IMG/VR virus record: IMGVR_UViG_3300030102_006178
Location: 1-64,000 of that record
Direction: 5' to 3' (one strand)
Length of the DNA stretch: 64,000 nt
Source of the DNA: a virus
Below the pieces are notes generated by a model. It made no database searches, was not told the origin of the DNA, and saw only the letters and a list, made by a program, of their open reading frames with translations. The position numbers and the translations under genes are program-made. This document shows, in pieces, positions 1 through 64,000 of this stretch. Within the stretch, counting starts at the first letter, position 1; each line of letters begins with the position of its first letter.

Positions 1-1005
1 TCTTCAATGAATTGGCTCGCTCAGAGCGCCAACGGGTCTGCTATTATTAAACTTTTTTATGGCTCCAACACGGCCCCTAATTCGAACGACGCTATTGACG
101 GAGCATTTGATTCTGGCGGCGATAGCCAGGCCTCCTCAAACGTCTCGGACATGACTTTTACAGCAAACCAAAACTGGGATCCTGGCGAGATAACTTTGAC
201 TGCTCTGGCTGATTATAGTACAGCTGGGCACAAGTTATACTTTTCTATTCTACCGGCTAGTAACCAAAAGATCTTGTCACAAGCGGGAACAAGCATGCTT
301 CACTTTAGTGTTACCAATAGCAATGGGGCAGACCCGAGCGCATTTTTAAGTATGGTGATCGACGCAATTTCTGCCGCTAAGAACGATTCCGGAGATCTCA
401 ACGTCTTTGATTCAGATAATTGGTCTGGTTCGAGTGCCACCACTACTGGAGACTTTGCACACTACTGCCTACCGACAGGCATTACTTTAACAGAAAGCAC
501 AGGGACATTCCAGGTCTCTAATGGTGGAATATACTTTATTATATGGAACATGAACCTTAGTACTAGCTCCTCCGGAACAAGAGCATTAAAGATATTAAAG
601 AATGATTCTAATATTTATGAAAAGCAATGGACAATTAATGCTGCTGTAGATCCTCAAGAGAATTCATGTATTGCAATGCTCGACTTAAACTCCGGAGATA
701 CATTAAAATTTATGATAAACAATATTAGAGGCTCCGGTGGTGGGAGCGGCCTTATGTTTGAACCTCATGTAACGATTTTTAAAGTAGATGATGTCGCATC
801 CCACACTCTCCAGTATGGAAAGACTGCGTCTAACATTGTTGGAGACGACTATACGATCAATACCATGGAAGAAAACAACATGGGAGCGCAATACGACAGA
901 GCATCAGGTCAATTACCTCTCTCTCTGGCGCAGAGAGGTCCAAGAAACTTAAGAGGAAGAGCAGCCTCTTATACAACGACTTTAGGCGGTAAAAGTAAGA
1001 AGTAA
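1..1005 (+). CDS. C1q-like virion protein, probably truncated at the left edge
   Basis: The frame is open from base 1, with two codons before the first ATG at 7, so the true start may lie outside the window. At least 332 residues are encoded. Residues about 165-260 read like a C1q/TNF-type jelly roll: a GTFQVSNGGIYFIIWNMNL strand pair, then an alternating beta pattern ending in LNSGDTLKFMINN. Such trimeric domains occur at the tips of phage fibres and appendages. The C-terminus is basic and Gly/Ser/Arg-rich (PRNLRGRAAS...GGKSKK), which suits a structural protein. The fold call comes from pattern alone, and fibre versus capsid decoration cannot be decided. Confidence 0.55.
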   Translation, partial: SSMNWLAQSANGSAIIKLFYGSNTAPNSNDAIDGAFDSGGDSQASSNVSDMTFTANQNWDPGEITLTALADYSTAGHKLYFSILPASNQKILSQAGTSMLHFSVTNSNGADPSAFLSMVIDAISAAKNDSGDLNVFDSDNWSGSSATTTGDFAHYCLPTGITLTESTGTFQVSNGGIYFIIWNMNLSTSSSGTRALKILKNDSNIYEKQWTINAAVDPQENSCIAMLDLNSGDTLKFMINNIRGSGGGSGLMFEPHVTIFKVDDVASHTLQYGKTASNIVGDDYTINTMEENNMGAQYDRASGQLPLSLAQRGPRNLRGRAASYTTTLGGKSKK

Positions 1006-1016
1006 CTATTTATAGT
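1005..1016 (+). promoter_or_regulatory. Palindromic AT element ACTATTTATAGT
   Basis: ACTATTTATAGT is an imperfect palindrome (ACTAT-TT-ATAGT) that starts in the last base of the preceding stop codon and ends 12 bases before the next ATG. Near-copies occupy other gene gaps at 3437, 3887 and 44900 in the same orientation. Its reverse strand reads TATAAATA, the T4 late-promoter core, but pointing away from the genes. The function is inferred only. Confidence 0.3.
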
Positions 1017-1028
1017 GAGGTTTAATAA

Positions 1029-1349
1029 ATGACTGATCTTAATCGAATCACCAGACGCTTTATAATGGGTGAATCAAAAAAGGTTTCAAATGGGGCTGTG
1101 ATACAAGCGCTCATTGAGATTATAAGCTCCCTAAAGCCAAAAACAATTACAGAAAAAAATAAAATAGCCATGGCGTCTAGACATCTAAAGGAAATAAAGT
1201 ATTCTTTTAGAAAGCTAGAGGAGCAAGTGACATCTCTACAAGAACAGGTTAAAATGCTAGAAGAAATTTCTTCCATGGCAGCTGGTTCTGTCGAGGGGGC
1301 TGTTGGGGTCTCTTCTAAAAAGAAAAAGAAAGAAGGATTAATAAGATGA
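1029..1349 (+). CDS. Small coiled-coil protein, unknown function
   Basis: A protein of 106 residues that I do not recognise. Residues about 50-85 have a heptad-like pattern (SFRKLEEQVTSLQEQVKML) predicting a coiled coil, and the C-terminus is a lysine run (KKKKKEG). There is no signal peptide or membrane segment. The ATG at 1029 follows GTGAGG at 1015-1020. The gene overlaps the next by four bases, so the two are probably translated together. Its position after a virion protein makes a structural or assembly role possible. Confidence 0.7.
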   Translation: MTDLNRITRRFIMGESKKVSNGAVIQALIEIISSLKPKTITEKNKIAMASRHLKEIKYSFRKLEEQVTSLQEQVKMLEEISSMAAGSVEGAVGVSSKKKKKEGLIR

Positions 1350-2230
1350 CAAAGATTTCTGATATCAAGAGAACCATTGAGACTATGTTAAATGAACAAG
1401 ACAGTTCATTTAAGAAAAATCTAAATGAAGAAAAGAATCTATTTGCTTCATATATAAGACATTGTATATATGAAGCAAGACTCAAGAACCACAGTAATTT
1501 AGAAAAAGAGCAAATAATAAGATCTTATATAAAGTCCTTTCTTTTAGAATCTGAAGCTGTAGGCGGTTCTCCTGACGCCCCCTCAGAGATCACAGCAATA
1601 AACTTTTTGAAGAACCTTCTTAAGAGTATTATACCTACTACTGAAGAGGGATACAAGGAACTTACTTCTGCAAAGACACAAAGAATTTCTTTTAGAAGGC
1701 ACATACTTAACGCAACAGATAACTTGTTAAAAAATCTGGATGCCGACCCTGATGCTGTTGAGAGTGGGAATCAAGAGCTTGGTGAATTAAGTCTTTCTGT
1801 CAATCCATCAGAAAAGCCAGAGGGCTTTATAGACATATATGGAGACGACACAGCAGGCGATGAGCAAGAGCTAGATCCAGAGCAAGAGTTTGCAAGAGGC
1901 TTAGAAGATAAGAACCTCGATAATACTGGAAGAAATGCCGCATTTGAGGTATTTAAGAAGATCAAAAACCAAATTGAAAACGAATATTCAAAACTAGATC
2001 CTGATGCGGTTGTCGATGGCAGGGAGGAAACAGAAAGAGAAATATTTAAAGACTACCTGCTACTTAATTTAAAGCTTTACTTTGATAAGTTTGAAGAGGA
2101 ACTAGGGCCGGGACCAGCAGAGCCGTCTACTCCATCGGAAGACGAGTTTAGGAGAATGGACCAGGCAGACGCTGCGAGTCCAGAAGGCGCTGGGGACGAG
2201 CTAATCCCGCCAGAGCAAGCAGGGATGTGA
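1346..2230 (+). CDS. Acidic protein of unknown function
   Basis: A protein of 294 residues that I do not recognise. The N-terminal 75 residues are helical and include IIRSYIKSFLLE, which resembles short amphipathic helices in three other proteins of this window (48923, 50377, 55699). The remainder is strongly acidic and proline-rich towards the end (GPGPAEPSTPSEDE), typical of scaffold, core or disordered virion proteins. AAGGA at about 1332 precedes the ATG by 9 bases. The stop overlaps the start of the next gene. Confidence 0.7.
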   Translation: MTKISDIKRTIETMLNEQDSSFKKNLNEEKNLFASYIRHCIYEARLKNHSNLEKEQIIRSYIKSFLLESEAVGGSPDAPSEITAINFLKNLLKSIIPTTEEGYKELTSAKTQRISFRRHILNATDNLLKNLDADPDAVESGNQELGELSLSVNPSEKPEGFIDIYGDDTAGDEQELDPEQEFARGLEDKNLDNTGRNAAFEVFKKIKNQIENEYSKLDPDAVVDGREETEREIFKDYLLLNLKLYFDKFEEELGPGPAEPSTPSEDEFRRMDQADAASPEGAGDELIPPEQAGM

Positions 2231-2604
2231 TGGCTTGGAAAACAAAGAAAGAGTTTAATTCTAAGACAAAGTATTTTAGTTTAGCAAATAAGTTAAGGAA
2301 AGAAAAGAAAATAAATAGAGAGTTTGAATCTCAAATAAGTAATCTTACTTTAGAAGAGCTAATAGGTTTAAAACTTGAATTATCAACAAAAGCAGTAGAC
2401 AATAGATTATATAATTTGCCTATATGGCATAGCCTAGTTAACATAGTACAAGAAGCGGTTCTATCATATGCTTTCTCAGCTACAAGAACTAAAAGAGAAG
2501 CTATGAGATTTATAGGACTAAACGAAAGAATGATCTATAAACTAAAAGATAAGTATGATATAAACGCTATTTTGGAAGAAATTGAAAATGATGAGCAATT
2601 ATGA
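2230..2604 (+). CDS. Helix-turn-helix protein, unknown function
   Basis: A protein of 124 residues from the ATG at 2230. AGGG at 2221-2224 is better spaced for it than for the GTG at 2227. The N-terminus is very basic. Residues about 80-115 (ATRTKREAMRFIGLNERM) look like a Fis-type helix-turn-helix followed by a basic recognition helix. A DNA-binding role is reasonable, for example a transcriptional regulator or small terminase subunit, but nothing else supports either. The end overlaps the next gene by 17 bases. Confidence 0.65.
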   Translation: MAWKTKKEFNSKTKYFSLANKLRKEKKINREFESQISNLTLEELIGLKLELSTKAVDNRLYNLPIWHSLVNIVQEAVLSYAFSATRTKREAMRFIGLNERMIYKLKDKYDINAILEEIENDEQL

Positions 2605-2848
2605 GGTATTAGCAAAATCATTAATATGGAGATTCTGTGTCTCAATACCAGTGAGTTTGTTCATAACTTATCTCTTTTTAGGATCTCTCATGGGGTCTAT
2701 CGCACTAACAGCGACAGCAAACTTTGTAGGTACAGTTCTATATTATTTATTTGACATTTTTTGGTTTTCTTATTTAGGGGATGCCTTGGGTTTCGACAGG
2801 GTAGTTGAAGAGGATAGTGCAGGCAGTCGTGATGACTTAAAAAATTAA
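2588..2848 (+). CDS. DUF2061-like membrane protein overlapping the tmRNA
   Basis: An 86-residue protein from the ATG at 2588, with GGAAG about 10 bases upstream. Two membrane segments lie at about residues 12-32 and 36-60. The pattern SLIWRF...GSLMGSIALT...GTVLYYLFDIFW fits the DUF2061 family of small phage and bacterial membrane proteins (function unknown). The last 23 codons lie inside the tmRNA gene (2777-2848): residues after FSYL are encoded by the tmRNA 5' arm and its stop sits in the tmRNA. Cleavage of the tmRNA 5' end would leave this message without a stop codon. Confidence 0.7.
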   Translation: MMSNYEVLAKSLIWRFCVSIPVSLFITYLFLGSLMGSIALTATANFVGTVLYYLFDIFWFSYLGDALGFDRVVEEDSAGSRDDLKN

Positions 2849-3133
2849 AACAAACTAGTTGCCAACAACAACGCACACTTTGATTCCGTCCGCCTAGCGG
2901 CTTAATCAGGGAGGCTGACCAGGGCCTTCTATCCAATCTGGTCAACACAACAGACAAGTTGTAAAAATCAAAATGGTTACCCTACTTGTAGTAGGTGGAG
3001 CTTTTCGGTGATAAAAGCTGGTTGATGTGTTAACGCCTATACTTGCTTGTGAGTGAAAGCAACACAAGCCAAGCCTGTGGATGACTTGAATTGAATTTTA
3101 TTCTGGACGCGGGTTCGACTCCCGCCATCTCCA
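2777..3133 (+). ncRNA. ssrA: Transfer-messenger RNA (tmRNA), one-piece
   Basis: This is a complete tmRNA of about 357 bases; CCA is not encoded. The 5' end GGGGATG (2777-2783) pairs with CATCTCC (3126-3132) to give a 7-bp acceptor stem with the G3:U70 wobble that marks alanine charging. A3133 is the discriminator. The 5' arm has the conserved GGGTTTCGAC. The 3' end has GGACGCGGGTTCGACTCCC, with T stem GCGGG/CCCGC. The tag frame starts at 2861 after AACTAGTT. A helix TGACCAG/CTGGTCA (2916-2922/2938-2944) follows the tag. tmRNA with SmpB frees stalled ribosomes and tags the unfinished protein. No smpB gene is visible here, so host SmpB is presumably used. Confidence 0.95.
2861..2905 (+). other. 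tmRNA tag reading frame (ANNNAHFDSVRLAA)
   Basis: The frame runs from the GCC resume codon at 2861 to TAA at 2903-2905. It encodes ANNNAHFDSVRLAA, to which the charged alanine of tmRNA is added first. The context AACTAGTT-GCC-AAC parallels the E. coli ATAGTC-GCA-AAC. The end RLAA fits the -LAA degron recognised by ClpXP-type proteases. The encoded tag has 14 residues, against 10 in E. coli. Confidence 0.88.
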
Positions 3134-3150
3134 TTTCATAAAGGTGAACT

Positions 3151-3447
3151 ATGGACAAAAGAAAAATCAGAAAAGAAAACATAAAAAGAAAGATGATGAA
3201 GTTTTACCAGGACAATCCATGTGTTGATTGTGGCGAGACAGACCCTCGTGTTCTAGACTTTGATCACATCAATAATAAAAAGTACAACGTCAGTACCCTT
3301 CTGAGAAAAGAATATTCTTGGGACTCGATATTGAAAGAGGCTTCAAAGTGTGAAGTTAGGTGCGCTAACTGTCACAGAAAGAAAACAGCAATAGAACAAG
3401 AACATTACACAAATCGCCTCCTAGGAGAATTCTTTGCCTATTTATAG
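3151..3447 (+). CDS. HNH endonuclease, small free-standing type
   Basis: A protein of 98 residues with AAAGGTG just before the ATG. Two Cys pairs (C24-x2-C27 and C71-x2-C74) form a zinc-binding frame around the nuclease site: DFDH at 36-39 supplies the first histidine, and RCANCHRKK at 70-78 supplies the N and second H. This is the compact HNH layout of many phage homing or nicking enzymes. It begins 17 bases after the tmRNA, so it may have arrived as a mobile gene beside a conserved RNA target. Its cleavage site cannot be read from sequence. Confidence 0.85.
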   Translation: MDKRKIRKENIKRKMMKFYQDNPCVDCGETDPRVLDFDHINNKKYNVSTLLRKEYSWDSILKEASKCEVRCANCHRKKTAIEQEHYTNRLLGEFFAYL

Positions 3448-3449
3448 TG
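3437..3449 (+). promoter_or_regulatory. Palindromic AT element CCTATTTATAGTG
   Basis: A near-copy of the element at 1005, lying across the end of the HNH gene and 14 bases before the ATG at 3464. The core CTATTTATAG is identical. The role is inferred from repetition alone. Confidence 0.3.
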
Positions 3450-3463
3450 GGGGTGTAAATTGT

Positions 3464-3625
3464 ATGAAGCATATAATAAAATTTGAAGCTGGCTTATTGC
3501 TTGGTACGTTATTTGGGGCTGTCATATCTGCGATAGTGTGCTCACTTGCTTATGAAGTGTTAGGTTACGAGTCAATCGACGCAGATATGATTCAGCGATG
3601 CATAAAGGAGAGTTTAAATGAGTAA
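3464..3625 (+). CDS. Small single-pass membrane protein
   Basis: A 53-residue protein from the ATG at 3464, with GGGGGTG at 3449-3455 as a possible ribosome site. An in-frame TTG at 3434 would add ten residues and overlap the HNH gene, and is less likely. One hydrophobic segment spans about residues 8-32 (LLLGTLFGAVISAIVCSLAY), followed by a short acidic tail. I do not recognise it. It overlaps the next start by eight bases. Confidence 0.6.
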   Translation: MKHIIKFEAGLLLGTLFGAVISAIVCSLAYEVLGYESIDADMIQRCIKESLNE

Positions 3626-3887
3626 CTTTTATCAGCAGAGAACTTATATGGTAAAAAAGGGCACTGTTGGTTACGGTAGTGTAATGGGTCATTACAACTT
3701 CTTCTATCCGGAGGAAAAGTTGGAGTGTGTCTTCCTTTCTGACTGTATTATCAGAAAATTTAAGTGGATGGGATATAAAAATTTTGTAGCCATAACAGCC
3801 CCAAAAGGCTTTGTTGCAGGAGAGACTCTTGAGTACAAAGGCTATGAAGTTCTGTGGGTTAAACTAGAAGATATAGAAGCCTATTAA
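3618..3887 (+). CDS. Hypothetical protein
   Basis: An 89-residue soluble protein rich in aromatic residues, with no motif I recognise. AAAGGAG at about 3605 precedes the ATG. The alternating hydrophobic pattern suggests a small beta-rich domain. It sits between a tiny membrane protein and the PhoH gene, which gives no clear hint of role. Confidence 0.65.
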   Translation: MSNFYQQRTYMVKKGTVGYGSVMGHYNFFYPEEKLECVFLSDCIIRKFKWMGYKNFVAITAPKGFVAGETLEYKGYEVLWVKLEDIEAY

Positions 3888-3898
3888 CTACTTATAGT
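3887..3898 (+). promoter_or_regulatory. Palindromic AT element ACTACTTATAGT
   Basis: A variant of the 1005 element in the gap before the PhoH gene. Read as CTACT-TAT-AGTAG (3888-3900) it is a perfect short inverted repeat. It ends 23 bases before the ATG at 3922. Confidence 0.3.
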
Positions 3899-3921
3899 AG
3901 AGCCCAAGGGGATTTAATTAC

Positions 3922-5277
3922 ATGGCCAAAAGAACATATGTGCTTGATACTAGCGTTTGTTTAACTGATGCAAACTGCATTTTTAATTACGGAAATAATG
4001 ACATAGTGATTCCGTTAAAAGTTCTTGAAGAAATTGACAAGCACAAAAAGAGGCAGGATAGCGTTGGGATCAACGCTAGAAAAATTATACGCTCTTTGGA
4101 TGAGTTGAGGGCGAAAGGGTCTCTACAGAAAGGAATAAGACTTGGTAAAGGAAAGGGCATCCTAAGAGCCTCCGGAGGAGACCCTTCTGCTATTCCTTTC
4201 GATCTTGACTTCAAGGTGCCAGATCATGAGATAATTTCTTGTGCTCTGGCCGAAGACAAGACAAATGGCTCAAGAAAAACTGTCCTAGTTAGCAGAGACA
4301 TCAACATGAGGGTTATATGTGACTCTCTTGGTGTCTTGAGCGAAGACTATACTGAAAACGAAGTAATAAAGACAGACTCTGAAATGTATTCTGGATTTGC
4401 TACAATTCTTGTAGACGACCAGGTTATCGATCAGTTTTATGAGGGCAAAAGGGTCAAAGTGCCAGATGACGAAAAGTCTGAACTTTTCCCAAATCAATTT
4501 GTAATGCTCGTCTCCAGTTCCAATGAAAAGAAAACTGCCTTATGTAGATACATTGATCACATGTTCCCTCTGGCCCCCGTGGTGCAATACAAGGAAGGAC
4601 TGTGGGGAGTCACGGCAAGGAACAAGGAACAGATGTTTGCCATAGATTTACTTATGGACCCTGAGATACAAGTCGTATCTCTTGTGGGTCAAGCAGGATC
4701 TGGTAAGACTCTTATAGCGATTGCAGCAGGCCTAGAGCAGGTCATGGCGAACGCAGACATGAAGTACGGCTTAAGGGAGCTAGACGGCACTGCGACAGGC
4801 TACAAGCGCCTTGTCGTGTCCAGACCAGTTATGCCGATGGGTAAGGATATTGGATTTTTGCCTGGAACCATGGAAGAGAAGATGGCACCGTGGCTAGCCC
4901 CAGTTCAAGATAACTTGAAGTTTTTGACTGGAAATGACCAAACAACTCTTGATGAGTATATGTCTCGCGGAATAATTGAGATTGAAGCTCTTACATATAT
5001 TCGTGGTAGATCAATCGCAAATGCATTTATTATTATTGATGAAGCACAAAACTTGACAGCACACGAGATAAAGACTATACTAACAAGAGTAGGCGAAGGA
5101 ACAAAGATAGTGTTAACTGGCGACATTGAGCAGATTGATAACATTTACATCAACGAAATGTCTTCTGGCCTAACGCATGCTGTTGAGAAAATGAAGTTCC
5201 ACGGCATCACTGGGCACGTCACCTTGAGGAAGGGTGAGAGATCTGAAGTCGCAACGCTTGCTGCAAAGGTATTATAA
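3922..5277 (+). CDS. phoH: PIN-PhoH family ATPase/ribonuclease
   Basis: A protein of 451 residues. Residues 1-145 are a PIN domain: VLDTSV with D9, E36/E37, and DHEI at 101-104, which supply the acidic cluster of metal-dependent RNases. Residues about 225-451 are a PhoH-type P-loop domain with Walker A GQAGSGKT (256-263), Walker B IIIDEAQ (370-376) and sensor LTGD (398-401). This two-domain form is known as PhoH2 and, in bacteria, has been linked to RNA unwinding and cleavage. PhoH genes are very common in marine phages, though their phage role is unsettled. An AAGGGG ribosome site lies upstream. Confidence 0.92.
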   Translation: MAKRTYVLDTSVCLTDANCIFNYGNNDIVIPLKVLEEIDKHKKRQDSVGINARKIIRSLDELRAKGSLQKGIRLGKGKGILRASGGDPSAIPFDLDFKVPDHEIISCALAEDKTNGSRKTVLVSRDINMRVICDSLGVLSEDYTENEVIKTDSEMYSGFATILVDDQVIDQFYEGKRVKVPDDEKSELFPNQFVMLVSSSNEKKTALCRYIDHMFPLAPVVQYKEGLWGVTARNKEQMFAIDLLMDPEIQVVSLVGQAGSGKTLIAIAAGLEQVMANADMKYGLRELDGTATGYKRLVVSRPVMPMGKDIGFLPGTMEEKMAPWLAPVQDNLKFLTGNDQTTLDEYMSRGIIEIEALTYIRGRSIANAFIIIDEAQNLTAHEIKTILTRVGEGTKIVLTGDIEQIDNIYINEMSSGLTHAVEKMKFHGITGHVTLRKGERSEVATLAAKVL

Positions 5278-5289
5278 CAGAGGTTTTAT

Positions 5290-5538
5290 ATGAGTTTTGA
5301 GATAGGTTGGCCCGAAGAAGAGAGTTATAGTTCTGAAATAGATGACAAGACGACAGAACTAAAGTCGATGGTGGTTCAATATGTCGGCAATAGGCTCAGT
5401 CCAGAGGACGACAACGTCACTCTGGAGATGGTCATAGAAGTTCTTGCAGACGAGTTTCCAGAGGTTGTCCTAGCTCTTGCAGAAGAGAACTTTCTAAGAG
5501 GCTATGAGCAGGGCACAAGAGATGTGAGTACGTTTTAA
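5290..5538 (+). CDS. Small acidic protein, unknown function
   Basis: An 82-residue, strongly acidic, mostly helical protein. The C-terminal half (FPEVVLALAEENFLRGYEQG) looks like a compact conserved helical core. No enzymatic motif is visible. AGAGG lies a few bases before the ATG. It is the second gene after PhoH and is followed one base later by the metallopeptidase-like gene, so it is likely co-expressed with both. Confidence 0.65.
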   Translation: MSFEIGWPEEESYSSEIDDKTTELKSMVVQYVGNRLSPEDDNVTLEMVIEVLADEFPEVVLALAEENFLRGYEQGTRDVSTF

Positions 5539-5539
5539 A

Positions 5540-6220
5540 ATGATTAATTACATAAAAGAAAGCTCCTCTAAGGCAAAGAGAAGTCTGGATCAATATTCCT
5601 TGTTTCAAGTCACTCCAATTTACATAAAAGACGCTTTATCTGATGGGGTCGATATATTAAAGGTGATAGATAAGGTCGAGTCGACAGTGCCTCAACACAC
5701 CATGCAAGGGGTTGAAGCAGTCTATGTTGGGCACTTTAAGGAGTTTGATGACAGAGGCATCAACGCGATGTTTAGAGATGGGGCAATTTATGTCTCAAAT
5801 ATACAAGATGATGAAGCAGACATGATTGATGACATCATTCATGAGATTGCCCACGCGGTGGAAGAAACCTATGCCGCAGATATCTACGGTAGTGGAGAAA
5901 TACAAAGAGAGTTCATTGGCAAAAGGAAAAGACTAGAAAGTCTGATGTCAGAGTACGGATACCTAGATAATGCAAATATTGATTTTACCGATATAGAATA
6001 CTCTAGAGATTTTGATCTCTTTATGTGTGATGAGATAGGTTATGAAAAGTTAACCAACTTAGCTTTTGGCATATTCCTCCGCCCCTACGCAGTTACAGAC
6101 ATAAGAGAGTATTTTGCCACATCTTTTGAGGAATATCTATATGGCGATAGAAAGTACCTTTCCACCATAAGCCCAGTTGCATATAAAAAGGTACATTTAG
6201 TTTGTACTGGTGAGGTGTAG
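5540..6220 (+). CDS. Zincin-type metallopeptidase-like protein
   Basis: A protein of 226 residues. The segment MIDDIIHEIAHAVEE carries HEIAH (101-105), the HExxH zinc site of gluzincin-type peptidases. A later acidic helix REYFATSFEEYL (189-200) offers E190, E197 or E198 as a third zinc ligand. There is no signal peptide or membrane segment, so it probably acts inside the infected cell or in the virion. The target is unknown. The start has only a weak ribosome site and follows the upstream stop by one base, consistent with coupled translation. Confidence 0.65.
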   Translation: MINYIKESSSKAKRSLDQYSLFQVTPIYIKDALSDGVDILKVIDKVESTVPQHTMQGVEAVYVGHFKEFDDRGINAMFRDGAIYVSNIQDDEADMIDDIIHEIAHAVEETYAADIYGSGEIQREFIGKRKRLESLMSEYGYLDNANIDFTDIEYSRDFDLFMCDEIGYEKLTNLAFGIFLRPYAVTDIREYFATSFEEYLYGDRKYLSTISPVAYKKVHLVCTGEV

Positions 6221-6221
6221 G

Positions 6222-7001
6222 TTGCCACACATATCATATTCTGAGCTTCGTAACTGGCAAGAATGCACCTGGAGGCATAAGCTTCTTTACATAGATAAGC
6301 TCAGTGTCCCGCAAGGCTCAGAGCACACTTGCTTTGGTACTGCTGTGCACGACACAGTTGAGCTTATGCTTCTAGGTAAGCTAGGCGATGAGCAGCTATA
6401 TCCAAACTTTCATAAAAAGTTTACAGAAGAACTCAAAGCTATAGGAATAGAAGAAGATACGCAGCTAGCAAAGGATATGAGACACCAAGTCAATGGCATT
6501 TTTGAGGCGATTAGGCCAGCAATCGCCTCATATTTTGAGGACAAAGGTGGCTGGAGTGTTGTAGCCGCAGAAGAATCTCTGATGGAGCCCATACAGGAAT
6601 CTAGAGTTAAGGACTATAACTTTAAAGGCTTTATAGATTTAATCCTTAAAGATGGAAATGGACATTTTCATGTTATAGATTGGAAAACTTGCTCATGGGG
6701 CTGGAATGCTAGAAAGAAGAGTGACATCCTCTATACAAGACAACTTGTTTTATACAAGCATTATTATGCAAAAAAGTACAATCTCAATCCAAGAGCAATA
6801 TCTGTTCATTTTGGGCTGATCAAGAGAACAGCTAAGAAAAATAGAATAGAATTGTTTAGAGTCACAAGTGGCGAAAGAAAAACGAAAAATTCACTTGACT
6901 TTATGGACAAAATGCTTTATAATGTTACGAACAAACGATTTATTAAAAATCGTCTATCTTGCAAGTGGTGCCCCTTTAGCGGCACTGAACATTGTTCATG
7001 A
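6222..7001 (+). CDS. PD-(D/E)XK (RecB/Cas4-like) nuclease
   Basis: A 259-residue protein using the TTG at 6222, chosen because GAGG at 6212-6215 is well placed and the upstream gene ends at 6220; a GTG at 6210 is the alternative. SYSELRNW near the N-terminus is typical of the family. The catalytic core is GFIDLI with D139 and VIDWKT with D153 and K155. C15 together with C247, C250 and C258 matches the four-cysteine iron-sulfur pattern of AddB/Cas4/Dna2-type nucleases. It is probably a DNA exonuclease acting in recombination or host DNA degradation. Confidence 0.85.
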   Translation: MPHISYSELRNWQECTWRHKLLYIDKLSVPQGSEHTCFGTAVHDTVELMLLGKLGDEQLYPNFHKKFTEELKAIGIEEDTQLAKDMRHQVNGIFEAIRPAIASYFEDKGGWSVVAAEESLMEPIQESRVKDYNFKGFIDLILKDGNGHFHVIDWKTCSWGWNARKKSDILYTRQLVLYKHYYAKKYNLNPRAISVHFGLIKRTAKKNRIELFRVTSGERKTKNSLDFMDKMLYNVTNKRFIKNRLSCKWCPFSGTEHCS

Positions 7002-7008
7002 GGATTTA

Positions 7009-8265
7009 ATGAAAAAGAAAATAAAGGTCTTGACATTGTCAGACCACCCCCTATCACCCTCAGGGGTTGGCACTCAGACCAAGTATTTTATTGAAGCTCT
7101 CCTTAGAACAGGAAAGTTTCAATTTATTTGTTTAGGGGGTGCAGTAAAGCACAAGAGCTATGAACCACAAAAGGTTTCTCCGTTTGAAGACGATTGGACA
7201 ATAATACCAATTGATGGATACGGAGATGCTCAAAAAATTAGATCGATCATCAGAAACGAAAAGCCAGATATCTTATGGTTTATGACAGATCCGCGCTTCT
7301 ACGAATGGCTATGGTTTATAGAAAACGAGATTAGACCTATTATGCCAATGGTATATTACCATGTCTGGGACAACCACCCTGCGCCTGTGTTTAACAGGCC
7401 ATTCTATCTATCAAACGACTTAATTGTCTCTATCTCCAAGGTTACACATGAAATTGTATCGGAAGCTGCTCCGGAAGTGGCGAACATTTACCACCCCCAT
7501 GCGGTTGATCCTGCTATATTTAGGCCAGTTTCTCAGGATGAGATAGACTCCATGAGAGAGAAGAACCTACAAGGGAATAAAGATAAGGTAGTGTTTTTCT
7601 GGAACAATAGGAACGCAAGAAGAAAGCAGAGTGGTTCCCTTGTTTTCTGGTTCAACGAGTGGGCAGATAAAGTTGGTAGAGACAAGGTTTGTCTCATCAT
7701 GCATACAGATCCGCATGATGTGCACGGGCAACCTCTAGAGCACTTAATTGAGCATGTTGGTAACGATGGTACTATCATGATATCTAACACTAAGGTGCCG
7801 CCCAACATACTTGCAAATATGTACAATATGTCCGATTGCACCATTAACATTTCTGATGCGGAGGGGTTTGGACTAGCAACACTTGAGTCTCTTTCCTGCG
7901 GAACTCCAATCCTTGTTAATATGACTGGTGGGCTGCAAGAACAGGTAACAGACGGAGAAGATTGGTTTGGTATAGGCATACAGCCTGCCTCTAAGGCAGT
8001 CATCGGCTCCCAGCAAGTTCCATACATCTATGAAGACAGGATTAGCAAGGAAGACTTCCATGCTGCTCTAGACCGTATCTACGAGATGTCAAGCTCTGAA
8101 AGAAAGCAGCTTGGGATCAAGGGAAGGGAACACGTAGAGAAAAACTACAGTTTTGAGAAGTATTGTCAGGGCTGGGTTGATATTATGCTAGAGGTATATG
8201 AGCAGCATGGCTCCTGGGAAGAGCGCGAAGGGTATAAATCTTGGGACTTTAAGGAGATAGTATGA
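7009..8265 (+). CDS. Glycosyltransferase, GT-B fold (GT4-like)
   Basis: A 418-residue protein from the ATG at 7009, with GAGG six bases upstream; the frame is open further upstream but overlaps the nuclease gene. The N-terminus KVLTLSDHPLSPSGVGTQTK is the acceptor-domain glycine loop of GT4 enzymes. The C-terminal half has SDAEGFGLATLESLSCGTP, the E-x7-E nucleotide-sugar motif. It would transfer a sugar from a nucleotide donor, in the cytoplasm. It is the first gene of the sugar cassette and overlaps the next by four bases. Confidence 0.88.
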   Translation: MKKKIKVLTLSDHPLSPSGVGTQTKYFIEALLRTGKFQFICLGGAVKHKSYEPQKVSPFEDDWTIIPIDGYGDAQKIRSIIRNEKPDILWFMTDPRFYEWLWFIENEIRPIMPMVYYHVWDNHPAPVFNRPFYLSNDLIVSISKVTHEIVSEAAPEVANIYHPHAVDPAIFRPVSQDEIDSMREKNLQGNKDKVVFFWNNRNARRKQSGSLVFWFNEWADKVGRDKVCLIMHTDPHDVHGQPLEHLIEHVGNDGTIMISNTKVPPNILANMYNMSDCTINISDAEGFGLATLESLSCGTPILVNMTGGLQEQVTDGEDWFGIGIQPASKAVIGSQQVPYIYEDRISKEDFHAALDRIYEMSSSERKQLGIKGREHVEKNYSFEKYCQGWVDIMLEVYEQHGSWEEREGYKSWDFKEIV

Positions 8266-9500
8266 TAAAGAAAGTTTTAGTTAGAGGGCCAGCACTAACC
8301 CAGTCAGGCTACGGCGAGCACACAAGGTTTTTACTTAGAGCCCTAAGGGGACAGCCAGAACAGTTTGACGTATATCTCATAGCTCTCAATTGGGGCCAAA
8401 CGGGATGGCTTTCAGAGAACACTGAGGAGCGTCGATGGATGGATTCTCTTGTCATGAAAACTCATCAGTACGTGCAATCCGGTGGTCAGTTTGACATGTC
8501 AATACAAGTCTCCATCCCTAATGAATGGGAGAGGCTAGCACCTTATAATGTTGGTGTAACTGCTGGTATTGAAACAACCAAGGTTGCTCCCATTTGGCTT
8601 GAGAAAGCAAATCAGATGGACAAGGTCATTACTATATCCGAGCACGCTAAGAGCGTCTTTGAAAATACGTCCTATCAGGGCATCAATAAAATGACTCAAC
8701 AGCCAATGACACTAAAGTGCGAAACTCCAATTGAGATTGTCCACTACCCTGTCAAGACTGTTGAGCATGAAGACCTAGGTATCGAGTTAGATTATGACTT
8801 CAACTATCTTCTTGTCTCCCAATGGGGCCCTAGAAAGAACATTGAGAACGCAATCAAGTGGTGGGTAGAGGAGAACTGGGATCAAGAAGTTGGGCTGATT
8901 ATAAAAACATCCCAAAAGAACAACTCTATTATGGATAGAGAACACGTTAGCAATAACCTGTCTAAGCTATTAAACGCATGCAGACCAGAAGGGGCAAAGT
9001 GTAAAGTTTACCTTATTCACGGAGACCTTTCCGAGGACCAGATGCAGTCTCTCTACGTCCATAAGCAAATCAAGGCTCTGATTAACCTTAGTCATGGTGA
9101 GGGCTTTGGCCTGCCTATGTTCGACGCAGCACGACACGGACTTCCCGTTATTGCCCCTTCTTGGTCTGGGCAGTGCGACTTCTTGTACATTACCTATCCC
9201 AATGGCAAGAGAAAGGCCATGTTTGCTGATGTAAACTACGACATAGCGCCTGTTCACGAGGCAGCTGTATGGGACGGGGTAGTCCAGAGAGACAGTATGT
9301 GGTGTTATCCTCATGAGGGACACTACAAGATGCGCTTACGACAGACTAGAAAGAGTTGGGCCAAGTGGAAGAAGAAAGCGAAGGAACTACAGAGGTGGAT
9401 CTTACAACAGTTTGATTCCGACAAGCAGCATAAGCTTTTTGCGGATGCAATCTGTTTTACTGAGTCTAGTTTTGAAGAAACATTAAGGATGTTTTCATGA
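8262..9500 (+). CDS. Glycosyltransferase, GT-B fold
   Basis: A protein of 412 residues. The N-terminus KVLVRGPALTQSGYGEHTR is the loop of GT4-type transferases, and NLSHGEGFGLPMFDAARHGLP (about 277-297) is the donor-binding segment. The layout parallels its upstream neighbour, suggesting successive transfer steps on one glycan. Four-base overlaps on both sides make translational coupling likely. Donor and acceptor cannot be inferred. Confidence 0.87.
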   Translation: MIKKVLVRGPALTQSGYGEHTRFLLRALRGQPEQFDVYLIALNWGQTGWLSENTEERRWMDSLVMKTHQYVQSGGQFDMSIQVSIPNEWERLAPYNVGVTAGIETTKVAPIWLEKANQMDKVITISEHAKSVFENTSYQGINKMTQQPMTLKCETPIEIVHYPVKTVEHEDLGIELDYDFNYLLVSQWGPRKNIENAIKWWVEENWDQEVGLIIKTSQKNNSIMDREHVSNNLSKLLNACRPEGAKCKVYLIHGDLSEDQMQSLYVHKQIKALINLSHGEGFGLPMFDAARHGLPVIAPSWSGQCDFLYITYPNGKRKAMFADVNYDIAPVHEAAVWDGVVQRDSMWCYPHEGHYKMRLRQTRKSWAKWKKKAKELQRWILQQFDSDKQHKLFADAICFTESSFEETLRMFS

Positions 9501-11089
9501 AAATACTCTTTATATCTGACTTTTTCTTATCAGATGGAGTTCTTGGTGGGGCAGAGCTTGTAAACGACTGCCTGGTTCATCACCTTCGTAGTAGAGGTTA
9601 CTCGGTTGAGGAAAAGCGCAGTTCTGATCCAATCAATTTTTCTTTGTATGATTTTTTTATTATATCAAATTTTGTTAACATGCCGGAACAAGTCAAGGAT
9701 TCTCTATACGATAAGCCTTACATTATCTATGAGCACGATCACAAATACTTGAAGAACAGGAACCCTTCAGTTTTTATAGATTTTAAGGCACCAAAAGAGA
9801 TGCTGGTTAACGAAAAGTTTTATCGTTCTGCAATATCTGTTTTTTGCCAATCAGTTTTGCATGAAGAAGTAATTAGAAAAAATCTATCATTAAGGAACAC
9901 TGTAAATACAGGATGTAGTCTCTGGTCTAAAGAGCATTTTGATATTTTAAGGAATAACCAAAATAGAGAAAAGAATGGTCTTTGCGCTGTCTTGCAGTCT
10001 TCTAACCCCATCAAGGGAACGAGAAGAGCAGAAAAATATTGTCTAGATAATGGTATTCAATACGAAACTGTGCCCTTTACAGACTTCAAAACATTCATTG
10101 ATAACATCTCAAAATATGAGAAGCTAATTTTTTTCCCAGAGACCCTAGAAACATTCTGTAGGGTTGTCGCAGAGGCCCGTATGGTGGGCTGTGGACTTAT
10201 TACCAATGATCTGAATGGCTGCACTCATGAAGAGTGGTTCTCTCGCTACAAGGGCCAAGAACTGCTTGATTTTATTGAGAACAAGCAAGAAGAGATTGTG
10301 AATAAGCTTGTTGATGTGATTAACGGAAAGAAGTTACAAGGAGAGCCAGAGGATATCACAGTTATCCTAAACTGCTATCGCAGACCTTACAACCTCAGGA
10401 TGCAAATCGATGCTATCAGATCGCAAACTCGTCCACCAAAAGAGATTTGGCTTTGGGTCAATAGGCACGAAGATAATGAAGATTTCTCTTTTGAAGCTTT
10501 AGGTCTAGATAAGGTTTTTCACAATGATTATAACTGGAAATTTTATGGGAGATTCGCAGGTGCGCTCTTGGCAGATACAGAATATGTCGCCATTTTTGAT
10601 GACGATACGATACCCGGCACAAAATGGTTTGATAATTGTTTAAATACAATGCTGGAAAGCGAGGGCATTTTGGGCTCTGCAGGCGTAATTTTGGACGATA
10701 AGTATTATATTCGCCACCAAAGGTGTGGCTGGCCAACACAAAATAAAGAAATAAAAGAGGTAGATCTTGTTGGGCATGCTTGGTTCTTCAAGCGGGATTG
10801 GTTGCAATACTTATGGAGAGAGAAGCCTCCCACATGGGACAATGGTGAAGATATACACTTCTCTTATGCTGCTCAAAGGTACGGCGGTGTAAAGACTTAT
10901 TGCCCTCCGCACCCATCTGATGATATTGAGCTACATGGGTCGATCATGGGCAATGAGCTTGGTGTTGATGATAAGGCCACATCAAATAACAATGAAACAT
11001 CACACCAACAGTTCTTTTCAGAAAGAGACTTTTGCGTCCAAGATTCTCTTCGCAAGGGTTGGAAAACAGTAAATGGTGTAAAGCTATGA
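9497..11089 (+). CDS. Bimodular glycosyltransferase (GT-B-like plus GT-A/GT2-like)
   Basis: A protein of 530 residues. Residues 1-280 resemble a GT-B transferase (ILFISDFFLSDGVLGGAELV, then PETLETFCRVVAEARMVGCG in the donor-lobe position). Residues about 287-530 look like a GT-A transferase: ITVILNCYRRP start, VAIFDDDTIPG with the DxD metal site near 369-371, and a later WDNGEDIHFS segment. Two transferase folds in one chain suggest two linkages made by one protein. It overlaps the 2-epimerase start by four bases. Confidence 0.8.
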   Translation: MKILFISDFFLSDGVLGGAELVNDCLVHHLRSRGYSVEEKRSSDPINFSLYDFFIISNFVNMPEQVKDSLYDKPYIIYEHDHKYLKNRNPSVFIDFKAPKEMLVNEKFYRSAISVFCQSVLHEEVIRKNLSLRNTVNTGCSLWSKEHFDILRNNQNREKNGLCAVLQSSNPIKGTRRAEKYCLDNGIQYETVPFTDFKTFIDNISKYEKLIFFPETLETFCRVVAEARMVGCGLITNDLNGCTHEEWFSRYKGQELLDFIENKQEEIVNKLVDVINGKKLQGEPEDITVILNCYRRPYNLRMQIDAIRSQTRPPKEIWLWVNRHEDNEDFSFEALGLDKVFHNDYNWKFYGRFAGALLADTEYVAIFDDDTIPGTKWFDNCLNTMLESEGILGSAGVILDDKYYIRHQRCGWPTQNKEIKEVDLVGHAWFFKRDWLQYLWREKPPTWDNGEDIHFSYAAQRYGGVKTYCPPHPSDDIELHGSIMGNELGVDDKATSNNNETSHQQFFSERDFCVQDSLRKGWKTVNGVKL

Positions 11090-12084
11090 TTCTCATGGCA
11101 TTTGGCACAAGACCAGAATATATTAAGATTAAACCTTTGATCAAAGAAATGGAAGGCAAAATTCCTTTCAAACTACTTTTCACTGGGCAGCATGTTGATC
11201 TCCTTTCGAACGTAAAAGATCAAGACGTAATCCAGCTACATATTAAAGATGGCCCTAACCGACTTGACTCTATTGTATCCTCGATTATGGGCCAGGACCA
11301 CATTTTTGAAGGCGTTGATGCTGTTTTGGTGCAGGGAGACACGACTTCTGTTTTTGCCATAGCTCTCGCAGCTTTTCACCGAAAGATAAAAGTGATTCAC
11401 CTTGAAGCCGGTCTTAGAACCTACGATAAGCAAAATCCATACCCAGAGGAGTTCAACAGGCAAGCTGTTTCTCGCATCGCTGATATTCATCTGTGTCCTA
11501 CCTCTACTGCGGCGCTTAATCTCTCTCAAGAGTCTGTAGGAGGTTCCGTGTACATTGTGGGAAATACAGTATTAGACAACCTGACGCATTTAACGCCGAC
11601 AAAGGATAATACAGTTGTCATTACGATGCACAGAAGAGAAAATCATAAAAAAATGGATCACTGGTTCAAGGCACTTGATCATGTAGCAAAAACCTTTTCA
11701 CATGAGTATCGGTTTATTTTACCTATTCATCCAAACCCAAACGTCCAGAAGCACCGTCACCTCCTAGAGCATGTTGAGGTAATTGATCCTGTTCCTTATG
11801 AGGAGTTTCTAGAGATGTTGGCATCCTGCTCTTATGTTATTACGGACAGTGGCGGCCTGCAAGAAGAGACATCTTTCTTGGGTAAGCACTCTATTGTTTG
11901 CAGAAAGACGACAGAGAGATCAGAAGGTCTTGGGAAGTTCTCAGCTCTGTGTCCACGTCCAGAATTGCTTTTTGAGATGTTTGGAAATATGATACGAACC
12001 CCAGATCCAATAGGGGAATGTCCATACGGTGATGGAAATTCTTCTAAGAAAATAGTTGACATATTATTAAAAAGCGTTATATAG
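11086..12084 (+). CDS. wecB: UDP-N-acetylglucosamine 2-epimerase, non-hydrolysing type
   Basis: A 332-residue protein from the ATG at 11086, overlapping the upstream gene by four bases. Family landmarks appear in order: FGTRPEYIK at the N-terminus, VQGDTTSV, HLEAGLRT, EEFNRQAVSRIAD, MHRREN and TDSGGLQEE, then ERSEGL. The enzyme interconverts UDP-GlcNAc and UDP-ManNAc. It is slightly short for the family (usually about 370). In the cassette it would supply a ManNAc-type donor to adjacent transferases. The gene symbol is by family resemblance only. Confidence 0.88.
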   Translation: MILMAFGTRPEYIKIKPLIKEMEGKIPFKLLFTGQHVDLLSNVKDQDVIQLHIKDGPNRLDSIVSSIMGQDHIFEGVDAVLVQGDTTSVFAIALAAFHRKIKVIHLEAGLRTYDKQNPYPEEFNRQAVSRIADIHLCPTSTAALNLSQESVGGSVYIVGNTVLDNLTHLTPTKDNTVVITMHRRENHKKMDHWFKALDHVAKTFSHEYRFILPIHPNPNVQKHRHLLEHVEVIDPVPYEEFLEMLASCSYVITDSGGLQEETSFLGKHSIVCRKTTERSEGLGKFSALCPRPELLFEMFGNMIRTPDPIGECPYGDGNSSKKIVDILLKSVI

Positions 12085-12101
12085 GCTAAAAGAGAGAAGC
12101 T

Positions 12102-13256
12102 TTGAAAATTAAATTTATAAACCATGCTTGTATTTCTATAGAAACAGAAGATACTATGATAATGTTTGACCCTTGGTTTAGCGGTAAAATATTTAATAAT
12201 TCTTGGGATCTCCTGCGAGAGACTAGATTAGACGACTTGGATATACGAAATCTTAAGTTCATTGCAATTACACATGAACACCCAGACCATCTAAACTGGG
12301 CTACGCTAAAGCAGCTTATAATCTCTAAACCAGAATTAAAAATTATTATTCCTAAAAGAAGGAATAGTAACGTTGCAATTGCTTTGCGAAAAATGGGATT
12401 TAAAGTCGCTGAGATCCCTCCAAACAGGGAACTTCAATTAGGCAATAAGTTAAGAATATGCAACTTCCCAAGTCAGAATGACTCTGCTTATGTTGTTGTT
12501 GCAGACGGGAAAGTGATTTTAAATCAAAATGATTGCTACCTGACAGACCAAGAGTGCAAAAGGATAAAAGTTAGATATCCAGATATAGATTACCATTTTG
12601 TGCAGTTTTCTTTGGCTGGTTATTACGGAAATAAAGCAGAAACGCAAAAGCTTATGCATGCGAAACAACACCACATTGACTTAGTTTCTAATTACAACTC
12701 TATCTTTAAGTCCAAAGTTCTTGTTCCATTTGCTAGTTTTATTTATTTTTGTAGGCCATACAACACTTTCCTTAATGATTGGGCTGTTACAATGGATGAT
12801 CTTGACAAAGAATATCAAATTGTTTTTTTTGGAGATGAAGTACTTACATCTAAAGAACATTTTAATCGTTCTGCTACCAATAGAGATAGGTGGAAAGAAG
12901 TGTTTGCTAGTAAGCGAGATTTGTTCGAGCCAGAAAGGGTGCCTAAGGATTTAATAAAACAAGCCGCACAAAGGTATTTGGACTCAATACCACCAGGGAT
13001 TCAGTGTCCACCTTCAACTTCTTTTTCATTTTTCGATGAAAAAGAAAATCTTTTTATAGATTTTAAAAATAAAAGAGCGGATTTCACTTCATCCAGCGTA
13101 AATTTAGCGGGAGTGCTTACGACTTATGATATGCTCTTATTTTTTAAAAATCCATGGGGTGCTGATACACTAAACATTACCTCCTGCTTTGAGGTGAGAG
13201 ATGAAAAACTATGGAAACAAAATTTAATATTTAAGGATACCCAATATGTTAGGTAA
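12102..13256 (+). CDS. Metallo-beta-lactamase-fold hydrolase (UlaG/CMAH-like)
   Basis: A 384-residue protein starting at TTG 12102, with AGAGAG upstream; the N-terminus KIKFINHACISIET is the usual first strand of the fold. THEHPDH (57-63) supplies the zinc ligands H58, H60, D62 and H63. MFDPWFSGK near residue 21 resembles CMP-Neu5Ac hydroxylase-like and UlaG-like members often found in polysaccharide clusters. No Rieske cluster is present. The substrate is unknown but is probably a sugar or sugar nucleotide. It overlaps the next gene by 11 bases. Confidence 0.75.
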   Translation: MKIKFINHACISIETEDTMIMFDPWFSGKIFNNSWDLLRETRLDDLDIRNLKFIAITHEHPDHLNWATLKQLIISKPELKIIIPKRRNSNVAIALRKMGFKVAEIPPNRELQLGNKLRICNFPSQNDSAYVVVADGKVILNQNDCYLTDQECKRIKVRYPDIDYHFVQFSLAGYYGNKAETQKLMHAKQHHIDLVSNYNSIFKSKVLVPFASFIYFCRPYNTFLNDWAVTMDDLDKEYQIVFFGDEVLTSKEHFNRSATNRDRWKEVFASKRDLFEPERVPKDLIKQAAQRYLDSIPPGIQCPPSTSFSFFDEKENLFIDFKNKRADFTSSSVNLAGVLTTYDMLLFFKNPWGADTLNITSCFEVRDEKLWKQNLIFKDTQYVR

Positions 13257-13842
13257 CGTAGAGGTTTTAGAATTTAGATTTCTAGATGTAAAAGATGAAG
13301 CTGATATAAATACATATTCTGACGAATATGCTTGGTCTAGACCATACGAGTATAATCTCGCTTCTAAGTTTTTGGATAACCAATTAAAAGTAGGAAGTTC
13401 GATTCACAATAGTGCTTGGGGGTTTGAGGGAGTTCATATAGATTTTAGGAACACCCTAGACAAAAAATATAGATGCACTCACTCAGATATTGTAAAAAAT
13501 AAATATAATTTAGAGACTTACTATTATAACCTTTTCAATAGAGATCCTAAATTAATTGAAAATTTTGATTGCGTATTAAACATTTCTGTGTTAGAACATT
13601 TACCCGGAGGGTTTAATAGCACAGAAATGGTTTTGGAAAATCTTTTAGAACAGGCTAAAGTAGGTGGATTATTGCTTTGCACCTTCGATTACCCAATAGT
13701 AAACCTAAAAAAATTAGAAAGCCTTTTAGGGTGTAAGTGTATCGACGCCGAGAACAGGCTTAGTGGGGCAAACTCAGTGGTGAAGAACAATACTTATGAA
13801 AACCTAAACATAGTGTTTTTAGCTCTTAGGAGGCTATCTTGA
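13246..13842 (+). CDS. Class I SAM-dependent methyltransferase-like protein
   Basis: A protein of 198 residues. The order of elements matches a small Rossmann methyltransferase: VHIDFRN as an acidic strand, then FDCVLNISVLEHLPGG as motif IV with the family's EH, then GGLLLCTFDYP. The usual glycine-rich motif I is poorly matched (SIHNSAWGFEG), so cofactor binding is not certain. It is probably a sugar or lipid methylase in the cassette. Confidence 0.65.
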   Translation: MLGNVEVLEFRFLDVKDEADINTYSDEYAWSRPYEYNLASKFLDNQLKVGSSIHNSAWGFEGVHIDFRNTLDKKYRCTHSDIVKNKYNLETYYYNLFNRDPKLIENFDCVLNISVLEHLPGGFNSTEMVLENLLEQAKVGGLLLCTFDYPIVNLKKLESLLGCKCIDAENRLSGANSVVKNNTYENLNIVFLALRRLS

Positions 13843-14570
13843 TACTAAAAACTGAAGATTTTAGAGAAGATTTAGATCTCTTAATTAATAATATTGGAAA
13901 AAATAATTTTGCTTTTACTAGATTTGGTGATGGTGAAATGATGATTATCAATAATCAATTTATTGACCTTCTCGACAAAAATACTGGAGAATTTAAGTAT
14001 GACCCGAGCGATGCTTCCTATCAGCTAAGCCAGTCTTTGTTGTCAAAATCCTTTTCTTTTGAAAAAGAAAATTATTTTGTTGGTTTGCCTTGCCCTTGTT
14101 GTGTTGGATGGCCTAAACATTTATTTATGATTAAAGCTTGTGGTCTCCCCAAGAGAAGCATTACCTGGGCAAATCTGTTTGTTAATTCAAACTATAGATA
14201 CTTTATAGAAAAACTGCCAGAAGTTTTTAAAGACAAAAAAGTGCATTTAATTTCCAATGAGAACTCTACTGTATCAGAAATGCCTTTTCAAATATATAGA
14301 CATTATAAGGTTGGTAGAGATGCTTGGAAAAATGATTTACAAATTATTGAATACATAAAGCAAGAAATAACAATCAATAATTACGAAAATCATATTTTTT
14401 TATTTTGCGCTGGACCTTTAAGTAACATTGCATGTTGCGAGCTATTTGACTTTAATGAAAAAAATACCTTTATAGACTGTGGATCGATATTCGATCCGTA
14501 TTTAGGACTGGGTCAAACAAGAGATTATCTAAAAGGAGGATTTGATGCAAGAAAGAAATGCTTATGGTAA
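13839..14570 (+). CDS. GT-D fold glycosyltransferase (DUF1792-like)
   Basis: A 243-residue protein starting at TTG 13839, with AGGAGG at 13828-13833. FTRFGDGEM (26-34) is the hallmark of the GT-D fold, with D31-G32-E33 binding metal and nucleotide sugar. A C-terminal HIFLFCAGPLSNIACCELF segment matches the family's second nucleotide-binding element. It would transfer a hexose onto a glycan made by the neighbouring enzymes. Low GC and many AT-rich codons set this stretch (about 12100-15120) apart from the neighbouring transferases and suggest separate acquisition. Confidence 0.75.
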   Translation: MILKTEDFREDLDLLINNIGKNNFAFTRFGDGEMMIINNQFIDLLDKNTGEFKYDPSDASYQLSQSLLSKSFSFEKENYFVGLPCPCCVGWPKHLFMIKACGLPKRSITWANLFVNSNYRYFIEKLPEVFKDKKVHLISNENSTVSEMPFQIYRHYKVGRDAWKNDLQIIEYIKQEITINNYENHIFLFCAGPLSNIACCELFDFNEKNTFIDCGSIFDPYLGLGQTRDYLKGGFDARKKCLW

Positions 14571-15120
14571 TATAGTTATTCCACCATTTAATTATACCAC
14601 GGCTGAAGACACAGCTTGTGAATTTTTGAAAGGTGTCAAAATTAAAAATTTTATTAATGTTGGGTTTCATGGATGGTCGGATATAAGAAAACATTGGTGG
14701 ATCAACATATGTAATTTTAATGGGATTGAGTGGAAGATAGTAGAAGTATATAAGCCAAATGTTGACAATGCGATATCTGAAGGATGCCCACAGTCTAATA
14801 TCATTAATTTAAATATTAAACATGTTAGCGACCTGCCAGATGCAGACTGTCTCATGTTCTGGCACGGTCCAGAACATATGGAAAAAGATGAATTTTTACA
14901 GATATTGCCTCTGTTAGAAGATAAGTACCGCATGTTGTTATTTGGCATGCCTCTTGGACCAGAGCCTCAGGGGGAAGCATACGGAAACCCATTTGAGAAA
15001 CACGTATCCTCTTGGCAAGAATACGAATGGAGAGAGTTAGGTTATGAAGTGAGAGTGGTCTATAAAAATAGATCGTGGCCACATATAACAGCATGGAAAA
15101 TTAATGAAGGAGAAGAATAA
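14545..15120 (+). CDS. Methyltransferase-like protein of the sugar cassette
   Basis: A 191-residue protein from the ATG at 14545, five bases after AGGAGG. It overlaps the GT-D gene by 26 bases. FINVGFHGWSD is in the place of a cofactor-binding loop, WKIVEVYKPNV gives the acidic residue after strand 2, and CLMFWHGPEHMEKDE resembles a motif IV with EH. I infer a class I methyltransferase fold, but the match is weak and a non-catalytic relative is possible. Confidence 0.55.
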   Translation: MQERNAYGNIVIPPFNYTTAEDTACEFLKGVKIKNFINVGFHGWSDIRKHWWINICNFNGIEWKIVEVYKPNVDNAISEGCPQSNIINLNIKHVSDLPDADCLMFWHGPEHMEKDEFLQILPLLEDKYRMLLFGMPLGPEPQGEAYGNPFEKHVSSWQEYEWRELGYEVRVVYKNRSWPHITAWKINEGEE

Positions 15121-15320
15121 TGAGTGAAGATAAGAACATGCACCTTAGCGATCAGGCCATGGGTGCTCTAATGATGGCTCTACAGAAGTCCCTTTTAGAA
15201 CAATCTGATATAGTGCCCGTCCTAAAGGGCTTCAAGTTCCGACTTAGCGAGACTGGCTTGATGGTAATGAATCCACCAACAGTCAAACTAAATCAGGATT
15301 TTGATGATGCCGAAGTATAG
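15120..15320 (+). CDS. Small hypothetical protein
   Basis: A protein of 66 residues, starting in a TAATG overlap with the previous gene and with GGAG upstream. The first half is helical and methionine-rich; the second half (VPVLKGFKFRLSETGLMVMN) looks like a short beta unit. I do not recognise it. It marks the change from the sugar cassette to small regulatory genes. Confidence 0.6.
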   Translation: MSEDKNMHLSDQAMGALMMALQKSLLEQSDIVPVLKGFKFRLSETGLMVMNPPTVKLNQDFDDAEV

Positions 15321-15549
15321 TTATAGTTGCTCTGCTTGTGGAAACGAGTTTGAAACATATCATTCTATGTTTGAGACTATAGATCGGTGCATCATTTGTG
15401 AAGCATTTGATATATCTAGAAAGCCTAGTTCTTTCTTTGCTTCCACGAGTCCAAACAAGGCAGGAGCGCTTGTTAAACAGCACATTGAAGAGGCAAAGAG
15501 AGAAGTAAAAGAGGAAAAAGAAAAGCTAACGAAGGAGTATCATGATTGA
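15307..15549 (+). CDS. FmdB-type zinc-ribbon protein
   Basis: An 80-residue protein. The N-terminus MPKYSYSCSACGNEFE followed by CIIC is the two-CxxC zinc ribbon of the FmdB family, which begins M-P-x-Y. This favours the ATG at 15307 over 15304; AGGA at 15295 serves either. A charged coiled-coil tail follows (residues 52-80). Such proteins often act as small nucleic-acid-binding or transcription-associated factors. The neighbouring sigma factor gene makes that plausible, without proof. Confidence 0.7.
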   Translation: MPKYSYSCSACGNEFETYHSMFETIDRCIICEAFDISRKPSSFFASTSPNKAGALVKQHIEEAKREVKEEKEKLTKEYHD

Positions 15550-15862
15550 AATTGCATTAGCACTGTCTTTGGCAGTAAATATTTTTATGCTTTGGTACAC
15601 TAGAAATACTTTGTCAAGCTTATTTTATATTTCTGAGAACATCGGTTCTTTATACGAGATAATCGCAGACTTTGGCGTCCACTTGAAGGCTGTCTATGAA
15701 CTTGAAAGGTTCTATGGCGACCCAACATTAACAAACCTTCTCGAACACGCAAATGCAGTTCGAGAAGAAATTGAAGTCTATGAAGAGATTCTTTTGCTCT
15801 CTGAGCCGCCTGAAACAGAGGAGGAAGAACTAGATGACAGTCAAGAGACGCAAGAGAACTAA
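15542..15862 (+). CDS. Membrane-anchored acidic protein, unknown function
   Basis: A 106-residue protein with AGGAG six bases before the ATG. One hydrophobic segment at residues 3-20 (EIALALSLAVNIFMLWY) serves as a membrane anchor. It is followed by a helical, increasingly acidic cytoplasmic region ending in a glutamate-rich tail. I do not recognise it. It overlaps the sigma factor gene by 29 bases. Confidence 0.65.
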   Translation: MIEIALALSLAVNIFMLWYTRNTLSSLFYISENIGSLYEIIADFGVHLKAVYELERFYGDPTLTNLLEHANAVREEIEVYEEILLLSEPPETEEEELDDSQETQEN

Positions 15863-16529
15863 GAGAAAGTATTTCACACAAGTCCATGAAGACGCAATAA
15901 TACAATACAATAAATCAAATTGCATGAAAGAAAGAGCAGAGCTGTATGAGAACTACATACAGCCAGCTTTCAATGAAATGGTGGACAAGATAGTATTTAC
16001 GTATAAGTTTAACAATCTTCCAAACATTGAACAGCTTAGAGAAGACTGCAAAATACATCTTACCACCATCTTATGTAAGTACAAGCCCGAGACAGGCTCG
16101 AAAGCCTTCTCGTACTTCAGTGTCATAACTAAAAATTGGTTCATACACAAGGTTAAGAAAACCAATAAAAGAAACAAGAGAGAGGTTAATATAGACGATC
16201 TGTCTGCAGAATCTTTGCTTGAACATGTCTCAGTATATAATGAGTATGACAACGAAAGGCAAAAACAAGAATTCTGGGAACTTCTATGGTCAGAGATAAG
16301 TACCTGGGAAGACATGAAGCTGAAAGAAAACGAGCAAAAGGTTCTGCAAGCTATAAAGATCTTGCTAAATGATAAAGACAATCCTGAATTAATTTTCAAC
16401 AAAAAGGCTATTTATTTATACATAAGAGAAATAACTGGTCTAAACACAAAGCAAGTTGTCAACAACCTGCAAAAGTTGAGATCAAAATACAGAACATTTC
16501 GCTACCGATGGGAAGAGGGGCAGCTTTGA
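15834..16529 (+). CDS. 55: Late-transcription sigma factor, T4 gp55-like
   Basis: A protein of 231 residues. KPETGSKAFSYFSVITKNWF (about 83-102) followed by IHKVKKTNKR is the sigma region 2 signature of gp55-type factors. A basic N-terminus precedes MVDKIVFTYKFNNLPN. The C-terminus is longer than in T4 gp55 (185 residues) and contains a possible helix-turn-helix at about 190-220. In T4, gp55 with gp33 and the gp45 clamp directs RNA polymerase to TATAAATA late promoters. GGAGGAAG lies upstream of the ATG. The coactivator and clamp genes are not in this window. Confidence 0.88.
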   Translation: MTVKRRKRTKRKYFTQVHEDAIIQYNKSNCMKERAELYENYIQPAFNEMVDKIVFTYKFNNLPNIEQLREDCKIHLTTILCKYKPETGSKAFSYFSVITKNWFIHKVKKTNKRNKREVNIDDLSAESLLEHVSVYNEYDNERQKQEFWELLWSEISTWEDMKLKENEQKVLQAIKILLNDKDNPELIFNKKAIYLYIREITGLNTKQVVNNLQKLRSKYRTFRYRWEEGQL

Positions 16530-16810
16530 AGAAACTAGACCATTACCTAAACCAAGCTATAGCAAACATAGAAGACGACAGGAAGATCACCAGAGAGCTT
16601 CTGGACGATGTAGTGCGCTACTTGAGCAAGGATGAGTCTAGGCATAGGGAGGTCGGCCTGACGGCTTCTAAGTACGTAGAAACGCTTCAGAGAAGCAATG
16701 AGCAATTGGTGAAGGTTGCTACACTGATCCAAAAGAACAGCAATGGCTCTGTGGCGCTGACAAGTCAAGACAAGGAAGAGCTTTTTGACATGATTAAGGA
16801 GAACAATTAA
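16526..16810 (+). CDS. Small helical protein, unknown function
   Basis: A 94-residue protein from TTG 16526, favoured by GAGGGG seven or eight bases upstream and by the natural start KKLDHYLNQA; an ATG at 16508 is the alternative. It is all-helical and charged, with KYVETLQRSNEQLVKV near residue 54. Its place after the sigma factor and just before the baseplate genes hints at a transcription or assembly cofactor, such as a gp33-type coactivator. No sequence motif confirms this. Confidence 0.6.
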   Translation: MKKLDHYLNQAIANIEDDRKITRELLDDVVRYLSKDESRHREVGLTASKYVETLQRSNEQLVKVATLIQKNSNGSVALTSQDKEELFDMIKENN

Positions 16811-17448
16811 TGTCTTCTTTGAAAGATATATTGTTAGCCAAAAGTCCTGGGGACTTAAACAGCCTTGACTATGAATTATTTTCTACAAAAATATCTAGGT
16901 ATGATGGTCCGTTTGCTTCACTGAGGGCGGCCAGAGACGTAGTTCTTGAAAACGAAGGAGATATAAAACTAAACGGACCTTATAAGGCAATATGCTTGTG
17001 GGCTGGGGAAGACCCTGTGGCCGAAGTTCCGTTTCTAAAGGGTGTCGAATTCTCTGATAACAGTGGCCCTAGGCCCGACAACCTTACTAGAGTTATAGCT
17101 AGGATACCTGAGCTTCATTCAAGTTTACCTAAGCCAGTCATAATGGATCGGACTGGTGTCGAATGTCGTCAACTAAGGGATTTAGCAATCTTAATGCACC
17201 CAGTTTTTTATTCTTTTACGGCAGTAAAGCCAGAAGTTGGTAATATAGTTGAAGTTGATTTTGTATCCAATGCTGACAGAAGTTATGGAGTTTATCTTGG
17301 CATAGTAGACCCAGAGGCCAGGCCTCAAGAACCAGATACAGCCACAGCAAAAAGTCTATTTGATAACAGTACGCCTGATGAAGTAGATATACTCTTTGCG
17401 GAAGATCAAGTACAACAGAGTTTACCGAGGGGCGAAAATGGCCAATGA
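16810..17448 (+). CDS. Probable baseplate/tail structural protein
   Basis: A 212-residue protein with AGGAG eight bases before the ATG, which overlaps the upstream stop (TAATG). The C-terminal half contains VKPEVGNIVEVDF followed by a beta pattern, like an OB-fold entry of baseplate hub or spike proteins. Position supports this: the next genes lead into gp25- and gp6-type baseplate proteins. Exact T4 equivalence, for example to gp5 or gp53, cannot be claimed. Confidence 0.6.
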   Translation: MSSLKDILLAKSPGDLNSLDYELFSTKISRYDGPFASLRAARDVVLENEGDIKLNGPYKAICLWAGEDPVAEVPFLKGVEFSDNSGPRPDNLTRVIARIPELHSSLPKPVIMDRTGVECRQLRDLAILMHPVFYSFTAVKPEVGNIVEVDFVSNADRSYGVYLGIVDPEARPQEPDTATAKSLFDNSTPDEVDILFAEDQVQQSLPRGENGQ

Positions 17449-18547
17449 AAAGCTAAGAGCGTTTGGGCCCACCACTCTCCAGAGAGTAAAGGGAGAGCAG
17501 TGGGGGTACGATGCGGTTAAGCAAACCGAAAGGGAATCTTTAGATCAGGACTTAATCGCTAGAAGAAATTCTGGAGAAAAGATTCTTCTAGAAGGTGAGG
17601 ACTGCGGGAGTTTAGTCGAGCCTTTGCCAAAGTACCAAAAGGCTGGTTGTGAAATTGTACATCCTAAAGACGCTTCTCACCTTTGGGGAAGACACAGGAT
17701 AGTGTTTGGTAGAGACCGCCACACAAGAGAAAACGAAGGCTACGGTGGGCTTGGTGCCACAACTGCTGGTTCGATAGACATTGTAGTTGGAAGTCAAGGC
17801 TCTAAGCCTAACCCTAGAAACAGCGTAGGTCCAAACTTTTATGGTGATGCTGCTAGGATTTATGTTTCGCAAAGAGCAGACATAGATAGATACTTCTCAT
17901 TACCTATTGACGAAAGTGTTGGAATAAAGGATTCTATCAATAGATCCGCCATAGGTATGAAGGCTGATTCGATTAGGATTATAGGAAGAGAGGGTATTCG
18001 CCTAGTAACGAATGCCAGAACCGGCAACAGCACGCCACAGGAATTTAATTCTAGAGGCGAAAAGATAGAAAGCGACGGACCAGACAGAGGCATACACCTG
18101 ATAGCTCACGAAAGAGTTGGTACGTATCAGGCGATAGATCCCCACCTATTTAGGCCAACCCCTTCTTTCCTGGTAGACCAGGGCTTGCCAGCATCGCTGA
18201 GAATCCACAGACTACAGCCCCTTGTAAAGGGACATAACCTGTCTTTGTGCATAGAGGAAATAGTAGACATGATAGCAGATCTCGCAATCGCAGTCGAAAA
18301 CTTTAGCCAAGCACAAATGCAATTCAATACAAGACTTGCTTTTCATACTCACCCAACCACAGGTGGAGTGGCGTTTCCTGATACTGGAAACATTACAGGA
18401 TGGGCTCAAGCCACTATATCGCAGCTAAAAGATCATGTGTTTACACTTGGAACATTTGGCTACAAAATTAATACTTGGTTTAAGCTCAACTATCTCTCAA
18501 ACACTTCCCCTGTTAGTTTCTTATCAAGATACAATAAGACAAATTAG
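17438..18547 (+). CDS. Probable baseplate/spike structural protein
   Basis: A 369-residue protein from the ATG at 17438, preceded by GAGGGG; the frame is open further back inside the upstream gene. The middle (VGIKDSINRSAIGMKADSIR) and the C-terminal FHTHPTTGGVAFPDTGNITG with its HTH and following helix resemble central-spike or baseplate proteins. No catalytic motif was found. It overlaps the preceding gene by 11 bases and precedes the 2124-residue protein. Confidence 0.6.
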   Translation: MANEKLRAFGPTTLQRVKGEQWGYDAVKQTERESLDQDLIARRNSGEKILLEGEDCGSLVEPLPKYQKAGCEIVHPKDASHLWGRHRIVFGRDRHTRENEGYGGLGATTAGSIDIVVGSQGSKPNPRNSVGPNFYGDAARIYVSQRADIDRYFSLPIDESVGIKDSINRSAIGMKADSIRIIGREGIRLVTNARTGNSTPQEFNSRGEKIESDGPDRGIHLIAHERVGTYQAIDPHLFRPTPSFLVDQGLPASLRIHRLQPLVKGHNLSLCIEEIVDMIADLAIAVENFSQAQMQFNTRLAFHTHPTTGGVAFPDTGNITGWAQATISQLKDHVFTLGTFGYKINTWFKLNYLSNTSPVSFLSRYNKTN

Positions 18548-18559
18548 GATTAATATTTT

Positions 18560-21500
18560 ATGTCGATATATGATGATTTAGAAAATTCAGTACTAGAAGT
18601 GGTTAGGCTTATTGAAGAAGAATCTAACATTTCAGGCATGTTTTTGGGAACTCCAGTTGGGTTTGAGTTGCCTAGTGGTCTTTTTTTAGACGATGGAATA
18701 TCGTTCTCTGTTTATTATGATGATGGAACTTATTACGGACCAGACACCTTCTTGTCGGGAGAAGGGTATCCGATAGAGCCGCCAGTTATTGGCTGCACAG
18801 ACAAAAGTGCCATAAACTATGACCCTTCTGCTACACATGATTGTTCTGGTGTTGCCACCACTTTATCTTATAAAAGTTTTATCCTGTTGTTGGAGTGGGC
18901 CACAATACTAAATAATAATATAAGCAATGAAGCAACATTTCTAGAAAGCTTGGCTGCTAGCGGACTTGCCTACGAAGATTTAATTTTTGATAGTTTAGGC
19001 GATAAACTTATGTTTGCAGGACAAACTGCGAACATAATAAACATTATTAAAGACAACGACCTAAACATCCCGCCAGAGGAGGGAGATCCAGATTTATCCT
19101 GCTGTGTATATGACCAAGGTACAATACCCCAGGATGACGACCCCGGTCCTAGCGACGGAGGGGACCCTACTCCTCCAAGAGGCGTAAGTTCCGCCAAGTG
19201 TGAAGATGAAGTTGTCGAAGATATAGTAGTAGAGACTTACCAGACGTGTTTCCCGAATCCAAATGCCATAGTTCCTGTCTGGTACGACCAGCCAGAAGGC
19301 CAGGCCTTTTTGAACGAAAAGACTTGCGAATATTCAATAGTAGTCTATGCAGACCCACCGGATTGTAGCGAAGAGTACATTAATTCATTCATTAATCCAG
19401 CAGTCCAACAGATGTTAGATTTCTATAATAAAGAATCTTCTGTAACCTTTACCAACCCAGCTAACGATAGAGAGCTAGAGTCAACTTCACTAAGGTCGTT
19501 AACAGAAGGCGTTAACAGTCAGTTTTACCTAGAGGGGCTACAATTTGCTGGAACAGCTAGAGTAAAGGACTTCTATATACCACCCAGGCCTCTTGCAAAA
19601 ACAAGAATATTAGTAACGGTATCAGCGGAAGAATTTAACAGAATCCCCGAGAAAGATCCACTTCTAGTAGAGTTTACAGATATTTCAAAAAATGAACTTG
19701 GAGAAGGCCCATCGTTTGTTATGCTCTCAACCAAAGATATGGTTAGAGTTTTTGACATAGTTGCAAGAAGTTTCCGTTATTTTGAGCTACCATATGTTGA
19801 GTGGGGAGTCGCAAACGGGAAAACAATAAAGGGCCTTAACTTCGTAAAGGACGCAGACAGAATTGAGAAGTTCTATGGAGACTTAAAGGGATTAGTGGAG
19901 GAAAGCTACGACTCCATATTTGAGTTGTCTTTCGTAAGGATAGATTTTGACGATTCCTACAAGATAACATCAGTCCAGGCAATTGATAGACTTGGAGCTT
20001 CCGAGTCTTTGCAGAAATCCTTCTCCACCTTTTTGGAAAAGCCAATACCAAGTAATCCAACAATAATGGCCTACGTATCAAGGCTTCCCGACATCAGAGA
20101 CGACTTAATTTCAAGAACACCTCTTGACTGGTATGAGATACTAGAAAAGTATAGGGTGCCAACCATAGAAGAAGTTTATGCAAGTGACCTATCTTCTCCA
20201 ATTGGAGAGGAGTTTAGCGGGCTAAAGGTTTTATCAGATGCTGCGTGCGCGGAAGGCTCAGATAGTTTTGAGCCAAAGAAGAATGCTGGGGAGTGGCTAG
20301 GCGCAGAGGCCAAGTCCTTAGCGCAAGCTTTGTACAACAAGTTGTCTCAAAATCCCTGTGCGATTATCGACTCTAGAATTTTAGAATCGCAAACAAGAGT
20401 CGATACTGTGATGGAAGTTGTTGACATGTCACTGAAGGAATACCTTGCAAGCGACCGCATTATCAACGACTTGCCCGTCATGCTTGCAAATGCTGCGTTT
20501 AAAGAATCTAGTTTTAATGATATAACTAACTTATATCAATCAATGCTTGACAACCTCGGCTACTGCGGGTGGTTGGATCTGATCAAAGCAGTTCTAGATT
20601 GTGTCCTTAACGCACTTGGCTATGAAGATTCTATTGGAATTATTGTCGGCGCAGCTGTAAGAGGCATGAGCAAAGAAGAATTTGCTAAGTTTTTAGCAAA
20701 CCTGCCTCCTGAGTTGATCGAGATTATAAGAGCCGCAGTTTCAGAATCCGCTCCACAGCTACTACCATTTTTAAGTGGGTTTGTCCAGGTAGAAATAGTT
20801 GACGGAGAAGGGATTGTTGTTGACCCAGTATATGACAGGGATTTAGCCTACAGTTATTCTAGTGAAGGGACATATGTTGGCACAACAAGAGCTTTAGGGG
20901 AAAAAGGTCCGTGGTTCGAGGCTCCAAGCGGTCAGCCATCCCCGTCCGCTCAAGACTATGCAACTTTGCAGAATGTAGTTTATGATTTAATTGTCGATGA
21001 TTTGTTGAATATTGATATTCTTCTAGAAAAACTAGAGGCGCTGCCAGGAGCGGCAATTGCTATATCGGTTATCAACAAGGTAGACAAATTCTGTATTGCG
21101 ACTCCAAAATTCTATCCACCACTAAGGGACTTTATAAGATTACCTGGGATTAGTGTGGACTTGTGCGCTATCGGAGAAGGGTCGGTTGTGAGAGTTTTCC
21201 CAGGATCAGTAGAGGTTCCTAAACTAACCTTGCCTGGTATCGGCCAAACTCTCTTGCGCTCCCTTTCAAAACTGGCCTTACAAATACTAAAACTAGCCTT
21301 AATACTTGTTTTAAGAAGATTGTTAGAAATAATATTTGAGGAAGCTTGTAAAAACAGGACGCCAGGAGATCCGCTCGGTCTTAGAGAAGCCTTGAGAAGT
21401 AGGTGTGGAAACGAGATATCAGATGATGATATTAACAGAGCAGCAGCAGACATACTAAACTCTAACATAGGTTGCGTTGAAGATCCAGCTGCACTGGGCA

Positions 21501-24500
21501 GGTTTGTCGACAATGTGTCTTCTGTAATTACGGAGTGTGAATTTGTTGACTTAGTAAACGGCGTAGCAAGTCAGAATGTTTATGATTTAATTATACAAAT
21601 AATGAAGGTTGACCCCATCACCCTGCCATTGGTTGAGTGCATAGGAGACCAGGAATCTTTGACCTCGTTCTTCAAGTCTATAGGGGCGCTGGTAGATATA
21701 GAATCCCTTTGTATTGTAAACCCACAAGATCTGCCATTCGGACAATCTGTGTGCGAAGACTTGACACTTCTAGACCTGTTTAGAGATACGAGAGCACAGG
21801 CCCTTAGAGATAAGGGAGTTGATGAGGAGTGCATCAACGATCAATTGTGTAGACTAAGGGATCGTACTCTTAATGACTTAGAAGAGCTAATGGATCTGCT
21901 CCATGGTGGCATTGATAATATTCTACCTGACCTGATCAAAGATCCTGACTCTGGTAAGGAAGGTCTCTTGCCTCCGCTTCCACCAGCGACAGAAGAGTTT
22001 GCTAACTCAATGTTTAACTCGCTCATGGATGGTGTGGAAGCACAGTTTGCCGAAGATATAATTGGTAGAAGAGGCTTTATCAATATGTGCCTAGCAGATT
22101 CTAGAGGAAGAGGGTACATTCAGCATCTCAACTTCCAAAAGATGTTTGGTCCAAAAACATTTAACATATATGGCTCAAGGGGAACGCGAACTTATCCCCC
22201 TAGAGATGAGTGGGGGCCGGGAGCCGAAAAAAGTAGTCTTGAAGACCACAACAGCTGGGTGACTGGTCCAATAAAATACACTGAGGACGCTTCAAAATTT
22301 ATATGGCTGCCTTATTTGTTTAACCCTCTAAGCTCAAACGGCGAACAACTTGATGAAGAAAACGACGAAGGATCTGACGTTAATAATGAAGGCACATGGA
22401 AGGGCAGGCCCCCAGCCATAGGAGGTCTACCCGACAAGGTGTCTGGGTATCTCCAAGAAGACCTAGAATCATACGGTGTTATATTTAGCGAGCTTGGAAG
22501 CTATATCTTTGAAAAGCAGTGGACAGATTACAACACGGAAGATAGAGATGATTTACAGTTTATATTTAAGTATGATTATAGAAGCCAAATTCCTTTGGGC
22601 AGAACGCCATACGACTATAGCGGATACAGAGTTTCCGTAGAGCTTCTGTTAGACAAGAAAGATGGAGACAAGAAGATAGTATATGTGGCAGATGATCCCA
22701 TATTACCCGAAGTTTCCGATTACATCCAGTTTAATTTGCATAGAAATAACTCCGATGAGCCTCCTAACCATTGGGCTCGGTTTATGTATAGTAAGATAGA
22801 GAGAGTGCTAGACCCAGATGACGGACGGCATATCCTAACTTCTAGAGACACTTTTGAAAATACATTTAAGTCTGTGTTTAGAGCGAACATCTTTAGAAAC
22901 GCTAGTGAAGGGTTTGTCAACATGATAGCCAAGGATATATCAAAAAACACAATTTTTGATTATGGTTATAACAGAGAGTCAGTCCCAGAAGTGGTCTTCT
23001 TCCACTTAGAAGAAGGAGGCGAGTACGAAGGGGACTTAGCAGGAGCTTTGGCAAGGTACGGAGGCTCAGAAGGTAATCCTCCATTCTATATTAAGGAGCC
23101 ACCCTCCACCGGATTCCTAAAGGTGTCCAAGGCTATATTGCCTGAAATCAAGTTATGTGATGAAGACAATCCTTTGGATAGAGTAACTTTCCCGAACTAC
23201 AAAGATTTGACTGACTTGAGTAGCCAGATTATCTCCAAAGTAAAGGACGATAGAAGGCTTCTGGCTTGCAACGGCAACATACTAAAAGTCATAGAGCCTC
23301 CATTTGACAGAGCACTGCCAGCAGCCACTAAGGCACTTAATGAATCCATAATTTTTGCAACGATTAGGACCTACATAGTGGAGTTCATGTTAAAGTCTCT
23401 GCCTGTTTTTACTTTCATGAAGCCTAGGTATCCAGACAACTATACAAACCTAATAACAGAATATATTGTACAAGACATGGAACTCGGACTACAAAACACA
23501 GGAAGAGGATTTAGGTTTGTTAGAAACTGGCAAGAATATTACTGGCTCTTCTTGGAGCAAGTAGTGCAGTCATATAGCACCAAGCTAAAGAAGGGCATCA
23601 TAGACAGAAACACTGCTCCGCAGTCAGAGCTAGATGCCTTAGCATCTATTAAAGCAACTGTAGAAAGAAACTGGTCTTACAAGAGAAACGCGACAGATCC
23701 AAAGAAGTCAAGACAAGACAAAAAGGAAGCTTGGGAGAAGGTGTTCCTTATCGACTCTGTTGTGTCAGACGCCAAGGTAATACTACGAAGGTATGTTGGG
23801 GAAGAGTTCAATAGGATGATACCAATCTTAGAAGAAACCTTGCCTAAACTAGCGGCCACAGTTCATGATGTGAATAAGCCAGGGTTATACCCGATAGATA
23901 ACAAGGACGATTTAATTCTGCTGTCTGAACCCAGGCCAAAGCCATATTCAACTCTCCCAGGTGTTTATGAAGTTCCATACGTTGCAGGTGCTGTCAATAG
24001 GGAAGAGGCAGGGCCAGTTGACGTTCCGCCAATCTCCTTTATTGGCGCGGTGGGAACTCATCCACTAGATTTGCTAAGTGGCATTCCTTTTGCAGATAGA
24101 AACTGGCCTTTTGTCTTAGAAAGATATATTAAGGTAAACAACATAGGCCCCTCTAGTCACGGTCTTGGTACAATAATAAATATTTATGATTGGGAGGAGT
24201 ATGTAGCCAGGACTGGCATATCAGAAATACCGCCAGACGGTAGCTGGGAGTTTGGTATGAGACTTTCTTTTGTGCCGTCAGGAGGAGACGTTTTTGACAC
24301 CAAGATGAGATCCGAAGAATTTTCTACTGTTGAGGATATGAGTGATTATATTATTCCTGGCGTTGACTTCTCCGAAAAGGCTTACACAGAGACTTATAAG
24401 TATCTAATACCCATGGTTGGCGTTGAGGTTCCTATCATACCTGATGCTCCGGGGCAACTATACACAGCAGGTCTTTACAGTGACTATGTTCAGCCTTTAC

Positions 24501-24934
24501 TTTGTAAGCTGGTGGAGGAGCCAGAATACAAGCTAATATATACACACATTTTCCCAATAGCAAGGTATACATCTTTCTTAGGGGTGTACGTAGCTAATAC
24601 TTTTGTCCCTTCAATCGGGCAACTTAGCGATGGTTGGGCCTCTACCGTGGGTCAACAAAAGAAGGGAGGGGGACAGTGGCTAGGATTTAGTGCTGGAATG
24701 CACACCTGGAGAGGGAAAGAGGGACTTAACAGCAGTTACGAAAAAACAAAAAAGCTTTTGAGGCAGATTCTTGAGGCTTCTTGTAACACAAACTATTTAT
24801 ATAACGATAGAGAAGACGAAACATCACAGGAAAATTTTGTTAGAGTAAACAGCAGCGCTAACGATTTTGATCCAAACCTCAAGTGGTGGCAATGGAGTTC
24901 TTTAAGGCCAGCGCCCTGCAAAGATAAGGAGTAG
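18560..24934 (+). CDS. Giant baseplate-region virion protein (2124 residues)
   Basis: A protein of 2124 residues. Near residue 77 it carries IGCTDKSAINYDPSATHDC, the C-T-D-x-x-A-x-N-Y-D-P-x-A motif seen in many secreted or structural proteins of marine bacteria and viruses. A hydrophobic helical stretch lies at about 900-930. A conserved-looking Cys set (CGNEI, CEFVD, CIGDQE) is spread through residues 950-1100. The rest is mixed with no enzyme motif. Its position directly before the gp25 gene suggests a large baseplate or tail-hub component. The start has only AGGA upstream. Confidence 0.75.
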   Translation: MSIYDDLENSVLEVVRLIEEESNISGMFLGTPVGFELPSGLFLDDGISFSVYYDDGTYYGPDTFLSGEGYPIEPPVIGCTDKSAINYDPSATHDCSGVATTLSYKSFILLLEWATILNNNISNEATFLESLAASGLAYEDLIFDSLGDKLMFAGQTANIINIIKDNDLNIPPEEGDPDLSCCVYDQGTIPQDDDPGPSDGGDPTPPRGVSSAKCEDEVVEDIVVETYQTCFPNPNAIVPVWYDQPEGQAFLNEKTCEYSIVVYADPPDCSEEYINSFINPAVQQMLDFYNKESSVTFTNPANDRELESTSLRSLTEGVNSQFYLEGLQFAGTARVKDFYIPPRPLAKTRILVTVSAEEFNRIPEKDPLLVEFTDISKNELGEGPSFVMLSTKDMVRVFDIVARSFRYFELPYVEWGVANGKTIKGLNFVKDADRIEKFYGDLKGLVEESYDSIFELSFVRIDFDDSYKITSVQAIDRLGASESLQKSFSTFLEKPIPSNPTIMAYVSRLPDIRDDLISRTPLDWYEILEKYRVPTIEEVYASDLSSPIGEEFSGLKVLSDAACAEGSDSFEPKKNAGEWLGAEAKSLAQALYNKLSQNPCAIIDSRILESQTRVDTVMEVVDMSLKEYLASDRIINDLPVMLANAAFKESSFNDITNLYQSMLDNLGYCGWLDLIKAVLDCVLNALGYEDSIGIIVGAAVRGMSKEEFAKFLANLPPELIEIIRAAVSESAPQLLPFLSGFVQVEIVDGEGIVVDPVYDRDLAYSYSSEGTYVGTTRALGEKGPWFEAPSGQPSPSAQDYATLQNVVYDLIVDDLLNIDILLEKLEALPGAAIAISVINKVDKFCIATPKFYPPLRDFIRLPGISVDLCAIGEGSVVRVFPGSVEVPKLTLPGIGQTLLRSLSKLALQILKLALILVLRRLLEIIFEEACKNRTPGDPLGLREALRSRCGNEISDDDINRAAADILNSNIGCVEDPAALGRFVDNVSSVITECEFVDLVNGVASQNVYDLIIQIMKVDPITLPLVECIGDQESLTSFFKSIGALVDIESLCIVNPQDLPFGQSVCEDLTLLDLFRDTRAQALRDKGVDEECINDQLCRLRDRTLNDLEELMDLLHGGIDNILPDLIKDPDSGKEGLLPPLPPATEEFANSMFNSLMDGVEAQFAEDIIGRRGFINMCLADSRGRGYIQHLNFQKMFGPKTFNIYGSRGTRTYPPRDEWGPGAEKSSLEDHNSWVTGPIKYTEDASKFIWLPYLFNPLSSNGEQLDEENDEGSDVNNEGTWKGRPPAIGGLPDKVSGYLQEDLESYGVIFSELGSYIFEKQWTDYNTEDRDDLQFIFKYDYRSQIPLGRTPYDYSGYRVSVELLLDKKDGDKKIVYVADDPILPEVSDYIQFNLHRNNSDEPPNHWARFMYSKIERVLDPDDGRHILTSRDTFENTFKSVFRANIFRNASEGFVNMIAKDISKNTIFDYGYNRESVPEVVFFHLEEGGEYEGDLAGALARYGGSEGNPPFYIKEPPSTGFLKVSKAILPEIKLCDEDNPLDRVTFPNYKDLTDLSSQIISKVKDDRRLLACNGNILKVIEPPFDRALPAATKALNESIIFATIRTYIVEFMLKSLPVFTFMKPRYPDNYTNLITEYIVQDMELGLQNTGRGFRFVRNWQEYYWLFLEQVVQSYSTKLKKGIIDRNTAPQSELDALASIKATVERNWSYKRNATDPKKSRQDKKEAWEKVFLIDSVVSDAKVILRRYVGEEFNRMIPILEETLPKLAATVHDVNKPGLYPIDNKDDLILLSEPRPKPYSTLPGVYEVPYVAGAVNREEAGPVDVPPISFIGAVGTHPLDLLSGIPFADRNWPFVLERYIKVNNIGPSSHGLGTIINIYDWEEYVARTGISEIPPDGSWEFGMRLSFVPSGGDVFDTKMRSEEFSTVEDMSDYIIPGVDFSEKAYTETYKYLIPMVGVEVPIIPDAPGQLYTAGLYSDYVQPLLCKLVEEPEYKLIYTHIFPIARYTSFLGVYVANTFVPSIGQLSDGWASTVGQQKKGGGQWLGFSAGMHTWRGKEGLNSSYEKTKKLLRQILEASCNTNYLYNDREDETSQENFVRVNSSANDFDPNLKWWQWSSLRPAPCKDKE

Positions 24935-24937
24935 TAA

Positions 24938-25321
24938 ATGTCAGGTTTTTCGCCAAAGCTTCCTTTAACCCTAGACCCAGATGATGGCTATACCTTGACC
25001 AAAAGTCTTAAAGAATTAACGCACCAAAACTTCAAAATGCTAGTTCTTACAAACCCCGGAGAGAGAGTCATGGACCCGGAGTTTGGCGTTGGGATACTTT
25101 CATACCATTTTGAGAACAACAACCTACTCATCCAGGGCAGGATAGAGTCTAGAATCCAAGAGCAAGTCTCTAAGTACATGCCTCACATAAACTTAGAGCT
25201 AATAGAATTCAACTCTATAAATGAAAACAAGGACACGTCTGAGAATTTTCTAGGAATTTCTATATACTACAACGTTACCGGCATCAATATCAAAGATGTT
25301 TTGCAAATTCCAATAAACTAA
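24938..25321 (+). CDS. 25: Baseplate wedge protein, gp25-like (GPW/gp25 family)
   Basis: A 127-residue protein with AAGGAG six bases before the ATG. ALL family landmarks are present: an N-terminal TKSLKELTHQNFKMLVLTNPGERVMDPEFG, in which the NPGERVM...FG stretch is diagnostic, followed by a helix (IESRIQEQVSKYMP) and C-terminal strands. In contractile tails gp25 joins baseplate wedge and sheath and starts sheath assembly. The gp6-like gene follows directly, as in many contractile-tail clusters. Confidence 0.92.
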   Translation: MSGFSPKLPLTLDPDDGYTLTKSLKELTHQNFKMLVLTNPGERVMDPEFGVGILSYHFENNNLLIQGRIESRIQEQVSKYMPHINLELIEFNSINENKDTSENFLGISIYYNVTGINIKDVLQIPIN

Positions 25322-25360
25322 CAAGAACACTATTTAATAAAGAAGTTGGAGAACCGCTGG

Positions 25361-27154
25361 ATGTCCTATAGGAAATCGCCAATAAAGTATACAAGTAGAG
25401 ATTTTGATTCCATAAAAAGAGATCTCATAGAGCACGCAAAGAGATATTATCCTGACACTTACCGGGATTTTAACGAAGCTTCATTCGGCTCCTTGATGCT
25501 TGACACTGTTTCGTACATTGGTGATATCCTTTCTTTTTATGTAGACTACCAGGTGAACGAGTCGTTTTTTGACTCCGCTATAGAATACAACAATATTATT
25601 AGATTAAGCCGACAAATGGGCTACAAGTATAAAGCAAACCCATCCTCGTATGGAGAGGTTGCTATATACGCTATCATACCTGCAAGCACCACTGGGCTGG
25701 GTCCGGATTCTGCTTACATGCCGACTCTTAGAAGAGGCACAGAATTATCATCAACATCCGGTAACACTTTTATCTTAGACGAAGATGTAAAGTTCAACGA
25801 CCCATCAAACGAAACAGTTGTTGCTAGGGTTGATTCTACGACTGGCTTGCCAACATCATATGCAGTTAGAGCTTATGGAAGAATTGTATCAGGCTTATTC
25901 GGGGTAGAGAGTATAACAGCAGGCTCTTTTGAGCGATTCAAGAGAATTAAGCTTGCCTCTAACAGCATAACTGAGATCATATCTGTTGTAGATACAGAGG
26001 GGAATAAGTATTTTGAAGTTGAACATCTGTCACAAAACACAGTTTACAAGGAAGTTGTGAACAAGGGAGATAACTCAGATACTGTCCCGTCTCTTATACG
26101 GCCAATGATTGTTCCAAGAAGGTTTGTTGTAGAAAGAGAGCAAAATGAAATATACTTACAGTTTGGTTATGGCAGCGACACAGAGATCTCTACACCTTCT
26201 GTAGCCGATCCAAAAAATGTAGTAATAGACTTTAATGGCAGAGATTACGTTACAGATAAGTCTTTTGATCCGTATCGATTACTGCAATCTGATAAGTTTG
26301 GCATCGCTCCATCTAACACAACTCTCACAATAACTTACAGGACAAACACAGCAACAAACGTAAATGCTGCTGCTGGATCTGTCACCAGGGTTGTCCGACC
26401 ACTTATTGAGTTTGAAGATCGATCCTTGTTGCTAGAGTCTAGCATTAGTGATATTGTAGGTTCGCTTGAGTCGTTTAACGAAGAGCCAATCAATGGCGAT
26501 ACCACCCTGCCATCAGCTGACGAAATCAGAAGAAGAACGATTGACTATTTTGCAACACAAAATAGAGCAGTGACACAACTTGATTACGAATCCCTAGTGT
26601 ACTCCATGCCAGATAACTTTGGCTCCGTGAAGAGGTGTAGGATCATTCGAGATCCAGATTCTCTTAGAAGAAACCTAAACCTTTATGTGCTATCCGAAGA
26701 CTCTGCTGGTAAGCTGACCGCTACAAACTCCACAATCAAAGAAAATATTAAAGTTTGGCTCAATAGAAACAAGATGATCAGTGATACGATTGACATTCTA
26801 GATGCAAAGATAGTAAACATCGGAATAGAGTTTGAAGTCATAGCAGACGAGGAATCTAACAGGTTCCAGTTGTTGTCTGAGTGCGTCAGCACTGTTAAGA
26901 ATATTTTTGTAACAACCCCGTTTATTGGAGAGCCGCTTTATCTAACAGATATTTATAGTGCACTAAATAAGGTAGACGGAGTAGTTGACACAAAGAGGGT
27001 TGAGATAACTAGAAAGCTAGGGTCGAACTATTCGACAACAAAGTTTGACTTAGAGGAGGCCCTATCAGCAGACGGAAGATATTTGTCTGTACCGCAAAAT
27101 GTTGCTTTGGAAATCAAGTTTCCAGATACTGACATCAAGGGAGCAATTTCATAA
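25361..27154 (+). CDS. 6: Baseplate wedge protein, gp6-like (baseplate J family)
   Basis: A 597-residue protein from the ATG at 25361, with GGAG nine bases upstream; an in-frame TTG at 25346 is an alternative. The start KYTSRDFDSIKRDLIEHAKR and FGSLMLDTVSYIGDILSFYVDYQVNESFF is the N-terminal signature of T4 gp6-type wedge proteins. A central region with RTIDYFATQNRAVTQLDYES and C-terminal beta-rich domains match baseplate J. It forms the wedge ring that drives baseplate rearrangement. T4 gp6 is of similar size (660 residues). Confidence 0.92.
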   Translation: MSYRKSPIKYTSRDFDSIKRDLIEHAKRYYPDTYRDFNEASFGSLMLDTVSYIGDILSFYVDYQVNESFFDSAIEYNNIIRLSRQMGYKYKANPSSYGEVAIYAIIPASTTGLGPDSAYMPTLRRGTELSSTSGNTFILDEDVKFNDPSNETVVARVDSTTGLPTSYAVRAYGRIVSGLFGVESITAGSFERFKRIKLASNSITEIISVVDTEGNKYFEVEHLSQNTVYKEVVNKGDNSDTVPSLIRPMIVPRRFVVEREQNEIYLQFGYGSDTEISTPSVADPKNVVIDFNGRDYVTDKSFDPYRLLQSDKFGIAPSNTTLTITYRTNTATNVNAAAGSVTRVVRPLIEFEDRSLLLESSISDIVGSLESFNEEPINGDTTLPSADEIRRRTIDYFATQNRAVTQLDYESLVYSMPDNFGSVKRCRIIRDPDSLRRNLNLYVLSEDSAGKLTATNSTIKENIKVWLNRNKMISDTIDILDAKIVNIGIEFEVIADEESNRFQLLSECVSTVKNIFVTTPFIGEPLYLTDIYSALNKVDGVVDTKRVEITRKLGSNYSTTKFDLEEALSADGRYLSVPQNVALEIKFPDTDIKGAIS

Positions 27155-28713
27155 TGGCTATAAAAAGATACTTTGCTTCAAAAGATAATACAATTACGAA
27201 CGCCTTAAAGACAGACTTGTCCACCAGGGCCACAGAGTCTAACATGGGTTTGGCTGACGTGCTGGAAGTTTTTTCAATTTACGGCCAAGCGTCTTCATCA
27301 TCCGGACTAACGTCAGAGCTTTCTAGAGTTCTTCTAGAGTTTGATGTATCAGACTTGTCAGCCGACAGAACCTCAGGCGATCTGCCAGCTAGTGGGAGTG
27401 TGAGTTTTTACCTAAAGATGTTCAACGCCAGGCATGGCCAGACCTTGCCTAAAAACTTCTATATGGAAGTTAAGGCAGTGACGGGATCCACAGCATGGGA
27501 AGAGGGCTATGGCCTTGATATGGAAGGATACACCGATACTGCTGTCAATGGGACAGGATCAACCTGGCTTAGTGCCTCGTCTGCAGATGCAGACGGCTGG
27601 ACTACAACTGGTGGAGATTATTCAAACCCAGATACCGACACTTCTTCATCCTTCAGCCAGTATTTTGATTCTGGTGTTGAGGACTTAGAAATAGATATTA
27701 CCACTCTAGTTGAGCAGTGGATTAACAGTGCTGGCAATGTTCTTGGATCTAAGACAAACTATGGCGTGGGAGTGATGCTTTCCTCTAGCCACGAAACAGA
27801 GTCCAGATCGTTTTATACAAAAAAGTTTTTTGCCCGTAGTTCAGAGTTTTTCTTTAAGAGGCCTGTCCTAGAAGCGCGTTGGGATTCAAGGGACCTTGAT
27901 AACAGAGGCAATTTCATTTACTCAAGTTCGCTCGCTACGGCAGACGAAAATTTAAATAAAATTTATCTATACAACTACTTCAGAGGGCAACTAAGGAATA
28001 TCCCTAGTATTGGGACAGGCAATATCTACGTAAGCTTTTTCTCTGGATCTGCGGACGACTCGGCTCCATCAGGGAGCGCTCTTGAGCTTGTGATTGACGG
28101 CACTCACGTTACCGACAACAGCCGTAATAGGGTTGTGACGGGCTCTTACTCGTCAACCGGAATCTACACTGCCAGCGTGGCACTAACAGCCGCCTCAGCA
28201 CCCTTAGATACAGTCTATGACGTATGGTTTAGTGGAAGCACTTCTATTTCCGACGCTGCAGGAGCATCGGTGCAATTCCACACTGGAACCATAACTCCTT
28301 CGACAGTCGATTCTTATGAGGTAGCACCTTCCGACAAGTATGCGACAAACATAACTAACTTAAAGAAGGTCTACGGAAGGACTGAGACTGCTAGATTTAG
28401 AGTCTTCACCAGACAAAAGGATTGGTGCCCGACTATTTATACAGTAGCCTCTAGAGCGGCAGAGGCTAACCATATCGAAAGCGGGTCGTATAAGGTGTTC
28501 AGGGTCATAGATGAATTGGATGTGGTTCCATATGGCACGGGCAGTGACCTGCATACAGCCATGAGTTACGATTTGTCTGGAAACTACTTTGATCTTGACA
28601 TGTCCATGCTAGAAGCAGGCTTTATGTATGGAATAAAGTTTACTTATTACAACAATTCGATAAATGACTGGGTTGAGCAGCCAGAAATATTTAAGTTTAG
28701 GGTTGAAGAATGA
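27154..28713 (+). CDS. Virion protein with DNRLRE-like beta domain
   Basis: A 519-residue protein. The first 240 residues resemble a DNRLRE-type beta sandwich: SRVLLEFDVSDL, TAWEEGYGLDMEG, DLEIDITTLVEQW and FFKRPVLEARWDS in that order. Such domains occur in adhesins and phage appendages. The remainder is Ser/Thr/Gly-rich beta structure. It starts in a TAATG overlap with the gp6-like gene, so it is probably a baseplate-attached or fibre-connecting protein. Confidence 0.65.
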   Translation: MAIKRYFASKDNTITNALKTDLSTRATESNMGLADVLEVFSIYGQASSSSGLTSELSRVLLEFDVSDLSADRTSGDLPASGSVSFYLKMFNARHGQTLPKNFYMEVKAVTGSTAWEEGYGLDMEGYTDTAVNGTGSTWLSASSADADGWTTTGGDYSNPDTDTSSSFSQYFDSGVEDLEIDITTLVEQWINSAGNVLGSKTNYGVGVMLSSSHETESRSFYTKKFFARSSEFFFKRPVLEARWDSRDLDNRGNFIYSSSLATADENLNKIYLYNYFRGQLRNIPSIGTGNIYVSFFSGSADDSAPSGSALELVIDGTHVTDNSRNRVVTGSYSSTGIYTASVALTAASAPLDTVYDVWFSGSTSISDAAGASVQFHTGTITPSTVDSYEVAPSDKYATNITNLKKVYGRTETARFRVFTRQKDWCPTIYTVASRAAEANHIESGSYKVFRVIDELDVVPYGTGSDLHTAMSYDLSGNYFDLDMSMLEAGFMYGIKFTYYNNSINDWVEQPEIFKFRVEE

Positions 28714-31700
28714 GCAGCAAAAGTCTTTTTGACAAGGGCAAGTCCTACAAAGTATTGCCATCTGTAGATCCTGACACCCTTGGTCTGGATGCGGAATCTC
28801 ATCGCAACATAGAGGCCAGGGTAGAAGAGAAAAATAGATTTATACCAAATTTAGATTTTTCAGATGCGTCGAACTTTGTTCACTACGGATCAGCAAAGAA
28901 GTATTATGAGTCTGCGTTTGACAGAATTACAAATGAATATCCGTATGACGGCTCTAGTGCAGAAAAGACAGAATTCTTAAATGAATCTTCTTATCTTGAC
29001 CTTTATGTTTTAGAGAACGAGTATCCGACAACCACAGGCTACGCAATAATCTCATCAGACCAGTGGGGCTCTAACGATGGCTTCCTGGGAACGGGAGCAG
29101 GTGCAGAGAACGCCTGGGGCAAGACAAACGATCTAGAGTACATCAAGGTGTTTGGCGGCCCTCACACGGCCTCTAACGGAATGGAAGGCAAGCCCATCCA
29201 TTCAGAATTTAGTGCGTCGAATATATACGATGCGGACATTTACGACACAGAAGGAGTCCTATCTCTTGGGAGAGAAGGGTCTAGAGAGTCAAACTTAAAA
29301 TTTAAGGTATCTACTGGCGTAACTACAGAGTTCTGGGTCAAGAAGGGTGCATGGCTTGGGTCTTCACTTACCGATAAAGAAGTAATCTTTGACCTGTGGA
29401 ATGGAGAAGCTTCTTCAAGTTCTGGATATGGTAGACTTCTTATCTACCTTACCGGAAGTTCTGATGGGCAAAATCCAATAAGAGCACACTTAGCATCTGG
29501 TTCTAACGTATGGGACATATCCTACGGGGGGTCGACTGTACTGACATCCTCTCTAGAGGATACTTGGAATCACATCGCTCTGACATTCTATTCTGGCTCC
29601 TCGCAACTTGAGTCCAACTTTTACTTAAACGGAAATCTACAGGAGTCTAAGACGAACACTTCTCTAACTTCGTTTGGAGAAGTTACTGGATCTTTAATCG
29701 CCTTTGTCGGAGCGCTCCAGACAACGCCTTCTGGCAACGTGTACACTGGCGGCGCAGGCGCAGGCGCTGCAAAGTTGTCTGCATCTATTGACGAGTTTAG
29801 ATACTGGAAGGCTGTAAAGACGCATGAAGAGGTAGGTAAGAACTATTTTAGGCACGTTGATGGCGGCACAAATACAGATATATCCAACACTGAGCTTGGT
29901 GTATACTTCAAGTTTAATGAAGGGATCACAACCGATACAGAGACAGACTCAATTGTCCTAGATTATTCTGGAAGAATAAGCAATGGGTCGTGGGTAGGAT
30001 ACCCAGGCAGTGCGGCTAGAAACACCGGTTCGGCCATGGTTTCTGCAAGCGCTGCAGATTTTGAAAAAGAAGATCCAATTATCTATGGCATACATCCTGA
30101 TGTTTCGTCAAGCAGAAGCAGCCTCTCAATAAGCGGATCTGCCTACGACTATCAGAACAACTCTTCTCTATACTACTCTTTACCAACTTGGGTTATTGAA
30201 GAAGATGATGAGAAGGGTGAGATATTAAATCTTACACAGATACTGGCTAGCTACCTTGATACTTTGCACACGCAAATATCAGAGATGCCAAGACTAAAAG
30301 ATGTAAACTACGTAAGTTCTAGCCAAAAGCCCTACCCCTTTTCGAGTAGGCTTCTGGAATCAAATGGCATGTTTGCGCCTGAAATATTTGTTGATGCCTC
30401 CGTGCTGGAGCAGATAAGACAGCAAAGTGAAACAGAATTTTATGAAAAAGATTTATCTGAAGTTAAGAACCTTATATATCAGAACATCTACAACAACCTG
30501 GTTTACATTTACAAGTCAAAGGGCACAGAAAAGTCTTTTAGAAACATAATTCGCTGCTATGGAGTTGATGACGATCTTATAAAGGTTAATGTTTATGGCA
30601 ACAATGTAACCCATAAGTTGAGAGAAAACTATAAAAATTCTGTTGCCAAGAAGAGATACGCAGATTTCAGCAGACCAGCAAGATTTACAGCTACTGTAAC
30701 CCATCAAACTTCCAGCGCAAATACAAACACTGTTGATGTGACGTATGTTACCGGTTCGTCAGCCTACCAGGCGAGAACTGCTGAGGTTGAAGTTCTTTTC
30801 CCAAGGAAGCCAAGCCAAAATGAAGAAAACTACTTTTCTACAACATTCCTAACTTCTTCTATAATGGGATGGCACAGAGTTAAAACATCAAACGATATCA
30901 CAGACTTTACATACGGCTACAGCGCTGCTGCAGACAGGGCGCTACAGTTGTACGCGGTTAGGCCAAGCTCTGATAGTCGTGACGCATACTTCCTACTATC
31001 CAACAGAGCGGAGTCCATTAGTCTAACAAGCGACACTTTCCAAGACGTTTACGATGATACAAAGTGGAATTTTGCAATAAGAACTTACTTGTCCAAGGAC
31101 TCCCAGGCAGACTACGTATCTGGGTCTTTTGGAACGTCTGGAGAGGCCGATATTATTGTTGAGCTTTTTGGCTGTAATGTTGAATTGGGAGTTGTGAAAA
31201 ACCAATTTACAATCACAGGCAGCTTAGCTGCTTCTAGCACAAACAACGGATACATAACAAATCCTAGAAGATACTACGCTGGTGCTCGTAGGGAGAACCA
31301 CACAGGCTCAGTTTTGTTCAATTCAGATGTTAAGCTTTCTTCTGTTAGGCACTGGGAATCGCTAATCGAAGACAGTGAAGTAATTTCTCACGCCAGGGAC
31401 GCAGAGAACTTTGGTGTCTTGAGACCGCATGAGAGTGCTTTCCTATACAACAACAGTTTACTTGGAACTAGAGTTCCTAAGGCTGAGACGCTTTCGTTAC
31501 ACTGGAATTTTGATGATGTAAAAAGCTCCGACTCTAGTGGGGAGTTTTTAGTTAACGACTTTTCGTCGGGCTCTGTAGCCTTGAGGGAGAGATATCCTGG
31601 GACTTTTGGTGAGATTGTAGGAAACCAGTACACAGGTCGTGGATACTTCTTTGAATCAAATGCATCGTCGTCCATATCAGTTGAGTATATACAGACGGCG

Positions 31701-34700
31701 AAGCAGCAACCTCCGGAAGTTGTCACTAGCGATGATATGACAAATATAATGGAGTTTGATGACGAGACTTTCGAAAGAGACAGTAGAACAATAAATCATT
31801 TCTTTGCAGTTGAAAAGAGCATGTACCAAACAATCTCGGAAGAGATGTTAAACATGTTTAGCACAATTGTTGGATTTAATAACCTAATTGGAGAGCCTGT
31901 CAACAAGTACAGACATGAGTACAAGGACATGTCTAAGCTAAGAAACCTGTTCTTCGAAAATGTTGAAAACGTTCCAGACTTAGATAAGTACGTTGACTTT
32001 TATCGCTGGATTGATGCTTCGCTTTCCATAATTTTAAGACAGTTAATACCGGCGTCTGCCAACACATCAGAAGATATTAGAAACATGGTTGAAAGCCATG
32101 TTCTAGAGCGAAACAAGTACCAACATAAATTCCCAACCTTAGAACTAAAGCCAGGAGAAATAGTAGCTGGTATAAGGGGAGTGAACACGTTTGAGCCGGA
32201 CGAACTGCCTAACTGGAGGTTTGCACACGCTCCTGTCTCGGATGATGAGGCAGATAATACGATATATTGGCAGTACACTGAAGCTACGCATCCTGTCTTA
32301 TCCTCTAGTGATGCGGGGGTCAACAAAACAAGAGCCGCAATTATAGGCTCAAAAAGGGCGGCAAGGACTAGAAAGTTCAGTACCCCAGTTAAGATCACAA
32401 GCTTCTTAGAAGAGCAGGATCAAGTGTCAAGAGAGGGGACTGGTAGACGTACACTTCACGGTGGAATAAACTACCCTGTCGCAAAGAAACAAGATGCGTT
32501 TAGAAGTGTTCTAGATTTTGGAACATCTAACGGCTTCTTATTTGATAGCATTGAAAATGTTCTAGATATTAATGATGTTCTACACCCACAGCATAAAAAA
32601 TATCAATACTTCAAGGAGTCCAATAACGAATTAAAGGGCGAGCTATACGCTCCTTTCAGGATTTTAAGTGGATCGGAAAGTGGTTATAACTCCAGTTTTT
32701 CCAACTTCCAGACCGTAAACCTGCACACAGACTCCTACCTAGATGGTGGAGAACTGCCGATTCAGGGTCCGTTTGCACAAAAGCATGTTGGTGGAATGGC
32801 GTCGAGACATACGCCCATCAATACAGGATCAGACGACATCACAAACAGAGCAGAGTCTTGGAGTTTGTCAACAACATCAACTAGCTTAACCTTTACGCAC
32901 CCAGCTACTGCAAATCCTAGGGATATGATCTCTAGAAACGTTAAGGCAAAGAGGCCACTAAACTTAGAAAACATTAAGATTACCGGCAGCAGTGCTCTTG
33001 GCAACTACTCAAACATAAGAGAAGTTGTACTAGTTTCCGGCAGGGAAGGTGGCGATAGCCAATTTGTTAGGAACGAAGGAGTTTCTGTCACAAACCTGAC
33101 TTCAGATTTGATCGACGGCATTGTCGATACTGAGGTTTCTTTCCTGACAAGCTCAGAGCATATGATAATCTCTAGATTCTCGGCACCTGGTGGTATTGAT
33201 ACTTCTCACGGCGGTTTAGACATAGAGACGACACAATTTAGTGTCTATAATGCACTTCCTTACCGTAACCTTTTGGTAAGGAAACCGTTAGTAACTCTTC
33301 TGTCTGCGTCCACATCCCAGTTTGGGTTTAGGCCAGGCGTCACAGCAACGGCTGCAGATTACTCAGGCGTAGCTAACTTCCATAAGATAAACAGGAATAC
33401 ACTGAGAAGGATAGAGTATAGTAATGAATTTGTTGGCGACTTAGGTACCGTAGCCACCGGCACAGTCAACGACAACTTCTTCATGACAAGGCCAATCCCA
33501 CAAAGCGATCTACAATACCTTTGGATCACAAGCTCTTACGAGTCGACGGAGACTGGTGGCACAAGGACTAGTGGTAGAACTATGCTCGGCTATGCTCCTA
33601 GAGACTTTGAGGTCTCAACATCAGCTGGGTACGTGAATGCAATCACTTTCACAAGCGAGAGTCACGTAGCAGGAGATGTTGTCACTGATTTTGTTGGTCT
33701 AAATACCACTATTGTCGAGCCAGTTAGCGCATCAGAGCAAACTCTAGGGTATCCTTTAACTGTGGGCATTTCTTCTTACAACCCCTCCTCTTATGGTTCT
33801 TTAAGCGAAGGCAACGTTTTAAGTGCAATTTTGTCACACAGGGGCGACACCTTTGGGTACAATAGCTGGAGACAGCTAAGAGTGGGGGCTAACCCTGTTG
33901 CAAGAAAACTAAAAGAAACGCACAAGGTGTCTGTAATTTTTGATGACGTACAAAACTACACAAGCGATGGCAGAGTGCTAGAGGCGCAAAGGTACGGAAA
34001 CTTCAAGCAGTTTAGAGAGTCCCCAGTTGTATCAAAGTACAAGCCGATAACACAAGTCACTAATGGAATAAAGATTAGTTCCACCTATGCAAATAATAGG
34101 TCCAACTTCTCAAATGCTGAGCTTGATGAACTATACCCAGAGACACAGACAACGCAGTTTTATGATAAGGTCAAAAATAATTACCAGGGATTTGTAAGTC
34201 TGCAGTACAGAGAAACCGTATACCCTTCAGAGGACAACTTCTACGACAATAGGGTTAGGCAGAGAGAAGGCTACACAATAGACTACTGGCACTCTGACAG
34301 ACAGACAAGAACAGACAATAAGGCTGATAAGGTTAGTCTTGGAGGCAGAAGCTTGTACAGCGTCTGGTCTCTAGACGCACCCACCTCTTTCAACACTATG
34401 GCGGTTCCAAATGCTACTAATGAAACAAACGATCCGCCAGGAGAGCTACAAAACAAGAAAACTCAAGTCCATAACAACACAAAGACAGCGATAACAGCCT
34501 CTGCTTTGTACGCTCTTCCTCACATGATCGCAACCACAGCTTCGTTTGTTTCTCCAAGCGGGATTGCGTTAGCAGAAACAGGCTCCGCCGCAGGCGGCTC
34601 TTCCAACCCGTTTGGGTATGCTACCGTAGGCGCTGGAGCGGCCCTCTGGGAGGCTGGCGCCCTTGCTGGCAGGGTAGAGAACGGAGTGTTCGTTTCTAGC

Positions 34701-37085
34701 TCCACAGACAGGACTGTGCCTGCTTATGATAGCTACTCTGACTACGCCGAGGAGTTGAGGGCACACAACAAGGATTATTCCATAGTGCCAGAGTTTAGAA
34801 TTAGTGATCATATGGATCTCTACATATCTCAAAATAATGGCAACTTCTTGGTTAACAATACAGCATCATTCAGCATATTTGGCGCTACTAGCAATGCTGA
34901 TTATCCAACTGACAGTTCACAGACTGAATTCTACAATGTCTACACAAATTCAGATTTTCTAAAATACTTCAATGTTGTGGACAGGGACCACAAAGATATA
35001 GCAGACCAGCACTCAATAACTTTGAGATGCAAGGCTTTAATGAAGTTCTTGCCGTATAACGGTTTCTACCCAGCAGAGAGAACACTGCAAATGGCAGAGC
35101 AATTCTCTTCCTCTTACGGAAAGCATGTAAATTATGCTGGTGCGGATTCTACGCTAGAGAACGCAAAGATGCGTCCATTCTTGGAGCCTATGTTCGCACC
35201 AGGCATTGTTTACAACTCCATTAAGTCTGGCATAGGAGTTCCTTATCCCGTACTCACAGCAAGTTACGGCGTTCAGAGACTGCACGACTATTATGCAATT
35301 AGTTCTAGCGCCAATGGAAGTGTCTTTAGGAAAATTGATTTTGAGGCAGCCGTAGAACCAGAGAAGTATCTTTCTGATGTGTCACTTTTGGACATGAGTC
35401 CACACCCCAGTTGTTCGCTTAACCTAACAGCTTCTTGGAATGGTAAGGGAGACCCACTTTATCGAATGATGGCGAGCAACTTCTTTGCAGAAGTGCCAGA
35501 ATTCTTCTTACCACAAGGCAACATGTCAGCAATTACATCGCTACCGGAAAGCGATCCAAGATTTGGCAACGCTATAAGTGGAAGCGTGTACGGAATGAGA
35601 GTGAGGATGTTCAGAAGCATGAACAAAGCCAGAACATTCTCCGGTTTAAGTTACGCATACCCACAGGATTCGCCTGTACAAAGTGGATTACACGAAACGT
35701 TTACAATGTACAGCAGGCCGTCAGCCTTCTTCCATGCTGTGAGTGGAAGAAACACAATTTCAAATTCACAATTTGAAAGCTCAACTTATGGGGACAGAGT
35801 TTTAGACAGCTACAACGGCTACAACTGGGTGGCTACCCCACCGTATTATCACGGAGAAGCTTGGGTAGACATACTGTTTATCCCAACAGAAACAAAGAAA
35901 TACAAGCTATCAGAAATATTAAGCTCAATAGAATCCACAAGAGAACTTAGGTTTGATAACAATAACGTTTCGATTGGAAACGATGCTGGCTACTATGCTA
36001 ACGGCCAAATAAGAAACAATATGCTTAACATCACTGATACTCTAATACTCGATGGCAGGGCAAGAATAAAGTCTGTTGAGTATGATCCTGACACCGGCAG
36101 GCCTGTGTTAGTTAAGGACGATCCTTCTTCAGACCACGTTTCCTACGTTATCCAGCCAAAGTGGGAAACACCAATGTTTGACTTTGGAGACACTGGCGTG
36201 CGCCCAATAACAAATGCCGCTGGCAACCTGACTATTCCTACCAATGGCTCGGAGTCGGTTCCAAGAGGCATGTGGCACCAATTTGGGCTGCCTGCAGACG
36301 ACCCAGAGAAGGGCATCTTCCTGCAAGCATACGATATTCCTAAGGACTGGCTAAACAACCACCCTGGCGTTGGAGCTACGCCGTCGAACTATAACAATGG
36401 CGAGGTGGAGTCACTCATTGACCTTCTGGGAATAGACCAAACTCCAAGAAGACTTGGTGAGGTATCTACCTCAAAGGTCGTTAGCGAAGCTATTGTGGCA
36501 GTGCCGTTTGTTGATAAGGGCACACAAAAGAAGTTCTTCTCAATTGACAGAGCTATGATTGATCATGCCCTTGAAGGGAAGCTTGGGCAAGATAACTCAA
36601 TACAAAGCATGGTAGAAAAGCTAAACAGATACGTGATGCCTCCAAAGATGGATTTCATTACAAACAAGCAAATAACTCCGTTTGCAGCTTACGTTTTCGA
36701 ATTTGAGCACGAATTTGACAAAGATGACTTGACTCACATATGGCAGAACTTACCGCCAAAGTCTGTCACCAAGGCTGAGCAGAAAGAAACTACAATATCA
36801 CACAGGCTTCTAGCAGATCAAGTTCTCTCGGATGTCGACTCACAGCTACAGTGGATGGTGTTTAAGGTTAAGCAAAAGGCTGTAAAGAACTACTTTTCTA
36901 AGACGGCCTCTAAGTCTGGGGATAACCTAGACGACCCAAGGTACAAATTCCAGTTCAAGATCGCAGGCAGAACAGAGGAGCTAGACTATAGTTATAACTG
37001 GCCTTACGACTTTTTCTCACTTGTCGAGATGGTGAAGATAGACGCAGAAGTAGAACTAAGAGCAAGCGGGGATGCTGAAGAATGA
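28710..37085 (+). CDS. Giant virion protein with LamG/concanavalin-like domain (2791 residues)
   Basis: A protein of 2791 residues, the largest gene in the window. Residues about 200-370 form a LamG/concanavalin A-like sandwich (TEFWVKKGAWLG, LEDTWNHIALTFYSG, FYLNGNLQES, SIDEFRYWKA), the typical carbohydrate-binding fold of adhesins. The rest is Ser/Thr/Tyr/Asn-rich with few Cys, suggesting repeated beta structure. It overlaps both neighbours by four bases and lies after the baseplate wedge genes, so a tail-fibre, tail-spike or baseplate-skirt role is most likely. No protease or depolymerase motif was seen. Confidence 0.8.
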   Translation: MSSKSLFDKGKSYKVLPSVDPDTLGLDAESHRNIEARVEEKNRFIPNLDFSDASNFVHYGSAKKYYESAFDRITNEYPYDGSSAEKTEFLNESSYLDLYVLENEYPTTTGYAIISSDQWGSNDGFLGTGAGAENAWGKTNDLEYIKVFGGPHTASNGMEGKPIHSEFSASNIYDADIYDTEGVLSLGREGSRESNLKFKVSTGVTTEFWVKKGAWLGSSLTDKEVIFDLWNGEASSSSGYGRLLIYLTGSSDGQNPIRAHLASGSNVWDISYGGSTVLTSSLEDTWNHIALTFYSGSSQLESNFYLNGNLQESKTNTSLTSFGEVTGSLIAFVGALQTTPSGNVYTGGAGAGAAKLSASIDEFRYWKAVKTHEEVGKNYFRHVDGGTNTDISNTELGVYFKFNEGITTDTETDSIVLDYSGRISNGSWVGYPGSAARNTGSAMVSASAADFEKEDPIIYGIHPDVSSSRSSLSISGSAYDYQNNSSLYYSLPTWVIEEDDEKGEILNLTQILASYLDTLHTQISEMPRLKDVNYVSSSQKPYPFSSRLLESNGMFAPEIFVDASVLEQIRQQSETEFYEKDLSEVKNLIYQNIYNNLVYIYKSKGTEKSFRNIIRCYGVDDDLIKVNVYGNNVTHKLRENYKNSVAKKRYADFSRPARFTATVTHQTSSANTNTVDVTYVTGSSAYQARTAEVEVLFPRKPSQNEENYFSTTFLTSSIMGWHRVKTSNDITDFTYGYSAAADRALQLYAVRPSSDSRDAYFLLSNRAESISLTSDTFQDVYDDTKWNFAIRTYLSKDSQADYVSGSFGTSGEADIIVELFGCNVELGVVKNQFTITGSLAASSTNNGYITNPRRYYAGARRENHTGSVLFNSDVKLSSVRHWESLIEDSEVISHARDAENFGVLRPHESAFLYNNSLLGTRVPKAETLSLHWNFDDVKSSDSSGEFLVNDFSSGSVALRERYPGTFGEIVGNQYTGRGYFFESNASSSISVEYIQTAKQQPPEVVTSDDMTNIMEFDDETFERDSRTINHFFAVEKSMYQTISEEMLNMFSTIVGFNNLIGEPVNKYRHEYKDMSKLRNLFFENVENVPDLDKYVDFYRWIDASLSIILRQLIPASANTSEDIRNMVESHVLERNKYQHKFPTLELKPGEIVAGIRGVNTFEPDELPNWRFAHAPVSDDEADNTIYWQYTEATHPVLSSSDAGVNKTRAAIIGSKRAARTRKFSTPVKITSFLEEQDQVSREGTGRRTLHGGINYPVAKKQDAFRSVLDFGTSNGFLFDSIENVLDINDVLHPQHKKYQYFKESNNELKGELYAPFRILSGSESGYNSSFSNFQTVNLHTDSYLDGGELPIQGPFAQKHVGGMASRHTPINTGSDDITNRAESWSLSTTSTSLTFTHPATANPRDMISRNVKAKRPLNLENIKITGSSALGNYSNIREVVLVSGREGGDSQFVRNEGVSVTNLTSDLIDGIVDTEVSFLTSSEHMIISRFSAPGGIDTSHGGLDIETTQFSVYNALPYRNLLVRKPLVTLLSASTSQFGFRPGVTATAADYSGVANFHKINRNTLRRIEYSNEFVGDLGTVATGTVNDNFFMTRPIPQSDLQYLWITSSYESTETGGTRTSGRTMLGYAPRDFEVSTSAGYVNAITFTSESHVAGDVVTDFVGLNTTIVEPVSASEQTLGYPLTVGISSYNPSSYGSLSEGNVLSAILSHRGDTFGYNSWRQLRVGANPVARKLKETHKVSVIFDDVQNYTSDGRVLEAQRYGNFKQFRESPVVSKYKPITQVTNGIKISSTYANNRSNFSNAELDELYPETQTTQFYDKVKNNYQGFVSLQYRETVYPSEDNFYDNRVRQREGYTIDYWHSDRQTRTDNKADKVSLGGRSLYSVWSLDAPTSFNTMAVPNATNETNDPPGELQNKKTQVHNNTKTAITASALYALPHMIATTASFVSPSGIALAETGSAAGGSSNPFGYATVGAGAALWEAGALAGRVENGVFVSSSTDRTVPAYDSYSDYAEELRAHNKDYSIVPEFRISDHMDLYISQNNGNFLVNNTASFSIFGATSNADYPTDSSQTEFYNVYTNSDFLKYFNVVDRDHKDIADQHSITLRCKALMKFLPYNGFYPAERTLQMAEQFSSSYGKHVNYAGADSTLENAKMRPFLEPMFAPGIVYNSIKSGIGVPYPVLTASYGVQRLHDYYAISSSANGSVFRKIDFEAAVEPEKYLSDVSLLDMSPHPSCSLNLTASWNGKGDPLYRMMASNFFAEVPEFFLPQGNMSAITSLPESDPRFGNAISGSVYGMRVRMFRSMNKARTFSGLSYAYPQDSPVQSGLHETFTMYSRPSAFFHAVSGRNTISNSQFESSTYGDRVLDSYNGYNWVATPPYYHGEAWVDILFIPTETKKYKLSEILSSIESTRELRFDNNNVSIGNDAGYYANGQIRNNMLNITDTLILDGRARIKSVEYDPDTGRPVLVKDDPSSDHVSYVIQPKWETPMFDFGDTGVRPITNAAGNLTIPTNGSESVPRGMWHQFGLPADDPEKGIFLQAYDIPKDWLNNHPGVGATPSNYNNGEVESLIDLLGIDQTPRRLGEVSTSKVVSEAIVAVPFVDKGTQKKFFSIDRAMIDHALEGKLGQDNSIQSMVEKLNRYVMPPKMDFITNKQITPFAAYVFEFEHEFDKDDLTHIWQNLPPKSVTKAEQKETTISHRLLADQVLSDVDSQLQWMVFKVKQKAVKNYFSKTASKSGDNLDDPRYKFQFKIAGRTEELDYSYNWPYDFFSLVEMVKIDAEVELRASGDAEE

Positions 37086-38122
37086 AGTTTTTAGATAAAA
37101 AAGAACAAGTGTTAGATATACAATTAACGCCATATGGTGAGTATCTGCTTTCTCAAGGAAAGTTTAAGCCTGAGTATTATGCGTTTTTTGATGACAATGT
37201 CTTGTATGAAAGTAAGTACGGCAGGCCAAACGAGAGCCCAGAAAGGGGGCAAAACTCGATAGAACCCAGAGTACAGGAAGAAACCCCACAGCTAGAATCT
37301 CAAGTGGTTTTCTCCGATCGTGATTTGTTTGCTAGAAAAAGCATAAATCCTTTTAAGCCCACAGAAATAAAAGAAGAGGATATACAGACTGATTCGTATC
37401 ATGATAGAAAGAGGTACGGCTTACAGTATCAGCTTGGAAGGTCGGACATCCTAAAGACTAACGCACCAGCATGGTCAATAGATATGTTAAAGTCGGAAAT
37501 ATCTACTTCCTCAAAGGTTGATGAGGGAGAAGTTAAGCACACTTCTCACATACCGCAGCTAGACGTTACTTTAACATATGTTATAAACACAGTAAGCGAT
37601 AGAGCGTTTATATCCGACTCAACGTTGGCGGTTGAATACCCAAATGGACAATATTTAGATATCCGACCAGAATATTTAATGTCTCAAGTCATAGAGAGAA
37701 ATTCAGAATTTACAAAAGAAAATTTTGATGTTGAGGTATTTGAGGTACTAACTGAAAAGACTCCTGGTATGGACAAGAATATTGAGAGACTTCGTCCGCT
37801 AAAGATGAGAAAGCCAATTAGCCTGGTGCAGGGCAATATTCTATTAGATGAATCAGAAATATTTACAAACGAAGATTTGCCTCTGACAACTGAAGATGTT
37901 GAGTATTACTTTAACTTAAAGGTTGACGGCGATATTGATGAGGCTATAATCTGCAAGGCTATTAGCGAACTTGAGTCAAAGGGCTTGTTTGTCGATACTG
38001 AAATTGTTTGCGAAGATGTTAGAAATATCACTCTCGCAGATATTTATAGTACGGACGCTGCTGCAGATCCTTGTCCAGAAGACGTTCGTGAACCGTGTGA
38101 CGATATAGGAAGTATTTACTGA
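37082..38122 (+). CDS. Virion structural protein with LTxxG...GKF N-terminal domain
   Basis: A 346-residue protein. Its N-terminus (LDIQLTPYGEYLLSQGKFK, then YYAFFDDNVLYESKYG) matches the start of the 44928 gene (LDAVLTDTGRRRLARGDGSF, then KFALGDSEINY) closely enough to propose a shared domain. The remainder is acidic, with several Cys near the C-terminus (CPEDVREPCDD). It overlaps genes on both sides. It is probably a tail or neck structural subunit, and I know no precise function. Confidence 0.7.
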   Translation: MKFLDKKEQVLDIQLTPYGEYLLSQGKFKPEYYAFFDDNVLYESKYGRPNESPERGQNSIEPRVQEETPQLESQVVFSDRDLFARKSINPFKPTEIKEEDIQTDSYHDRKRYGLQYQLGRSDILKTNAPAWSIDMLKSEISTSSKVDEGEVKHTSHIPQLDVTLTYVINTVSDRAFISDSTLAVEYPNGQYLDIRPEYLMSQVIERNSEFTKENFDVEVFEVLTEKTPGMDKNIERLRPLKMRKPISLVQGNILLDESEIFTNEDLPLTTEDVEYYFNLKVDGDIDEAIICKAISELESKGLFVDTEIVCEDVRNITLADIYSTDAAADPCPEDVREPCDDIGSIY

Positions 38123-41067
38123 TGCCTGCTAGTGTATTTGCAAAGAAAAGTGTCATAGGCACAGGGCTTCCATATGTGTTTACGGAAAGCATTAAAATAA
38201 CAAAGGGCGAGCTACGCTCAGAAAAGCAATCACTTTTTGATGCAGCACAGATTATAAAGAAAGATGATTATGGAAATACGATAAGAGAGTCACAGTCAGA
38301 ACTACAAAATAAAAACTTTTTTTCTAATGACAACGTATATAAAGTAGATTTAACCTTATTTTTAAATGATTTTAATTCTACTAACTTTTGGTATGGCAAG
38401 GGACAACCAATTTATGTAAAAGTAATACAAAGCTGTCATCCGTTTCTGACGGATCAAATTCTAAAGAATGATGTAAGAAGTTTGGACCTTTTTGATCGAA
38501 AGTACAGAAAGTTCTTAAAGGAGCAGACCTTATTAGTTCCGACTGACAAGTCTTTGTTCGAGTACAGGACAAGCCTGATTAAGAACATGGATGACTTTTT
38601 GTGCTCGATACCTGTGACAACTAGTTTTATTGCGAACTCCGAACACTTGACATATTTTATCTTTGCTGAGCAAGCGGGGACAATCAGAAAGTCATACAGA
38701 ACAATTGAAAAAGTCTTGGATGGTGGGGCTGTCAATCGTAGGGCTACGACATTCCAGTTGCCAGGGGGGAGCGTATACGCAGGCCCAGTGCATTTTCATC
38801 CAAGCACGGGGTGGATGGTTGGAGAGAGACATACCAATAGGCCACACGCAAGGCTTAAGAAGATTGATCATGTTAATTTAAAAATTCAAGACTACAGAAT
38901 TTTTGATAGGCTTAAGGAAAACCACAATTTATTGGACCTTTCCCCAAGCGCAAAAAGTGGTAGCCGATACTATTCAGATTTGTTTTTGTCTAGGGATGCT
39001 GCCGGCTCAGCCAGAGGTCTTTTTGTATTTGACTGTATGAAGTACATCAGAGAGAACGCCAAGTATGGTAGTTTACTAAAATTTGTTGAGCCTAACAAGA
39101 TATTAAAAGGCGCTGAGATTAGAGACATAAAAATTGTTAGGTCTAAAGTCTCCAACAAGCAGTTGCTAGATTTTGACAACAAAGACCAAACACAGGAAAA
39201 TGAAGTTGTCGCGAATTCAAGCGACAACCCAGGGTCTATCAGGTTAAAGTCATCAAACTACTACATAGACACAAACTCAGATGGTAAAAAGGACTATCTA
39301 TCCGGAGGGATAAGAGAACAAAGGTTGTTTAACTTAGGTACGCGAAGGGCTTTCTCATTCTACGATAGGGATATAAGAAACTTTGAATCTGGCAAATACT
39401 CATACGGAGTGGAAATAACTATTAAAGACCCAACAATTGACTACTTGTCATCGCAAATAAATTTCCTGAATCAAGCAAGTAATCTGCTCTCTGAGTATCG
39501 TCGCTTTGTTACATCGTACTGTAGGTTTGATAAGTACGGAAAAATCCCTCTAACATTCATGTCTACAATACGATCAAAGTATAATATACCTTCAAGCATT
39601 GGCGATAGGTCAAAAGAAGCTCCTTGGAGAAAGGCAATAAGAACATACCTGCAAGTTGTAAATAACTTGACAGGCACTAGCTACTCTGATAATAACATAG
39701 AGCTTCTGCATAGTCTGGTGTCTCCGACATCTAGGGATCTTAAGGGAGTAGAATCTTTATTACAGACGATAGACGAACTCATTTCTAAGTTAACGAAGGA
39801 CACGCTAGGGTATTTTAGAAAAGAGACGGTCAGCACAAGAAGGGGCTCTAGGAAAGGAGTAGGAAACCTTTTTACAAATAAAAAGTTTGACAACATTTTC
39901 CACGCTGATACTATAGACGATTATGGATTTAATTTTTTCGGAACAGCAGTAGTCTACGATTCTCTAGGGCTGCCTGCAGTGACTTACGCTGACCTGCAAG
40001 AAAGGTTTGGACTAGAGTCGAGGAAAAAGAACCTACCCTTACCGGCAGTGTCTACTAGCCCTCAATCTAGGCAGTTTTACTCTAGACTTACGCCTGTGAG
40101 TGTTAGCCTCTCGGATAGAGGCTATGATTTGAGCGAAAGCTCTTCTAGTAGGATCGGCAATCAAGAATTTAACGCAAGGGTAAAGATCCTAAGACTCAAG
40201 AGCAACCCAGGGGCAAGGAGCGTGAGCGTGCCAGAGCTAGGAGCAAAGCCGGGCTCTCCCGAAGAGGAGATGCAAATTGGCAGGCTTTACCTCGACTATC
40301 TGGCTACCAGAGGAGAAGGCGTCTCTATAGAATCGCTAACAGTGCAGACCCAGGCAGCGGGGCTAGAGACAGACTCGACAATGCCTGGTGGAGAAAATGA
40401 CAACTTCAATAGAAATAGAAATAAAGCAAGAAAAAGAGAAGAAAACGAGAAACAAAATGATGCTCTAGACAGCACAAGTTTAGAACAAATTGATCAAATT
40501 ATAAGAGAAAATGATGACATACTGGCTGATGATAAGGACGTATCAGTTAGGTACGGCACGTCATTTAATGAAAACTTAGAACTTGAAGAAGTCTTTGTGC
40601 CCTATTTCTCAAACGAGCCTTATCTTGCAATACTTAAAGTTGATGATAAATCTGGCTCTTTAAGAGAAGAAGACTTATACGATTCTGTTATATTAGTTGG
40701 ACAGACCAGCCCCCAGCAGGAGGAGACAGCTTCAACTCAAGAGTTTCCTGAGGTTTCTGATGGTGCTCCGTTGCCGCCCCCGGAAGAAGAGGTTTCCGAT
40801 GAGTATGGGCAATCAGAAGACTCTAATCCAGACGTTTACTATAGTATAAACTATATAGAAGATGTAGACACAGAATCGGGGACTTTAGTGTCAGAGTCGG
40901 CAGCATCTGAGTCAATCGTGCAAGTTGAGCCATCGCTAACGGTGTCTAACGGACAACAGCAGAGTTTCGTTAGGGGCGTAGCTCCTAGTTCTGGTTTAGT
41001 TGCAAGACAATCAGTACCAACTAGCGTCTCTGCGGGAACATCTGGAGGTGGCGGAAGTGCCTACTAA
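38122..41067 (+). CDS. Large virion protein with acidic, low-complexity C-terminus
   Basis: A 981-residue protein starting in a TGATG overlap. The first 700 residues have the mixed alpha/beta look of a tail or baseplate protein but no family I recognise. Residues about 770-800 are a charged Asn/Arg/Lys/Glu stretch (NFNRNRNKARKREENEKQND). The last 120 residues are rich in Glu, Ser and Pro and end in Gly-rich TSGGGGSAY, probably flexible. Co-translation with the next gene is likely because of the 11-base overlap. Confidence 0.75.
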   Translation: MPASVFAKKSVIGTGLPYVFTESIKITKGELRSEKQSLFDAAQIIKKDDYGNTIRESQSELQNKNFFSNDNVYKVDLTLFLNDFNSTNFWYGKGQPIYVKVIQSCHPFLTDQILKNDVRSLDLFDRKYRKFLKEQTLLVPTDKSLFEYRTSLIKNMDDFLCSIPVTTSFIANSEHLTYFIFAEQAGTIRKSYRTIEKVLDGGAVNRRATTFQLPGGSVYAGPVHFHPSTGWMVGERHTNRPHARLKKIDHVNLKIQDYRIFDRLKENHNLLDLSPSAKSGSRYYSDLFLSRDAAGSARGLFVFDCMKYIRENAKYGSLLKFVEPNKILKGAEIRDIKIVRSKVSNKQLLDFDNKDQTQENEVVANSSDNPGSIRLKSSNYYIDTNSDGKKDYLSGGIREQRLFNLGTRRAFSFYDRDIRNFESGKYSYGVEITIKDPTIDYLSSQINFLNQASNLLSEYRRFVTSYCRFDKYGKIPLTFMSTIRSKYNIPSSIGDRSKEAPWRKAIRTYLQVVNNLTGTSYSDNNIELLHSLVSPTSRDLKGVESLLQTIDELISKLTKDTLGYFRKETVSTRRGSRKGVGNLFTNKKFDNIFHADTIDDYGFNFFGTAVVYDSLGLPAVTYADLQERFGLESRKKNLPLPAVSTSPQSRQFYSRLTPVSVSLSDRGYDLSESSSSRIGNQEFNARVKILRLKSNPGARSVSVPELGAKPGSPEEEMQIGRLYLDYLATRGEGVSIESLTVQTQAAGLETDSTMPGGENDNFNRNRNKARKREENEKQNDALDSTSLEQIDQIIRENDDILADDKDVSVRYGTSFNENLELEEVFVPYFSNEPYLAILKVDDKSGSLREEDLYDSVILVGQTSPQQEETASTQEFPEVSDGAPLPPPEEEVSDEYGQSEDSNPDVYYSINYIEDVDTESGTLVSESAASESIVQVEPSLTVSNGQQQSFVRGVAPSSGLVARQSVPTSVSAGTSGGGGSAY

Positions 41068-44000
41068 AAAGTTTATTTCATCACAATCTTTACAACCAAA
41101 TATTAGTAATTTTAGATCTCTATTGGGGCAATACTGGTTTATTGATGCATCTGGGAATTTGAGGTATAATGTTGATACGACCCTCCCAGGTGGAGATGTA
41201 GAAGATTTTATATCTAGCTTAACTGGTCCAACAGTCGAGGTAACTTATAATCCAGCAAATTCTTTTGAAGCGGACAGAACTCTATTAATTAACAGAATTC
41301 ATCTGCCAAACACTTTAGCTGATTCATATACGCAATCATGGAATGGGTATAGTTATCGTGCTTTAGGCGTAGGGCTACCAGATGAGCCTGAAATTGGCCT
41401 TATAAGGAATAGGGAGACAGGGGGTGTAGACCTATACCTAAGGTTGCAAGGCCTAAATGATCAGTATCCTTTTATTTCAACATTTGATAATGATTTGAAT
41501 GAAATATTTAAAAATTACACTGCTGGGGGGTTTGACGGTGCATGGCAAGATTTTAGTTTCACTAGCGACTACTACGGGCCGAACGAGCTAGACGATTCTG
41601 GTGAGCCGGTAGTCAAAATCCATTCATCTTATAACTTCTTTTCGGAAGAGTACGAAAGAACGCTTGAGACCACGCCAGAGTCTTCGATACCCAACAGCTA
41701 CGCCCTTCTTTCATTCGCAGATTATAGCGATGACTTTAATGTTGGGGCTGGTGTAGAAATAGAGTTTAGCGGAGACATTAGAACGCATGTCTTGCTAGAC
41801 TCCGCGATAGCTCCCAGAAGAAGCCTTTTTACTGTGCCGCTAAGATCAGAAGCGTCAGAGGATGGAGAAAGGGTCTTTACAGATGAAGCTCTTTTGCGGT
41901 ATGTGAGAGAGTGGTCTTCACAGTATGCGAACCTGAGTGTAGAAAGAAGGCAACTAATAGAATCTATTGGAAAAAACATACTACTAACAAAAGAAAGTCT
42001 AGACATTAGAAATCCTACAACCAGCGCGTACCCAGCTAGCTTTATTAATTCAAGAAAGCAGAAGGTACCATTTTTTATAGAAATTGATGCACCCGCAGAA
42101 GGCGTCTCAACCATCCTCTACGCCGCTGGAGAGTTGGAGTTTGGAGGCGTACAGGTGTCAGATGCTAACAACATCTCAGATATTTTGGGGAACATGACAA
42201 CAATATGGACTTCATATTTAGCATCTGCGAACGACCCAGGGGTTAGCCTCACTCCTTCACAAAATAATATCTATGGTCTTAAGAATTTAGAATACTTTAT
42301 TACAAATAGAGGAAATTCTGAGCTATCAGATTCAAATACAGTGGTTTTGCAGAGCACATCGATTCTCAATAGAGGCTTGGACAGGGACAACACACTGAAC
42401 GCCGCTTACGTCCCAGAGACGGGACCAACATTAACAAATTCTATAGCTACTTTAGCCTATCATGCTGTAAACGGTGGGGTTTATTTCGACGCAGGGATCA
42501 TAGAAGATCCGGCTCCTTTATTTGATACCTCAAGAAAGTTGATCTTAGGTGGCCCTTCTGAAGAGAAAGGTTATGCTTTGTCATTGGGGTCTTCAACAGT
42601 CTCTGATTTATTGGAGGTAGAAGCAGAGCTACAAGCAAGATTAGTAGACCAATTTGCAATTATGCACTTTAATGTTTACGATAAAGTGTCACTGCCAAGC
42701 GGACAATCTGCGTCTATGGAGTCTTTTCTTTCTTTTACAAACGAGGCATACGCAGGCGCTAGAACATACGAGGAGACATTCGAAGATGAGTTTGGCGCAG
42801 CAAGAAGTTTTACCCACACCATTTGCTACGGTATAGATAAGTATAGGGGTGACAAAGAGACAGGCGAGTATGTTCAAACAATATGGATTCCAAACATACC
42901 TGACAAAGATAGAATCAATTATGTTGATTCACAAGTAAGGTACGGAGAAAAGTATACCTACGATGCATATGCCTACAAATACGTATTTGGTATGGGCTAT
43001 AGCTACGAAAGAACAAAAGAACCAAAGCAAATAGAAGCAGTGACGATATCAGGTGGCGGAGACAGTACGTTAGGATATCTTGTCTACTGGGATGGTGCAA
43101 GAAACCTTTTTAATAAAGTAGACGAAGTCTACACTTGGTCAGCAGTCGCCACCCAAGCAAATTTCGAGACTTATAGATCTGGGCACTTTTCTTTATTTGA
43201 ACTTTTCTACAGACTTGACTCTCCTGACTTTGAGTCGATCATCCCTACATGGTACAATGCTGCTGACACGGCTGATTGTTATGCAACTAGAAACTCCCAT
43301 TATTTCACATTCGCAGAGCTAAATAATCTATTTGAGATAGCTTGGTTTACAAAACCTACAGGCCCAGGCGGCACTACATACCAATCTTGGGATGAAATAT
43401 GGCCTGATTATACCTGGGGGGTGGATGTGTTTATCGATGCTGACACGCCAATGGAAACCGGCGACCCAAACATTGCATTGGATGAAGACTTAGGGAGCAG
43501 AGACCCAAGAGATTTTTCTATTCTAGAGTGGTTTAAGCTATTCTTTGGAGCAGCAGATAGTCAACATTTTAGTTTTGGTGATCCAAATGCATCTGGAGCG
43601 GGCGAGGTTGGCTATAATCTAAAAAAGACATACCAGGGCTATCCGCCATCTCACCATGTTTTCGCAGCGCGATATGTCGATTTAGGGGCCGCAGGATCTT
43701 TAGCAAATGTAGTCTCTACGAACAGAGAGGTGATAGACGAGATCAGAGAAAAGGATGCTGGCATAGTCACAGGGTTTGCACAAATATATCCAAACACGGT
43801 AAGGGGATACAAAATACGAACATCGCCCATCGTAGAAACATACTCACTAGACGACGATGATCCCTCGCGTGACGACGAGATTAGAGGGCTTGTTGTCTCA
43901 TACGGCTATCCAGAAGATGGGACATCTGCTGGGACTGTTGGAGAACTAGAGTTAGAAGATACAATATTAACAGAATCTCCAGGCTTTGAAGCAGAGTACA

Positions 44001-44854
44001 GGATTAAGATGAGCCCAGCTACAAGAATAGTTAAGGTGCCATACTTTACAAAAACAGGTATTGTATTATCAAATCCACCTCCGCCTCCAGAAGTAGAGAT
44101 AACCCCATATAGAGCAGTAAATAATAATTTATTATTTAGCTTTGTGGGCACAAATACAAAAGTTACGGCAGTGCCAATAGCTATAGAGCCCGAAGAGGAA
44201 GACCTAATCAATAGTTACTACGATTCACAAGGGGTCTTGCCTGGATCTAGAATTACTTTTGAGTCGGATGATGTTGTTGATAAATTCCAAGTTTACAGAA
44301 TAGATTTTCCTCCAACTAGTTATTCTGACTTTGCTGGCAGGCAAAGAGCAAGTGTCTCCACTGTTATCTCTGATGGCGACACTGTGAAGAGAGCGGCTTC
44401 TGCTACATATGTTGAAAAGCTGCAGCCAAATACTAAATACTACTACACCTTTAGGTCTTTAGACTTTCATGAAAACCCATCTAACCCAACCGCTGTTTAC
44501 GAAGTGGAGTTAGTAGACGATGGAGGTGCTGTCTATCCTTTAATACAGACATATGAGTTCCCAATTGTAGACGATAGGGTAAACTTCATAGGAATGAAGA
44601 AATTAATTCAAGTTATACCATCCCTAAACCAAGTAACAGCAAATGTGGACTCAAATATTTTAGACGAAGACGGCATAGAAATCCCTACCCCAAGTACAAG
44701 TGACTTACCAGATGTAAAGCTAGGTTCTGAAGATTTAATAGATTCGATTTGGGGCAAGACTTTCAAAATTAGACTGACTTCAAGACAAACTGGTAAAAAG
44801 ATAGATTTTAATGTCACGATGGAAAAACGAGACGATAGGGATATCCCATCCTGA
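41057..44854 (+). CDS. Large virion protein with fibronectin III-like C-terminal region
   Basis: A 1265-residue protein starting at GTG 41057, chosen because GGAGG at 41044-41048 sits eight bases upstream; the frame is open to 41000. Most of the chain is unrecognised beta-rich sequence. Near residues 1110-1180 VEKLQPNTKYYYTFRSLDFH followed by NPSNPTAVYEVEL fits a fibronectin III repeat. An acidic hinge and proline run (NPPPPPEVEI) precede it. It is probably a tail or baseplate adhesin-type protein, given position and domain. Confidence 0.75.
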   Translation: MPTKKFISSQSLQPNISNFRSLLGQYWFIDASGNLRYNVDTTLPGGDVEDFISSLTGPTVEVTYNPANSFEADRTLLINRIHLPNTLADSYTQSWNGYSYRALGVGLPDEPEIGLIRNRETGGVDLYLRLQGLNDQYPFISTFDNDLNEIFKNYTAGGFDGAWQDFSFTSDYYGPNELDDSGEPVVKIHSSYNFFSEEYERTLETTPESSIPNSYALLSFADYSDDFNVGAGVEIEFSGDIRTHVLLDSAIAPRRSLFTVPLRSEASEDGERVFTDEALLRYVREWSSQYANLSVERRQLIESIGKNILLTKESLDIRNPTTSAYPASFINSRKQKVPFFIEIDAPAEGVSTILYAAGELEFGGVQVSDANNISDILGNMTTIWTSYLASANDPGVSLTPSQNNIYGLKNLEYFITNRGNSELSDSNTVVLQSTSILNRGLDRDNTLNAAYVPETGPTLTNSIATLAYHAVNGGVYFDAGIIEDPAPLFDTSRKLILGGPSEEKGYALSLGSSTVSDLLEVEAELQARLVDQFAIMHFNVYDKVSLPSGQSASMESFLSFTNEAYAGARTYEETFEDEFGAARSFTHTICYGIDKYRGDKETGEYVQTIWIPNIPDKDRINYVDSQVRYGEKYTYDAYAYKYVFGMGYSYERTKEPKQIEAVTISGGGDSTLGYLVYWDGARNLFNKVDEVYTWSAVATQANFETYRSGHFSLFELFYRLDSPDFESIIPTWYNAADTADCYATRNSHYFTFAELNNLFEIAWFTKPTGPGGTTYQSWDEIWPDYTWGVDVFIDADTPMETGDPNIALDEDLGSRDPRDFSILEWFKLFFGAADSQHFSFGDPNASGAGEVGYNLKKTYQGYPPSHHVFAARYVDLGAAGSLANVVSTNREVIDEIREKDAGIVTGFAQIYPNTVRGYKIRTSPIVETYSLDDDDPSRDDEIRGLVVSYGYPEDGTSAGTVGELELEDTILTESPGFEAEYRIKMSPATRIVKVPYFTKTGIVLSNPPPPPEVEITPYRAVNNNLLFSFVGTNTKVTAVPIAIEPEEEDLINSYYDSQGVLPGSRITFESDDVVDKFQVYRIDFPPTSYSDFAGRQRASVSTVISDGDTVKRAASATYVEKLQPNTKYYYTFRSLDFHENPSNPTAVYEVELVDDGGAVYPLIQTYEFPIVDDRVNFIGMKKLIQVIPSLNQVTANVDSNILDEDGIEIPTPSTSDLPDVKLGSEDLIDSIWGKTFKIRLTSRQTGKKIDFNVTMEKRDDRDIPS

Positions 44855-44899
44855 TATTTTAGTATTCTCACAAGAAGATGAAACTATTTAATAACATCA

Positions 44900-44911
44900 A
44901 CTATTTATTGT
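44900..44911 (+). promoter_or_regulatory. AT element ACTATTTATTGT in the gap before 44928
   Basis: The 73-base gap at 44855-44927 holds two related strings, AACTATTTAAT (44882-44892) and ACTATTTATTGT (44900-44911), resembling the element at 1005. The second ends 16 bases before the ATG. This is the longest untranslated gap in the structural block, so it is a plausible site for a promoter of the three genes that follow. Confidence 0.3.
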
Positions 44912-44927
44912 TTAGAGAGGTAATAAT

Positions 44928-45830
44928 ATGGCATTCTTAGACAACAGTGGCGACATTATCCTAGACGCTGTTTTAACTGATACCGGAAGAAGAAGGCTGG
45001 CAAGAGGAGACGGAAGTTTCAAGATTGCCAAGTTTGCACTCGGAGATAGTGAAATCAACTATAGGCTGTACGACCCAGACCATGCAAGTGGATCTGCTTA
45101 CTTTGATCTTGAGATTCTGCAAACGCCAGTCTTAGAGGCTTTTACCGATCCAGAGTCACAGATGCACCATCGCCTAATTTCTCTAGCGAGAAACGATGCT
45201 CTCTACCTACCGGTCGTCCAGCTTTTTGAAAACTCCGACCTGGGTAGCGTAAGGGATTCCACAACCAACGCTTTCTTGGTTGCTGTAGACGAGGATACCC
45301 AGACAGCTGTGGGGACAGAGCAGGGAGTAATCTGGGGCGTTGATGTCGGATCGGTTTCCAGCACAACTATTGTGATGGACCAGGGAACAGATACAGCGGG
45401 AAGCCCGCCAGCAACTGTACCTCTAGCAGCAGACCTCGTAGAAACACAGTATCAGGTCGAAATTGATAACCGCTTTGGAACCATTTATTCTAGCGCTGGC
45501 AGGCGCGGAAGAGTTTCATTTATTAACGAGGCCCAAATGGCTAGTTATTACCTCTCTTTAAGTTCTAATCCAAGATACGTGACCAACATCTCCAGCACAA
45601 CGCCTGGAGAATCTGAGTCTTCAATTGATGGCCCAAGAGGTACAAGACTTTCTTTTAGAATTGGATCTTCCCTAGAACTTGCCGGAAGCACAACCTTGTT
45701 TACCCGGCTAGGAGGAACCTCCACTGTTGGGTCTACAAATGTTAGGCACATCGATTCTGTGGTGAGAGTAACCGGTGTTACCACAGGTTACACCATTGAT
45801 ATTCCAGTAAGATTTATTAAGAAGACATAA
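44928..45830 (+). CDS. Virion structural protein with LTxxG...GSF N-terminal domain
   Basis: A 300-residue protein with AGAGG eight bases before the ATG. The N-terminus FLDNSGDIILDAVLTDTG, then RRRLARGDGSFKIAKFALGDSE, parallels gene 37082. The remainder is Ser/Thr/Gly-rich beta structure without Cys. It opens a run of three well-spaced genes with strong ribosome sites, which suggests abundant virion proteins such as tail tube, sheath accessory or neck proteins. No specific T4 counterpart can be named. Confidence 0.7.
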   Translation: MAFLDNSGDIILDAVLTDTGRRRLARGDGSFKIAKFALGDSEINYRLYDPDHASGSAYFDLEILQTPVLEAFTDPESQMHHRLISLARNDALYLPVVQLFENSDLGSVRDSTTNAFLVAVDEDTQTAVGTEQGVIWGVDVGSVSSTTIVMDQGTDTAGSPPATVPLAADLVETQYQVEIDNRFGTIYSSAGRRGRVSFINEAQMASYYLSLSSNPRYVTNISSTTPGESESSIDGPRGTRLSFRIGSSLELAGSTTLFTRLGGTSTVGSTNVRHIDSVVRVTGVTTGYTIDIPVRFIKKT

Positions 45831-45842
45831 GGAAGGAGCATA

Positions 45843-46976
45843 ATGGCAACAACATTTAAAACTTTAGGTGCAGGCGATGTTACAACAACTAGAACCCTGC
45901 TTCACGAGTCAATCCCGGTAACGGGCTCTATTGTGTCGGGCACATACGGTGGCGATGCTGTAGCACTGGGCTCCGAAGGTCATATCAAGACATATTCGCA
46001 CGGCATGTTCCAGAGTGTGTACGATTACCCCTACCTTAGCTCCTCTGCTAACCATATCTTCGATATCACGGCAGGAATAGCAGACTCAAGTGCTCTAAGC
46101 TCTTCAACAACCTCGCAGACATCAAAAAAGATTAACATCTACAACCAAATGGCGCAAGTTCTTATGGGCTATGATGAGACTGGCTCTGTTCGCTTGTTTG
46201 ACGAGGACGGCGACATTATCGCTGGCGGAACCAAGCTTAAAGAATGTTATTTTGTTAACTTTGCCAGAATTCTGACCAAGGACGAGATCAAGAAGGGCAC
46301 TTTCGAAATGGAGCTAGGAACAGCAGATGCCTTTGCTCATGGAGACGCCAACTTTGCAGAAAGAATTAAGATTACTGATTTTTCTGGGTCTGATGGTTAT
46401 TTCGTAAACTCACCTGCTGGTGAATACGGTGTACTCTTTGCAACAGCATCGGCAGGAGCAAATATATTAGCTGCAAACCAATACTACAAAGTTGGACTAC
46501 TATTCTACCAAGCTGGTGTCGCAGTGATTTCTGGGTCGGTTTTCTCTGACTCTGGTGATGGTGGTATCATAAATACCTCAAAGGGCACCGTAACATTCAG
46601 CCCAACGAATGCATCTGACACTGGGTTTAACACAATTACTGCGTCGACAAACGATGTTATGGCCGATAACCTTAGAAACAGACTCTACAATCTCCAGTTT
46701 AACAATACAACTGAGCTTAATTCAACAATCTATTTCTGCAGGGCTAATAACACAGAGTTCAACTACAGTTCCAACCCTACTTACTTGTCCTCGTCTGGAG
46801 GTCCCAGCGAGATTGTTGTAAAGGATGGAATGGCAGACAATGACCCACATTCATACATCACATCTGTTGGGCTCTACTCCCCAGATAACGAATTGCTTGC
46901 GGTAGCTAAGGTCTCGGAGCCACTTAAGAAGAACCCATCAAACGAGCTAACTTTAAGAGTCCGCTTAGATTACTAG
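45843..46976 (+). CDS. Virion structural protein, paralogue of the next gene
   Basis: A 377-residue protein with AAGGAG before the ATG. It is rich in Ser, Thr, Gly and Ala. Its C-terminal region (FNYSSNPTYLSS, then SYITSVGLYSPDNELLAVAK and LRVRLDY) is clearly related to the end of the next gene (LNYSNNPTYLSY, YISKIGIYDKNKNLIGVTT, FKLKMDL). Abundance is suggested by the strong ribosome site and isolated position. It is likely a tail, neck or decoration protein; exact role unknown. Confidence 0.7.
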   Translation: MATTFKTLGAGDVTTTRTLLHESIPVTGSIVSGTYGGDAVALGSEGHIKTYSHGMFQSVYDYPYLSSSANHIFDITAGIADSSALSSSTTSQTSKKINIYNQMAQVLMGYDETGSVRLFDEDGDIIAGGTKLKECYFVNFARILTKDEIKKGTFEMELGTADAFAHGDANFAERIKITDFSGSDGYFVNSPAGEYGVLFATASAGANILAANQYYKVGLLFYQAGVAVISGSVFSDSGDGGIINTSKGTVTFSPTNASDTGFNTITASTNDVMADNLRNRLYNLQFNNTTELNSTIYFCRANNTEFNYSSNPTYLSSSGGPSEIVVKDGMADNDPHSYITSVGLYSPDNELLAVAKVSEPLKKNPSNELTLRVRLDY

Positions 46977-46985
46977 GAGGGCTTA

Positions 46986-48392
46986 ATGTCTTTTTACAAA
47001 TTTACAAATAATGATTTATTTGTTAATTACATAGAAGCAAACCCGTCCTGTAAGTTTGATATATACAACTCTGTCATCTATTATAACAATAGAAGCGAAC
47101 AGGCAGGAGCTTTCACAGGAAGTGTTCCCGGCGTACCTGCTGGACACATCAGCTTATATGAGTTGAATGTGGACAGGAACGTAACGGACACTGGACTTAT
47201 TTTTGCATTTATGCAAAGAGATAGTTCTTTAACTGCATTCAAGACAATATCAACAAAAGACTACTACTCAACTGATTACGGTGCACAGGTCAGTGGGGCT
47301 GCATATCCGCTTTCTGCGTCCATAACAAGGGAGTTCTTTGACGACGACCACTTTGCAACTATGAGGACGAATAACGAAGCAACAATCGATAGTGATTCGG
47401 ACGATTACGGAGGCAGAGCACTTTCAATTACAGGCCCAGGGGTTGGTAGTGACGGCTTACCGACATTCGCTACAGATGACATGTCAACTGCTACCTCAAA
47501 GAGCAGCTTAGAAAGGTATCTAGATTTAAAAACTCTCCTTTCCTCCTCCCACATTAATTCTTTAAAAAATACTATTAATCGCTACTCCGTTATGAGTCCG
47601 CACTTCATGTATTCTGGGTCTTTTTCTAGCGGCTATAGTAGAGATCTGGACGAAATACCTGTTAACCTGATAAGCATACCAAGTATATTTTACGGGTCTT
47701 CTCTAAAAAAGGGTACAGTAAGTTTAAAGTATTACCTAACCGGTACTCTTATAGGAGAGCTAAAAGATGAAAATCACAACGGAGAGTTAATACAAGTAGG
47801 CCCAGAAGGAAGCACTGGCTCTGGTAGTGTGGCTGGCTTAGCTCTCTACAAGCAAGGGTTTGTTATATTGACAGGCTCTTGGAACCTACAAACGACAGGG
47901 CCTTCTGCGAACGCTGAGCTTGACTACAAGAACATAGGTACAGCCGTAACATCGTCTTGGCTTTACTTTGGTGTTGGGGCCAACGATGGCATCCCAACAG
48001 ATGGCGAGGGAGCAACCACAAGAGCTTCAGCAAGCTACGCAATGCACTTCTCTGGTACGTCTGACACACCCTTTGTTACGATGTTCGCGCATGCAAGAAA
48101 AGGTCATCTAAACTACTCTAACAACCCAACTTACCTGTCTTACAGTGCTACGTCCGCTGACTACGATGCATTGACAAGCTCGTTTAGTTACAGAGAGCCG
48201 GACTTAGCGACTGTTAATATTGTAAGTTCATCCTTTGAGAGCCCAACAGCAAGCTTTGCGAAAGAGACATATATATCAAAAATAGGCATATATGATAAAA
48301 ATAAAAACCTTATTGGCGTGACAACTGTCGCAAAACCTGTTAAAAAAACAGAGGACAGAGAGTTTACTTTTAAACTAAAAATGGATTTATGA
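46986..48392 (+). CDS. Virion structural protein, paralogue of the previous gene
   Basis: A 468-residue protein with AGGAGG before the ATG. The last 90 residues match the C-terminus of the 45843 protein, while the N-terminal part is longer and differs (YEANPSCKF-type start, many Ser/Tyr/Asp). This points to duplication of a shared C-terminal domain with divergent assembly domains. It overlaps the resolvase gene by four bases, where the structural block ends. Confidence 0.7.
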   Translation: MSFYKFTNNDLFVNYIEANPSCKFDIYNSVIYYNNRSEQAGAFTGSVPGVPAGHISLYELNVDRNVTDTGLIFAFMQRDSSLTAFKTISTKDYYSTDYGAQVSGAAYPLSASITREFFDDDHFATMRTNNEATIDSDSDDYGGRALSITGPGVGSDGLPTFATDDMSTATSKSSLERYLDLKTLLSSSHINSLKNTINRYSVMSPHFMYSGSFSSGYSRDLDEIPVNLISIPSIFYGSSLKKGTVSLKYYLTGTLIGELKDENHNGELIQVGPEGSTGSGSVAGLALYKQGFVILTGSWNLQTTGPSANAELDYKNIGTAVTSSWLYFGVGANDGIPTDGEGATTRASASYAMHFSGTSDTPFVTMFAHARKGHLNYSNNPTYLSYSATSADYDALTSSFSYREPDLATVNIVSSSFESPTASFAKETYISKIGIYDKNKNLIGVTTVAKPVKKTEDREFTFKLKMDL

Positions 48393-48913
48393 TATTAGGA
48401 TTAGATATTAGCACTTCTGTAATAGGATACACAATCTTAGATCAGGAGTCAAGAATAATACTTTGTGAAGCTTGGGACTTAAGAAACAAACGTTTATTTT
48501 CAGATCTTTATAGTAAAGGATCGTTTATTAAGAACCAACTAGAAGAACTAAAGGGATACGGTGCCATAGAGCACGTCTACATAGAAGAGCCTTTTGTCTT
48601 CTTTAAATCTGGTGGTTCTACCGCCAAAACAATGGCAAAGCTACAGGCATTCAATGGGATTGTCTCTTGGCTATGCCACGACGTTTACGGTTTCAGTCCG
48701 GAGCATATACCTCCAGCAAAAGCAAGAAAGCTATGTGGAATTAAAGTTTCAAGAGGAGAGAAGGCAAAAGAAGTTGTTTTGAACTATTTATTGGAGAACG
48801 AGAAAGCTTTTACAATCGAATATACTAGCAGAGGCAACCCAAAGCCAGTATCATACGATAGAGCAGATAGCCTGATTATAGCTAGGGCAGGACATAAAAT
48901 AATAAATAGCTAG
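48389..48913 (+). CDS. RuvC-like Holliday junction resolvase
   Basis: A 174-residue protein. GLDISTSVIGYTIL (4-17) is the RNase H-fold start of RuvC-type resolvases with catalytic D6. VYIEEP supplies E66/E67, and DRADSLIIA near the C-terminus supplies D157 and D160. Length matches RuvC (about 170). It would resolve branched replicative DNA before packaging, the task done in T4 by the unrelated gp49 endonuclease VII. The start has a weak ribosome site and overlaps the upstream gene by four bases. Confidence 0.85.
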   Translation: MILGLDISTSVIGYTILDQESRIILCEAWDLRNKRLFSDLYSKGSFIKNQLEELKGYGAIEHVYIEEPFVFFKSGGSTAKTMAKLQAFNGIVSWLCHDVYGFSPEHIPPAKARKLCGIKVSRGEKAKEVVLNYLLENEKAFTIEYTSRGNPKPVSYDRADSLIIARAGHKIINS

Positions 48914-48922
48914 GAGATCTCA

Positions 48923-50344
48923 ATGTCAACGTTAACCATTTCACAGTTCGATTTAAACCAAATCATCATAGAAGAAACAAAGAGACTTCTAGAAGAAAAG
49001 AGTTTTGTTAAAAGATCAACCAGATCTGTTGTATCCGAGATTTCGGATCGCTATGAACGCACGCCGGTGGTGCGACCCTATACTCTTCCAGCCAAAGGCC
49101 CTGATGTTCTTCTAGACGTTTTACAAGCTACTTTGGGATTAGCGGGGTTATTCCAAGGCCCATGGGAACTAGCCGATCTCATGAATGCGGCAATAAGCTT
49201 CGGCAGAGGGCAATGTTTTGAAGCTACTTTAGATATAATTAGCGCGTTACCAATTGGAGGAGCAATTTCAGCTGCGACACTAGGTGCCTATAGGGCGGCT
49301 AAAATAGCTGGCAAAACTGGACAATTTTCTACAGTGCTTAAAGCTTATATGGGTATGGTTACAAATTTTCTTAAATATAAAAATGAAATATTGGAGTCTG
49401 CGGACAAGGTATCGCAACTTTTAATAAATGTCCCCAAGGTTATAGCCCCAATTGCACGAAGGGGGGATATAACAAATAAAATTTTTAGAAAAAAAATTGT
49501 TGACAATCCTCGCCTGATCCCTAAGGAAGTTCGAGAAGAAATCCAGGATTATGTTAATACTGCTAGTAGAAAGGATCCTGGATTGAGCACCGCGCAACTT
49601 CAAGGACTGATGGACAAAAAGAAAGAAGAATATGCAGATAAAATTCTCACGAGAAGATCCCAAGGAGAAGGCATTGAAAGTGAAGAAGTAAGAGAAATGT
49701 ATGTGGCAGCCAGGCAAGAAGCCAATAGGCGCTTAAGACAAAAAATTGGTCCTCTCTCTGCATACGACTCTGAAGAAGCACTTACAAGAGATGTTGAAAT
49801 TCTCTTTGGTATTAAAGGTGGCGAAATAGCTAGAGGAGGTCCAGGACTTGGTCTTAGCAAAGTTACCAATCCCGAAACGGGCAAGATAAGCTCACAGCTT
49901 ACCCCAATAGCTTCCAGAGTAACGCAGTCCCTGGGGCCAAGAATAGGGGCGCCTATGGCTTTGGCGGCAAGAGTCAGTAGTATCGTTGTTCAGGTTATTA
50001 ACTTCTTTTATAAAGCAATGCCTTTCCTTTCTAACTTTATCTCTGGTATGGCTAAAAATATTGATTTTCTCTACAGAGCAGGCGCTGATGCTGTAAAGTT
50101 TGTTGCAGATCTCAACAAAGCGTTGAATGAAGGATTTTGCAAACTATCCATGGCACCCTTGACGGCATTTGCGGATCTTTATAAAAAATCTTTCAACAAT
50201 CAAAATGACGATGTGGTTGACCTAGGCCCGACCCCATCAATGCTGCCGAAACCACCAAAACGTGGCACCGGACAAGGGCAGCCAGCGTCACAGACGGGCA
50301 CGTCTACAGCGGACGCTGAAGAAGTAGAATTAGATAGTATCTAA
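48923..50344 (+). CDS. Protein with pre-toxin-like hydrophobic segment
   Basis: A 473-residue protein with AGGAG before the ATG. Residues 8-26 (QFDLNQIIIEETKRLLEEK) form an amphipathic helix. Residues about 60-130 (DVLQATLGLAGLFQGPWELA, then DLMNAAISFGRGQCFEATLD and IISALPIGGAI) closely resemble the pre-toxin linker of polymorphic toxins (glycine/proline-flanked hydrophobic hairpin with a D..NA..S..RG pattern). More hydrophobic stretches lie at 345-380. No toxin domain is recognised. The end is Pro/Gly/Ser-rich. It may be an injected virion protein that enters a membrane. It is followed by an M15 peptidase gene. Confidence 0.6.
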   Translation: MSTLTISQFDLNQIIIEETKRLLEEKSFVKRSTRSVVSEISDRYERTPVVRPYTLPAKGPDVLLDVLQATLGLAGLFQGPWELADLMNAAISFGRGQCFEATLDIISALPIGGAISAATLGAYRAAKIAGKTGQFSTVLKAYMGMVTNFLKYKNEILESADKVSQLLINVPKVIAPIARRGDITNKIFRKKIVDNPRLIPKEVREEIQDYVNTASRKDPGLSTAQLQGLMDKKKEEYADKILTRRSQGEGIESEEVREMYVAARQEANRRLRQKIGPLSAYDSEEALTRDVEILFGIKGGEIARGGPGLGLSKVTNPETGKISSQLTPIASRVTQSLGPRIGAPMALAARVSSIVVQVINFFYKAMPFLSNFISGMAKNIDFLYRAGADAVKFVADLNKALNEGFCKLSMAPLTAFADLYKKSFNNQNDDVVDLGPTPSMLPKPPKRGTGQGQPASQTGTSTADAEEVELDSI

Positions 50345-50376
50345 AGTAATGAACGGCGGCAAGGGAGTACGAATAG

Positions 50377-51555
50377 ATGGCTGATGTAAGAAATATTAGT
50401 TTTCCAAAAAACATAAAAAAGCCAAGAAATATTATTGTCGCAGCGAAAGGAGAACTTATAGAAGCTGGAATTCTTAATAACGAAGGCAAACCTAACAGCC
50501 CATACAGAATTGTAGCTTCTTCTGATAAAGCGAATGTTGGTATAAAATTAGTAGATGGCTATGATTGGACCAGCACTGACCCAAAAGACTATAGATATAT
50601 CAGCCTAAAAAAACGCTCTGATAACGAAGCAAAAGTACGAAAAGCAATTGCGGGCATACTAGGCACCAATTACACCGATAAATACAATGTTTTTGTATCA
50701 AGGACCTATAATCAAGCACTAGGCACTAAGGGGGGTGACGCAGGTAGCTGGCACATGCATGGGTTAGCGGCAGACATTAGTTTAAAAGCGGGAGAAGGCA
50801 GGAAAAAAGCACAAGCAGAATTAGCAGTCCGCTTTATGGAGCCCGACGCCAAAAGGGTATTCCCAAGGCTCCTAGTATACACAGACACTAACCATATACA
50901 CGTAACGCATGCTGATGGGGTGAGAAAGAAAAGTTCAAAACTGTGGAGCAAGAAAGGCCCGGTAACAGGTCAAGCACTCGATCAATTCTTGAGCGACCAA
51001 GGAGTTACTTCTGGCCTCTCTAACGCCACAGATGAGAAAGAACCAGAAGAAAAGGAAGAAGCTCCGAAATATGTAACAACGGATAGGGACAGGGAAAGGC
51101 AGGAATTCTATGCACAAGCAAGAGAGAGAGCAGAAGAGTTTTATAGAAAAAAAGAAGCAGAGTTAGAGGCGAGGCGAGCGTACCTTATTCGCCAGCGAAC
51201 GGTAGATAGAGAACTGGTAAAGCTCGATATAGCCGAGGATAAGGCAAAAGGAGATTTGGAGGCCTTCGTCGTAACCTTGCCAAATCGCTTAAAAGCCAAG
51301 TTTTCTGCGGACTTTAGAAATGCAAAGGAGCCGGAAGCAGAAGGGACCAGTACAGACACTACAAAGAGACAGGACAGAACAAGCCAACTGTATAGAAATT
51401 ATTATACTTTAGCAAAAGCTTATAGCGATGCTAGAGAAGCCCGCAATAACTTTATTGAAGTCAATAAAGCTCTTTTAGCTCCAGAGAATGAAATAAGAGA
51501 AAATAAATTATTCGACATCATAAAACAAGAAGTCAGAAAGTTCTTGATGCTGTGA
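50377..51555 (+). CDS. M15-type peptidase with coiled-coil tail (possible endolysin)
   Basis: A 392-residue protein. SWHMHGLAADI (124-134) is the S-x-H-x-x-G-x-A-x-D motif of M15 peptidases, giving zinc ligands H126 and D133. NHIHVTH (172-178) supplies H175. Family members cut D-Ala-D-Ala or L-Ala-D-Glu bonds in peptidoglycan. Residues 225-385 are charged coiled coil, unlike simple endolysins, and the C-terminus IIKQEVRKFLML is an amphipathic helix similar to those at 48923 and 55699. It may therefore act in the virion during entry as well as or instead of lysis. Confidence 0.78.
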   Translation: MADVRNISFPKNIKKPRNIIVAAKGELIEAGILNNEGKPNSPYRIVASSDKANVGIKLVDGYDWTSTDPKDYRYISLKKRSDNEAKVRKAIAGILGTNYTDKYNVFVSRTYNQALGTKGGDAGSWHMHGLAADISLKAGEGRKKAQAELAVRFMEPDAKRVFPRLLVYTDTNHIHVTHADGVRKKSSKLWSKKGPVTGQALDQFLSDQGVTSGLSNATDEKEPEEKEEAPKYVTTDRDRERQEFYAQARERAEEFYRKKEAELEARRAYLIRQRTVDRELVKLDIAEDKAKGDLEAFVVTLPNRLKAKFSADFRNAKEPEAEGTSTDTTKRQDRTSQLYRNYYTLAKAYSDAREARNNFIEVNKALLAPENEIRENKLFDIIKQEVRKFLML

Positions 51556-51580
51556 TGTGTCCATGATACATTCACAGCAT
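51547..51580 (+). promoter_or_regulatory. Hairpin covering the stop/start junction before the primase
   Basis: ATGCTGTG (51547-51554) pairs with CACAGCAT (51573-51580) in eight unbroken pairs. A second helix, ATGT (51555-51558) with ACAT (51568-51571), follows across one bulged base (T51572), leaving a nine-base loop. The left arm contains the stop codon of the peptidase gene, and the right arm contains the first two bases of the primase ATG at 51579. No U tract follows, so it is not an intrinsic terminator. It could restrain translation of the primase. Confidence 0.55.
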
Positions 51581-52511
51581 GAATGACAAAATGAAAATCC
51601 TAAAAGATGTTCTTGGAAGATCTCGTAAATCAAACCAAGAGCATCTTTTTTATTGCCCCTACTGTAACCACCACAAGATGAAGTTCTCTGTCAATATCGA
51701 CAAGAATGTATATAAATGCTGGGTCTGTGACAAGAGGGGCACCGACATCTACCAGGTAATTAGAAAGCATGGGACGTTCAGCCAGGTCCAGCAATGGAGA
51801 GCTTTGTCTGGTAAGGTTGAGATAACTGAATTTGACAACCTCTTTGAAGAAAAAGAAAAGCCCGCAGAGCAAACTATCCGCTTGCCAGACTGCTTTCAAC
51901 CAATAGCAAATGGCGTAGATATACGGGCCAAATCTGCCATCAACTACCTAATTAAAAGAGGAGTAACAAGTGAAGACATACTTAGATGGAAGATTGGTTA
52001 TTGTGACGAGGGGGAGTACAAAGGCAGGATTATTGTTCCATCATTTGGCTTATCTGGCTATGCCAATTTCTTTATCGCTCGCACATATAATCGCAACTGG
52101 ATGAAATATAAGAATCCAAGAACAAACAAGGACATCATATTCAATGAACTTTATCTTGATTGGGACAAGGACATTATCCTTGTTGAAGGGGTGTTCGACG
52201 CGATTAGGGCACATACCATCGGTACTGCTATCCCGCTTGTAGGCTCAACTTTAAGAGAAAACTCAAAACTTTTCCAAGCCCTTGTCAGGCACAACCAAAG
52301 GGTTTATGTTGCTCTGGACGATGATGCGAGAGCCAAGGCTTCTACTATCATTAACAAGTTAATAGATTACGACATTCAGACTTATTCACTAGACACCTCT
52401 GGCTATGAGGATGTGGCTGAAATGCCAAGAGATGTTCTTATGGCTAGAAAAGAACAAGCAGATAGAATGAGTTCTGACAATCATTTATTTCAAAAACTAA
52501 TGAACTTATAG
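51579..52511 (+). CDS. DNA primase, zinc ribbon plus TOPRIM (gp61/DnaG-like)
   Basis: A 310-residue protein. The N-terminal zinc ribbon has C26-x2-C29 and C47-x2-C50 (FYCPYCNHHK, YKCWVCDKRG), as in DnaG-type primases. The TOPRIM core has ILVEGVFDAIRAH with E203 and VYVALDDDARAK with D247-D249. Length is close to T4 gp61 (342) and lacks a helicase-binding domain. It makes RNA primers at the replication fork. The start at 51579 has no good ribosome site and lies in a hairpin; an ATG at 51591 in the same frame is a possible alternative. Confidence 0.88.
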   Translation: MNDKMKILKDVLGRSRKSNQEHLFYCPYCNHHKMKFSVNIDKNVYKCWVCDKRGTDIYQVIRKHGTFSQVQQWRALSGKVEITEFDNLFEEKEKPAEQTIRLPDCFQPIANGVDIRAKSAINYLIKRGVTSEDILRWKIGYCDEGEYKGRIIVPSFGLSGYANFFIARTYNRNWMKYKNPRTNKDIIFNELYLDWDKDIILVEGVFDAIRAHTIGTAIPLVGSTLRENSKLFQALVRHNQRVYVALDDDARAKASTIINKLIDYDIQTYSLDTSGYEDVAEMPRDVLMARKEQADRMSSDNHLFQKLMNL

Positions 52512-52524
52512 CACGGGAGTATTT

Positions 52525-55500
52525 ATGAAGTTCGCACACATAGCTGATACTCATATCAGAAACCTTAGATACCATAAAGAATACACTCAGGTATTCGAGC
52601 AACTATATGACACCCTCATTGAAGAGGGCGTTGATTATATCATTCATTGTGGCGACATCGCTCACACAAAGACACAGATCTCTCCAGAGTTTGTTGATAT
52701 GTGCTCTGATTTTCTTAGCAGCCTAGCAACCATTGCGCCAACATATGTGATTCTTGGCAACCATGACGGAAACCTAAAGAACACAGGCCGCCTTGACGCA
52801 CTAACTCCTATAGTCGAAGCTCTAGAGCACCCTAACTTGCATCTACTTAAGGACTCTCAAGAGGTGTATCTAAGGGATGGGTTTGCGCTAAACGTACTGT
52901 CGGTATTTGACGAAGAAAACTGGCAAGACCCTTCCAATTACGATAATGTTAATATTGCACTTTATCATGGCGCAATCTCTAATTGCCAGACGGACAGTGG
53001 CTGGGTTATGGAAAACGGAGAGCATGATGCTTCAATTTTTGAAGAATTTGATTATGCTTTCTTGGGCGATATCCATAAGCCGCAAGCTATGGATAAAGCG
53101 GGGAAGATTCGATACGCAGGCTCGACAGTACAGCAAGGCTTTGGCGAGACAGAAGATAAGGGAATTCTTATTTGGGACATAAAAGACCAAAACACTTTCG
53201 ATGTCAAGAGGGTGACATTTAAGAATCCAAAGCCATTTGTTACCGTAGAGCTAGAGAGTGGCAAGCTACCAGAGGTTGAAATACAGAAGGGTGCGAGGGT
53301 AAGGCTAGTCTCACATGACAGCATTAGTCTAGAGGATATGAAGAAGGCTGTTGACGTAGCGCAGCACAAGTTTAGACCAGAGAGCATTACGTTCCTAAAC
53401 AAGAACATTAGCCAAAACAGAGTATCAGATCAAACAATTGACGAAATGGGGCACGATGATCTTAGAGACATTGTGGTCCAGAGAAGGCTAATCAAAGAAT
53501 TCTTGGAGGACTACAAGCTGCAGCCTGCCGTTATGTCAAAAATCCTTGAATTAAACGACAAGTATAATCTAATGGCAGAAGAGAAGGAAGAAGTTCTGCG
53601 AAATGTCAACTGGAAGGTTAAGAGCCTAAAGTTTGATAACCTCTTTAACTATGGCGAGGACAATGAAGTAGACTTCGCTAATCTTAACGGGATTGTTGGC
53701 ATCTTTGGTAAAAACTATTCTGGCAAGTCTAGCATAATCGACAGTTTTCTTTACACAATGTTCAACACAACTTCCAAGAATGAGCGCAAGAACCTTAATG
53801 TAATTAACTTTGATAAGGACTACGCATCTGGAGAACTTGAGCTTGTTACCGATGACGGAACTGTCTGGAACATTAACCGCCGTTCTGAGAAGTATACAAG
53901 GCGTTCTAAGGGCTCCGAGATCACAGAAGCACGAACAGACGTTAACTTCACCAGTGTCGCTGTAGACGGCTCTAAGGGCGTCCACAATAGCCTTACGAGA
54001 AACGAGACAGATAAGGAGATACGTAAGACGTTTGGAACAATTGACGACTTCTTGCTAACCTCAATGTCTTCACAGCTTGACTCGCTATCTTTTATTCGAG
54101 AAGGATCGACAAAGCGTAAGGAAATCTTTGGAAAGTTTCTAGACCTTGAAATGTTTGATAAAAAGTACAAGCTAGCTAAAGCAGATTCCTCCGACCTGAA
54201 GGGTGCTCTTAAGAGGCTTGAGGGCAAAGACTATGCCGCTGACATAGATAAGGCACTTTACGACCTAGAAGAGTGCGTGATTAATCATGCAGACAAACAA
54301 GAAGAGATTAAGGTTGTGTCGCAGAAAATTGAAGACTATAGGAAGCAGATTGCTTCTTTACAAGTAAAGATTGATTCCACGCCCACAGAGCTTATTGACA
54401 TCGTGATGCTGAAGAAGAAACTTCAAGACAAGAGGAACCAGCTTATATCGGTAAGAGATCAGCAGGCTGAATTGCAGAAGAAGATATCTAACTATGAAGT
54501 AGCTATCCAGGCTTTCACCGATCATGTCGAAGAGTTTGATGTTGCTTCTTACGAAAGTAGAATTAATAAGTGCTCAAAGATAGACGATCTTTTGGGAGAA
54601 GTACAGCAGAAAATCAGGGAAGTTTCCAGGGAAAAGAAGCAGAATGAAAGGCAAGCTACAACTCTAGATGGGATACCTTGCGGGTCTACGTATCCTACTT
54701 GCAAGTTCATTAAGGACGCCTACGTGGCAAAAGCTAACATACCAGCTAACGAAGCAGACCTCGCAAAGCTTCAGTCACACACAGAAAAGTTACAAGAAAA
54801 GCGCAGTGCACTTGATGGAGACGAGGCGCAAGAAAAGATGGACAAGTATCAAAAAGTTGTTTCCAAAAGAAAAGAGTACAAGGCTGCCCTAGAGAAGTCG
54901 ATCCTCACGATCGACAGAAATAAAGCCATAATCACTAGACTAGCGGCAGAGATAGAAGTGCTAGACAACAAGAAAAAGCAGTATGATATAAACAAGGAGG
55001 CGATTGAAGGTTTGGGTCTTTTGATTCAAGAGAAGCAAACATTAGAGTCGGCTCTTGCCACAAGGCAGCTAGAAAAGAAAAATCTAGACAACGAAGCCAA
55101 ACTACTATATAAAAAGCTAGGCTCTCTTGAACAGAAGATTGAGAATCTTCAAGAGCAGCAGCAAGAACTAGTAGCATTACAAGAGGAGTATTCAGCTTAT
55201 GACCTTTACGCTAAGTGTATGCATAGCAATGGTATTGCTTATGAAATTATCAAAAGCAAGCTTCCAGTCATTAATGAAGAAATACACAAGTTTCTGCTAA
55301 ATATAGTAGATTTTGTTGTGTTCTTTGAAGACGATGGCAAGAGGTTAAATATATTTATTCAGCACCCAGAGCAAGACCCAAGGCCGCTTGAAATGGGATC
55401 TGGGGCTGAAAAGACGATAGCAGCTATGGCTATACGACTAGCTATGTTATCTGTTTCCAACCTCCCAAAGGGCGATATCTTTATTCTAGATGAGCCGGGC

Positions 55501-55668
55501 ACAGCTTTGGATGAAGAGAACATGGAAGGATTTACCAGGATACTTGATATGGTAAAGACTCAGTTCAAAACTGTTCTTCTTATTTCGCACCTCGAAACTT
55601 TAAAGGACTGTGTCGATATGCAGATAAGTATAGAGAGGAAAGAAGGCCATGCTTTTGTTTCTTCTTAG
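52525..55668 (+). CDS. Mre11-Rad50 (SbcD-SbcC, gp47-gp46) fusion nuclease
   Basis: A 1047-residue single chain. Residues 1-350 are an Mre11/SbcD phosphoesterase: D8 and H10 (HIADTH), HCGDIAH (41-47), LGNHDG (77-82), H148 and GDIHKPQ (181-187), then YAGSTVQQGFGE. Residues 365-1047 are Rad50/SbcC: Walker A GKNYSGKS (395-402), long coiled coil (about 540-880) with a central hook-like C718-x6-C725, signature GSGAEKTIAAMA near 955, Walker B ILDEPGTAL near 988. T4 encodes these as separate gp47 (339) and gp46 (560). It processes DNA ends for recombination. GGGAG precedes the ATG. No frameshift or internal stop is needed. Confidence 0.95.
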   Translation: MKFAHIADTHIRNLRYHKEYTQVFEQLYDTLIEEGVDYIIHCGDIAHTKTQISPEFVDMCSDFLSSLATIAPTYVILGNHDGNLKNTGRLDALTPIVEALEHPNLHLLKDSQEVYLRDGFALNVLSVFDEENWQDPSNYDNVNIALYHGAISNCQTDSGWVMENGEHDASIFEEFDYAFLGDIHKPQAMDKAGKIRYAGSTVQQGFGETEDKGILIWDIKDQNTFDVKRVTFKNPKPFVTVELESGKLPEVEIQKGARVRLVSHDSISLEDMKKAVDVAQHKFRPESITFLNKNISQNRVSDQTIDEMGHDDLRDIVVQRRLIKEFLEDYKLQPAVMSKILELNDKYNLMAEEKEEVLRNVNWKVKSLKFDNLFNYGEDNEVDFANLNGIVGIFGKNYSGKSSIIDSFLYTMFNTTSKNERKNLNVINFDKDYASGELELVTDDGTVWNINRRSEKYTRRSKGSEITEARTDVNFTSVAVDGSKGVHNSLTRNETDKEIRKTFGTIDDFLLTSMSSQLDSLSFIREGSTKRKEIFGKFLDLEMFDKKYKLAKADSSDLKGALKRLEGKDYAADIDKALYDLEECVINHADKQEEIKVVSQKIEDYRKQIASLQVKIDSTPTELIDIVMLKKKLQDKRNQLISVRDQQAELQKKISNYEVAIQAFTDHVEEFDVASYESRINKCSKIDDLLGEVQQKIREVSREKKQNERQATTLDGIPCGSTYPTCKFIKDAYVAKANIPANEADLAKLQSHTEKLQEKRSALDGDEAQEKMDKYQKVVSKRKEYKAALEKSILTIDRNKAIITRLAAEIEVLDNKKKQYDINKEAIEGLGLLIQEKQTLESALATRQLEKKNLDNEAKLLYKKLGSLEQKIENLQEQQQELVALQEEYSAYDLYAKCMHSNGIAYEIIKSKLPVINEEIHKFLLNIVDFVVFFEDDGKRLNIFIQHPEQDPRPLEMGSGAEKTIAAMAIRLAMLSVSNLPKGDIFILDEPGTALDEENMEGFTRILDMVKTQFKTVLLISHLETLKDCVDMQISIERKEGHAFVSS

Positions 55669-55698
55669 ACTAATTATTGTATGCGGGAGAGAACTATT

Positions 55699-56142
55699 AT
55701 GAAAAAGACAAAGATACGTATAAAAGAGATGGTCAAACAGGAGCTTTCTAGAATCCTTCGTGAAGCAACCCTGCCAAAAGATCCAGAAGCAGCTTCTAAA
55801 CTAGCGGCAATGGATGCGGTGGACGACCTTCATAGTACCCCGCCTCACCTTCGTCGGAAGCGACTCGATCCTGACGATTTTTCTGAGGAAGACGTTCTCG
55901 GAACTACAGACCCAGAACTGATGACGGCCGATCAAAGTGACCCCGAAACTAGATTAATTAATCATCTTATTATACGCACGCAAGTCGACAAAATGTCTCC
56001 GAAAGAGAGAGAAAAGTTTGTAGGCGGAGATAAAGCTGTGCTTCGACTTTTGAACGATATACTTGCTAATCCTAAGTTCAACAATCCGTCCGAAGTCTTT
56101 GATAAGTTTCTGGCTACTGGGGAATTGCCTTATGATGATTAA
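55699..56142 (+). CDS. Hypothetical protein with amphipathic N-terminal helix
   Basis: A 147-residue protein from the ATG at 55699, with GGGAGAG about ten bases before; an upstream ATG at 55681 lies ahead of that site. The N-terminus KIRIKEMVKQELSRILREA is an amphipathic helix like those in 48923 and 50377. The remainder is acidic (DPDDFSEEDVLG). It is not recognised. It may be a virion or core protein targeted through the helix. Confidence 0.65.
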   Translation: MKKTKIRIKEMVKQELSRILREATLPKDPEAASKLAAMDAVDDLHSTPPHLRRKRLDPDDFSEEDVLGTTDPELMTADQSDPETRLINHLIIRTQVDKMSPKEREKFVGGDKAVLRLLNDILANPKFNNPSEVFDKFLATGELPYDD

Positions 56143-56160
56143 TAAAAAATAGGAGGTACT

Positions 56161-56352
56161 ATGACAATGGCAAAAGCATTTGTGGATAAGGGACTGGAAA
56201 AGATTCTTTCACGCAAGCTACTAGTGTGGGCCACAGCGACAGGCTTAGCAGCTGGGGGCTTTCTTACAAGTGGTGATTGGGTTATGATCTCGGCACTCTA
56301 TATCGGAGGCCAAAGTGTCATTGACGCAATCGTTAAGCTAAAGGGTGCTTGA
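56161..56352 (+). CDS. Holin-like small membrane protein
   Basis: A 63-residue protein with AGGAGG four bases before the ATG. Two hydrophobic segments span about residues 20-36 (LLVWATATGLAAGGFLT) and 41-57 (VMISALYIGGQSVIDAI). The N- and C-termini carry lysines, and the pattern resembles small phage holins with a YIGGQ...D second segment. It overlaps the start of a spanin-like gene, which supports a lysis role, namely permeabilising the inner membrane. Alternative: an unrelated small membrane protein. Confidence 0.6.
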   Translation: MTMAKAFVDKGLEKILSRKLLVWATATGLAAGGFLTSGDWVMISALYIGGQSVIDAIVKLKGA

Positions 56353-56729
56353 TGCTCCGTGTTTTTCAGTTAATTCAAAGTTATTGGAAGGAATTGCTAA
56401 TTGCGATCCTGATCGCAACAGTATCAGTTCTTTGGTGGAGAGACCACCAGGGCTTGGTACATGCTTACGATGCCTCTACTAAAAGCTATGAGCAGAGGAT
56501 CGAAGGCCTAAAAAGCAGTTATGAAAAAGAGGTGGTCAAGAAGGACGAAGCTCTCAGTGAGTATAAAAAGAGAATAATTATCCTAGAAAACGAGCGTCAA
56601 GATTACATAGAGGAACTAGAGAACAGCAAGGCTGATAGAAAGGTGGAGTTAATCAATCTGCGAAGAGGAGATCCGGATGGGTTCATCTTAAAGATTGAGA
56701 CTCAATTTGGTTTTGAGCATGTTGAATAA
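56352..56729 (+). CDS. Probable inner-membrane spanin (Rz-like)
   Basis: A 125-residue protein from the ATG at 56352, in a TGATG overlap with the holin-like gene. One N-terminal membrane anchor (residues 12-30, YWKELLIAILIATVSVLWW) is followed by a long charged coiled coil in the periplasm (about 38-105), the layout of i-spanins. Such proteins pair with an outer-membrane partner to disrupt the outer membrane at lysis. The next gene, overlapping by 11 bases, would be the partner candidate, though it lacks a lipobox. Confidence 0.65.
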   Translation: MLRVFQLIQSYWKELLIAILIATVSVLWWRDHQGLVHAYDASTKSYEQRIEGLKSSYEKEVVKKDEALSEYKKRIIILENERQDYIEELENSKADRKVELINLRRGDPDGFILKIETQFGFEHVE

Positions 56730-57150
56730 GATTTTACTAGCTTCTATCCTGTTGTTTCCGTTAGCTACCTATGCAGACGAAGGTAGATTTTCTCTTGTGC
56801 CGAGAGGAGGCGCAGTTAAGTTCGATGCAACCTGCTTTGACGATGAAGCTATGGCAAAGATTTTAACTTTTAGTGAGTTTGTCGCAGTTGAATTAAATGC
56901 TGCTTGTTCCTTTGAGAAGGACAAAATGCTGCTAGACCACAACCTAGAGATAGAGAATCTACAAATAGAAAAGCAAGGCATAGAAGAACGATACCAGATA
57001 GAGATAGACACCAGGGATGAAGAGATAGAAGCCCTAAGAACAATAGTCAAGAAAAACAAAAAATTAAATATTCCAATTGTAGTCGCTACAAGCATCGCAA
57101 TTGGTTTTGGTGCTGGTTTCGGCACTTATCACTTAGCGAGCAAGCAATGA
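56719..57150 (+). CDS. Secreted coiled-coil protein with C-terminal membrane anchor
   Basis: A 143-residue protein from the ATG at 56719. It has a Sec-type signal peptide (KILLASILLFPLATYADEG, cut after YA). Cys41 and Cys64 (numbered approximately) could form a disulfide. A coiled coil spans about 70-110 and a C-terminal hydrophobic segment IPIVVATSIAIGFGAGF ends the chain. The topology places the coil in the periplasm and the C-terminus in the inner membrane. Position after a holin-like and an i-spanin-like gene suggests a lysis role. No lipobox is present, so it is not a standard o-spanin. Confidence 0.65.
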   Translation: MLNKILLASILLFPLATYADEGRFSLVPRGGAVKFDATCFDDEAMAKILTFSEFVAVELNAACSFEKDKMLLDHNLEIENLQIEKQGIEERYQIEIDTRDEEIEALRTIVKKNKKLNIPIVVATSIAIGFGAGFGTYHLASKQ

Positions 57151-57533
57151 AGGACTTGAATAGAATAGCAAAAATAGAGCAAGCAATTGCAAAGAAGTAT
57201 GGGGCCGAGGCCATAGACAACCCAAGAAAATATTGGGATGATGAAAAAGAGAAGTCTTACCAAGAGCAGATCAAAGAGATAGCAGAAAAGGAACGCATAC
57301 ATCAGGAAAGCGAAGAGAAAGAAGAAGTCGATGGTGTTTTAATTTCTAAAAAACTACTTAATAGAGAGACTACGAGGAGAGACTGCCCTGTTTGTGAAAC
57401 TTATTCCTTTAATTTAAAGGATGATGCCTATATGAACAAGTATGATTGTTGCTATAATTGTTTTGTTCAATGGGTTGATGGTAGAGAAGACAGGTGGTCA
57501 ACAGGGTGGCGTCCGCCAAAGGGAGATGAGTAA
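57147..57533 (+). CDS. Zinc-ribbon protein, unknown function
   Basis: A 128-residue protein overlapping the preceding gene by four bases. The first 70 residues are a charged helix. C80-x2-C83 (DCPVC) and C101/C102-x2-3-C105 (CCYNC) make a likely zinc ribbon followed by FVQWVDGREDRW. It lies in the block leading to the terminase. DNA binding is possible, but no family is recognised. Confidence 0.65.
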   Translation: MKDLNRIAKIEQAIAKKYGAEAIDNPRKYWDDEKEKSYQEQIKEIAEKERIHQESEEKEEVDGVLISKKLLNRETTRRDCPVCETYSFNLKDDAYMNKYDCCYNCFVQWVDGREDRWSTGWRPPKGDE

Positions 57534-58081
57534 TGGCAACTACTTTAGAAATTATTAGAGGGATCTCGCAGGCAGCAGCTAATGCTTATGACGGCGCCCA
57601 CAAGGAAGAGTATTCCGCAGATGGCAAGGCGCGAGCGGTTGGCCTTAAGAGAGAAGAGGGTAACCCTCTGATCGACAAGCGTGTTATGGATGGCTTTGGT
57701 GTCTCTTTCCATGGCCCTATGCTTAAGATCTCCTATCATGCCGAGGTGAAGCTAAAGGATATCTACTCAACTCCGTTTGAATCAGAGATAGAGTCAATGA
57801 TCAACGATATCTCAAAGTTTCTCAAAAAAGAATATAAAGCAATCACAGGAGACACCCTGTCTCTTACTCCGCAAGGCGAGGTTGAAGTTCTAGTTCAGAA
57901 TACATCTCGCGTCCGAACATGGTGTCAGGCTCATAGAATGTACAAGATTGGCTCCATAGCAGAAGTAGAGGAAGTCAAGTCTCCTTCCGAAGATCGCATG
58001 GACACTAAGTTTAGAACTTTCTTGGACAACGGTGGCTTTATGGGCAAGAGGCCGGAAAACGATAGTCGCAAGAAAGAGTAA
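57533..58081 (+). CDS. Hypothetical protein upstream of terminase
   Basis: A 182-residue protein starting at an overlapping TAATG, with GGGAGATG just before. The N-terminal 60 residues are helical with an AAANAYDGAHKEEYSADGKA stretch. The middle looks like an alpha/beta domain (LKISYHAEVKLKDIY). It is four bases before the terminase gene, and the position is that of small terminase or DNA-recognition proteins in other phages. No helix-turn-helix is evident, so I leave it unnamed. Confidence 0.65.
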   Translation: MATTLEIIRGISQAAANAYDGAHKEEYSADGKARAVGLKREEGNPLIDKRVMDGFGVSFHGPMLKISYHAEVKLKDIYSTPFESEIESMINDISKFLKKEYKAITGDTLSLTPQGEVEVLVQNTSRVRTWCQAHRMYKIGSIAEVEEVKSPSEDRMDTKFRTFLDNGGFMGKRPENDSRKKE

Positions 58082-58084
58082 GCT

Positions 58085-59665
58085 ATGGCTTACCGACTAA
58101 CAAAGAAACAAATACTAGCTGAGATAGTGAAGTCGGGCAAGGACCCGGCTTACTTTATTAATAACTACTGCAGGATATCTCATCCAATCGACGGCCTTAT
58201 TCCATTTAGGACCTATCCGTATCAGGATGACATGCTGCAAAACTTCAATGATCATCGCTTTAACATCATACTGAAGGCCAGGCAGCTAGGTCTCTCTACG
58301 ATTGTTGCGGCCTATGTTGTTTGGCTATTGCTATTTCATAGGGACAAAAATGTTCTTGTAATTGCTACCAAGTTCGCCACAGCTACAAACTTAGTAAAGA
58401 AGGTAAAAGCCATAATGAAGAACCTTCCTGAGTGGCTACGCATCGCTGATATCAAGATTGACAACAGATCGTCTTTCGAGTTAAGCAATGGGTCACAAAT
58501 TAAGGCTGGTTCAACCTCTGGTGACGCTGGTCGTTCTGAAGCCCTGTCCCTTCTTGTAGTTGACGAGGCTGCCCACGTAGACGGACTAGACGAGCTATGG
58601 ACTGGCCTTTACCCCACTCTGTCAACTGGTGGACGATGCATCGCTTTGTCCACACCGAACGGTGTCGGAAACTGGTTTCATAAGACCTACATAAACGCAG
58701 AGGAAGGGGAGAACGATTTCTTTGCTTCAAACCTTCCTTGGGATGTCCACCCAGAGAGAGACAAGATATGGTTTGAAAAAGAAACAAGAAACATGTCTCG
58801 TAGGCAGATTGCTCAAGAGCTAGAGTGTAACTTTAACACGTCAGGTGAAACTGTCATCCATCCGGATGATATTGCCATTGTCAAGCAGTTTGTCAGAGAT
58901 CCAAATTATAGAACTGGTTTTGATAGAAACTATTGGATCTGGGAAGAGAAGAAGCCAAACGAAGATTATCTAATTGTTGCTGACGTTGCTAGAGGTGACG
59001 GTAAGGATAGTTCTGCGTTTCATGTTTTTAAGATTTCCACAATGGAGCAGGTGGCCGAATACCAAGGCAAGCCATCTCTTGATATGTATTCTAACATTCT
59101 CTATCAGGTGGGCAAAGAGTATGGGGATGCGCTGCTGGTCGTAGAGAACATAGGCATAGGAATTTCTGTCTTAGAGAAGCTTGAGCTTCTAGGATACACC
59201 AGGCTATACTACTCACTGAAAGGAAGTCACGAATACATAGAACAACAAGTGGCTTATACAAGAGACAGTTCAGTCCCAGGATTCTCCACAACGGTCAAGA
59301 CAAGGCCATTGATTGTGGCAAAAATGGAAGAGTTCATAAGAAATAAACTAATTATTTTACACTCTAGTCGTTTAGTAAACGAAATGAGCACATTTATATG
59401 GAGAAACGGAAAAGCCCAAGCAATGAAAGGATATAATGATGATTTAGTTATGTCTTTTGCTATTGCGTGTTGGGTTAGAGATACCGCGCTAACAGCGAAC
59501 GAGAAAGAGCAACAGTACACAGAAGCATTTTTCAATGCCTTAGTGGCATCAAACAGAAAATTTGATACAACAATTCCTGGCATGTTAGGGCATAATAGGT
59601 TAGATAATAAACTTGCTAAAGAAGTCGAAAAAGCAAAACATTACATGTGGCTAATGAAGGGGTAA
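58085..59665 (+). CDS. 17: Terminase large subunit, gp17-like
   Basis: A 526-residue protein. The ATPase domain has adenine-binding PYQDDM (45-50), variant Walker A KARQLGLST (64-72), Walker B LLVVDEAA (156-163) and coupling motif LSTPNG (188-193). The RNase H-type nuclease domain has VADVARGDGKDSS (D300, D305), E364 in VVENIGIG and NDD (451-453). It cuts concatemeric DNA and pumps it into the prohead through the portal encoded next. T4 gp17 is 610 residues, so this is somewhat shorter. Confidence 0.95.
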   Translation: MAYRLTKKQILAEIVKSGKDPAYFINNYCRISHPIDGLIPFRTYPYQDDMLQNFNDHRFNIILKARQLGLSTIVAAYVVWLLLFHRDKNVLVIATKFATATNLVKKVKAIMKNLPEWLRIADIKIDNRSSFELSNGSQIKAGSTSGDAGRSEALSLLVVDEAAHVDGLDELWTGLYPTLSTGGRCIALSTPNGVGNWFHKTYINAEEGENDFFASNLPWDVHPERDKIWFEKETRNMSRRQIAQELECNFNTSGETVIHPDDIAIVKQFVRDPNYRTGFDRNYWIWEEKKPNEDYLIVADVARGDGKDSSAFHVFKISTMEQVAEYQGKPSLDMYSNILYQVGKEYGDALLVVENIGIGISVLEKLELLGYTRLYYSLKGSHEYIEQQVAYTRDSSVPGFSTTVKTRPLIVAKMEEFIRNKLIILHSSRLVNEMSTFIWRNGKAQAMKGYNDDLVMSFAIACWVRDTALTANEKEQQYTEAFFNALVASNRKFDTTIPGMLGHNRLDNKLAKEVEKAKHYMWLMKG

Positions 59666-59668
59666 TAG

Positions 59669-61630
59669 ATGGCTGACGATCCGAAGAATCCTAGAAATCC
59701 TACATCGGATTTATATAAAACATTAACAAGATTGTTTTCTGGTCCCATTGTGGGGCGCAGAACTCAAGCTGGTCGTAGAATTAGGAAGCAGCAGTTAGAC
59801 AAGTACGGAAATATGTTCCGTTCTGCAAGCGGCCAGGAATTCAAGAGATCACACTATAACCCGTTTGAGTCCATGAATTCAAACTACATGGCAAACCAGA
59901 ATCGAACTGAAAGATACGTTGATTCTGATCAAATGGAGTACATGCCAGAAATTGCCTCTGCGCTTGATATATACGCAGACGAAATGACAACCTCTTCTAT
60001 TTTAGCAGACATGCTAACAATAAGATGTCCCAACGAGGAGATCAAGGCTATACTTCATAGCTTATATAACGATATTCTTAATGTCAAGTTCAATCTTTTT
60101 GGGTGGGCAAGGACAATGTGCAAGTACGGTGATTTCTTTTTGTACCTAGACATTGATGAAACCTTTGGTGTCAAGCACGCGATTGGACTGCCGCCAAACG
60201 AAGTAGAGCGTTTAGAGGGAGAAGACAAGACAAATCCAAACTACGTACAGTTCCAGTGGAATGCTGCCGGGATGACATTTGAGAATTGGCAGGTCGCCCA
60301 CTTCAGAGTACTTGGCAATGACAAGTATCATCCATATGGCACCTCTGTTTTAGAACCCGCACGCCGTATATGGCGTCAACTTACTCTTATGGAAGACGCT
60401 ATGATGGCGTATCGTATCGTCAGAGCACCAGCTAGAAAAGCCTTCTATGTTGATGTTGGCAACATCCCGCCTCAAGATGTGGAGCAGTACATGCAAAGAG
60501 TTATTACTGCGATGAAGAGAAACCAAGTAGTCAACCAAAACACTGGTCGTGTTGACTTGCGTTACAACCCAATGAGTATTGAGGAGGATTATTACATCCC
60601 TGTTCGTGGCGGCACAAAGTTTGCAGAGATAAACGATGTAGGCGGCACAGAGCGTAACCATGATATTGACGATGTTAAGTATTTGAGAGACAAGCTGTTT
60701 TCTGCTTTGAAAATTCCAGCCGCTTACCTCACGCAAGGTGAGGGCGGCACTGAAGACAAAACAACCTTGGCGATGAAAGATGTTCGATTCGCAAGAACAG
60801 TGCAAAGACTTCAAAGACCCCTGATTACAGAGCTTGAGAAGATTGGTATTGTTCACCTTCACACTCTAGGGTTCAGAGGGGATGACCTAATCAACTTCAC
60901 ACTTTCGCTGAATAATCCTTCAAAGATTGCAGAAATACAAGAACTTGAGCATTGGAACCAGAAGTTCTCGGTTGCTTCAAATGCATCAGATGGATACTTC
61001 TCCAAGCGATGGATTTCTCAGCATATCTTTGGTCTATCTGAAGAGGATATCGAGCGCAACAGCAGGGAGATGTACTACGATCGTAAATTCGAAGCAGAGC
61101 TTAATGCTGTTGGCGAGATAGCTGGTCAAGCAGCTGCTGCAATGGCAGCGGGCATGCCAGGTATGGAAGACATAGCTACAGGGATCGAGGGAGGCGAAGG
61201 TCTACCTGGTGCCGGTGAGCCAACCCTTGAGCCCCCTGGGTTAGAAGGAGCGCCAGACCTAGAGCTTCCGACAGGAGAGCCAGAAGGCGCTGGCGATGAA
61301 GGGCCAAGTCCACTTCTCGCAACTCCTGGCAAGCGTGACGATATGAAGCCAAATGATGGGAGGCGAAGTGCTGGGATTGAGAAAAGCCTAAAAAGCGCAG
61401 CAAATTCTGAGCTTGTTAAAGGCAACACAGAGAGAGGGATGTTTCCTGGATTAAAGGGCCCCAATAGCCTGAGTAGTCTATCTAAGGGTGTTGTTCAGGA
61501 AAACAAAACTAATTATGATGATAGGGAGTTCTTGCAAGAACAAAGCATATTGAATGTTTCTTTTGAGACTCAAAGATTAATAGAAGAATTAGACAACATC
61601 ACGGAGCAAAAGAGCAATGAAGCACAATAA
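59669..61630 (+). CDS. 20: Portal vertex protein, gp20-like
   Basis: A 653-residue protein with AGGGG before the ATG. SALDIYADEMTTSS, GDFFLYLDIDE, APARKAFYVDVGNIPP, YYIPVRGGTKFAEI and KIPAAYLTQGEGG in order match T4 gp20-type portals. The C-terminal 150 residues are Gly/Pro/Ala/Glu-rich and disordered, then helical (SILNVSFETQRLIEEL). It forms the dodecameric ring for DNA entry and tail joining, and is usually the nucleation site for prohead assembly. Confidence 0.95.
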   Translation: MADDPKNPRNPTSDLYKTLTRLFSGPIVGRRTQAGRRIRKQQLDKYGNMFRSASGQEFKRSHYNPFESMNSNYMANQNRTERYVDSDQMEYMPEIASALDIYADEMTTSSILADMLTIRCPNEEIKAILHSLYNDILNVKFNLFGWARTMCKYGDFFLYLDIDETFGVKHAIGLPPNEVERLEGEDKTNPNYVQFQWNAAGMTFENWQVAHFRVLGNDKYHPYGTSVLEPARRIWRQLTLMEDAMMAYRIVRAPARKAFYVDVGNIPPQDVEQYMQRVITAMKRNQVVNQNTGRVDLRYNPMSIEEDYYIPVRGGTKFAEINDVGGTERNHDIDDVKYLRDKLFSALKIPAAYLTQGEGGTEDKTTLAMKDVRFARTVQRLQRPLITELEKIGIVHLHTLGFRGDDLINFTLSLNNPSKIAEIQELEHWNQKFSVASNASDGYFSKRWISQHIFGLSEEDIERNSREMYYDRKFEAELNAVGEIAGQAAAAMAAGMPGMEDIATGIEGGEGLPGAGEPTLEPPGLEGAPDLELPTGEPEGAGDEGPSPLLATPGKRDDMKPNDGRRSAGIEKSLKSAANSELVKGNTERGMFPGLKGPNSLSSLSKGVVQENKTNYDDREFLQEQSILNVSFETQRLIEELDNITEQKSNEAQ

Positions 61631-62426
61631 AAAAAGAAACACAGCTTTTCTTTACGAGGCCCTGGTTAAGGAACTAACGAAAGCCTCTCTTCGTTCTGAT
61701 AAGTCCGGACAGAGTATAATATCTTCTATACTCAAAGAGCATTTTAATACAAATTCTGTTTTAGGCAAAGAGCTTGAATTATACCAGACGATTGTCTCCA
61801 CAAGTGAGGTGGAGGCAGATACTGCAGAAAGAATTCTCTCTGAAGTGAAGAGAGTGTACCACACTCTTTCTCCAAAAGAAATATACGATGAACAATCCGA
61901 GGTTATTAGCAAGGTAAACAAGGATTTAACAAAAGATATCTTTAGGAACTTTATTTCAAACTATAAGTCGTTAGCAACAATAAATCAGATGTTCAGCGAC
62001 AAAACCCCAATAAACAAAAGAATTATGCTTGAAAAGGCTGTTATTGAAAAAATGATAATGCCTAAAACCAAGCAGCAACACATGAAGCCCATTGACAATA
62101 TTACATACAAGATGTTTGTCAACAAGTTTAATGAAAAGTACGGCGATACCTTAAACGAAAATCAAAAGATACTTTTATCTAGATATGTTACACTATCTCC
62201 AGAAACGGCAGTGGAGTTTAAAGTTTACATAAACGAAGAGATTTCCAGGCTAAAGAGTTCTATCGTAAACCTCCAAAATAAAAAGGAGGTGTTGCTTGAC
62301 GAATCTCTTTCAAACAAAAACAAGCAAATACTAGATATCCTAGAAAGCTTCAAGCAGCAGTCGATCAACGATAATATGATTAAGACTATCTTGAAAGTAC
62401 AATCCCTAGAGTCGGAGATAGAGTAG
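61617..62426 (+). CDS. Head-region protein, possible prohead core component
   Basis: A 269-residue, helical, lysine/glutamate-rich protein without an enzyme motif. GGAG lies ten bases before the ATG, which overlaps the portal gene by 14 bases. A coiled-coil stretch lies at 205-260 (INEEISRLKSSIVNLQNKKE). In T4-type phages the space between portal and protease holds small prohead core genes, which suits this gene by position. No sequence match is claimed. Confidence 0.6.
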   Translation: MKHNKKRNTAFLYEALVKELTKASLRSDKSGQSIISSILKEHFNTNSVLGKELELYQTIVSTSEVEADTAERILSEVKRVYHTLSPKEIYDEQSEVISKVNKDLTKDIFRNFISNYKSLATINQMFSDKTPINKRIMLEKAVIEKMIMPKTKQQHMKPIDNITYKMFVNKFNEKYGDTLNENQKILLSRYVTLSPETAVEFKVYINEEISRLKSSIVNLQNKKEVLLDESLSNKNKQILDILESFKQQSINDNMIKTILKVQSLESEIE

Positions 62427-63005
62427 ATGCCTAAAGTACGTGTCTCCTACACAGATTCCGAAAAGAGCTTAAAGCTAAAGGTTGTGGACAACAATGAAGT
62501 TGTTAGTTCATTTACTTTAAAGGCAAAGAAGTCTTTCGATGGAAACATTATCATATACGACCATGCTGATGTCGACATCGTTTTGATGCCAGAGCAAAAA
62601 AAGATTGTTACATTTAAAAAAGATGATGTCAATGGAGACATTGCATATGGAGCCGCAACCAGGCTATTTTCCGAGCTTTCTAGATTAGGCATAATCGATA
62701 GGAACACAATTCAAGGTGGCTCTACTTTGGACTCATATGAATCCACAATATTAGACAATGAGCTAAAGTCTCCCATTAAGTTGGTCTTGTTGGCAATATC
62801 TAAGTGGGTAGAAAGCGAGCGCCCATACTTTGAATATGGGCAGGACTATGAAGACCTAGTGGCGGACAGAATGACAGACCCAAGTGACGAGGAATCTACA
62901 GAGCTTGGCGAGGTGCCACAAGATAAGCAGAAGGGCTCAATTGTTCCAGGTTACTACAGAAGCCCATATTGGATGAGCTACATTCTGGAGAATAAGGAAG
63001 AATAA
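62427..63005 (+). CDS. Hypothetical protein in head-assembly block
   Basis: A 192-residue protein starting one base after the upstream stop, with GGAG upstream. The first 100 residues look like a beta-rich domain (VSYTDSEKSLKLKVVDNNEV). The C-terminus is acidic then aromatic (IVPGYYRSPYWMSYILENK). I do not recognise it. Genomic position suggests a capsid-assembly or head component. Confidence 0.65.
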   Translation: MPKVRVSYTDSEKSLKLKVVDNNEVVSSFTLKAKKSFDGNIIIYDHADVDIVLMPEQKKIVTFKKDDVNGDIAYGAATRLFSELSRLGIIDRNTIQGGSTLDSYESTILDNELKSPIKLVLLAISKWVESERPYFEYGQDYEDLVADRMTDPSDEESTELGEVPQDKQKGSIVPGYYRSPYWMSYILENKEE

Positions 63006-63325
63006 TGGAATTAATTTGGTTTGTGCTTGCTTGTTATGGCTTGACTTATCTCGTAGTATATGCTAGTATATTCAACAGAATAAGGCCAAGTAAGGAATGG
63101 TTAGGTGGTTTTGGTAAGTTATTTAACTGTACTTTATGTTTTGGTTTCCACGCAGGTTGGTTTTTATTTGCCATTAACAAGTGGACTGAACTATTTACTT
63201 TTGACTATACAGTCGCCAATTTTCTAATTTGTGGCTGCGTAGGATCAGGGACTTCTTATATGTTAAGCATGTTAATCCAAGACGAGGGGGTGAGATATGT
63301 CGCTGTGCAAAACCGCGAGACGTAG
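63005..63325 (+). CDS. Small membrane protein with CxxCxGFH motif
   Basis: A 106-residue protein starting in a TAATG overlap. Membrane segments lie at about residues 3-22 and 68-90. FNCTLCFGFHAGWFLFA (42-58) has two Cys and a GFH, similar to the C-x-x-C-x-G-F-W-x-G motif of DUF1360-type membrane proteins. It is not a known head-assembly factor. Its end overlaps the first hairpin of the structured leader before the protease. Confidence 0.6.
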   Translation: MELIWFVLACYGLTYLVVYASIFNRIRPSKEWLGGFGKLFNCTLCFGFHAGWFLFAINKWTELFTFDYTVANFLICGCVGSGTSYMLSMLIQDEGVRYVAVQNRET

Positions 63326-63407
63326 TTGGTACCTACGTCCCGTTGCACGTTGTTGTTCCGGGTCGAAACTCGGGCGGGTTGTGCCCGCACTTTAAGGAGT
63401 TGTTATT
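63319..63407 (+). promoter_or_regulatory. Three-hairpin structured RNA leader of the prohead protease gene
   Basis: Three hairpins lie in the transcript. P1 is GACGTAG (63319-63325) with CTACGTC (63333-63339), seven perfect pairs, overlapping the upstream stop. P2 is CCGGGT (63358-63363) with ACTCGG (63368-63373) around a CGAA loop. P3 is GCGGG (63374-63378) with CCCGC (63384-63388). AAGGAG (63394-63399) and the ATG at 63408 follow. There is no U tract, so termination is unlikely; translational or processing control is inferred. Confidence 0.55.
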
Positions 63408-64000
63408 ATGTCTAAAGGATTGCTAACAGAATATTTTGCTCTTTGTGATGGTGGAGTTTGTCCCGACTATCTCACAGAGGCAGAAAAGAAAAGAATGGCG
63501 GAGGGTAAGACCTTCTATATGACCGGTAAGATTCAGGCAGCTGATGTTCCTAACGGTAATGGAAGAATTTATCCAAAAAAGATCCTTGAGCGCGAAATGA
63601 ACAACTACCAAAAGCTCATCGACACCAGGCGTGCGTTGGGCGAGCTAGACCATCCAGACTCCTCTGTGATTGAGTTGAAGAATGCTTCGCACTTAATCAC
63701 AGAGGTCTGGTGGGAAGGCGACAGCGTAATGGGTAAACTAGAAGTACTAAACACACCCTCTGGTAGAACGCTTAAGGCGCTCGCAGAGTCTGCATGTGGG
63801 ATAGGGATATCCTCTAGAGGCTTAGGCTCTGTAAAGCAGAGGGGTAAGCATGTGATTGTAGAAGATGATTTCAATCTAATTTGCTTCGATGTGGTCTCTG
63901 ACCCATCGGCACCAGGAGCCTTTATTAAGCCAGTGACAGGCAGGTCTTCTTACGAAATCCCTGTTATTGGTCTAAGTTTGGGCGAGGGCAAGAAAAACAA
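63408..64000 (+). CDS. 21: Prohead core protease, gp21-like (open at right edge)
   Basis: At least 197 residues, truncated by the window edge, with no stop codon seen. The AAGGAG ribosome site precedes the ATG at 63408. Family features: FYMTGKIQAADVPNGNGRIY start, ALGELDHPDSSV with H82, ASHLITEVWWEGDSVMGKL, and GIGISSRGLGSV with S135/S136 as the likely nucleophile; FDVVSDPSAPGA follows. In T4 gp21 is the serine protease that removes prohead core and capsid propeptides. It follows portal in the usual head-gene order. Confidence 0.92.
   Translation, partial: MSKGLLTEYFALCDGGVCPDYLTEAEKKRMAEGKTFYMTGKIQAADVPNGNGRIYPKKILEREMNNYQKLIDTRRALGELDHPDSSVIELKNASHLITEVWWEGDSVMGKLEVLNTPSGRTLKALAESACGIGISSRGLGSVKQRGKHVIVEDDFNLICFDVVSDPSAPGAFIKPVTGRSSYEIPVIGLSLGEGKKN

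What the first reader, a model, noticed from the sequence alone, without database searches (positions are those of the whole stretch)
2777..3133. Phage-encoded tmRNA with full alanine identity and tag frame
A complete one-piece tmRNA sits inside a phage gene run. It shows a 7-bp acceptor stem with G3:U70, T arm, conserved 5' GGGTTTCGAC and a clear tag frame. Phage tmRNAs are known but uncommon. It suggests the phage supplies its own trans-translation, perhaps with a different tag from the host.
Basis: partly seen in the sequence, partly recalled or inferred. Interest (0 to 1): 0.75.

Follow-up and report, generated by a model that had tools for sequence, protein, structure and literature searches.

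The report
Phage tmRNA overlapped by upstream gene
This uncultured phage carries a complete gene for tmRNA, the RNA that frees stalled ribosomes, and in its lineage the gene just upstream often ends inside that RNA, so making the RNA should cut the stop codon off the neighbour's message; the RNA is a known kind, the overlap looks new and can be tested at the bench.

Summary
The tmRNA is real. ARAGORN and Rfam agree on window 2777-3133(+) (103 bits, gathering 47). It has a fully paired 7-bp acceptor stem with G3:U70, a T arm, a small PK1 and tag ANNNAHFDSVRLAA. Relatives keep all seven acceptor pairs through compensatory changes and keep tags through synonymous ones. The contig is a T4-like phage fragment without SmpB, so the RNA must work through host proteins. 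Phage tmRNAs are a known kind; this is another member.

Among phoH-linked relatives, conserved CDSs run into the tmRNA in 13/22 cases, against 2/49 for tRNAs. Elsewhere in the lineage an orphan 68-aa protein ('A1', dN/dS about 0.04) directly precedes a tmRNA in 60/66 cases, its stop inside the tmRNA in 48. RNase P maturation would turn these messages into nonstop mRNAs, trans-translation substrates, as in E. coli arfA control. Overlap and linkage are shown; cleavage, tagging and regulation are inferred. Neutral genome compaction remains a serious rival. The host, and so any tag difference from the host, is unresolved.

The parts
2777..3133 (+). one-piece tmRNA (ssrA) gene through the discriminator base A; CCA not encoded
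   Evidence: ARAGORN; Rfam RF00023 103 bits, E 3.9e-39
2777..2783 (+). 5' strand of the acceptor stem, GGGGATG; its first base is the predicted RNase P cleavage site
   Evidence: 7/7 pairs with 3126-3132; covaries in relatives
3126..3132 (+). 3' strand of the acceptor stem, CATCTCC, with U70 of G3:U70
2825..2847 (+). PK1: AGUC/GACU (2825-2828, 2834-2837) and UGAU/AUUA (2830-2833, 2844-2847)
   Evidence: script, p about 0.03 against shuffles; L005, L007, L014 and L073 have the same layout
2861..2905 (+). tag reading frame ANNNAHFDSVRLAA with stop TAA
   Evidence: ARAGORN; synonymous variation of tags in relatives
3109..3125 (+). T arm
   Evidence: Rfam alignment
2588..2848 (+). DUF2061 membrane-protein CDS whose frame has no stop before 2777 and ends 72 nt inside the tmRNA
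   Evidence: PF09834 25.6 bits, cut-off 23.1; relative in L073 with the same in-frame junction; dN/dS 0.22
2227..2604 (+). A2-family CDS (125 aa, weak HTH similarity), the gene that directly abuts or enters the tmRNA in several relatives
3151..3447 (+). HNH endonuclease CDS just downstream of the tmRNA; neighbour, not shown to be part of the system
   Evidence: phrog_2255 E 1.8e-22; conserved in relatives at differing distance

Best explanation
2777-3133 encodes a functional one-piece tmRNA of a T4-like phage. It is probably cut from a longer transcript that also carries the small genes at 2227-2848, matured 5' by host RNase P and 3' by host CCA addition, charged with alanine by host AlaRS, and used with host SmpB, EF-Tu and ribosomes to add A-ANNNAHFDSVRLAA to proteins on stalled ribosomes during infection. 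Because the DUF2061 frame (2588-2848) has no stop before 2777, each RNase P cut should leave its message as a nonstop mRNA ending after a complete codon (TTA, Leu63), itself a trans-translation substrate. Shown: RNA anatomy, its conservation, the overlap and its recurrence. Inferred: co-transcription, processing, charging, tagging and any benefit to the phage.
For: tmRNA call and covariance-model match. All seven acceptor pairs and G3:U70 kept in all related phage tmRNAs tabulated while pairs 4-7 vary by compensatory changes. Tags vary synonymously (ANDNVEFDYALAA is written 9 ways; 66 of 68 distinct tags end in AA). tmRNA kept upstream of phoH in many relatives with differing upstream genes. 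No SmpB in 26 phage records, while the same search finds it in 10 bacterial controls. The upstream CDSs are real genes. CDS runs into the RNA in 13/22 tmRNAs against 2/49 tRNAs among phoH-fetched loci. No + strand promoter-like match between 2467 and 2777, and matches overall are at chance level, which fits co-transcription. RNase P processing, AlaRS recognition of G3:U70 and use of SmpB and EF-Tu are established for tmRNA (PMC3985003).
Against: Sequence only: no expression or processing data. The promoter scan covers only sigma-70-like sites; a phage-type promoter just before the tmRNA would remove the coupling. The host is unknown, so fit to host SmpB is untested. The record is a fragment whose missing part could hold smpB. 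PK1 is small.
Confidence: 0.8

Rival explanations
1. Selected feedback circuit. The overlap is kept because tmRNA maturation removes the stop codon of the upstream gene, so its product is tagged and destroyed while trans-translation is active and accumulates only when tmRNA is short, overloaded or unprocessed, as with E. coli ArfA. In the A1-bearing relatives the protein would be a partner or backup of the tmRNA.
For: 48 of 60 A1 genes directly before a tmRNA end inside it, at several different distances (8, 13, 27, 40, 41, 49 nt); the state changes at least 6-7 times on the A1 tree yet 'inside' prevails. All other A1 carriers but one, a 54-kb fragment, have a tmRNA elsewhere in the record. 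Three further upstream families also enter the tmRNA. arfA precedent: RNase III cleavage and SsrA tagging (PMC3985003, PMC3989581).
Against: No function known for A1 or DUF2061; no fold match to a rescue factor. The upstream genes are unrelated, which suggests a property of the site rather than one circuit. 12 of 60 A1 genes do have a stop before the tmRNA. Ribosomes close behind the polymerase could finish before the tmRNA folds.
Confidence: 0.3
2. Neutral compaction. T4-like phages pack genes tightly; the tmRNA 5' sequence happens to give an open frame or a ready-made TGA (GGGGRTGA), so losing the upstream stop codon costs nothing. The overlap has no function, though processing still yields some nonstop message.
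For: Stop positions cluster around the tmRNA 5' end on both sides (0 to 10 nt before, 1 to 13 nt inside). tRNAs in the same phages also show some short overlaps (13 of 130, mostly about 10 nt). Tail lengths differ between the window and L073.
Against: tmRNAs are entered far more often than tRNAs (13/22 against 2/49; not corrected for relatedness). In A1 the state 'inside' prevails although stops before the tmRNA have arisen repeatedly.
Confidence: 0.5
3. Interference. The phage tmRNA mainly titrates host SmpB or replaces the host tag with one that is degraded differently, changing host quality control rather than helping rescue.
For: No phage SmpB; a TLD-only RNA of mycobacteriophage DS6A has been suggested to act in this way (PMC4131195). 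The tag differs from flavobacterial tags.
Against: The whole tag frame, its AA end and PK1 are kept, which a bare SmpB sponge would not need.
Confidence: 0.12
4. Relic. A host ssrA copy caught by imprecise excision or used as an attachment site, without function.
For: ssrA is a common integration site, and several temperate phages match only the 3' end of the gene.
Against: Full length, all acceptor pairs kept by covariation, tags kept by synonymous change, same position upstream of phoH in many relatives; lytic T4-like context.
Confidence: 0.02

Closest known systems
Phage-encoded one-piece tmRNAs (mycobacteriophages Bxz1 and Wildcat, Bacillus phage G; list in PMC4131195)
   Same: complete ssrA in a phage genome, tRNA-like domain plus tag frame; the phage G tmRNA was checked here (tag AKLNITNNELQVA, 67.6 bits)
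   Different: other lineage and tag; the phage G tmRNA lies in a tRNA cluster and no listed same-strand ORF of 40 aa or more runs into its 5' end
Two-piece tmRNA of methylophage Melnitz and pelagiphages (PMC9004378)
   Same: tmRNA carried by a T4-like marine phage, expected to use host SmpB
   Different: Melnitz's is permuted and two-piece with a glutamine riboswitch; here it is one-piece and no riboswitch reaches the Rfam threshold
E. coli arfA nonstop regulation (PMC3985003, PMC3989581)
   Same: an endonuclease that removes the stop codon would make the upstream message a trans-translation substrate
   Different: here the cutter would be RNase P maturing the tmRNA itself; tagging is not shown; the upstream product is a DUF2061 protein, not a known rescue factor
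Flavobacteriales cellular tmRNA
   Same: one-piece tmRNA; the nearest cultured phage by terminase infects Flavobacterium
   Different: cellular RNAs are about 400 nt with tags such as GENNYALAA; the phage RNA is 357 nt with ANNNAHFDSVRLAA

Membership tests
tmRNA (Rfam RF00023) | covariance-model match over the gathering score | tested here: met
   103 bits against 47, full length
tmRNA (Rfam RF00023) | seven-pair acceptor stem with G3:U70 for alanylation | tested here: met
   7/7 pairs, G3:U70; invariant with compensatory changes at pairs 4-7 in relatives
tmRNA (Rfam RF00023) | internal tag frame with stop, hydrophobic end | tested here: met
   ANNNAHFDSVRLAA-stop; synonymous variation of tags
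tmRNA (Rfam RF00023) | PK1 upstream of the tag | tested here: met
   4+4 bp, p about 0.03, same layout in close relatives
tmRNA (Rfam RF00023) | charged with alanine, binds SmpB, tags stalled chains | not testable with these tools
   needs biochemistry
Phage-encoded tmRNA | gene lies in a phage genome, not in adjoining host DNA | tested here: met
   T4-like genes around it, same position in related phage contigs
Two-piece (permuted) tmRNA | circularly permuted gene | tested here: not met
   ARAGORN reports a standard, unpermuted tmRNA
ArfA-like nonstop-controlled gene | stop codon lies beyond an endonuclease processing site | tested here: met
   DUF2061 stop at 2846-2848, 72 nt past the predicted RNase P site; the cut itself is predicted, not observed
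ArfA-like nonstop-controlled gene | product tagged by tmRNA and rising when tmRNA is absent | not testable with these tools
   no expression data
ArfA-like nonstop-controlled gene | product is a ribosome rescue factor | tested here: inconclusive
   DUF2061 is a predicted membrane protein family; A1 of relatives has no significant family or PDB fold match

The most novel reading that the evidence does not exclude
In this uncultured T4-like lineage the tmRNA and the gene before it form one regulatory unit: RNase P release of the tmRNA makes the upstream message nonstop, so the tmRNA tags and removes its own neighbour's product. In many relatives that neighbour is a dedicated, apparently undescribed 68-residue tmRNA-linked protein (A1) that could be a partner, modulator or backup of trans-translation during infection.
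Probability: 0.3. Interest if true: 0.8.

Novelty: new variant of a known kind. Interest (0 to 1): 0.55.

Why it matters
Phage tmRNAs have been listed for years without a demonstrated role. A recurrent overlap with the upstream gene and a tmRNA-linked protein family give a concrete, testable handle: if real, RNase P processing would couple production of a ribosome-rescue RNA to silencing of its neighbour. It would add a route to programmed nonstop mRNAs besides the RNase III case of arfA, and give a candidate phage protein acting with tmRNA. If neutral, it still shows that phage coding sequences end inside tmRNA genes more often than inside tRNA genes.

Tried and rejected
Attachment-site relic: rejected, the RNA is full length and covarying. 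SmpB in the phage: none in 26 records. Homing endonuclease mobilising the tmRNA: the HNH gene is conserved in relatives at varying distance from the tmRNA, and L012 has it with no tmRNA found in the record (G005), so no specific link. Host by tag: the one genome scan found a single Flavobacteriales MAG contig with tag ANNNYHFESVRLAA that may be mis-binned phage DNA; Flavobacteriales genomes were searched and the loci read have other tags; host left open. T4-late-type TATAAAT before the tmRNA: 5 of 136, not general. Early tRNA controls with unvalidated ORFs gave a blurred contrast and were replaced by homology-validated ones. The pooled test is biased because A1 and A2 loci were fetched after the overlap was seen; the phoH-fetched subset is the one to quote. 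A DUF2061 search of viral contigs found no relatives; those used came from loci already held. A1 structure: confident model but no significant PDB match; one close viral-library match, A0A516MBE9, unnamed; weak similarity to YeeU-type proteins (E about 0.5-1) not relied on. A1 and A2 have no match among 50,697 phage records. Two mycobacteriophage accessions tried were not held. Paper searches for an RNase P counterpart of the arfA case found none.

Full report
Observation. ARAGORN finds one RNA gene in the window, a tmRNA at 2777-3133(+), tag ANNNAHFDSVRLAA. Rfam's tmRNA model matches it end to end with 103 bits (gathering 47, E 3.9e-39). The sequence shows acceptor strands GGGGATG (2777-2783) and CATCTCC (3126-3132) with all seven pairs formed and G3:U70, discriminator A at 3133 followed by TTT rather than CCA, GGGTTTCGAC from 2788, T arm 3109-3125 and tag frame 2861-2905. 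A small PK1 (AGUC/GACU and UGAU/AUUA) scores better than shuffles at p about 0.03, and L005, L007, L014 and L073 carry the same layout with UGAU/AUCA.

Where it is. The window belongs to an 80,227-base linear IMG/VR virus record. T4-type terminase, PhoH and HNH genes mark a T4-like phage. The closest cultured terminase is 50% identical (Flavobacterium phage immuto), and immuto has no tmRNA. The first 25 kb match no phage record in 'near' mode.

Relatives. Loci fetched with PhoH carry tmRNAs upstream of phoH with many tags. In all related phage tmRNAs tabulated the acceptor stem is 7/7 paired and G3:U70 is invariant while pairs 4-7 change together (GGGGATG/CATCTCC, GGGGGTG/CACCTCC, GGGGACG/CGTCTCC, GGGAGCG/CGCTTCC, GGGCCGC/GCGGTCC). 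Among 136 distinct tmRNAs, 68 distinct tags were read; 59 begin AN and 66 end in AA; identical peptides are written with different codons (ANDNVEFDYALAA nine ways). Both the tRNA-like part and the tag are therefore under selection. The nearest tmRNA, in L014, is 94% identical.

Dependence on host. SmpB (PF01668) is absent from this and 25 related records, though the same search finds it in 10 bacterial controls. With no CCA encoded either, the phage RNA must rely on host SmpB, AlaRS, EF-Tu, RNase P and the CCA enzyme (roles as reviewed in PMC3985003, CCA addition from general knowledge). Records may be fragments.

The overlap. The gene directly upstream (2588-2848) is a DUF2061 membrane protein (25.6 bits, cut-off 23.1; its relative in L073 scores 31.5). 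Its domain ends before 2777, but its frame has no stop until 2846-2848, inside the tmRNA. L073 has the same in-frame junction with a stop at +36, so this is not a sequencing slip, and the differing tails suggest that the extension itself does not matter. Window against L073 dN/dS is 0.22 over the part before the tmRNA. Among loci fetched with PhoH, hence not chosen for overlap, homology-validated upstream CDSs run into the tmRNA in 13 of 22 cases and into tRNAs in 2 of 49 (Fisher p 6.6e-7, not corrected for relatedness). At least four upstream families are involved: DUF2061, A2 (possible HTH; 6 of 44 inside), A1, and the family in L085 and L088 (by 1 nt).

A1. A 68-69 residue family was found by profile in 66 distinct genes. 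60 are followed directly by a tmRNA, and in 48 of these the stop codon lies inside it, most often because the tmRNA's own GGGGRTGA supplies TGA at nt 6-8. Where that TGA has been lost, frames run to 27, 40, 41 or 49 nt. Of the other six, L327 has the tmRNA about 244 nt downstream, L013, L252, L297 and L301 have one elsewhere in the record, and only L328, in a 54-kb fragment, has none found. Median dN/dS is 0.044. The inside/before state changes at least 6-7 times on the A1 tree (few columns, many weak forks). There is no convincing Pfam or PHROG family, no PDB match by sequence or fold and no match in 50,697 phage records; one unnamed viral-library structure is 63% identical. The predicted fold is beta-beta-alpha-beta-beta-beta, pLDDT 90. 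This window's record has no A1.

Mechanism. tmRNA 5' ends are made by RNase P (PMC3985003). If the upstream gene and the tmRNA share a transcript, each cut leaves the upstream message without a stop, in this window after a complete codon. E. coli arfA is controlled in a like manner through RNase III: nonstop message, SsrA tagging, protein made only when trans-translation fails (PMC3985003, PMC3989581). I found no paper on an RNase P counterpart. Co-transcription is plausible: no + strand promoter-like match lies between 2467 and 2777 and matches overall are at chance; T4-late-type sites precede few tmRNAs (5 of 136). None of this is shown experimentally. Neutral compaction explains much of the distance distribution and is the main rival for why the overlap exists.

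Verdict. The tmRNA is a new member of a known kind (phage tmRNAs: 402 of 18,146 genomes, PMC9004378; earlier list in PMC4131195). The recurrent CDS-into-tmRNA overlap and the tmRNA-linked A1 family make the locus a new variant worth testing.

Noticed in passing
L064:1802-2032 and about 65 other loci (alignment A3): Orphan 68-aa 'A1' protein family with a basic C-terminus, almost always directly before a tmRNA in T4-like phage contigs; no convincing Pfam or PHROG family and no isolate-phage match.
   Followed up: yes
window 6868-15120: Run of sugar-related genes: two phage-type glycosyltransferases, a frame resembling UDP-GlcNAc 2-epimerase (by eye), a beta-lactamase-fold hydrolase.
   Followed up: no
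L093:2630-2972(-): A contig of a Flavobacteriales MAG carries a phage-type tmRNA (ANNNYHFESVRLAA) and a tRNA-Thr; it may be phage DNA binned with the bacterium.
   Followed up: partly
L007, L009 and L013, directly upstream of the tmRNA: Short pilin-like proteins (ATxIEYG motif) end 4-8 nt before the tmRNA: yet another unrelated gene packed against it.
   Followed up: no
L019, L026, L034, L046, L049 and others: A second tag class, ANDNVE(F/V)DYALAA, in the same phoH-linked position, suggesting tmRNA exchange between phage lineages or differing hosts.
   Followed up: partly
window 18560-24934 and 28710-37085: Very large ORFs of 2124 and 2791 aa in the structural region, not annotated here.
   Followed up: no
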